Source: a virus
IMG/VR virus record: IMGVR_UViG_3300009409_000041
Coordinates: 1 to 24,806 of that record
Direction: 5' to 3' (one strand)
Length of the DNA: 24,806 bases
In this document: piece after piece, positions 1 through 24,806 of the stretch
How positions within the stretch are numbered: the first letter of the stretch is position 1
Layout of the letters: each line of letters starts with the position of its first letter
Made by a program: the position numbers and the translations under genes
Notes under the pieces: model-generated
Seen by the model: only the letters and a program-made list of their open reading frames with translations
What the model was told of the DNA's origin: nothing
The model's database searches: none

Positions 1-123
1 GATAGCTATTCTAATAACCTCAGGAATGATGTTAAGACATCTGACCAAAACTATACAATGCTCAGACTACAGAACATGGTATCCAATGATATAGAGACTG
101 TTAATATAACAGGACTTACCTAA
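1..123 (+). CDS. C-terminal end of an unidentified protein (partial)
   Basis: Frame 1 is open from the first base of the window and ends at TAA 121-123. It gives 40 residues that end ...NDIETVNITGLT. The start lies upstream of the window. The fragment is polar and rich in Asn, Asp and Thr, and I recognise no motif in it. A strong hairpin terminator follows 24 bases after the stop, so this is the last gene of a plus-strand unit. No function can be assigned. Confidence 0.6.
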   Translation, partial: DSYSNNLRNDVKTSDQNYTMLRLQNMVSNDIETVNITGLT

Positions 124-147
124 CGGATAGAAACATATAAAGAAAGA

Positions 148-173
148 GGGGAGGCTAACGCTTCCCCTTTTTT
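148..173 (+). terminator. Rho-independent terminator, probably bidirectional
   Basis: GGGGAGGC (148-155) pairs with GCTTCCCC (160-167) across a TAAC loop, with one G-T wobble. A T6 run follows at 168-173. It closes the plus-strand gene ending at 123. Read on the other strand the same hairpin lies just past the stop of the minus-strand gene and is followed by a T-rich stretch, so it could serve both convergent genes. Confidence 0.85.
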
Positions 174-606
174 ATTTCCGTATCTTCTTGAGGGCTTCCT
201 CCTGTCTTAGCTTGTTCTCCTTCTTGTAATAGAATCCATACTTCTGTTCAGCCCTAATGATTCCTTTCTTATTGTGATGAGACTTCTCATTGTCAGGGAA
301 CTTACCTGTCTCTAGTATCCTGTACAGTACATCACATACCCTCTTACCTTTGATGGTTACTTCATACAGTGCTTTGAATCTACCTGCTACTGCATTACGA
401 AACTTAGACACTACGCCTTTCTGAATCATTTTAGCTAGCCTATTCTTATCCCACTTAAGTAAACCTTCAAACCTTTCTAAGTCTTCCTTACTAAACCTAC
501 CGCATCCTTTGAGGTATAGTAGCAACTCTAGTTCATCTAGTGTTATGTCGTGCTCCATAAGTATGTACTTACGCGCACCTCTTAGGTATTTTAAGTAGTC
601 TTTCAT
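172..606 (-). CDS. Winged helix-turn-helix (MarR-like) DNA-binding protein
   Basis: This 144-residue protein is the only minus-strand gene seen. From about residue 20 to 100 it reads as a MarR-type winged helix: a helix (LDELELLLYL), a second helix (FSKEDLERFEGLL), a recognition-helix candidate (WDKNRLAKMIQKGVVSKF), then a wing ending in LYEVTIKGKRV, like the L-T-x-x-G segment of MarR proteins. The tail is very basic. A longer reading from 627 exists, but its extra seven codons contain the promoter element TATATTTG (617-624, minus strand), so I take the ATG at 604-606. Proteins of this style recur in marine Bacteroidetes phages as I remember them. It lies divergently from the spike-gene unit and shares its short promoter region. 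It is probably a transcription regulator; the target is unknown. Confidence 0.65.
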   Translation of the reverse strand: MKDYLKYLRGARKYILMEHDITLDELELLLYLKGCGRFSKEDLERFEGLLKWDKNRLAKMIQKGVVSKFRNAVAGRFKALYEVTIKGKRVCDVLYRILETGKFPDNEKSHHNKKGIIRAEQKYGFYYKKENKLRQEEALKKIRK

Positions 607-616
607 TTCAGTTTCA

Positions 617-624
617 CAAATATA
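617..624 (-). promoter_or_regulatory. Bacteroidetes-type -7 element for the winged-helix gene
   Basis: On the minus strand this reads TATATTTG, matching TAnnTTTG. It lies 10 bases before the ATG at 606. No clear TTTG is seen at the usual -33 distance. It is back to back with the plus-strand box at 643-650. Confidence 0.5.
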
Positions 625-642
625 CATCGGATTTATTTAGCG

Positions 643-650
643 TATCTTTG
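643..650 (+). promoter_or_regulatory. Bacteroidetes-type -7 element, TATCTTTG
   Basis: TATCTTTG is preceded by TTAGCG, the same six bases that precede the box at 2236. Only five bases separate it from the ATG at 656, so transcription would begin at or near the start codon. No convincing -33 box is visible. It should drive the unit 656-2207. Confidence 0.65.
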
Positions 651-655
651 TCTCC

Positions 656-835
656 ATGAAGAAGAAACTAATTACTATAGACCTAACGGTCATATCTGAC
701 TGTCTAGAAAACACTTACCTAGTTATACTTTGCAAAGAATACATTGCTGCATTGAACAAGGTTGGTGCATCAATGGATAAGCTAGCTAAGAAGATAATCA
801 AAGCATTGGAAGCTTTCAAGAAGGAGGTGAACTAA
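656..835 (+). CDS. Small protein of unknown function (59 aa)
   Basis: The reading frame starts at the ATG five bases after a TATCTTTG promoter box and ends at TAA 833-835. The product starts MKKKLITIDLTVISDCLENT and ends in a Lys-rich amphipathic stretch (MDKLAKKIIKALEAFKKEVN). I see no signal peptide or clear membrane span. Its support comes from the promoter placement and from its tight fit with the next small gene, 18 bases on. I do not recognise the family. Confidence 0.6.
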   Translation: MKKKLITIDLTVISDCLENTYLVILCKEYIAALNKVGASMDKLAKKIIKALEAFKKEVN

Positions 836-853
836 CATTGCAACTAAGTACTA

Positions 854-1021
854 ATGAAAGGACTAGGTGATACTATAGAACTCATTACTAAGCTTACCGG
901 CATAAAGAAGTTGGTTGAATCAACAGTGAAAGATTGTGGTTGTGGTAAGAGAAAGGACAAGCTTAATAAGCTAGTACCATACACTCAACCTAAACCTATC
1001 AAGAAGAAACAAGTTATATAA
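854..1021 (+). CDS. Small conserved phage protein with a CxC-basic motif (55 aa)
   Basis: The product begins MKGLGDTIELITKLTGIKKL, continues to DCGCGKRKDKLNKLVPY (about residues 28-44) and ends in a Lys/Pro-rich tail. The plan of G-L-G-D-T start, amphipathic helix, paired cysteines, basic residues and LNKLxPY recurs in many unrelated phages as I remember them, usually next to tail or lysis genes; no function is known to me. The cysteines could bind a metal or form a disulphide, but two alone would not make a zinc site without dimerisation. ATG at 854 is the only sensible start. An AAGGAGGTG string lies 25 bases upstream, inside the previous gene, too far to be a normal ribosome-binding site. 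Confidence 0.65.
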   Translation: MKGLGDTIELITKLTGIKKLVESTVKDCGCGKRKDKLNKLVPYTQPKPIKKKQVI

Positions 1022-1041
1022 CAAAACAAAACAAATAAGAT

Positions 1042-1296
1042 ATGTCTTATCAAAAATTACAAGCTCACAACGCTGTTGTTGTTACACCAAGTGACACAGC
1101 AACGATACAACTAAACGGTAAAAATACTCGTGGTTGTTTAGTATACTGCGGTGTAGGTGGAGACCTAGCTGTTACTACTACAGGTGGTGAGGACGTTGTA
1201 TTCGTAGGTGTTCCTCAGGGAATGATTCTACCTGTACAAGTTGTTAAGGTTCTAGCTACAGGCACTACTGCTGCTTCCTTAATAAGCTTACACTAA
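1042..1296 (+). CDS. Spike-base-like structural protein (RCAP_Rcc01079-like)
   Basis: This 84-residue protein is almost entirely beta-type. The sequence VVVTPSDTATIQLNG is followed by GCLVYCGVGGDLAVTT, VVFVGVPQG, LPVQVVKVLATGTTAASL. That order (VTPSD, hhYhGxxGDhxVxxxGG, F-x-GVPxGxxLPhxhxxVxATGTTA) is the pattern I know from the small head-spike-base protein of the Rhodobacter gene transfer agent and many phage relatives. It probably anchors a head or tail spike. Its stop overlaps the start of the LamG-like gene by one base (TAATG at 1294-1298), which fits a base-plus-spike pair. The leader at 1022-1041 is a tandem CAAAA-rich stretch, A-rich as Bacteroidetes ribosome-binding regions tend to be. 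Confidence 0.65.
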   Translation: MSYQKLQAHNAVVVTPSDTATIQLNGKNTRGCLVYCGVGGDLAVTTTGGEDVVFVGVPQGMILPVQVVKVLATGTTAASLISLH

Positions 1297-2207
1297 TGTT
1301 TATAGGCTCAGCGATAGCGGTTAACGCTTTCCCTCCCCAAACGTTACCTATCCTAGCTGCCCGTAGTGGTGGTGGTGGTGGTGATGCTTTGGCTGCCTTA
1401 GTAAACCCTTTCTCTATTGTAGCTCAACCTAAGTTAGAGTCAGTATCCATGCCTATTCCTCAAGGGTCAGGGTATCAGCAGTACACTCAAGACTGTTGGT
1501 TCAAAGTTCCTGTCGGAGGATTTCCTGCTGCAGGTTCTTTAGAGATATGGTCGATAGAGCCCTTCTCTTTAGAGAGAGGTAGAATTAAGGTAACTAACAG
1601 TAGTACTATATCTGTAGAATACGGTAACTTTAATGGAGGCGTTACTACAGAGACTTTCACTTCAGCACCATTTGCTTCGGGCTACTTTGCTCCGGACTCA
1701 TGGCATCACTTCGTGTGGACATTCGAGTCACTCGCTGTAGAAGGTGACTCTACTCTAAACAACTATGCACGAGGAAGTGTATCTAAGTTATGGGTTGACG
1801 GTGTGCTTGTAGTTACATCAGTTAACGCAATTCACTTTGCTCTCACAAGGTCTCAAATTCTAAGTAGCGTTTCAAGTAAACTAAGAACAGGGTTAAATAG
1901 CGAGGGGTATCACGCTTACTCTATTATACCTAAGCTACTAACTGACGAGCAATGTGTAGCTCTTTACAATGGTGGAATTCCTGCTGACATGAGGTTGCAC
2001 CCTGAGTATCAGGATGATGACTTTATGTACTACCTATTCGGTGGAGGTGAAGATTCTCTTGGGAATCCTGATGGAAACGGATGGACAGGTTCAAGTCCGA
2101 ACTTCGCATACCACATATACAATATGGGGACAGGAGCTTTAGACTCTCATTCCATGATACAGTCTACTGTTGTGGACAGGGTATCATCGAATACTCCGGT
2201 ATCTTAA
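1296..2207 (+). CDS. LamG/concanavalin-like lectin-fold virion protein
   Basis: The 303-residue protein has a short hydrophobic N-terminus, a five-glycine linker (about residues 25-29) and a beta-rich body. Diagnostic stretches are SWHHFVWTFE (about 137-146), SKLWVDGVLVV and LTDEQCVALYNGGIPADM (about 211-228). The last resembles the LTxEExxALYNGG tail common in LamG-type jelly-roll domains of phage and marine proteins. Such domains bind sugars or pack against other proteins. Coupled by a TAATG overlap to the spike-base-like gene, it is most likely a head or tail spike that meets the host surface. The N-terminus before the glycine run may be the attachment segment. No catalytic residues are evident. 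Confidence 0.6.
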   Translation: MFIGSAIAVNAFPPQTLPILAARSGGGGGDALAALVNPFSIVAQPKLESVSMPIPQGSGYQQYTQDCWFKVPVGGFPAAGSLEIWSIEPFSLERGRIKVTNSSTISVEYGNFNGGVTTETFTSAPFASGYFAPDSWHHFVWTFESLAVEGDSTLNNYARGSVSKLWVDGVLVVTSVNAIHFALTRSQILSSVSSKLRTGLNSEGYHAYSIIPKLLTDEQCVALYNGGIPADMRLHPEYQDDDFMYYLFGGGEDSLGNPDGNGWTGSSPNFAYHIYNMGTGALDSHSMIQSTVVDRVSSNTPVS

Positions 2208-2232
2208 GATAGAAATTAACATAATGAAATTA

Positions 2233-2258
2233 GCGTACCTTTGTAGTACGCTTTTTTT
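2233..2258 (+). terminator. Hairpin terminator with a promoter element in its loop
   Basis: GCGTAC (2233-2238) and GTACGC (2246-2251) form a perfect six-pair stem around a seven-base loop, followed by T7 (2252-2258). It lies 26 bases after the LamG-like stop and would end that unit. TACCTTTG, a promoter -7 box, spans the left arm and the loop. Confidence 0.7.
2236..2243 (+). promoter_or_regulatory. Bacteroidetes-type -7 element, TACCTTTG, for the lysis unit
   Basis: TACCTTTG is preceded by TTAGCG, as at 643. It lies 15 bases before the ATG at 2259 and 27 before the ATG at 2271. A start 5-6 bases downstream would give a leader of about 20 bases to the second ATG. A good -33 box is not visible. 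Confidence 0.6.
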
Positions 2259-2270
2259 ATGCGCTATAAT

Positions 2271-2699
2271 ATGAGAAACATAGACAAGATAATTATTCAC
2301 TGCTCCGCTACCCAAGAAGGTAAGGACATAAGTGTTGATACAATTCGTAGGTGGCACGTAGAAGGTAGAGGATGGTCAGACATTGGATACCATTTCGTCG
2401 TAGCACTAGATGGTTCTATAGATTACGGAAGAGACTTAGATAGACAAGGTGCTCATACAAAGGGGCACAACAAAGGTTCTATCGGAATTTGCTACATCGG
2501 AGGAGTAGAAGCAGAGAGAGGAGATAACGGTAAGTGGATTGCAAAGGATACAAGAACAGACGAGCAGAAGCAAGCTCTACTAGATTTACTAGTAGTACTA
2601 AAGAGACTTCACCCTGAGGCTATTATACACGGACACAAGGAGTTTGCCGCTAAGTCATGCCCCTGCTTTGATGCATACAAAGAATACAAGTCACTATGA
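2271..2699 (+). CDS. N-acetylmuramoyl-L-alanine amidase (phage endolysin, PGRP/Amidase_2 fold)
   Basis: This enzyme cuts the bond between N-acetylmuramic acid and L-alanine in peptidoglycan to release progeny. From the ATG at 2271 the protein has 142 residues, near the T7 lysozyme size. Zinc ligands are His10 (IIIHCSAT), His122 (HGHKEF) and Cys130 (KSCPCFD). Tyr40 (IGYHFVV) and Lys128 fit the other two catalytic residues of T7 lysozyme, so the set is complete. An ATG at 2259 adds four residues; I prefer 2271 because the family typically begins with the MRxIDKIIIHCSA segment and 2259 would leave only a very short leader. There is no signal peptide, so a holin must let it out. Its stop overlaps the holin start (ATGA at 2696-2699). 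Confidence 0.9.
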   Translation: MRNIDKIIIHCSATQEGKDISVDTIRRWHVEGRGWSDIGYHFVVALDGSIDYGRDLDRQGAHTKGHNKGSIGICYIGGVEAERGDNGKWIAKDTRTDEQKQALLDLLVVLKRLHPEAIIHGHKEFAAKSCPCFDAYKEYKSL

Positions 2700-3133
2700 G
2701 CAAAGAAAGAAAGAAGATAAAAGATACTAAGTTAGGTCAGTGGTTGTCAGTAAAAGCACCTGAGGTTCTAGCTATTGTAGGAGAATTACTTCCTGATAGC
2801 GGTACTCTAGGTGTATTAAAAAACCTATTGTCTAAGACTGATGTCTCACCTGAAGAAGCAGCAGCAGCTATTAACGCTGAGGTTGAGTATCAGAAGCAAG
2901 TTACTTTCCGTTGGGAAGCTGACATGAAAGGAGACTCTAAGATAGCTCAGTACATACGCCCCGTTACACTGATTACATTGATGGCAATGTTTTTTGTTAT
3001 CGTTCTATGCGACTCAGTTGAGGGATGGAACTTCGACGTTAAGGATAGCTATGTTAGTTTATTAGAGATACTAATGCTTACAGCATTCGGAGCTTACTTC
3101 GCAGGACGTAGCTTAGAGAAGATTAAGAAGTAA
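2696..3133 (+). CDS. Holin, 3TM (GTA-type) superfamily
   Basis: This membrane protein probably opens the inner membrane for the endolysin. It has 145 residues. An amphipathic N-terminal region is followed by FRWEADMKGDSKIAQYIRP (about 71-89), matching the W-x-x-D-M-x-x-D-S-x-x-x-x-x-R-P signature of the 3TM holin family from gene-transfer-agent and phage systems. Two clear membrane spans follow, about 89-105 and 119-137, with a basic tail (RSLEKIKK). The canonical third segment would be the weakly hydrophobic stretch near residues 22-46. It overlaps the amidase by ATGA and the next gene by TAATG. The overlap pattern suggests coupled translation across the lysis cassette. Confidence 0.75.
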   Translation: MSKERKKIKDTKLGQWLSVKAPEVLAIVGELLPDSGTLGVLKNLLSKTDVSPEEAAAAINAEVEYQKQVTFRWEADMKGDSKIAQYIRPVTLITLMAMFFVIVLCDSVEGWNFDVKDSYVSLLEILMLTAFGAYFAGRSLEKIKK

Positions 3134-3510
3134 TGGCTACTCAAAAGGAATTACTATACAAAGTCCTAGATAACGCTCAGCACGATAAGCGTGATAGAGA
3201 AGAAGAGAGGAAGGTTGTAGAGTCTCACTTACTAGAGATGAAGCGTGTACAGAAGGACATGACTAATCAGATTGGTATGATACAAGACGTTATCTCTGAC
3301 CCGGTTACAGGATTAATCGTGTCAACCAATAAGAACACTGAGTGGAGAGCTAGGATGTCTGAAGAGTTTAAGCAGTTAGCTAACGAAAGAACAGAGCAGA
3401 CTAGACTCCTAGATGAGTTAGGTCGTTGGAAGTCTGTCATGGATAAGGCTATGTGGATTACATTCACAGCTATCGTAGGTATCGTTCTTAAGATGATACT
3501 TTTTCCTTAA
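3133..3510 (+). CDS. Coiled-coil protein with C-terminal membrane anchor, lysis-associated (XhlA-like plan)
   Basis: This 125-residue protein is strongly charged and helical over about residues 1-100 (for example DREEERKVVESHLLEMKR, and FKQLANERTEQTRLLDELGR). It ends in one membrane span, about 106-125 (MWITFTAIVGIVLKMILFP). A soluble coiled coil with a C-terminal anchor is the plan of XhlA-type haemolysin/holin accessory proteins. Placement directly after amidase and holin, with a TAATG overlap, supports a role in lysis. A spanin-type role is less likely, since there is no N-terminal anchor, signal peptide or lipobox. Family membership is inferred from architecture. Confidence 0.55.
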   Translation: MATQKELLYKVLDNAQHDKRDREEERKVVESHLLEMKRVQKDMTNQIGMIQDVISDPVTGLIVSTNKNTEWRARMSEEFKQLANERTEQTRLLDELGRWKSVMDKAMWITFTAIVGIVLKMILFP

Positions 3511-3522
3511 AAATTTATTGCG

Positions 3523-3530
3523 TACTTTTG
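3523..3530 (+). promoter_or_regulatory. Bacteroidetes-type -7 element, TACTTTTG, for the packaging unit
   Basis: TACTTTTG is preceded by TTATTGCG, close to the TTAGCG context at 643 and 2236. It lies 19 bases before the ATG at 3550. An inverted repeat (3528-3550) overlaps its end and the start codon. No clear -33 box is seen. It should drive 3550-9293. Confidence 0.65.
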
Positions 3531-3550
3531 TTACTCAAATCAAGTAACAA
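3528..3550 (+). repeat. Inverted repeat between promoter and start codon
   Basis: TTGTTACT (3528-3535) and AGTAACAA (3543-3550) are perfect inverted copies around a seven-base spacer. The left arm covers the last bases of the -7 box and the right arm ends on the A of the start codon. No T-run follows, so it is not a terminator. If transcription starts 5-7 bases after the box, the left arm is mostly not in the message, which favours a DNA operator over an RNA hairpin. Confidence 0.5.
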
Positions 3551-3774
3551 TGGATATTCGAAAAATAAGTGTAGGTCCGGACTATAAGTCAGGTGCTATG
3601 CATTACATAAAAGGACAGCAAGTTCTTAACGGCTCTCATGAGATACACCTCATAGCACAGAGCGAAGATGGTACAATAAAGATATGGTTAGAGAATGATG
3701 ACGCAGAGATACTTCTATGGAAGTCTTTCACATCTACAATGCCTGTATCAATAGAGTATAACATCTACTTCTAG
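3550..3774 (+). CDS. Conserved phage protein of unknown function (74 aa)
   Basis: The product begins MDIRKISVGPDYKSGAMHYI and ends SFTSTMPVSIEYNIYF. I remember closely similar small proteins (KISxGPDYK, AMHYIxGQxV, HxIHLI, KIWxE, LLWKxF, MPVSIEYNI) near the packaging genes of Bacteroidetes phages, always without a function. It is predicted beta-rich, soluble and compact. It is the first gene of the packaging unit. The stop codon TAG 3772-3774 is followed in frame by TGA, and its last base is the first base of the next gene's GTG start. Confidence 0.65.
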   Translation: MDIRKISVGPDYKSGAMHYIKGQQVLNGSHEIHLIAQSEDGTIKIWLENDDAEILLWKSFTSTMPVSIEYNIYF

Positions 3775-4343
3775 TGAGGTCACCCTATGACTTCATAGTA
3801 AAACCTGTTGATGGTAGACGCTACGCTAACTCTAAGGAGATAGGTGGTGTTGAGATATACACTAGTGTGTCAGACGAAGACCACACATCAGCTAATAGAT
3901 TAGGTGAGGTTATAGCTTTACCTATAGGATACGAAGGACCTATTGTAATAGGAGATACTCTCTTAGTACATCACAACGTATTCAAGTTCTACAATGATAT
4001 GCAGGGTGTACAAAAGAGTGGACGTAGCTACTTCAGAGATGGCTTATTCTTTATAGACAGCGTACAGTATTACATGTATCACAATGGTACAGAGTGGAAT
4101 ACGGTAGGTGACTACAGCTTCATCACACCTATACAGAGAGTAGAGGCAGAAGATGAGATGTTCAAGTACGCAGGAGAAGAACCTTTAGTAGGGTTGATTA
4201 AGTATCCTAGTGGTAACATGAAGTCATTAGGAATTAAAGCAGGAGATAAGATTACATACTATCCGGGAATGGAGTATGAGTTCAAAGTAGAGGAGGAGAA
4301 GATATACAGGCTTATGGATAAGCACATTACAATGGTACTATGA
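3774..4343 (+). CDS. GroES-like (Cpn10-fold) protein, candidate phage co-chaperonin
   Basis: The 189-residue protein begins at GTG 3774, overlapping the previous stop (TAGTG). The next in-frame Met is near residue 76, after the key motifs, so GTG is the credible start. YDFIVKPV (5-12) matches the first strand of GroES (DRVIVKP). GGVEI (24-28) occupies the place of the GGIVL GroEL-binding loop. LGEVIALP (43-50) and PIVIGDTLLVHHNVFKFY (56-73) match the GEVxAVG and hxVGDxVhF strands. Residues about 137-189 (VGLIKYP, GIKAGDKITYYP, EEKIYRLMDKHITMVL) look like a second, diverged barrel. T4 gp31 sets the precedent of a phage GroES replacement needed to fold capsid protein. Its place just before terminase, portal and capsid genes fits. 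The alternative is a structural beta-barrel with no chaperonin role. Confidence 0.55.
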   Translation: MRSPYDFIVKPVDGRRYANSKEIGGVEIYTSVSDEDHTSANRLGEVIALPIGYEGPIVIGDTLLVHHNVFKFYNDMQGVQKSGRSYFRDGLFFIDSVQYYMYHNGTEWNTVGDYSFITPIQRVEAEDEMFKYAGEEPLVGLIKYPSGNMKSLGIKAGDKITYYPGMEYEFKVEEEKIYRLMDKHITMVL

Positions 4344-4633
4344 CTAACGAAGAATTAAGACTAGAGCTTATAGCTGCAGGTAAGCAAGCTGTCAAGCATC
4401 TAATAAAAGTAGCTAAGAAAGACATCCTTAAGGACGTTGACATGGAAGATGACTTAGCAGCAGACAAAATGAAGAATGCAGCAGCAGCAAAGAAGCTAGC
4501 TATATTCGATGCCTTTGAAATCCTAGCAAGGGTAGAGCAAGAGAAAATTAATCTAGAGCAGTCTAAAGGAGCAGGCTCTCGCGTAGATACTAAACAAGGT
4601 TTTGCAGAAAGAAGAAGCAACAAGCCAAAGTAA
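4340..4633 (+). CDS. Helical protein before TerL, possible small terminase subunit
   Basis: This 97-residue protein is almost entirely helical and charged. It contains DLAADKMKNAAAAKKLAIFD (about 39-58) followed by AFEILARVEQEKINLEQ, and a basic tail. Position (overlapping the GroES-like gene by ATGA and ending 7 bases before TerL), size and helical character fit a small terminase subunit, which recognises the phage DNA and feeds it to TerL. I see no clear helix-turn-helix. I remember similar NAAAAKKLAxxDAFEIL proteins before TerL in other Bacteroidetes phages, but not a proven role. Confidence 0.5.
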   Translation: MTNEELRLELIAAGKQAVKHLIKVAKKDILKDVDMEDDLAADKMKNAAAAKKLAIFDAFEILARVEQEKINLEQSKGAGSRVDTKQGFAERRSNKPK

Positions 4634-4640
4634 TCAGCTT

Positions 4641-6857
4641 ATGGTTGTAGTGGATAGCACTATACCAAAGCAGATATACACGCGCAAGAACACAGCTAAG
4701 TCATGGGACTATGGTTACAACTCTGAGTATGATATAGTTATCATATCCAAGGATGGAACTCTAGGTAACGTGGTAGAGATATCAGGGTTGCGTATAGGAT
4801 TACCTAAGACTCCTGAATCCGTATGGGCTAGGGATACTGATACTACTAAGCAGTATTGGGAGAGACAAGAACTTCCTAAGGACATACGTCGTATACAGAC
4901 TATATTCCAATGGAACGAGATGCCTACAGACTTTAAGGAAAGATTCGTTGATTACATTGAGGGTGAGTTTGATAGGAGAGAAGGAGGACATTGGTTTATG
5001 AACAATGGTATACCTACATACATGACAGGTTCACAGTACATGTATCTTCAGTGGAGTAGTATTGACGTAGGTTTCGCGGACTTCCGTGAGGCTAATAGAA
5101 TCTTCTTTATATTTTGGGAAGCATGTAAGGCTGACAAGCGTAGCTTTGGAATGAACTACTTAAAGATTCGTCGTTCAGGATTCTCATTCATGAGTAGTGC
5201 TGAGTGTGTTAATCAAGGTACGTTAGCTAGTGATTCAAGAGTAGGTATACTATCTAAGACAGGTAGTGATGCTAAGAAGATGTTTACAGATAAGGTTGTA
5301 CCTATATCTATGAAGCTACCATTCTTCTTCAAGCCTGTTCAAGATGGTATGGATAGACCTAAGATGGAGTTAGCCTACCGTGTTCCTGCTAAGAAGCTGA
5401 CTAAGAACAACATGCATGAGGTTGAGGATGAGCAGATGATGGGGCTAGATACTACTATTGATTGGAAGAACACAGACGATAACTCTTACGATGGTGAGAA
5501 GCTATTGCTTATGGTTCATGATGAGAGTGGTAAGTGGATTAAGCCTAACAATATTCTAAACAATTGGCGAGTAACTAAGACTTGTTTACGTTTAGGTAGT
5601 AAAATTATCGGTAAGTGTATGATGGGTTCTACCTGTAACGCACTAGCTAAAGGTGGTGATAACTTCAAGAAGATATACGAAGACTCTAGAACTAACAAAC
5701 GTAACGGTAACGGTCAGACTAAGAGTGGTATGTATTCTATATTCATTCCTATGGAGTGGAACATGGAAGGGTTCATTGATATGTACGGTCAACCTGTATT
5801 CAATACTCCTGACAAACCTTTACTAGGTGTTGATGGGGAGATGATTGAGCAAGGTGCTGTAGACTATTGGCAAGCTGAGGTTGATTCACTTAAGGATGAT
5901 GCTGATGCACTGAACGAATTCTATCGTCAGTTCCCACGTACAGAGTCACATGCTTTCCGTGATGAGAGTAAGGATTCTATCTTTAACTTAACTAAGATAT
6001 ACCAACAGGTAGACTTCAATGATTCAGTAGAGAAAGCTCACTATGTAACACAAGGTTCTTTCTCTTGGGAGAATGGGATAAGGGATACTAAGGTTATCTT
6101 CTCTCCTAATAAAGCAGGTAGATTCTATGTGTCATGGATTCCTGAGAAAGGATTACAGAATAACGTACAGACTAGACAAGGTATTAGATATCCGGGTAAC
6201 GAACACCTAGGTGCATTCGGTTGTGACTCGTATGATATATCAGGTACTGTAGGAGGTAGAGGTTCTAATGGTGCATTCCATGGCTTAACTAAGTTCAACA
6301 TGGATAACGCTCCTAGTAACGAGTTCTTCTTAGAGTATGTAGCTAGACCACAGACAGCAGAGATATTCTTTGAGGATATCCTTATGGCCTGTGTATTCTA
6401 CGGCATGCCTTTGCTTTGTGAGAACAATAAGCCTAGACTATTATACCACATGAAGAACAGAGGTTACCGTGGCTATAGTATGAATCGTCCCGATAAAGTC
6501 TATAACAAGCTCTCTAAGACAGAGAAAGAGCTTGGGGGTATACCTAACTCGTCCGAAGATATTAAGCAGGCTCACGCCTCTGCAATTGAGTCTTACATAG
6601 AAAAGTACATAGGGTACGATACCACAGGTTCGTTCAGAGCTTCTGATGAGATAGGCACTATGCCTTTCGAACGTACACTGAATGATTGGTCGAAGTTCGA
6701 TATTAACAATCGAACAAAGTTCGATGCCTCCATCTCTTCGGGATTAGCTATCATGGCTACTCAGAAACATCTTTATCAGCCCGTAAAAAAAGCTGAGAAA
6801 ATAAGTGTTACCTTTGCTAGGTACAAAAACACAGGTTCAAGAAGCGAAATATATTAG
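4641..6857 (+). CDS. terL: Terminase large subunit (packaging ATPase and nuclease)
   Basis: TerL pumps phage DNA through the portal into the prohead and cuts it. I take ATG 4641, 7 bases after the preceding stop, giving 738 residues; a TTG at 4602 lies inside the previous gene. The ATPase half shows a degenerate Walker A at about 174-183 (LKIRRSGFSF), Walker B with catalytic acid at 288-295 (LLLMVHDE), and a coupling motif MMGSTCN near 327-333. The nuclease half shows the RNase-H-like first acid in GCDSYD (527-532), CENNKPR (593-599), and a late acidic site in SSEDIKQAH (637-645). The P-loop lysine is replaced by Phe. The TAG stop (6855-6857) touches the portal ATG in the same frame. Confidence 0.88.
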   Translation: MVVVDSTIPKQIYTRKNTAKSWDYGYNSEYDIVIISKDGTLGNVVEISGLRIGLPKTPESVWARDTDTTKQYWERQELPKDIRRIQTIFQWNEMPTDFKERFVDYIEGEFDRREGGHWFMNNGIPTYMTGSQYMYLQWSSIDVGFADFREANRIFFIFWEACKADKRSFGMNYLKIRRSGFSFMSSAECVNQGTLASDSRVGILSKTGSDAKKMFTDKVVPISMKLPFFFKPVQDGMDRPKMELAYRVPAKKLTKNNMHEVEDEQMMGLDTTIDWKNTDDNSYDGEKLLLMVHDESGKWIKPNNILNNWRVTKTCLRLGSKIIGKCMMGSTCNALAKGGDNFKKIYEDSRTNKRNGNGQTKSGMYSIFIPMEWNMEGFIDMYGQPVFNTPDKPLLGVDGEMIEQGAVDYWQAEVDSLKDDADALNEFYRQFPRTESHAFRDESKDSIFNLTKIYQQVDFNDSVEKAHYVTQGSFSWENGIRDTKVIFSPNKAGRFYVSWIPEKGLQNNVQTRQGIRYPGNEHLGAFGCDSYDISGTVGGRGSNGAFHGLTKFNMDNAPSNEFFLEYVARPQTAEIFFEDILMACVFYGMPLLCENNKPRLLYHMKNRGYRGYSMNRPDKVYNKLSKTEKELGGIPNSSEDIKQAHASAIESYIEKYIGYDTTGSFRASDEIGTMPFERTLNDWSKFDINNRTKFDASISSGLAIMATQKHLYQPVKKAEKISVTFARYKNTGSRSEIY

Positions 6858-9293
6858 ATGAAAGACGTAAAAGTTAATATCACATCGACTAGTTTTCCTA
6901 GTCAATTAGCAACAGATGCAGAAAAAGCAACTGACGAGTTTGGTCTAAAGGTCGGACAGGCTATTCAATACGAATGGTTCAGGAAAGACGGTGGAGGTAG
7001 TCGTTTCTATAATCAGTGGGATGAGTTTCATAAGTTACGTTTGTATGCAAGAGGCGAACAGTCTACTGCAAAGTACAAGCAAGAGATGGCTGTGGACGGA
7101 GACCTAAGTTACTTAAACTTAGATTGGACTCCTGTACCTATTCTTCCTAAGTTTGTTGATATCGTTGTCAACGGAATGTCTAACAGGCTGTTCTCTCCTA
7201 AAGCATACGCTCAAGACGCAATGTCTCAGAGCAAGAGAACTAAGCATCAAGACATGATAGAAGGGCAGATGGTAGCTAAGGATGTTTTATCTGCAGTAGC
7301 AGACGGAACAGGAATGAATCCTTTTTCCATGCCTGTAAACGAACTACCTCAGAATGATGAGGAGATGCAATTACATATGCAGCTTAACTATAAGCCTGCT
7401 ATCGAGATTGCAGAGGAAGCAGCCATCTCTACAATATTTGCTGAGAACAAGTATGATGACATCCGTAAGCGTATGGATTATGACATCACTACACTCGGTA
7501 TAGGTATCGCTCGTCATGACTTCCTACCGGGAGCAGGCATCGATATCAACTACGTTGACCCTGCTACTGTAGTATACAGTTACACGGAAGACCCACACTT
7601 TGAAGATTGTTTCTATTGGGGAGAAGTTAAGACTGTTCCTTTAACAGAGATAAGAAAGATTGACCCGAACATATCTACAGCAGAGCTAGAGACTATTCAG
7701 AGTTCAGGACAAGCTTGGCACAACTTCCATACCACTGCTCAGAAGTTTGACGGTGATTCATTTGAAAGAGATACAGTATCTCTTATGTACTTCAACTACA
7801 AGACTACTAAGAAGTTTGTATACAAGAAGAAGAAATTAGAAAACGGTGGTAGCCGTATTATAGAGAAGGATGAGACGTTTGACCCTCCACAAGAAATGCT
7901 AGACGAAGGTAACTTCGAGCGTATGGAGAAGGTTATAGACGTATGGTACTCAGGCGTAATGGTTCTAGGTACAAATATTGTATTGAAGTGGGCTCTTGAA
8001 GAAAACATGGTTCGTCCTAAGTCTTCATCACAGCATGCTATCCCTAACTTCGTAGCCGTTGCGCCACGTATGTACAAGGGAAGGATTGAATCTCTAGTTA
8101 GAAGGATGATACCATTCGCTGACTCGATTCAAATCACACATCTTAAGTTACAGCAAGTTATCAATCGTGTAGTTCCTGATGGAGTTTACATTGATGCAGA
8201 TGGTCTCAATGAAGTAGACCTAGGTAACGGTGCAGCGTACAGTCCTCAGGATGCTCTTAACCTATACTTCCAAACGGGTAGTGTAATAGGTAGAAGCTCT
8301 ACACAGGACGGAGAGTTTAACCACGGTAAGACTCCTATCACGCAACTTACATCATCTTCGGGGGCTAGTAAGTCACAGATGCTCGTCAGCAATTACAACC
8401 ACTACCTTGGTATGATAAGGTCAGTCACCGGACTGAACGAAGCACGAGACGGTTCTACCCCCGATTCAAACTCTCTAGTAGGAGTGCAGAAGTTAGCAGC
8501 ATTAAACTCTAACACAGCTACACGCCACATACTAGACGGAAGTCTATACCTATACAAGACTTTAGCAGAAGCTATCTCTTACAGAGTGGCAGACATACTA
8601 GAGTACGCAGACTTCGCAGACGATTTCGCAAATAAGATTGGTAAGTACAATGTCTCTATACTTAGAGAGATGTCTGACCTATACATATATGACTTCGGTA
8701 TCTTTATTGAAGTAGCACCGGATGAGGAGCAGAAGCAAATGCTTGAGCAGAATATTCAGATGGCTCTATCTAAGAGTAGTATTAACTTAGAGGACGCTAT
8801 TGATATCCGTGAGCTTAAGAGTATCAAGCTAGGTAACCAATTACTAAAGGTTAAGCGTAAAGCTAAAGCAGACAAGGAGCAGGAGCAAGCTATGCAGCAG
8901 CAAGCTATGCAAGCTAAGATGACGCAGGAGAGTAACGCACAGATGGCTCAGGCTTCTATGGCACAGACTCAAGCTACTCTAGATTCCAAGATACAAATCG
9001 TACAGATGGAAGCACAGCTAGCTATGCAGAAGACTCAGACAGAAGTAGCAGCTAAGATGCAGCTTATGGAGAAAGAGTTCTCATACCAAATGCAGCTAGC
9101 AGGTATGGCTAATGAAGGTCAGAATGCTCGTAACAGTGAGAAAGAAAAGGCTAAAGACTCACGTCTAGATAAGGCTTCTTCTCAGCAATCTAAACTGATA
9201 GACCAAAGAAAGAATAACCTTCCACCTACTTCATTCGAATCGAATGAGGATAGCTTAGATGGTTTTGACTTATCGGAGTTTGACCCTCGATAA
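6858..9293 (+). CDS. Portal protein
   Basis: The portal is the dodecameric ring through which DNA enters and leaves the head. The 811 residues are typical of large podovirus and crAss-related portals. Evidence includes position right after TerL, the segment PILPKFVDIVVNGMSNRLF (about 94-112) that resembles the portal clip/stem entry, the central fold (RKRMDYDITTLGIGIARHDF, then INYVDPATVVYSY) and a long helical stretch near 560-640. From about 660 to 760 the chain is a Gln/Met/Ala-rich coiled coil (repeated AMQQQAMQ, MAQASMAQTQ, MQLMEKEF), likely the barrel that projects into the head. The tail is Ser/Asp/Glu-rich. There is no gap to TerL. Confidence 0.85.
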   Translation: MKDVKVNITSTSFPSQLATDAEKATDEFGLKVGQAIQYEWFRKDGGGSRFYNQWDEFHKLRLYARGEQSTAKYKQEMAVDGDLSYLNLDWTPVPILPKFVDIVVNGMSNRLFSPKAYAQDAMSQSKRTKHQDMIEGQMVAKDVLSAVADGTGMNPFSMPVNELPQNDEEMQLHMQLNYKPAIEIAEEAAISTIFAENKYDDIRKRMDYDITTLGIGIARHDFLPGAGIDINYVDPATVVYSYTEDPHFEDCFYWGEVKTVPLTEIRKIDPNISTAELETIQSSGQAWHNFHTTAQKFDGDSFERDTVSLMYFNYKTTKKFVYKKKKLENGGSRIIEKDETFDPPQEMLDEGNFERMEKVIDVWYSGVMVLGTNIVLKWALEENMVRPKSSSQHAIPNFVAVAPRMYKGRIESLVRRMIPFADSIQITHLKLQQVINRVVPDGVYIDADGLNEVDLGNGAAYSPQDALNLYFQTGSVIGRSSTQDGEFNHGKTPITQLTSSSGASKSQMLVSNYNHYLGMIRSVTGLNEARDGSTPDSNSLVGVQKLAALNSNTATRHILDGSLYLYKTLAEAISYRVADILEYADFADDFANKIGKYNVSILREMSDLYIYDFGIFIEVAPDEEQKQMLEQNIQMALSKSSINLEDAIDIRELKSIKLGNQLLKVKRKAKADKEQEQAMQQQAMQAKMTQESNAQMAQASMAQTQATLDSKIQIVQMEAQLAMQKTQTEVAAKMQLMEKEFSYQMQLAGMANEGQNARNSEKEKAKDSRLDKASSQQSKLIDQRKNNLPPTSFESNEDSLDGFDLSEFDPR

Positions 9294-9310
9294 CGTTTGT
9301 AATCTTTGAG

Positions 9311-9332
9311 TTAACTTTGCGGTACAAATTAA
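9311..9332 (+). repeat. Imperfect inverted repeat over the scaffold promoter
   Basis: TTAA-C-TTTG (9311-9319) and CAAATTAA (9325-9332) are inverted copies around CGGTA, with one bulged C. The left arm contains most of the -7 box and the right arm lies at the expected transcription start. Confidence 0.35.
9312..9319 (+). promoter_or_regulatory. Bacteroidetes-type -7 element, TAACTTTG, for scaffold and capsid
   Basis: TAACTTTG lies 25 bases before the scaffold ATG and 19 bases after the portal stop, with no terminator between. The next bases are CGGTA, identical to those after the box at 11995. TTTG at 9296-9299 is too close (12-base spacer) to be a normal -33 box. Confidence 0.55.
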
Positions 9333-9344
9333 TTTACTTATATA

Positions 9345-10496
9345 ATGGGATTTACAATCAAAGAAGTTGCTTCTCCTGACACGCAGTCAGCAGCAGAAGT
9401 TGAAGAGAAGTTGATAAACGATGCGGAAGCAAAGCACGAAGGTGTAGGAGCTGAAGTAGAAACAACAGAAGGTGAGACACCGGTAGTGAGACTAGCTACA
9501 GAGACTACGGATACTGAATCAGCTGACGCTGAAGAAGTTGTTGCAGACACAAATGATACTCCTTCACTTAGTGAAGACGAAGTTCTTTCATTCTTAAAAA
9601 ACAAATATGGTAGGGAAGCTGCTTCCTTAGATGAGTTCACTGCAGAACCTGAGAGTTCAGGAGATAGCAAGGAACTTCCTGAAGACGTAGCTGCCTACTT
9701 ACAATATACAGAAGCCACAGGACGTGGGATGCAGGATTACCTAAGACTTAATAGGGATGTTGCTTCTATGGATAGTGATACTTTGCTTAAGGAATACTTT
9801 ACCGATACCGAGACTGACCTAGATGCCGAGGATATACAGGACTTAATGAATGAGTTCAAATATGATGAGGAACTAGATGAAGACAAAGACGTTCGTAAAG
9901 TTAAAAGAGCAAAGAAGAAAGCTGTAGCCCAAGCAAAAGAATATTTTGTAGAGCAGTCTAAGATGTATGCCGAGCCAACGAGTGTTGGTTCAAGTGCTAT
10001 GTCAGAAGCTGACACAGAAAGTTTTGCTGCTTACAAGGAGACAGTTGCAACCGCAGAGACTACACGCGAAGCGAATGAAGCTAAGTCTAATGCTTTCGAT
10101 AGTGCGACTAACGCAGTATTCGGAAATGATTTCAAAGGTTTTGATTTCAATATAGACGGAAACGATTTCACTTTCAACGCAGGTACAGCGGCTGAGTTAA
10201 AGACAGCACAGTCTACACCTATGAACTTCATTGGTAAGTTTATGGATGAGAGTGGTGTGATTAACGACGCAGCAGGATACCATAAGGCTCTTAACGTTGC
10301 TATGAACCCTACGAAGTTTGCCGAGTTCTTTTACGAGCAAGGACAAGCTAACGCTAAGGATTCAGTTATACGAGGAACTAAGAATATAAACATGGGAACT
10401 CGTACAGCACCCGAAGTATCATCTAAAGGTGGTACTACAATTAAGGCTCTTCATACCTCACACGGTAGAGGGCTTAAAATAAAAAGTAGAAAATAA
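9345..10496 (+). CDS. Capsid scaffolding protein (candidate)
   Basis: This 383-residue protein sits between portal and major capsid protein, the usual place of a scaffold. Residues 1-115 are very acidic and low in complexity (Glu, Thr, Ala, Asp), and about 116-260 are charged helices (for example DLMNEFKYDEELDEDKDVRK, KRAKKKAVAQAKEYF). The C-terminus is basic and flexible (SHGRGLKIKSRK). An acidic helical body with a basic C-terminal hook is how scaffolds such as those of P22 bind the inside of the capsid lattice. It would be expelled or cut before DNA enters; I see no protease gene in the window. Assignment is from position and composition. Confidence 0.65.
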   Translation: MGFTIKEVASPDTQSAAEVEEKLINDAEAKHEGVGAEVETTEGETPVVRLATETTDTESADAEEVVADTNDTPSLSEDEVLSFLKNKYGREAASLDEFTAEPESSGDSKELPEDVAAYLQYTEATGRGMQDYLRLNRDVASMDSDTLLKEYFTDTETDLDAEDIQDLMNEFKYDEELDEDKDVRKVKRAKKKAVAQAKEYFVEQSKMYAEPTSVGSSAMSEADTESFAAYKETVATAETTREANEAKSNAFDSATNAVFGNDFKGFDFNIDGNDFTFNAGTAAELKTAQSTPMNFIGKFMDESGVINDAAGYHKALNVAMNPTKFAEFFYEQGQANAKDSVIRGTKNINMGTRTAPEVSSKGGTTIKALHTSHGRGLKIKSRK

Positions 10497-10499
10497 TAT

Positions 10500-10512
10500 A
10501 GCCGACCCGGCT
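10500..10512 (+). other. Short stem-loop in the scaffold-capsid gap
   Basis: AGCCG (10500-10504) pairs with CGGCT (10508-10512) around ACC. It is only five pairs and no T-run follows, so it is not a terminator. The 42-base gap has no promoter box. The stem might shield or process the capsid message, but this is speculative. Confidence 0.25.
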
Positions 10513-10538
10513 TTCAGGGTAAACTAAAAATATATAAT

Positions 10539-11918
10539 ATGGCCGGTACATTAAACGTAGGAGGTGTTGCATTGCAGCCCTCACACGAACAAGTTGCTCT
10601 AGCGAGTAACTACATAACAGACATGGATTTCTTGTCGCAGCACTTACCTGATACTTATGAGGCAGAGTTCGAGCGTTACGGAAACCGTTCTGTATCTTCT
10701 TTTTTACGTCTTGTTGGAGCGGAGCTTCCGTCTACATCAGACCTAATCAAGTGGACTGAGCAGGGACGTCTTCACACGAAGTACGTAAACTGTGCATCTG
10801 ACGCTGCAGCAACAGCTGACACAGCAACTATCACAGTTACTGATTCAGTATCAGCATCTAATAACATCGCTATCCGTGTTGGACAGACTGTTCTTATTTC
10901 TGACAACGCAGGAAGCGGAAGCAACAAAGCTATCGTAACTGCAGTTGACGCAGGTACATTCGACGTAGCTTACTATGAGGCAGCAGGACAAGTGTTCGCA
11001 GCAGCTGATACAGTAACAGTTATGATTTACGGTTCTGAGTTCGGAAAAGGAACTAACGGAATGGTAGGTTCTAACGAAGCACAAGTTGACGTATACTCTA
11101 ACTCTCCTATCATCATTAAGGACAAGTACGCTGTAAGCGGTTCTGACATGGCACAGATTGGATGGGTAGAAGTAGCTACTGAAAACGGAGCTTCAGGTTT
11201 CCTATGGTACTTAAAGTCTGAGCACGAAACACGTCTACGTTTCGAGGATTACTTAGAGACTGCAATGATTGAAGCTGTACCTGCAGAGGCTGCAAGTGGA
11301 GCTATCGCTGCTGACGCTAAGGGAACTGAGGGTGTATTCCACGCAGTGGAGAACCGTGGTAACCTTTGGAGTGGTGGTAACCCAACTTCTTTAGCTGAGT
11401 TTGATGATATCATCGCTCGTCTAGATAAGCAAGGTGCTATCGAGGAGAACGTTCTTTTCGTAAACCGTGAGTTCGGTTTCAACATTGACGATATGCTAGC
11501 TGCACAATCTGTATCTACAGGTGCTGCTTACGGTTTATTCGACAATGATAAGGACATGGCTCTTAACCTAGGTTTCACAGGATTCCGTAGAGGTTACGAT
11601 TTCTACAAGTCTGATTGGAAGTACTTAAACGACGCTTCAATGAGAGGTGGTCTAGGTTCTGACAGCGTAAACGGAATGTTAGTACCTGCCGGTTCTACAA
11701 CTGTATACGACCAAGTTCTAGGTAAGAACGCTAAGCGTCCATTCCTTCACGTACGTTACAGAGCTTCTCAAGCTGAAGACCGTAAGATGAAGACTTGGAT
11801 TACAGGTTCTGCAGGAGGAGCTTCAACTAGCGACCTTGATGCTATGGAGGTTAACTTCCTAAGCGAGAGAGCTATTTGTACTCTTGGTGCTAACAACTTC
11901 GTTCTTTTCACTGACTAA
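10539..11918 (+). CDS. Major capsid protein, HK97 fold (crAss-related type)
   Basis: This protein of 459 residues forms the icosahedral shell. RYGNRSVSSFLRLVGAELP and SDLIKWTEQGRLHT (about 46-80) are the segments I associate with major capsid proteins of crAss-related phages. Residues about 85-165 form a Thr/Val/Ala-rich beta insertion (ATITVTDSVS, VGQTVLISDNAG, VTVMIYGSEFG), likely a surface domain. The rest is the core (GYDFYKSDWKYLND, then RKMKTWITGSAGG, then ERAICTLGANNFVLF). It follows the scaffold without its own promoter and is closed by a terminator. Arginine is nearly always CGT and many codons end in C, unlike the AGA-rich tail genes, as expected for the most abundant product. Confidence 0.88.
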   Translation: MAGTLNVGGVALQPSHEQVALASNYITDMDFLSQHLPDTYEAEFERYGNRSVSSFLRLVGAELPSTSDLIKWTEQGRLHTKYVNCASDAAATADTATITVTDSVSASNNIAIRVGQTVLISDNAGSGSNKAIVTAVDAGTFDVAYYEAAGQVFAAADTVTVMIYGSEFGKGTNGMVGSNEAQVDVYSNSPIIIKDKYAVSGSDMAQIGWVEVATENGASGFLWYLKSEHETRLRFEDYLETAMIEAVPAEAASGAIAADAKGTEGVFHAVENRGNLWSGGNPTSLAEFDDIIARLDKQGAIEENVLFVNREFGFNIDDMLAAQSVSTGAAYGLFDNDKDMALNLGFTGFRRGYDFYKSDWKYLNDASMRGGLGSDSVNGMLVPAGSTTVYDQVLGKNAKRPFLHVRYRASQAEDRKMKTWITGSAGGASTSDLDAMEVNFLSERAICTLGANNFVLFTD

Positions 11919-11945
11919 TTAGTTAGAGAAATATAAGTTGTATGA

Positions 11946-11976
11946 GGGGGCTGCCGTAAGGTGGCCCTTTCTTTTT
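11946..11976 (+). terminator. Rho-independent terminator after the capsid gene
   Basis: GGGCTGCC (11948-11955) pairs with GGTGGCCC (11960-11967) with two wobbles around a GTAA loop. TTTCTTTTT follows (11968-11976). It lies 27 bases after the capsid stop. Confidence 0.85.
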
Positions 11977-11994
11977 GCCTTACAATTTGTGTTG

Positions 11995-12002
11995 TATATT
12001 TG
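11995..12002 (+). promoter_or_regulatory. Bacteroidetes-type promoter, TATATTTG with a -33 TTTG
   Basis: TATATTTG lies 31 bases before the ATG at 12034. TTTG at 11974-11977 is 17 bases upstream, so this is the only plus-strand box here with a plausible -33 partner. A perfect inverted repeat, GTAATT-A-AATTAC (12005-12017), sits at the expected transcription start. Confidence 0.7.
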
Positions 12003-12004
12003 CG

Positions 12005-12017
12005 GTAATTAAATTAC
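12005..12017 (+). repeat. Inverted repeat at a capsid-region transcription start
   Basis: GTAATT and AATTAC flank a single A. The 13-base palindrome begins three bases after the -7 box and covers the likely start of transcription. It is A/T-rich and short, so chance is possible. Confidence 0.35.
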
Positions 12018-12033
12018 TAAATAATTAAATCTT

Positions 12034-12780
12034 ATGAAGAACTCACAGTTCACTAACAAGTCTTATAGACTTACTCGCGGTAAAGCTCCTTTATCTTTTA
12101 CTATTCCTTCACGTAACTCTAAGCGTTACGCACTTCTACACTTTGATGAGAAGACAGGATACCAACGTGCATTACGTTACGCACAAAACCAAAAGTCACC
12201 TTTCGAAGATGAGCAAGACGGCAATGCTGTATTAGCTCCTGTTGTATTCCTAGATGGTTTACTACACGTTCCTAAGGAGAACCAAGTATTACAACACTTC
12301 CTATCTCTACACCCATTGAATGGTCTTAAATTTGAGGAGGTGAATCACGAAGCTTCTGCTAAGAAAGAAGTAGAGAACCTAGACCTTGAAGTTGATGCAT
12401 TGATTGCAGCTCGTGGTTTAAGTGTTGACATGATGGAGACAGTAGGACGTATCCTATTTGACACAGACGTTACAACAATGACTACATCAGAATTAAAGAG
12501 AGACATCTTAGTTTACTCTAAGCGTGACCCTATCTCTTTCCTAAGTGTGGTTAATGACCCTGAACTTATCTTCAACGGAAGAGTTGCACAGTTCTTAGAT
12601 GCTAAGCTTATTGCTTTCCGTAACAACAAGAAAGAAGTTTACTTTAACACTCCTTCTAACAAGAAGCGTATGATGACTGTACCATTCGGTGATGACCCAA
12701 TGATTGCACTAGCATCTTACTTCAAATCAGACGAAGGTCTTGAGCAGTACGAAGGACTAGAAAGTCTACTAGGACTGTAA
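12034..12780 (+). CDS. Conserved protein downstream of the capsid gene, unknown function
   Basis: This 248-residue protein has an N-terminal half with a beta-rich start (SFTIPSRNSKRYALLHFDEK) and a charged helical centre (HEASAKKEVENLDLEVDAL). The C-terminal part reads MTTSELKRDILVYSKRDPIS, VYFNTPSNKKRMMTVPFGDD and IALASYFKSDEGLEQYEGLE. I remember this C-terminal pattern (K-R-D/N-P-x-x-F-L, R-K-L-M-T-V-P-F, A-S-F-F-K-T-D-E-G-L) in proteins just after the capsid gene of Bacteroidetes phages, without a known role. It is alone in its unit, between a terminator at 11946 and another at 12806, with its own promoter. Codon use is capsid-like (CGT arginine), so it is probably made in quantity. It may be an auxiliary capsid protein. 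Confidence 0.65.
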   Translation: MKNSQFTNKSYRLTRGKAPLSFTIPSRNSKRYALLHFDEKTGYQRALRYAQNQKSPFEDEQDGNAVLAPVVFLDGLLHVPKENQVLQHFLSLHPLNGLKFEEVNHEASAKKEVENLDLEVDALIAARGLSVDMMETVGRILFDTDVTTMTTSELKRDILVYSKRDPISFLSVVNDPELIFNGRVAQFLDAKLIAFRNNKKEVYFNTPSNKKRMMTVPFGDDPMIALASYFKSDEGLEQYEGLESLLGL

Positions 12781-12805
12781 AAAACAAATTACTCATGTTT
12801 AATTA

Positions 12806-12832
12806 AGGAGAGCTTCACGGCTCTCCTTTTTT
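12806..12832 (+). terminator. Rho-independent terminator
   Basis: GGAGAGC (12807-12813) and GCTCTCC (12820-12826) form a perfect seven-pair stem, extendable by an A-T pair, around a TTCACG loop. T6 follows. The next promoter box begins five bases after the T-run. Confidence 0.88.
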
Positions 12833-12836
12833 ATTG

Positions 12837-12844
12837 TATCTTTG
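12837..12844 (+). promoter_or_regulatory. Bacteroidetes-type -7 element, TATCTTTG, for the neck and tail unit
   Basis: TATCTTTG has TTATTG before it and only four bases (TTAC) between it and the ATG at 12849. It should drive the neck and tail genes up to 20796. No -33 box is clear; the region it would occupy is the terminator stem. Confidence 0.7.
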
Positions 12845-12848
12845 TTAC

Positions 12849-13595
12849 ATGATTAACAACGTAAGGAAGACCGTATTATCTATACTCAATAAGAATAATT
12901 ACGGTTACATATCCCCTGATGATTTCAATATGTATGCTAGAGTAGCACAGCTTGAAGTCTTCGAGAACTACATGTATGAGTACAACCATCTTAACAACAA
13001 GATGAACGCTCGTCAAGTAGGTTCTGATTCAGCTGATGTAAGAGAACTTAAGCAGCAAGTTATAGAGGACTTCACACAGTCTACAATTATGACTACAGAT
13101 GGTAACAACACATTCAACCTACCTTCTCTAGTAGAGACAGGTGATGTGATATTTAAGATTATATCTGTAGACGCTAGAATCGAGACAGGTACAGCAGGAG
13201 TATTCGTATACCAAGCAACCTTTCAGAAGGTAACTCAATCTCAGTACAACAGAATGTCTGTATCAAACCTAATGAGTGCTGCTTCATACAACCCTCTTTA
13301 TGTAAAGAGTGGTTCACAGATTATATGTTACGGAGATAGCTATTCAGGTAATGAAGTTGTTATAGATTACATACGTTACCCACATCCACCGCAATGGACT
13401 TACTTAACTATCGGTGGAGGAGAGCCTATGTTCGATGAGTCTAGTGGTAGTTACCAAGATTTCGAGGTAGCCCCTTCAGAGGAGACAGAGTTAATCAATA
13501 AGATTCTGCAGATGGCAGGTATGTCTATCAGAGAGATACAGGCAGTACAGTCAGCAGGGTTAGAAGAAACAGAACGTAAACAAGAACAGAAGTAA
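12849..13595 (+). CDS. Neck/ring (head-tail connector) protein candidate
   Basis: I start this at ATG 12849, giving 248 residues; an upstream TTG at 12834 would translate the promoter box itself. The N-terminal 60 residues are helical (MINNVRKTVLSILNKNNYGY, then DDFNMYARVAQLEVFENYMYEYN), the middle is beta-rich (NTFNLPSLVETGDVIFKIIS, VVIDYIRYPHPPQW), and a helical end is acidic (SEETELINKILQMAGMSIRE). This plan of helices around a beta core, first gene after the capsid module, is what I associate with crAss-related ring or adaptor proteins beneath the portal. The TAATG overlap with the next gene suggests equal production. Position is the main argument. Confidence 0.55.
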   Translation: MINNVRKTVLSILNKNNYGYISPDDFNMYARVAQLEVFENYMYEYNHLNNKMNARQVGSDSADVRELKQQVIEDFTQSTIMTTDGNNTFNLPSLVETGDVIFKIISVDARIETGTAGVFVYQATFQKVTQSQYNRMSVSNLMSAASYNPLYVKSGSQIICYGDSYSGNEVVIDYIRYPHPPQWTYLTIGGGEPMFDESSGSYQDFEVAPSEETELINKILQMAGMSIREIQAVQSAGLEETERKQEQK

Positions 13596-14425
13596 TGGGT
13601 TTATTATCACACTATCAATACTATAAGAATGGTGGCTTACCTCCTCAGGATGCGAATTGGGGTAGCTATCAGTACACTACGTTGGCTGACGTTATCAATA
13701 ACTATAAGTTAGTTTACACAGGTAATCAGGCTCAGGTTAATAACGTAGCTGACCACATTATTATGTTCCATGCCAAGAGAGCAATACAGGAACTACATTA
13801 CGATGCATTCAAGGAAGTTAATGCTATAGAGCTTCACGTAGAAGACACTCTTCGTTTCATCCTTCCTAGAGACTACGTAGACTACGTAAGAATTTCTATG
13901 GTAAAGGGAGGTATACTACACCCACTATCACAGAACCCACAGATATTGTCAGCTACTTCTTACGAGCAGGATACTGCAGGTGAGTTAGTGTTTGACGGAG
14001 TTAACTTAACAGAGGTTGACAGTGATTTAGATTTAGCTGAAGGAGCAAGACTCTTTCAGATAGGACAAGGTTCTAATGCTTTGCATTCTAATCAGAACCC
14101 ACAGTTCTCTATAGATAAAGCAAGAGGAGTAATAAACTTTACTTCTGCTATGTCAGGTGAGTCTTGTATAGTTGAATACATATCTGACGGTATGTCTGAC
14201 AACAACCCTAATAACATTTCGGTTAATAAATTCTTTGAAGATTACCTTTACGCTTACATCACATACGCTATACTTGATTCTAAGTTAGGTGTACAAGAAT
14301 ACATTATACGTAGAGCACTTAAGAAGAAGACAGCTCTATTACGTAACGCACGTATACGCATAAGCGATATTAGTCCGGGACGTTTACTACAGACTTTACG
14401 CCAACAAGGAAACACAATTAAGTAA
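13595..14425 (+). CDS. Neck/tail adaptor protein candidate (P22 gp4-like position)
   Basis: The 276-residue protein has a helical segment (NNVADHIIMFHAKRAIQELHYDAF, about 47-70), then a beta stretch with the characteristic LHVEDTLRFILPRDYVDYVR (about 79-98). A hydrophobic pattern GRLxPL-like (GGILHPLSQNPQI) follows, and a basic C-terminus (EYIIRRALKKKTALLRNARI). I remember FxLPxDYVxxVRIS-type proteins just upstream of the long tail protein in Bacteroidetes podophages, described as head-completion or tail-stabilisation proteins. It overlaps both neighbours by TAATG. Its likely place is between portal and tail hub. Confidence 0.55.
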   Translation: MGLLSHYQYYKNGGLPPQDANWGSYQYTTLADVINNYKLVYTGNQAQVNNVADHIIMFHAKRAIQELHYDAFKEVNAIELHVEDTLRFILPRDYVDYVRISMVKGGILHPLSQNPQILSATSYEQDTAGELVFDGVNLTEVDSDLDLAEGARLFQIGQGSNALHSNQNPQFSIDKARGVINFTSAMSGESCIVEYISDGMSDNNPNNISVNKFFEDYLYAYITYAILDSKLGVQEYIIRRALKKKTALLRNARIRISDISPGRLLQTLRQQGNTIK

Positions 14426-17400
14426 TGAGCACATTAGCTAGAAACTTTGTTCAAGGCAAGATGAACAAGGAGCTCAATGAGCGACTTATCCCTGCCGGGG
14501 AATACGTAGATGCCACTAACGTCAGAATAAGCTCTTCAGAGGGCTCTGAGGGTGGTGTAATAGAGAATGCTAAGGGTAACCTTAAGCTAACAACATTAAG
14601 TATAGATGCTCAGCTAGTCCATCTAAATACATTTGCTATCGGTTCATACGAGGATGGAGCTAATGAAACTATATATTGGTTTGTAACATCTGTATTCCCA
14701 TCATCTCATGATTCGAACAGAGCAGACTTTATATTATCGTACAACGCATTGACTGACATCACTACGTACCACGTAATAAGCATGCAGTCACCGGATGTGT
14801 TCGAAGAGACTGTCCTTAACTTCAGTGCTGAGCACAGGATAAACGACATCAACCTAGTAGGAGATATGTTATACTTCACGGACGGATTCAATCCTCCTAG
14901 AAAGATTAACGTAAAGAAGTCTTATGCTAAGCCTCAGTTTGTTAACTCTTACGTGGATTCTGTAGACGCTAGCGAGTACTTAGTAATTAAGAGACCACCT
15001 ATTGAAGCACCTATAGTAACACCTATAGATAATCCTGCTGACGGTACAGAGGATTGGTTCGCGGATAAGTTCGTGAGCTTTGCTTACAGATACAAGTATG
15101 ATGACGGTGAGTACTCAGCTACATCACAGTTCTCTGCACCTGTATTCAGACCATCAGTATCTAACATCAGCGCAGCTACTGCTTTGAATGAAGGAGCTGT
15201 TAACTCTGTAGAAGGAGCTAGAATAGATTTCAATACAGGAGACAATACAGTTGTAGGTATAGATATACTATACAAGGAGATGGACGACAACGTAATAAAG
15301 GTTGTTGAGAAGATTGACAAGAAGAGAGACGCTGTATCTAACGACGCTATAAACACTTATGTCTTTGACGGCAATAAGGTTTACACTATACTACCTGAGT
15401 CAGAGATACTCAGGTCATTTGATAACGTTCCCTTAAGTGCTAGAACACAAACTCTTATGAGTAACCGTTTGATATACGGTAATTACGTAGAGGGATACGA
15501 TATGATAGACGCTGAAGGAAGAACAGTTAGAATTGGATACACTCCTACTGTATCAAGTACTGAGGTGGCTAACGATTCTATTGAGCTATCTCTTCAGGAT
15601 TACGAGACCGTGAATCAAGATACATTGACTGCAGTTTCTAGCGTGTACTACAACTTCGAAGGTTACGAACTAAACAAAGGTTCGTTCTTAGACTTTACAT
15701 TCTCTATAGGAGGTGGTGATACTACATTCGCGGTAGACGTGGACGCTACACAAACTCTAGCTTGGAGTTACCAACTACAAAAGGACTACGCTACTGTAAA
15801 CGATTTAATAATTGATACAGATTTCCAAAGCAGACTAGGTAACCTCTCGTCAGCTAAGCCTGTATACTCAGCTACAGTTCCTACATCTTGTTCAGGCTCT
15901 ACATTATTTGATTCATTTGCTTGTACTATTGACGTAGTGAATGGTTCATACAGAAAACTAGACACTACAGGTTATGTGGTTGCAGCTACAGGTTCAGGAG
16001 CTACAGGATTATTCCCTGACTCTACATCTGTAATCAGCCTTACATTCCCCGGAATGCTTTATGTATTAGACCCTGCTGCTCCTAGTAACGATGTTCAGAT
16101 GCAAGTCTTTGACGTTACAGCAGCTACATTAAACCTGTCAGATAGAACAGGAGATGGAAGTCTAAAGTCTAACCGTAACTACGAGGTAGGTATGGTATAC
16201 ATGGATGATTTCAATCGTTCAACTACAGCTCTAGTAAGTAAGCACAGCAATTTCAGTATAGACATAGATAAGTCTTCACTGAACAACACATTAAACATAG
16301 AGATACCTAAGGGGCAGAAGCCACCTTCATGGGCTAGTAGATACAAGTTTGTTATTAAGCAAGAAGAAGAGGATTACAATACTATCTACTCTGATTTCTA
16401 CTACGCTGACTCTAAGTCTAAGTACAGCTACTTCCTTGTAGAAGGAGAGAATGCTGCTAAGATTAATGAGGGTGATATACTAATCATAAAGGCTGACGGA
16501 AACGGGCCTCTTAATGACGTAAGGAAAGTTACGGTACTAGAGAAGAAGGCACAAGAAGAGGACTTCATTACAACATTTGATGCTGACGGTAACGCAGTTA
16601 CTCCTATAGCAGGAGTATACATGAAGATTATGGCTGATGAATTTGCTGCTACCAATAACGGTTCAGCTTCTCACAGTGTGAAGTTCGATGATGATTCTGC
16701 AAGATGGGTAACCAACGAAAACGGTAGATACCCTAAAGCATTTGTAGGTCCTTTCCTAACCGGTGGGGTAGATATAGCTATACCTGCAGGAAGTCGCATT
16801 GCATTCCAAGCTAGATTTAGAAGGGCAGGTGGTAGTGGAGCATGTGAGCAGAGAGACTACACTCTTACACTAGACCTTGCATCTCCTGCTTCGTACCCTA
16901 CCTTTAGAGATTGGTGGAACGGAGAGCAGATATACAACTTACTAGACTCAGGCACTCAAACTGTCGGAGGTTCTAATGATGAGGTTAGCAACGTTATGAT
17001 TAACACAGAGACTACTCTAACTTACGAGCAGTCAGTAAACATTAGTGAAGAAGTAGAGGGTGGTATATTAGGTAACGAGTCTACTAACAAATGGGCTTGG
17101 ACAAAGAGTCTCTACGGTGATGAAGACTACTTGGTTCTTATAGGAACTAAGGCTTGCGGAGTACAGCAATCTAAGCAATCATTCGTTTCAGGATACTGTA
17201 GAATTTCTAACCCTAACGGACACATAGTATTCGAGACAGAAGGTGATACAGCTAACCCTGATATATGGTACGAGAATGAGCAATCATTCCCTATCACAGG
17301 AGGATTCCATGCAGGAAGTACTCAAGACCAAACTGTTACGGACTCAGCTCTTATAGCTACGTCATTCCAAAACTGTTATGCTTTTGGTAATGGTATAGAG

Positions 17401-19068
17401 TCTTACAGAATTAAGGATTCTATTGTAGGTAACAAGATGAAGCTTGGTAACAGAGTCACATCTACACAAGCGCAGGACTACAAGTCAGCACACAGATTTG
17501 CTGACCTTATTTACAGTGGAGTTATCAATGACGAGTCTAACATTAATAGACTTAACGAATTTAACGGTGGTCTATTGAACTTCAAATCATTAGAGGATTC
17601 ATTCGGACCTATACAAATGATTGACGCACGTAAGACAGATATACTTGTATTACAAGAGGATAAGATTTCTACAGTACTAGCAGGTAAAAACCTATTGTCT
17701 ATGTCAGACTCCGCAAAAGGTGGAGCTTTACTTTCTGTTCCTGACGTATTAGGACAGCAGTTATCAAGACAAGAAGATTTCGGTATCAGTAACAACCCTG
17801 AGAGCTATGCATCTCACAGTGGTGTTAAGTACTTTACAGATGTAAAGAGAGGTGCAGTCCTTCAGATGGCAGGTGATACATTGACTAATGTTGCTAACGC
17901 AGGCATGGCTTCATACTTTAGAGAGCAGTTCATAGAAGATTCTACAACATACAAGCTAGGAGGATATGACCCTTACATGAAGGAGTACATCCTATCTAAC
18001 TCAGCTTCATCAGGAGTAGGTGCTTCAGTTAGTGTAGATTGCGGACAGACTATGTCTATAAGTCTAGACGAAGGAGAGGTATTTACTATGACTGTAAACT
18101 ATGATGATATCATAGGAGTTGTAGACAACGCTATTGTAGTATCTCCCGGAGATTTATTAGATGTTATATATACCTACAACGGTGCGTCACTTGACGACAC
18201 GAACTTATTAGGTATCACTAGCCTTACTACTATAGATAAGAATGTTAGAGGACTCAACACTATTACTTATACTATGACAGCTGCTACAGCTCAGACAGTA
18301 GAGTGGACTACAGGATGTGTTACAGCCCCTACATTAAACGTGATACAAATGATTGTATCAGACAATGGTGGTGCAGGCAAAGTAACATTAGCTGAGTACT
18401 ACGTTGACAACGAGGTAGGATACGTATCAAACTCTATATCTCAGTACGCTACATTGGCTAGTGATTTATCTAACGATACATTAGTGTCTCAGTACACAGC
18501 GTACCAAGGAATACAGGGAAGTGGAGCTATACCTAACGCTGATGATACAGTTTATATGTCAATTAAAGATAACGGAGTTTCTGACTTCGCCTTTGATGCA
18601 TCGGCTGAGAATAAGATGTTCGCACTTAAGACATCAGCACAGTACACTGACTCATCTGTTGACGCATTAGCAGCATTAGCAGCAGCTACAGAGATTACTA
18701 ACATAGTTGAACAACCTGCAACCCTTAATGGAGACGTGGTATGGGAGGGAAGCTTTACTTTAAGTAACACTCCATCAGATACATACCTATATTTAATATA
18801 CGATTTAAGAACTTACAATGCAGAGTGGATTTCATTCGGTAATACAGCATCGTTAGCTTGCTGTAATCAGGTGTGTTCTACTAATGGTAACTACCTTGTG
18901 TTTAACGGTACTACATCTACTCAAGCTATAAACTACGTACAAGCAGGAGGAGCATCAGCAACTACCATCATATTAGCAGGAGCGTCTACGACTCTCATAT
19001 CTGAGACAGAACCTTCACCAAGTGTAGTGTCTGACAAAATTTCAATAACATTAACAAGCTGTAACTAA
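14425..19068 (+). CDS. Giant tail hub/tubular protein (crAss-type 'stabilization' protein)
   Basis: With 1547 residues this is the largest complete protein here. Its N-terminus (FVQGKMNKELNERLIPAGEY, then VDATNVRISSSEGSEGG) matches the GxMNKDxDERLxPxGEYxDAxNVRxSxSEGSDxG motif I know from long podovirus tail proteins of Bacteroidetes phages, comparable in position to P22 gp10 and T7 gp12. Residues about 1025-1190 carry a second conserved block (SNINRLNEFNGGLLNF, VLQEDKISTVLAGKN, SNNPESYASHSG, FTDVKRGAVLQMAG). The remainder is beta-rich and Ser/Thr/Asp-rich, with Ig-like stretches and several cysteines near the end. There is no membrane span. It probably forms the tail nozzle, with the C-terminal part possibly host-facing. 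Arginine is mostly AGA, unlike the capsid gene. Confidence 0.7.
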   Translation: MSTLARNFVQGKMNKELNERLIPAGEYVDATNVRISSSEGSEGGVIENAKGNLKLTTLSIDAQLVHLNTFAIGSYEDGANETIYWFVTSVFPSSHDSNRADFILSYNALTDITTYHVISMQSPDVFEETVLNFSAEHRINDINLVGDMLYFTDGFNPPRKINVKKSYAKPQFVNSYVDSVDASEYLVIKRPPIEAPIVTPIDNPADGTEDWFADKFVSFAYRYKYDDGEYSATSQFSAPVFRPSVSNISAATALNEGAVNSVEGARIDFNTGDNTVVGIDILYKEMDDNVIKVVEKIDKKRDAVSNDAINTYVFDGNKVYTILPESEILRSFDNVPLSARTQTLMSNRLIYGNYVEGYDMIDAEGRTVRIGYTPTVSSTEVANDSIELSLQDYETVNQDTLTAVSSVYYNFEGYELNKGSFLDFTFSIGGGDTTFAVDVDATQTLAWSYQLQKDYATVNDLIIDTDFQSRLGNLSSAKPVYSATVPTSCSGSTLFDSFACTIDVVNGSYRKLDTTGYVVAATGSGATGLFPDSTSVISLTFPGMLYVLDPAAPSNDVQMQVFDVTAATLNLSDRTGDGSLKSNRNYEVGMVYMDDFNRSTTALVSKHSNFSIDIDKSSLNNTLNIEIPKGQKPPSWASRYKFVIKQEEEDYNTIYSDFYYADSKSKYSYFLVEGENAAKINEGDILIIKADGNGPLNDVRKVTVLEKKAQEEDFITTFDADGNAVTPIAGVYMKIMADEFAATNNGSASHSVKFDDDSARWVTNENGRYPKAFVGPFLTGGVDIAIPAGSRIAFQARFRRAGGSGACEQRDYTLTLDLASPASYPTFRDWWNGEQIYNLLDSGTQTVGGSNDEVSNVMINTETTLTYEQSVNISEEVEGGILGNESTNKWAWTKSLYGDEDYLVLIGTKACGVQQSKQSFVSGYCRISNPNGHIVFETEGDTANPDIWYENEQSFPITGGFHAGSTQDQTVTDSALIATSFQNCYAFGNGIESYRIKDSIVGNKMKLGNRVTSTQAQDYKSAHRFADLIYSGVINDESNINRLNEFNGGLLNFKSLEDSFGPIQMIDARKTDILVLQEDKISTVLAGKNLLSMSDSAKGGALLSVPDVLGQQLSRQEDFGISNNPESYASHSGVKYFTDVKRGAVLQMAGDTLTNVANAGMASYFREQFIEDSTTYKLGGYDPYMKEYILSNSASSGVGASVSVDCGQTMSISLDEGEVFTMTVNYDDIIGVVDNAIVVSPGDLLDVIYTYNGASLDDTNLLGITSLTTIDKNVRGLNTITYTMTAATAQTVEWTTGCVTAPTLNVIQMIVSDNGGAGKVTLAEYYVDNEVGYVSNSISQYATLASDLSNDTLVSQYTAYQGIQGSGAIPNADDTVYMSIKDNGVSDFAFDASAENKMFALKTSAQYTDSSVDALAALAAATEITNIVEQPATLNGDVVWEGSFTLSNTPSDTYLYLIYDLRTYNAEWISFGNTASLACCNQVCSTNGNYLVFNGTTSTQAINYVQAGGASATTIILAGASTTLISETEPSPSVVSDKISITLTSCN

Positions 19069-19997
19069 TGGGACTAATATCTTCATACTACATAAACAGT
19101 AGCTCGTATGCTACTGCTACTGCTATCTTTACGAATGTAGCATTAACTACCTTAGCTCCTGACGGATTCTATTCTATGGAAGGAATAGTTAGAGAGCAGA
19201 GTGGTGGTGTACTTCAGCAGACTGAAGACTGTAACGAATGCAATTCAACTTGCAGCGGTGATTTAGTAACTGTCATAGGAGGAGAAGGTACTTATACCTA
19301 CTCAGCATATGTTGGTGACGATATAGGTTCTGTAAGAATAGAGGTTGATACTTTCAATTCTGCTTGCGGATTTGAGGTAGTAAACGGGGCTTCTACTACT
19401 AGTGTTATATCTAGTAAGAACCTAGGTAGGTTGGCTAACCCTTCCTCATTCAGGCATACATATATAGGGACTCCTTCTGAGTTCAATCTATTCTCAGCAA
19501 GCTACGCTAACTACGATTACTTAGGAGAGGAATGGGTTCAGGACGGTAACGCTACAATAAACACAGCTTCAAACGATAATCTAACTAACGCTGTATATCA
19601 CGGTGGAGGAGTTATGACTTTACCTAAGATATCTATCACGAACAATGTCTTCAGCGTAGTAGTTCAAGCACCTGTAGTAGCACTCCAAGATGCACCTAGC
19701 TTTACTGTTAAGATAGATTGCGTCAGAGACCTACCTTTCTTTATCGGCTCGTTCCCTACTCATGCTACTTCTGCAGATGCATGTAACGGAACGTCAACAG
19801 TTAAAATTTACGCTCAGCCTGTAAACGGTATTGAGTCTATAACTGATGATTCAGTTACACCGGGGCTATACGACTTTGTATTCGCAGACAAATACGGTGT
19901 GAGTGTTAAGCCTGATGGTTTCTATACCTATGCAGGAGGATACATTGAAGTAGAGGATGGAGTAATAATTGATATTGATGAGTGCGGAGGCGCGTAA
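19068..19997 (+). CDS. Tail-associated protein with two PDGFY-type repeats
   Basis: This 309-residue protein begins YYINSSSYATATAIFTN, then LTTLAPDGFYSMEGIVRE. That pattern (F/Y-x-x-A-T-A-h-Y/F-T-[DN]-x-x-L-x-T-x-A-P-D-G-[FY]-Y-S) I recall in surface-exposed tail proteins of marine Bacteroidetes phages. A related unit closes the chain: YDFVFADKYGVSVKPDGFYT, with PDGFY at 282-286, a GG and a Cys at 306, against PDGFY at 31-35 and Cys55. Cysteines at 55, 58 and 62 form a CxxCxxxC cluster. It overlaps the giant tail protein by TAATG, so it probably joins it. A receptor-binding or fibre role is plausible but unproven. Confidence 0.55.
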   Translation: MGLISSYYINSSSYATATAIFTNVALTTLAPDGFYSMEGIVREQSGGVLQQTEDCNECNSTCSGDLVTVIGGEGTYTYSAYVGDDIGSVRIEVDTFNSACGFEVVNGASTTSVISSKNLGRLANPSSFRHTYIGTPSEFNLFSASYANYDYLGEEWVQDGNATINTASNDNLTNAVYHGGGVMTLPKISITNNVFSVVVQAPVVALQDAPSFTVKIDCVRDLPFFIGSFPTHATSADACNGTSTVKIYAQPVNGIESITDDSVTPGLYDFVFADKYGVSVKPDGFYTYAGGYIEVEDGVIIDIDECGGA

Positions 19998-20007
19998 TAA
20001 ATAAGAC

Positions 20008-20796
20008 ATGGCAAAATTTACAATAGCATACAGCGAAAAGAATCAAGGCTTCCCTTCATTCTACTCATACGAGCCTGAGAGCATGATTGGTATGAATAAC
20101 AGGTTCTTCTCTTTTAAGAAGGGTGAGTTATACATACATAACTCTAACGAAGTCAATAGGAATAGCTTCTACAATGTAGACAACGATACTAATGTTAAGG
20201 TTGTCTTTAACAAGAGTTCTTTAGAGAACAAAATATTTAAGACAGTTAACTTAGAAGGAACACACCCTTGGAAAGTTGCTATCACTTCAGATATACAGGA
20301 CACAGGTACTATTGAATCAAGTTGGTTCGTGCCTACAGAAGGAAGCCACAGAGCTTTCGTAAGAAATACAGGAGGAGTTCCTATCGGTGCTGCAGATTTA
20401 CCCTTACGTTCAATGAACGGTATCGGTAGGACTTACTCCCACGCATCATTCGGTGATATTAGAACAGCTCAGTTCGAGCAGCCAAGCATAAACAATGCAG
20501 CTGTTGGTGATAAAGTTTACTACGCTCAAGCAGCTGATGGATATGAGGAGGTTAAATTATGGGGAACAGTAACCCTTGTTGGAGCGTCAGGAGGATTTGC
20601 TATACTTAACTTTGATGTTGAGCCGGGTGCTGTAGAACCAACTACACAATCTGCTTATGTATTAATAGCTAAGAACGCTATAGCAGAATCACACGGAGTT
20701 ATAGGACACTACGGTATCTTTGACTTAACTAACTCATCTACCACAGCTACAGAGTTGGCTGCAGTAGAAACTGAAGTAATGATAAGTAAAGCTTAA
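20008..20796 (+). CDS. Conserved tail-module protein, unknown function
   Basis: This 262-residue beta-rich protein starts FTIAYSEKNQGFPSFYSYEP, then MIGMNNRFFSFKKGELYIHN. I remember the pattern (Y-S-E-K-x-x-G-W/F-x-S-F-x-S-F-x-P-E-x-M-I-G-x-N-N-x-F-F-x-F-K-x-G-x-L-Y-x-H-N) in tail genes of crAss-related and other Bacteroidetes phages. Further conserved-looking parts are NRNSFYNV, NKIFKTVNLEG and SWFVPTEGSHRAFVRN. No enzyme motif is visible. It follows the previous tail gene after 10 bases and is last in the unit, with a promoter 7 bases past its stop. It is probably a virion tail component. Confidence 0.6.
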   Translation: MAKFTIAYSEKNQGFPSFYSYEPESMIGMNNRFFSFKKGELYIHNSNEVNRNSFYNVDNDTNVKVVFNKSSLENKIFKTVNLEGTHPWKVAITSDIQDTGTIESSWFVPTEGSHRAFVRNTGGVPIGAADLPLRSMNGIGRTYSHASFGDIRTAQFEQPSINNAAVGDKVYYAQAADGYEEVKLWGTVTLVGASGGFAILNFDVEPGAVEPTTQSAYVLIAKNAIAESHGVIGHYGIFDLTNSSTTATELAAVETEVMISKA

Positions 20797-20802
20797 TTGT
20801 TG

Positions 20803-20810
20803 TATATTTG
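20803..20810 (+). promoter_or_regulatory. Bacteroidetes-type -7 element, TATATTTG, for the GNAT and internal-protein unit
   Basis: TATATTTG begins seven bases after the preceding stop, with AATTGTTG before it and three bases (AGT) between it and the ATG at 20814. It is the closest promoter-to-start distance in the window. No terminator separates it from the tail unit. Confidence 0.6.
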
Positions 20811-20813
20811 AGT

Positions 20814-21215
20814 ATGCACACAAGACAGCTTAATACTACTGACTACGAGGATTTACTTTGTGGTTGGTGGAGTGACCACGGTTTCACAGCACCTAACCGA
20901 GATTTTCTTCCTGATAATGCTACAAGTGGAATGATAGCATACGACGGACGTACACCTGTAGTTGCAGGATTCTTGTACGAGACAAACTCTGCTACCGCTT
21001 GGGTGGAGTGGGTGATATCTAATAAGGAATACAGAGGTAAAGAAAGGAAGGCTCTAATACAGCTGTTGCTTACTGACTTAGAAGACTTGGCAAGAGACAA
21101 GGGATTTAGGTTTATCTTTGCAAGTAATAACAATAGCTTTTTGATTGAGCATTTCAAGAGTATAGGATACTCTGTTGGACAAACGAATAGCACGGAACTA
21201 ATAAAAGTAATATAA
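20814..21215 (+). CDS. GNAT-fold acetyltransferase-like protein
   Basis: I take ATG 20814 (133 residues); an alternative TTG start at 20808 lies inside the promoter box. The order DYEDLLCGWWSDHGFTAPNR, FLPDN, GMIAYDGRTPVVAGFLYETN, AWVEWVISNKEYRGKERK, LLLTDLEDLARDKGFRFIFA, LIEHFKSIGY follows a GNAT domain: two-strand sheet, motif A strand-loop-helix, and a final x-x-Y/F-G-Y-like strand. The acetyl-CoA loop (normally R/Q-x-x-G-x-G/A) is degenerate here, reading YRGKERKAL. Similar proteins with a WW-D-x-GF/W-TAP-x-x-FLPD start are frequent between structural genes of aquatic phages. Whether it acetylates a host target, a virion protein, or is only a scaffold is unknown. Confidence 0.65.
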   Translation: MHTRQLNTTDYEDLLCGWWSDHGFTAPNRDFLPDNATSGMIAYDGRTPVVAGFLYETNSATAWVEWVISNKEYRGKERKALIQLLLTDLEDLARDKGFRFIFASNNNSFLIEHFKSIGYSVGQTNSTELIKVI

Positions 21216-21216
21216 C

Positions 21217-22002
21217 ATGGGACTCGGAACAGCAGCTACTATAGGATTAATATCTTCAGGCACACAGGCAGGTATGTCTTTTGCTCAGGCAAGAAAGCAG
21301 GATGGATTAGTTAAAGCAGCTTCACTAGCTGCAGATGAGGCTATGAATGAAGCTCGTAAAAAGCTAGACGTGAACTACATGGAGGAGACTTCTATAGCTA
21401 CGCAAGCTTACAAGTTAGAGAGAGAGAATGCTAACATAGCAGGCGCAAGAGCTACTGACGCAGGTATGCAGAGTGAGAGAGGTGCAGCAGCTACAGCAGG
21501 TAGAGTATTAGCAGCAGAGAATTCAGCAGGAATGAACACTAGCTCACGTATGGAGCAGACGTTGGTTGATAGACAGAACAAAATTGTCACAGAAGATTCT
21601 AGATTACGTGATGCTAAAGTAAAGATTGACTTAGATATTGCAGCAGGAGCACAAGGTGCTATGGCTGATGCTAAAGCAGCACAGTCTTCAGCATTGATGG
21701 CAGGTATGGAAGGAGTTATGTCAGGAGCATCTACAGTATACGAGCAGTCAGACCTATATAAGCAGAACCTAGGACAACAGAGAAGTGGAGTTATGGCCTC
21801 AGACCTAGATGCACAAGGTATAACAGATTTCAATACACTAGGAGGTGTAGATGATGCAGGCGCGTTCAGCGGAGGTACTCTAGACCTAGCAGCTGTAGGA
21901 AGTATGGATGATAGAGCATTCAAGCAGTGGAAGAAGCAGCTATCTCCTGAACAGTGGGATATGCTTTCGAATAACAAGGGTTACATCTCAGGTCTAAAAT
22001 AA
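21217..22002 (+). CDS. Internal virion/ejection protein candidate (T7 gp14-like plan)
   Basis: This 261-residue protein opens with a small-residue hydrophobic segment (MGLGTAATIGLISSGTQAGM) and continues as Ala/Glu/Met-rich helix (AADEAMNEARKKLDVNYMEE, ERENANIAGARATDAGMQ, ENSAGMNTSSRMEQTLVDRQ). A Gly/Ala-rich middle precedes a Gly/Asp-rich region and a short helical end (FKQWKKQLSPEQWDML). Podovirus ejection proteins such as T7 gp14 share this plan: an N-terminal Gly/Ala segment that can insert into membrane, then long helices. It sits one base after the GNAT-like stop and before two further likely ejection proteins. Fold and function are inferred. Confidence 0.6.
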   Translation: MGLGTAATIGLISSGTQAGMSFAQARKQDGLVKAASLAADEAMNEARKKLDVNYMEETSIATQAYKLERENANIAGARATDAGMQSERGAAATAGRVLAAENSAGMNTSSRMEQTLVDRQNKIVTEDSRLRDAKVKIDLDIAAGAQGAMADAKAAQSSALMAGMEGVMSGASTVYEQSDLYKQNLGQQRSGVMASDLDAQGITDFNTLGGVDDAGAFSGGTLDLAAVGSMDDRAFKQWKKQLSPEQWDMLSNNKGYISGLK

Positions 22003-22012
22003 TTAAATCACA

Positions 22013-23932
22013 ATGAGCTACTATAAGTACAAAGAACAAGAGGTTAAGGACACCCAAATGGATTGGGGTTCTTTAGGTAAGGACTTCCGTAAAGGAGTAG
22101 ATACCATTGCTACAGAACGTCAAGCTAAGCGTGATACAATAGAAGAGAACTATCAGACTCTTAAGACTAAGATTGAGGACGAGTCTCCTTTAGGTTCACA
22201 CGCAGGAACTAACGAAGCTATGGCTAAGTTCTCTGCTGACGCAGCACAACAAGCATTAGATATGAACCGTCGTATGAAGGCAGGTGATATCGAGCCTTCT
22301 TCTAACACAGCATTCATGACTAACCTTACATCTTCTACTAAGAACATGTTTAAGATAGGTCAAGACTTTAACAATAACTTCGATGAGACTATGGCTCGTC
22401 ACCTAGAAGGTGGAGTAGGAGCTGCGGAAGAGTTAGCATACCTAGAGGCTGCTGAGTTATTTAATAATAAAGGTGAACCATTCGTAGGTAAAGACGGACA
22501 GGTATACTTAGCTGCTAGAAGTAAAGGCGGTCAATTAGATTTTGATAACCCTATTAGTTTAGCACAAGCTCAGGCTGCTTCTACACAACGTGTAGATAAG
22601 TTTGATATGAATACACAGTCAGGAGTTATAGCTAACCAATTGGACGTACCGTATGTTAAAGCAGTACGTAGTGGTAAGATAAACTCTATAGAAGACGCAC
22701 GTAATAACCCTGCTTTTGCTAAGGCATTAGCATCTATGGTTGATGCAGATTTATCTACACCATCAGCTATGGCTTCTATTCTTTTAGACAATGCTAACGG
22801 ATACGGATACGACTTAACAGGAGAGCACATTAGCCCTACTACTATTCAGTCTCAGTACAACGAAGAGTCAGGACGTTATGAGCCTGTACTTACTGCAGAG
22901 CAAGAAGCGAAAGCTAAAGAGATTTATGAGAACACTATCCTAGCACAGATTGGGCATAAGGAAACTGTTAAACCTATTATACAACAGCAGCAGTGGCAAG
23001 CAAACGCAGGAGCTGCTAAGAAGAAACATCGTAATACTGTTGATATGGCTTCAAAGCTATACAGTGGTTCAGAGGATGAAATCATGGCAGCTCGTGAATA
23101 CTTCTTAGGTTTAAATGATAAGATTAAGAACATCACACGTACTACTGACGGAGTTAATGTAACTTACATTGGTAAGGACGGTTCTACAACATCTAACAAT
23201 ATAAGCTTCAAAGCTTCTAGCGGTGATTGGAAGACTGAGGAAGACTTCATTCGTTCTATCACAGAGCTTACAGGAGAAGGAGACCTAGACGCTGCAATCA
23301 AGAGTGGAGGATACACCGCTACTACACCAACTGCATATGAAGTTACAGGAGCAGGTAGAACATCTAATACTCCTGACAAACAATACGGAGAGCTAGAGCT
23401 AGATATCGCAGGTCAAGATAACCTAGTGTCTACATCAGCAGCGTTCGACGATATAAACATTGAAGGTGAGGTGATGACAGGCAACACAGGGGATAGAGTT
23501 ATTATTACTGAAGGGTTCACGGAAGTTACTAATGGTATCTTCGGTAACCTATCAGGTAGCAAGACAGAAGGTTCTGTTGTCGGTTCATTCGACGAAGGGT
23601 CAGAAGTCTTCACCATCTTCTTACCTAATGCAATGACGGAGCCTATCTTCATACCAATTGAAGAAGGTGATAGCGAGATGCAGACGGTCATGAAGAACGT
23701 AACGAAGTCTATCTACGACGCAGCTAATAACGGTCAGATGATTTCACCTGAGGATATGTCTCAGCAGCTAGGTGCTTACTCTGATTTCCAATCAGAATAC
23801 GGAAGCGTGTCAGGCATAGAGACCGCAGCAGGAATAGGGGGTGATGCCCCTGTAGTTGCTGCCCCTGCTACAACCACACCTGTTAGCGGAGAGGAGTCTC
23901 AAACTTCACTACCTTCGACAGGAGCTTACTAG
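22013..23932 (+). CDS. Large internal virion (cargo) protein candidate
   Basis: The 639-residue protein begins MSYYKYKEQEVKDTQMDWGS. Residues about 30-130 are helical and charged, followed by a mixed central domain (about 130-400, including KDGQVYLAAR and GYGYDLTGEH). A beta-rich part follows (about 400-590) and a Pro/Ala/Thr-rich disordered tail. It lies between a T7 gp14-like protein and the start of another long protein, the usual place of ejected internal proteins in podoviruses and of the cargo proteins of crAss-related phages. I see no transglycosylase or peptidase motif. It ends in tandem in-frame stops TAG TAA (23930-23935) and is followed by a terminator. Confidence 0.6.
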   Translation: MSYYKYKEQEVKDTQMDWGSLGKDFRKGVDTIATERQAKRDTIEENYQTLKTKIEDESPLGSHAGTNEAMAKFSADAAQQALDMNRRMKAGDIEPSSNTAFMTNLTSSTKNMFKIGQDFNNNFDETMARHLEGGVGAAEELAYLEAAELFNNKGEPFVGKDGQVYLAARSKGGQLDFDNPISLAQAQAASTQRVDKFDMNTQSGVIANQLDVPYVKAVRSGKINSIEDARNNPAFAKALASMVDADLSTPSAMASILLDNANGYGYDLTGEHISPTTIQSQYNEESGRYEPVLTAEQEAKAKEIYENTILAQIGHKETVKPIIQQQQWQANAGAAKKKHRNTVDMASKLYSGSEDEIMAAREYFLGLNDKIKNITRTTDGVNVTYIGKDGSTTSNNISFKASSGDWKTEEDFIRSITELTGEGDLDAAIKSGGYTATTPTAYEVTGAGRTSNTPDKQYGELELDIAGQDNLVSTSAAFDDINIEGEVMTGNTGDRVIITEGFTEVTNGIFGNLSGSKTEGSVVGSFDEGSEVFTIFLPNAMTEPIFIPIEEGDSEMQTVMKNVTKSIYDAANNGQMISPEDMSQQLGAYSDFQSEYGSVSGIETAAGIGGDAPVVAAPATTTPVSGEESQTSLPSTGAY

Positions 23933-23959
23933 TAATTATTGTGTAAACTGTTAACTACC

Positions 23960-23990
23960 AAGGGGGGCATTCGCTCCCCTTCGTTGTTTT
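23960..23990 (+). terminator. Rho-independent terminator
   Basis: AAGGGGGGC (23960-23968) pairs with GCTCCCCTT (23973-23981), with one wobble, around an ATTC loop. A T-rich stretch (CGTTGTTTT) follows. It closes the unit ending at 23932; the next promoter box starts within ten bases. Confidence 0.8.
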
Positions 23991-23995
23991 ATTCG

Positions 23996-24003
23996 TATAT
24001 TTG
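23996..24003 (+). promoter_or_regulatory. Bacteroidetes-type -7 element, TATATTTG
   Basis: TATATTTG is preceded by TTATTCG and followed by four bases (TAGT) before the ATG at 24008. The pattern repeats that at 12837. No -33 box is obvious. Confidence 0.7.
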
Positions 24004-24007
24004 TAGT

Positions 24008-24806
24008 ATGATTAACGAAGGAGCTATAACGGACGCGTACACATTATTCAAGACTCAGGGATATACTAAGAGTATAGAGGAGTTCAAGACATTAATGCTA
24101 TCAAATGACGACGCACTTAACGATGCGTACACAATCTTTGCAGCACAGGGTTACACTAAGGATGTTAGCGCATTCGGTGGACTAATGGGCAGAGAAGATA
24201 TCATGATGGATGAGAACGCCAATCCTATTAAAAAAAAAAGCGAGGACGTTACGGAATTGTCTTTGGAGGATGGTTCTTTGGATTCGCAAGAATCAGTTGA
24301 ACAGAGTGAGGAGGATACTGAAACTTTTAACGCACTGTCTGATGCAGAGCAAGCTAACGTTCAAGCAATAGACGCACAGTTTGGCGGCGTAGATTTAAAG
24401 GATGATGGTGGGGTTCAAGGAGATGCGGTAACCTATCAGGGTAGTGGGGTTATGGATAACCGCCCTGCCATTAGTAACTCACAGATGATTGCTAATGCTC
24501 AACGTAAAACACAGAGAGAAGCAGACGCTATAGAGATAGAAGTTAAGCGTTCAGGTGATGCAGCAGCTAAGGCACTTAAGAATAAGGAAGCACTTGACTT
24601 AGATGAGAACTTCGAGGTAGAGCTAAGCGTACTCACAGGTTCTTTCATGGAGGAGAACGGTTCAGACAAACTTGAGTCAGTGAGAAACATGTATTCTGCA
24701 TACGGAATCGTGGCACGTCTTTCAAATTACAGTGATGATATCGAACTGACAACTATCGATGGTAGAACTACCACGATGTCTATGGATAATTGGACTGATG
24801 AGGGGA
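24008..24806 (+). CDS. N-terminus of a large virion-associated protein with tandem repeats (partial)
   Basis: The frame is open from ATG 24008 to the end of the window (266 codons and one base). It begins with two copies of a 30-residue unit: ITDAYTLFKTQGYTKSIEEF (7-26) and LNDAYTIFAAQGYTKDVSAF (37-56), consensus D-A-Y-T-h-F-x-x-Q-G-Y-T-K-x-h-x-x-F. A Glu/Asp-rich linker follows (about 74-110), then charged helices and a mixed domain that starts near 200. I remember such DAYxxFxxxGYxGxxxxF units at the start of very long internal proteins of aquatic phages. Position after the other cargo candidates fits. In crAss-related phages this place can hold a giant ejected protein or RNA polymerase, but no such domain is inside the window. 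An A10 run lies at 24230-24239. Confidence 0.65.
   Translation, partial: MINEGAITDAYTLFKTQGYTKSIEEFKTLMLSNDDALNDAYTIFAAQGYTKDVSAFGGLMGREDIMMDENANPIKKKSEDVTELSLEDGSLDSQESVEQSEEDTETFNALSDAEQANVQAIDAQFGGVDLKDDGGVQGDAVTYQGSGVMDNRPAISNSQMIANAQRKTQREADAIEIEVKRSGDAAAKALKNKEALDLDENFEVELSVLTGSFMEENGSDKLESVRNMYSAYGIVARLSNYSDDIELTTIDGRTTTMSMDNWTDEG
24026..24187 (+). repeat. Two tandem protein repeats, 90-base period
   Basis: Residues 7-30 and 37-60 of the last gene align without gaps at a period of 30 residues, sharing D-A-Y-T, Q-G-Y-T-K, F and L-M. The DNA copies (24026-24097 and 24116-24187) have diverged, so this is an old duplication kept at protein level. Confidence 0.75.

Follow-up and report, generated by a model that had tools for sequence, protein, structure and literature searches.

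A putative intrinsic terminator that carries a candidate promoter box ahead of the lysis genes of an IMG/VR phage

Intrinsic (Rho-independent) terminators are the closest match for the element described here, which shares with them a hairpin directly before a T tract, soon past a stop codon, and differs from them in that the left arm and the loop also spell a promoter box. A terminator that overlaps the start region of the next gene is found between two units in Escherichia coli, namely the frd terminator/ampC attenuator; in that case, the hairpin is located downstream of the promoter and the terminator is encountered by the new RNA as well, whereas in the phage element (positions 2232-2258 of the DNA analysed) the predicted start lies within the hairpin and the new RNA would escape the terminator. 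The designed terminator-promoter bifunctional elements of yeast, as described in the available part of the source (PMC10298055), likewise give one stretch a dual job, with a TATA-like sequence serving both; they are engineered and consist of yeast signals, and neither a hairpin terminator nor a start within an arm is mentioned in that part. This was the one engineered case found in the open-access literature (subscription papers were outside the scope), and the available portions of that literature contain no natural promoter box that overlaps one arm of a terminator and has its start in the opposite arm. In addition, E. coli polymerase in vitro stays on the DNA after RNA release and re-initiates, which, in the excerpts of the source used here, is proposed to favour terminators and promoters that lie close together (PMC11347151); a promoter as near to a terminator as in the phage element could catch such a retained polymerase, the difference being that the demonstration concerns E. 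coli polymerase in vitro.

The promoter part of the comparison is the housekeeping promoter of Bacteroidota, with a -33 TTTG and a -7 TAHHTTTG element (PMC6847099). In the portions of that study used here, G is avoided at the two middle positions of the -7 element of F. johnsoniae, many of the predicted starts follow this element at a distance of 4 or 5 nt, and the -33 motif is much less evident than the AT-rich motifs at -18 and -28. The phage element resembles this promoter in its exact -7 box, the AT-rich sequence upstream and an ATG in range, and differs in the absence of TTTG at -33, the embedding of the box in an inverted repeat and the position of the predicted start in the right arm.

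The element is located in the IMG/VR record IMGVR_UViG_3300009409_000041 (24.8 kb), the whole of which, 24,806 nucleotides, was analysed and is referred to below as the window. The virus encodes a terminase and a portal protein, and its 1547-aa protein matches the crAssvirus muzzle family above the family cut-off (E 4.7e-11). The 70 named phages with similar DNA comprise 68 of Flavobacterium, one of Maribacter and one unclassified phage, which is the top match, and the host group of the virus looks like Flavobacteria-like bacteria. Between the stop codon of the upstream gene and the ATG at 2271 lies a gap of 63 bases (Table 1). As this gap is followed by the genes for an amidase (phrog_822) and a holin (phrog_3427), the downstream unit is a lysis cassette, in agreement with the original prediction. 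The amidase start is likely ATG 2271 (MRNIDK) rather than ATG 2259; in the best 80 of at least 583 amidase loci, the position equivalent to 2271 holds ATG in 73, GTG or TTG in three and neither in four. The description of the upstream unit as 'LamG-like' finds weak backing in the homologue of the upstream protein in a related phage, L086, which matches Laminin_G_3 below the cut-off (E 1.4e-5; 25.8 bits, cut-off 27.6), and none in the window protein, for which the searches gave no family match.

Table 1. Coordinates of the candidate element and of the neighbouring genes in the window.
Feature	Position	Strand	Evidence
Upstream gene	1296-2207 (stop codon 2205-2207)	+	ORF list
Conserved block AGAAATTAACA, about -37 to -27 of the predicted start	2211-2221	+	Identical in L086
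Left arm AGCGTAC	2232-2238	+	Stem search, fold
-7 box TACCTTTG, exact fit to Bacteroidota TAHHTTTG	2236-2243	+	Motif match; consensus from the part of PMC6847099 used
Right arm GTACGCT	2246-2252	+	Stem search, fold
Predicted transcription start, A, 4 nt past the box, within the right arm	2248	+	Inferred; spacing from the part of PMC6847099 used
T7 tract, also part of the predicted leader	2252-2258	+	Sequence
Amidase (N-acetylmuramoyl-L-alanine amidase, endolysin)	2271-2699 (ATG 2271 likely)	+	phrog_822, E 1.7e-55; Amidase_2, E 1.1e-12
Holin	2696-3133	+	phrog_3427, E 2e-19

The element reads AGCGTAC-CTTTGTA-GTACGCT, then T7. The hairpin with a following T run that had been predicted is present exactly as described, with core arms GCGTAC (2233-2238) and GTACGC (2246-2251); the pair A2232-T2252 lengthens the stem to 7 bp, leaving a loop of 7 nt, and four of the pairs are G-C. 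Hence the locus has the G+C-containing hairpin directly before a T run by which intrinsic terminators are recognized. The region 2226-2258 folds with -10.4 kcal/mol (z -5.0), and 2208-2262 with -13.6 kcal/mol (z -4.05), in each case equalled by none of 200 shuffles; other terminators of the phage fold better (-17.0 kcal/mol for 12795-12836 and -19.9 for 136-172, vs -10.4). Under a strict rule (at least six Watson-Crick pairs, at least three of them G-C, and at least six T in the next seven bases), the window holds two terminators, one at 12805-12828 and the 2232-2258 element, and a single box out of the 16 TAHHTTTG matches sits inside such a terminator, an arrangement seen in none of 600 dinucleotide shuffles in a test framed post hoc, with the element already seen. 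A looser scan of positions 1-20000 yields 18 terminator-like sites against 9.7 expected, and none of the Rfam leader and attenuator families matches the window above the gathering score.

The box, which had been assigned to the loop and the left arm, does lie within the hairpin, more precisely with its first three bases closing the left arm and only the last five in the loop. Of the two signatures of Bacteroidota sigma-A (ABfr) promoters, the -7 TAHHTTTG is present and the -33 TTTG is absent, its position being occupied by AGAAATTAACA. Because TTTG is missing there and the -33 motif is itself weak in the cited portions of PMC6847099, TACCTTTG is probably best regarded as working like such a promoter, short of a proven member of the class. 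In both the window and L086, it is the sole TAHHTTTG box of the gap. Its distance to the ATG, 27 nt in the window and 21 nt in L086, falls within the spread of the 117 box-ATG promoters compiled for these phages (3-31 nt examined).

TAHHTTTG is a real promoter class in these phages, enriched at gene starts. When the distances from 817 distinct boxes in 160 related loci and the window to an open ATG are surveyed, the 4-5 nt bin holds 22 pairs and the 13-23 nt bin 108, compared with 0-3 and 16-39, respectively, for four control motifs (564-987 sites), two of which show a single sharp peak of their own elsewhere (66 at 11 nt and 35 at 9 nt). Within the window, GCGTANNTTTG occurs four times on the forward strand (once within a gene, at 5138) and never on the reverse strand, and its reversed control is absent. 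Boxes at 643, 12837, 20803 and 23996 of the window, as well as in many related loci, end 3-5 nt before an ATG; under the rule of a start 4-5 nt past the box, their messages would be leaderless or nearly so. This leaderless-type peak at 4-5 nt is clear across the related phages, whereas in F. johnsoniae, according to the portions of PMC6847099 used here, leaders exceed 10 nt in 87% of the transcripts that have a probable promoter. At 617-650 of the window, the plus-strand box at 643 adjoins, in divergent orientation, a box on the minus strand, TATATTTG (reading down from 624); for the minus-strand gene listed at 172-627, a later ATG (MKDYL) is the probable start, as for its counterpart in L086, which has a similar divergent pair of boxes but in which the plus-strand gene served differs.

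L086 (IMG/VR contig 3300020430_000247; L028, L179 and L452 of other searches are the same locus) appears to be the closest relative among the matches listed and the sole other carrier of the element in this lineage. Its gene order is that of the window, and the element occupies the same place between the genes, at 8591-8616. The two phages are well diverged: the upstream proteins are identical at 79 of 262 residues and nine gene pairs agree at 206 of 367 4-fold sites (56%), and yet 27 of the 28 bases of 2233-2260 are identical (binomial p = 2e-6 at the 56% rate). Both halves of the composite are included in this conservation: GTACGC plus T7, not required for a promoter, is identical at 13/13 positions (5e-4 at the same rate), and AGAAATTAACA, not required for a terminator, at 11/11 (2e-3). 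The two changes in the hairpin each retain or add a pair: L086 has G in place of A2245, so that a C-G pair replaces the C-A mismatch, and G in place of A2232, so that G-U replaces A-U; neither alters both sides of a pair in this comparison of two sequences. The L086 hairpin folds at -17.9 kcal/mol (z -6.4), and the T tract takes part in some of its 13 pairs. Two plain promoters could be matched between the phages, and in both, the three bases that precede the box have changed (GCG to TTG at 643; GCG to AAC at 3523, with a further change in the middle pair of that box), whereas in the composite these three bases are part of the stem and are unchanged. We read this pattern, which comes from one phage pair, as suggestive of selection on both the terminator and the promoter parts. 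Another inverted repeat, TTGTTACT/AGTAACAA, is found at 3528-3550 of the window, right after a -7 box and overlapping its TTTG, in the leader of a 74-aa gene; the matching repeat of L086 (TTGTTATT/AATAACAA, 9864-9886) differs by a compensatory C-G to T-A change, and this is perhaps a conserved leader hairpin or dyad.

The best explanation of these observations, which we consider probable with some reservation, is that of a compact terminator-promoter with a dual reading. The proposal that one element ends a structural unit and starts lysis accordingly stands as the best-supported reading, given that both parts are kept in L086, the class of the box is real and the predicted start lies in the right arm. 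The anatomy, the calculated fold, the joint conservation in L086 and the enrichment of the box class at gene starts are observed; termination and initiation, the exact start, the use of the host polymerase and any influence between the two functions are inferred. A polymerase arriving from the tail genes would transcribe both arms, an RNA hairpin followed by U7 would form, and upstream transcription would stop at about 2252-2258. The host polymerase with the Bacteroidota housekeeping sigma would use TACCTTTG and start at about A2248 (A2248/C2249), and the new RNA would proceed into the amidase and holin genes. Since it would start inside the right arm, this RNA would be devoid of the left arm and could not form the hairpin; the terminator would thus be formable only by RNA from the upstream polymerase, which, given the predicted start, is the most telling part of the anatomy. 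For RNA spanning 2248-2290, the computed fold (-3.2 kcal/mol; z -0.07) does not surpass that of shuffled sequences. Points against the dual reading are the number of carriers, two, the lack of a canonical -33 TTTG, the low number of G-C pairs in the stem, four, and the fold, less stable than those of the other two terminators.

The strongest competing explanation, which we hold to be unlikely, is that the hairpin is a terminator and nothing else, the TAnnTTTG match being a coincidence and the lysis genes being expressed by readthrough or from an unseen promoter. It draws on look-alike hairpins in an unrelated virus family. The pattern GCGTANNTTTGNNNTACGCTTTT retrieves 14 viral stretches, namely L086, nine near-identical look-alikes (L085, L088-L091, L093, L094, L096 and L097) and four others. 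The look-alike family is akin to the Nonlabens phages P12024S/L (as tested with two L093 proteins) and unrelated to the window phage; its element, GCGTACATTTGATGTACGC followed by T8, lies downstream of an apparent structural gene, and the near-identical hairpin holds the box TACATTTG. Among the relatives of the look-alikes (68 of 69 loci, with L671, which ends inside the gene, left out), there are 47 distinct gaps, all of which have a hairpin and a T tract by a loose rule, whereas a box is found inside the hairpin in 9 of the 47 gaps (12 of the 68 loci), all in one clade. The other clades have stems unrelated in sequence (by eye), without a box inside, and in L628 and L629, members of the boxed clade, the box is lost (TGCATTTG) and the stem is retained via a G-U pair. 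The nine look-alikes were considered as a second, convergent case of the composite and rejected on account of the boxless clades and the broken box of L628 and L629; most simply, the look-alike hairpin would be a terminator in which the box is dispensable. A stem kept without the box implies that a box in a terminator can be a coincidence, and by analogy the same could apply to the window element. Against coincidence in the window stand the conserved block near -33, shared with L086, the usual distance to the ATG and the lack of any other box in the gap. The look-alike L093 differs in these respects, the next start being 49 nt from the box, vs 21-27 nt in the window and L086, and the look-alike gaps contain an additional conserved AT-rich motif ahead of the ATG (by eye). 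In the corresponding gap of L621-L689, after a 181-aa gene, the terminator is conserved in position and its stem differs by clade; a motif without TTTG, about AAAACAAA, recurs there and is followed by TTTATAAGT immediately ahead of ATGAT (as judged by eye), perhaps a different kind of promoter.

The amidase loci of other relatives also speak for a terminator alone. Among the best 80 of the amidase loci, two (L028 and L035) have a TAHHTTTG in the 97 nt that precede the amidase start and 78 have none there, so that the lysis genes manage without such a promoter in most of the kin. The element itself precedes the amidase in one of these 80 loci, which is L086 again, and no third copy was found via the terminase (best 80 of at least 600), the holin (best 80 of 187) or the tail fibre (49 loci); in the holin ranking, L086 comes first with 81%, and the other 79 loci kept are at 67% or below. 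The 49 tail-fibre loci contain 318 distinct boxes, one of which, that of L086, lies in a hairpin. Across 258 loci, some of them fetched by this very motif, 11 of 2,173 distinct TAnnTTTG contexts satisfy a loose rule for a hairpin with a T tract; among these, four or more G-C pairs are found only in the window, L086 and L085. A BLAST search of the gap against named phages (E limit 10) returned 22 records, with E of about 3 among the matches listed, and none spanned 80% of the query. A looser pattern, together with the GCGTANNTTTGNNNTACGCTTTT loci, gave at least 105 distinct sites, with both outer pairs in 15 among the matches listed. For a design with the box TATCTTTG, stems are not clearly in excess among the matches listed, full pairing being seen at 2 of 89 distinct sites, compared with none of 89 in an order-reversed control and about 1.4 expected by simple pairing odds. 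In bacterial genomes, GTACNTTTGNNGTACNNTTTTT was found in 79 contigs, with both outer pairs in 3 of 29 from Bacteroidota (by record titles) and 12 of 50 others. The looser, TATCTTTG and GTACNTTTGNNGTACNNTTTTT searches therefore give no sign of a widespread class of elements.

Conversely, the locus could be a promoter only, the dyad being a DNA operator for a dimeric repressor and the T run a feature of the leader or of translation. A dyad over the -7 box is in the usual place of an operator, and the promoter at 3523 likewise has an inverted repeat adjoining its box. This explanation appears improbable in view of the T7 positioned exactly 3' of the right arm in both phages and of the hairpin changes, which retain or improve the RNA pairing, the one to G-U breaking the symmetry of the DNA. 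That the element is a functionless chance inverted repeat beside a T run, as the two carriers and the post hoc tests might suggest, is barely credible given the 0/600 shuffles and an identity of 27/28 against the 56% at 4-fold sites (binomial 2e-6).

The terminator-promoter reading can also be viewed against junctions in which the two signals stand side by side. By a strict rule, a terminator is followed by a box within 70 nt at 5 of the 117 promoters of these phages (200 mononucleotide shuffles gave 0.025 on average and never more than 1). The box lies 8-23 nt past the start of the T tract, and further cases were recognized by eye, for example, at 4455 of L086 and in L207. Terminator-like hairpins lie directly before boxes at 12805-12844, 11944-12002 and about 23970-24003 of the window, of which 12805-12844 alone passes this rule. 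These side-by-side junctions (for example, window 12805-12844, L154 and L190) have the same job at a unit border, the difference being that the signals are separate there and share bases in the 2232-2258 element. We read the composite as the limiting, most compact form of this series, and compact packing alone is a sufficient reason for the element.

Several forms of coupling between the two functions are possible, and they differ in the sign of the effect: a polymerase paused at the T run could cover the promoter (occlusion), an open complex could stop an oncoming polymerase (roadblock), or, by analogy with the recycling seen in vitro, a polymerase that has released its RNA could stay on the DNA and start again (re-initiation). 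A specific version of the last, in which the polymerase stopped at 2252-2258 stays and is caught by sigma, with the start only 4-10 bp behind, is a long shot. If this hand-off were true, each round of tail-gene transcription would feed the lysis promoter instead of silencing it, and lysis would rise with late structural transcription, opposite in sign to the original prediction, in which readthrough might silence the promoter. If both functions are real, the element would be close to the smallest border between two transcription units, with stop and start sharing bases and the start positioned such that the stop could be formed by through-transcripts alone. The element would then be a naturally occurring model in which to study whether a promoter that overlaps a terminator is occluded or fed by termination, and how the phages of Bacteroidota time lysis.

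Follow-up and report, generated by a model that had tools for sequence, protein, structure and literature searches.

The co-chaperonin gene and its neighborhood

The window, i.e., the whole stretch of 24,806 nucleotides of viral DNA analyzed here, carries at 3774..4343 (+) an ORF of 189 amino acids with a GTG start, which was annotated, on the basis of PHROG 13932, AlphaFold and Foldseek, as a predicted tandem (two-barrel) co-chaperonin gene. Directly 5' of it lies a small ORF of 74 amino acids without a known family (3550..3774, +), whose stop codon overlaps the GTG by one base; a homolog occupied the same adjacent position in 88 of 104 loci, and this ORF is possibly a functional partner of the tandem protein. 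The interval before the gene for the terminase large subunit (TerL; 4602..6857, +; phrog_6681, E 1.4e-173) is occupied by another small ORF from the ORF list, which encodes 97 amino acids and had no significant family match (4340..4633, +). TTG is the first listed start of TerL, and its actual start could be further in. A gene for a P22-like portal protein follows (6858..9293, +; phrog_6547, E 3e-140; Pfam P22_portal, 1.1e-08), so that the place ahead of TerL and portal noticed by the sequence-only reading was borne out. The GTG start proposed there also appeared credible, since relatives have their start at this position too, open with the (M/V)(R/K)SP motif found here and in several cases likewise use GTG. 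Elsewhere in the window, amid the structural gene cluster, we observed a candidate GNAT-type acetyltransferase (20808..21215, +) with a sub-threshold Pfam match.

In a profile search, the product of 3774..4343 fell into a phage family that was already defined, PHROG 13932 ('co-chaperonin GroES'; E 1.2e-18, residues 1-183 on positions 1-193 of the 200 in the profile). Relatives were found in at least 122 stretches from IMG/VR, and a same-strand TerL gene was located downstream of the tandem gene in all 111 loci with enough sequence. Together with the family match, these observations indicate that the ORF is a real gene and not a chance reading frame. Annotated relatives were found in Flavobacterium elemo phages, the Cellulophaga phages phi38:1, phi40:1, Calle and phi18:3, and the uncultured Caudoviricetes genome MW202828; their identity to the window protein was about 22-48%, with MW202828 at 48%. 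The phage represented by the window is a marine, flavobacterial-type phage, and the gene is an ordinary one for such phages. The PHROG 13932 phages (elemo, phi38:1, Calle and phi18:3) share with it both a full-length match and the position before TerL and portal, and the two-barrel structure goes unmentioned in their records. Annotation as a GroES relative was already known: many of the records carry the label co-chaperonin GroES or chaperonin cpn10, and chaperonin cpn10 was listed by Bartlau et al. among the proteins common to Pervagoviridae (PMC8776804). The earlier suggestion that a tandem form would be unusual therefore does not hold within the family, in which this form is standard and always adjoins TerL. 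We also considered a bacterial chromosomal family, which was rejected since the genome-scan matches were confined to metagenome-assembled bins that bear contradictory names, read here as binned phage contigs. One relative of the tandem gene (L152; CP070801.1, near 873 kb) was observed within a 1.05-Mb contig labelled Aenigmatarchaeota, and this copy is probably a phage piece joined in by assembly.

Two predicted Cpn10 barrels

The GroES landmarks DFIVKP, GGVEI, GEVIALP and IGDTLLV, which the sequence-only reading had recognized in the first half, were all found in the ORF. In an alignment of 35 sequences, the GroES motif order (F-I-x-x-P, loop, strand ending near P, GD and closing hairpin) appeared twice, dividing the protein into a first Cpn10 barrel of residues 1-112 (3774..4109, +) and a second of residues 113-189 (4110..4340, +). 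Profiles of residues 1-112 and 110-189 were each compared with a single-barrel GroES profile built from E. coli and seven phage proteins, and gave scores of 31.3 and 46.5, respectively, against best scores of 19.1 and 17.1 in a column-shuffle control (300 shuffles per half). The second barrel, which had merely been guessed before, is the clearer Cpn10 of the two, with a profile match at E 8e-9. The Pfam Cpn10 domain (PF00166) also matched the second half of the window protein, but at 13.8 bits this match was below the gathering cut-off of 21.1, which counts against the interpretation given below. The same cut-off was passed by the second barrel of the phi18:3, phi19:3, phi38:1 and G014 relatives, and in phi18:3, phi19:3 and L110-type relatives the match was almost full length, mobile loop included. 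When the profiles of the N and C halves were aligned with each other, only 10 columns were covered (probability about 4%); thus, the protein appears to hold two divergent Cpn10 domains, and a recent duplication of one barrel was not supported. Within the first barrel, the block HHNVFKFYNDMQG..KSG (residues 66-85; 3969..4028, +) showed little or no variation among close relatives (alignments A1 and A2), and its conservation exceeds what would be expected for a lid. A single-sequence search of solved structures gave only chance PDZ matches, whereas the alignment-profile search of the PDB found GroES, Cpn10 and Cpn20.

Structure prediction, which had been proposed as a check against Cpn10 structures, yielded two predicted Cpn10 folds. 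The AlphaFold model of the full protein (pLDDT 84, pTM 0.79) contained two barrels with low-confidence loops at both mobile-loop positions, and its top PDB matches in Foldseek were 7ekq_Q and 7ekq_R (E 9e-5 and 2e-4; TMq 0.53-0.57, aligned full length). The name of chain 7ekq_R is 'Cpn20 co-chaperonin subunit', that of chain 7ekq_P 'Chaperonin 11'. Single Cpn10s, including GroES and gp31, reached a TMq of about 0.3, roughly half of the above value, which suggests that both domains superpose at once on 7ekq_Q and 7ekq_R, so that the modelled arrangement would resemble neighboring barrels of a lid ring, although with high rmsd values. In the lid ring, the two barrels would most likely sit next to each other, like those of chloroplast Cpn20. 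We also considered a two-storey lid with stacked barrels, but the full-length superposition of the predicted model on Cpn20/23 favors the side-by-side arrangement. When barrel 1 was modelled alone (pLDDT 83), its 16 best PDB matches were all Cpn10, led by 8wuw_a (probability 1.00, TMq 0.50), with modest E-values (best 6e-3). As the half profiles, AlphaFold and Foldseek concur on the second half being another barrel, the product is very probably a phage co-chaperonin in which two Cpn10 barrels are fused. In BFVD, a 304-amino-acid viral protein (A0A516L046) matched the two-barrel model with a TMq of 0.73 and may contain an additional barrel or domain.

Analysis of the loops revealed a difference between the barrels. 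In barrel 1, the mobile-loop region (residues 12-40; 3807..3893, +) corresponds in the alignment to the mobile loop of E. coli GroES and holds G-G-V-E-I at residues 24-28, and pLDDT drops to 68 at residues 31-40. In barrel 2, the loop at the corresponding position (residues 121-137; 4134..4184, +) is short and predicted to be disordered (pLDDT below 50 at residues 124-133), and in the alignment of the window lineage it is without a clear G-hydrophobic GroEL-anchor motif. The mobile loop put forward in support of a co-chaperonin was thus present, by alignment, in the first barrel but is not clear in the second barrel of this lineage, which, like the sub-threshold Pfam match, counts against our preferred explanation. 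The barrel 2 loop is longer and GroES-like in Pervagoviridae and Pachyviridae relatives (phi38:1, phi18:3 and L110). According to the alignments, the roof hairpin of E. coli GroES is absent from both barrels and also from the phage single-barrel GroES.

The fixed place by TerL and portal (TerL downstream in 111/111 loci) and the high divergence of barrel 1, which nevertheless holds a strictly conserved block, could also point to a structural or assembly protein derived from GroES which has lost its chaperonin role, such as a head-assembly or packaging accessory. However, the mobile-loop motif is kept, genes for GroEL and GroES are present in the same genomes, and only Cpn10 proteins were found at the top of the family-profile and structure searches. 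We regard a loss of the chaperonin role as very improbable.

Partner genes in relatives

The genomes of relatives were searched for GroEL (PF00118 or phage GroEL) and Cpn10 (PF00166), and occurrence was counted in 22 tandem-bearing records of 48 kb or more, several of which are near-identical isolates, so that the counts do not represent independent events. A separate single-barrel GroES was present in 21 of these records; 16 (16/22) had GroEL, single GroES and the tandem gene, whereas in five (phi18:3, phi19:3, two close relatives and G014) single GroES and tandem occurred with no GroEL detected. The remaining record (G009, the contig of L071, 54.7 kb) had the tandem gene with neither single GroES nor GroEL found, despite about 16 kb upstream. 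The single GroES proteins have 83-91 amino acids (one ORF call of 101 has a doubtful start) and normal mobile loops, e.g., KTESGLLLSAQD, and their genes are mostly located beside GroEL and away from the tandem gene adjoining TerL. In the window, neither GroEL nor a second Cpn10 was found, the tandem gene being the sole Cpn10 match of the 24.8-kb fragment, which includes 3.8 kb upstream of this gene. In MW202828, about 8.6 kb separate the tandem gene from the GroEL gene upstream of it; thus, the GroEL and single GroES genes of the window phage may sit just outside the fragment, past its left end.

The phage GroEL retains the ATPase residues D52, D87 and D398, shows the apical changes L234E, L259I, V263A and V264A, and is missing the GGM tail. 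Positions 234, 259, 263 and 264 contact GroES and substrate in E. coli, and, judged from the sequences, their change would fit a dedicated cofactor.

The protein had initially been viewed as a GroES substitute for host GroEL, after the example of T4 gp31. With regard to this example, gp31 is a phage-encoded co-chaperonin without roof loops (PMC6318259), as is the phage tandem, but it has one barrel, works with host GroEL and resembled the tandem protein only at the fold level (1g31_A, TMq 0.30), with no gp31 match in PDB sequence and profile searches using the tandem protein. The comparison thus stands for function and fails for architecture, one barrel versus two. A gp31-like action on host GroEL, in which the tandem protein would replace or mix with host GroES and fold a large phage protein, would agree with the missing roof hairpin, with phi18:3, phi19:3 and relatives (tandem and single GroES, no GroEL detected), and with G009, in which the tandem occurs alone. 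On the other hand, those relatives with long contigs that are nearest to the window have a GroEL of their own, in which the co-chaperonin-contact positions are changed. Since relatives carry their own single GroES and usually their own GroEL, substitution on host GroEL is not the favored reading, and we consider it rather improbable.

A proposed mixed lid and its parallels

Building on what was computed directly, i.e., the two Cpn10-like domains, family membership, the fixed place before TerL and the co-occurrence of partner genes in relatives, we infer ring formation, GroEL binding, a 3+1 stoichiometry and clients as follows. The tandem protein, encoded among head and packaging genes, would be a detachable lid for a GroEL-type chaperonin. 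The working lid would be mixed, with three tandem proteins and one single-barrel GroES giving seven barrels, and in relatives the single subunit would be the phage-encoded one, usually next to phage GroEL. A mixed 3+1 lid seems most likely because GroEL rings have seven sites, whereas tandems supply barrels in pairs. Phage structural or packaging proteins would be enclosed in the chaperonin by this lid; that head and packaging proteins are the clients is suggested by the position of the gene before TerL and portal and by the analogous case of gp31 and gp23, the capsid protein of T4 (PMC6318259). A two-barrel co-chaperonin with its barrels side by side in a mixed 3+1 lid on GroEL is the best explanation, and we consider it fairly probable.

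The occurrence of single GroES, tandem and usually GroEL in relatives suggests that a mixed seven-domain lid is built by the virus, in parallel with the chloroplast Cpn10/Cpn20 pair. In chloroplasts, Cpn10 and Cpn20 assemble into functional hetero-oligomers that contain seven Cpn10 domains (PMC3542282; PMC5780408), and concatamers of GroES and of Cpn20 with 6-8 domains are functional with GroEL in vitro (PMC5780408). The latter result also counts against a mixed lid, as tandem-only lids of six or eight barrels work as well (PMC5780408). Three or four tandem chains could also form a homo-oligomeric lid of six or eight barrels, in the manner of the Cpn20 tetramers reported from Arabidopsis, with single GroES as an alternative lid for another stage or other clients. 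Cpn20 homo-oligomers are functional, and GroEL also works with lids made of six or eight linked GroES domains (PMC5780408); moreover, the location of the single GroES gene with GroEL, distant from the tandem gene on the TerL side, could mean separate expression. However, the near-universal co-occurrence of single and tandem genes, also in phages without GroEL, is more easily explained by joint work, and we regard a tandem-only lid as unlikely. The absence of a single gene from G009 likewise counts against the mixed lid, and host GroES could fill that place.

Among known systems, the chloroplast Cpn20/Cpn21/Cpn23 proteins have two tandem Cpn10 barrels like the phage protein and gave the best full-length structural match. 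Both chloroplast Cpn20 and the phage tandem also occur with a separate single-barrel Cpn10 (in the phages, the 21/22 relative records of 48 kb or more). In contrast, apicoplast and plastid Cpn20 have a mobile loop and a roof in both domains (PMC3542282), whereas the phage tandem has no roof and, in the window lineage, a degenerate second loop. By analogy, the phage tandem would work like a Cpn20, as which it is not filed here, and the two are likely of independent origin.

Virioplankton GroEL/GroES gene pairs were reportedly described by Marine et al. in 2017. Phages with both large and small chaperonin subunits are also known from Maribacter phage Panino and virioplankton chaperonins; for Panino, GroEL and GroES homologs are named, and a second, two-barrel co-chaperonin goes unmentioned in the text searched (PMC11590407). 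Thus, the family and phage GroEL/GroES pairs are already known, and what is new is the set of single GroES and tandem, usually with phage GroEL, in relatives. In the literature searched, whose coverage is incomplete, neither the two-barrel structure nor the combination of single and tandem proteins was found described for phages.

Tandem co-chaperonins have been described in chloroplasts and the apicoplast, and the reason for fused domains and asymmetric lids is debated. A common marine phage family with GroEL, single and two-barrel GroES in a genome of 60-75 kb would offer an independent second case that is small and easily expressed, and its comparison with chloroplasts and the apicoplast would test whether mixed fused/single lids are dedicated to certain clients, for example large capsid or packaging proteins. 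More tentatively, and with somewhat less than even confidence, we propose that the virus independently evolved the chloroplast lid symmetry, placing three two-barrel proteins and one single GroES on a virus GroEL with a re-shaped apical patch, and that only some of the mobile loops would be strong anchors, resulting in an asymmetric grip. Finally, in the phage GroEL of L117, L119-L124 and relatives, the residues corresponding to the inter-ring sites R452 and E461 of E. coli were changed in several members, and the ring number of this GroEL may differ from the usual double ring.
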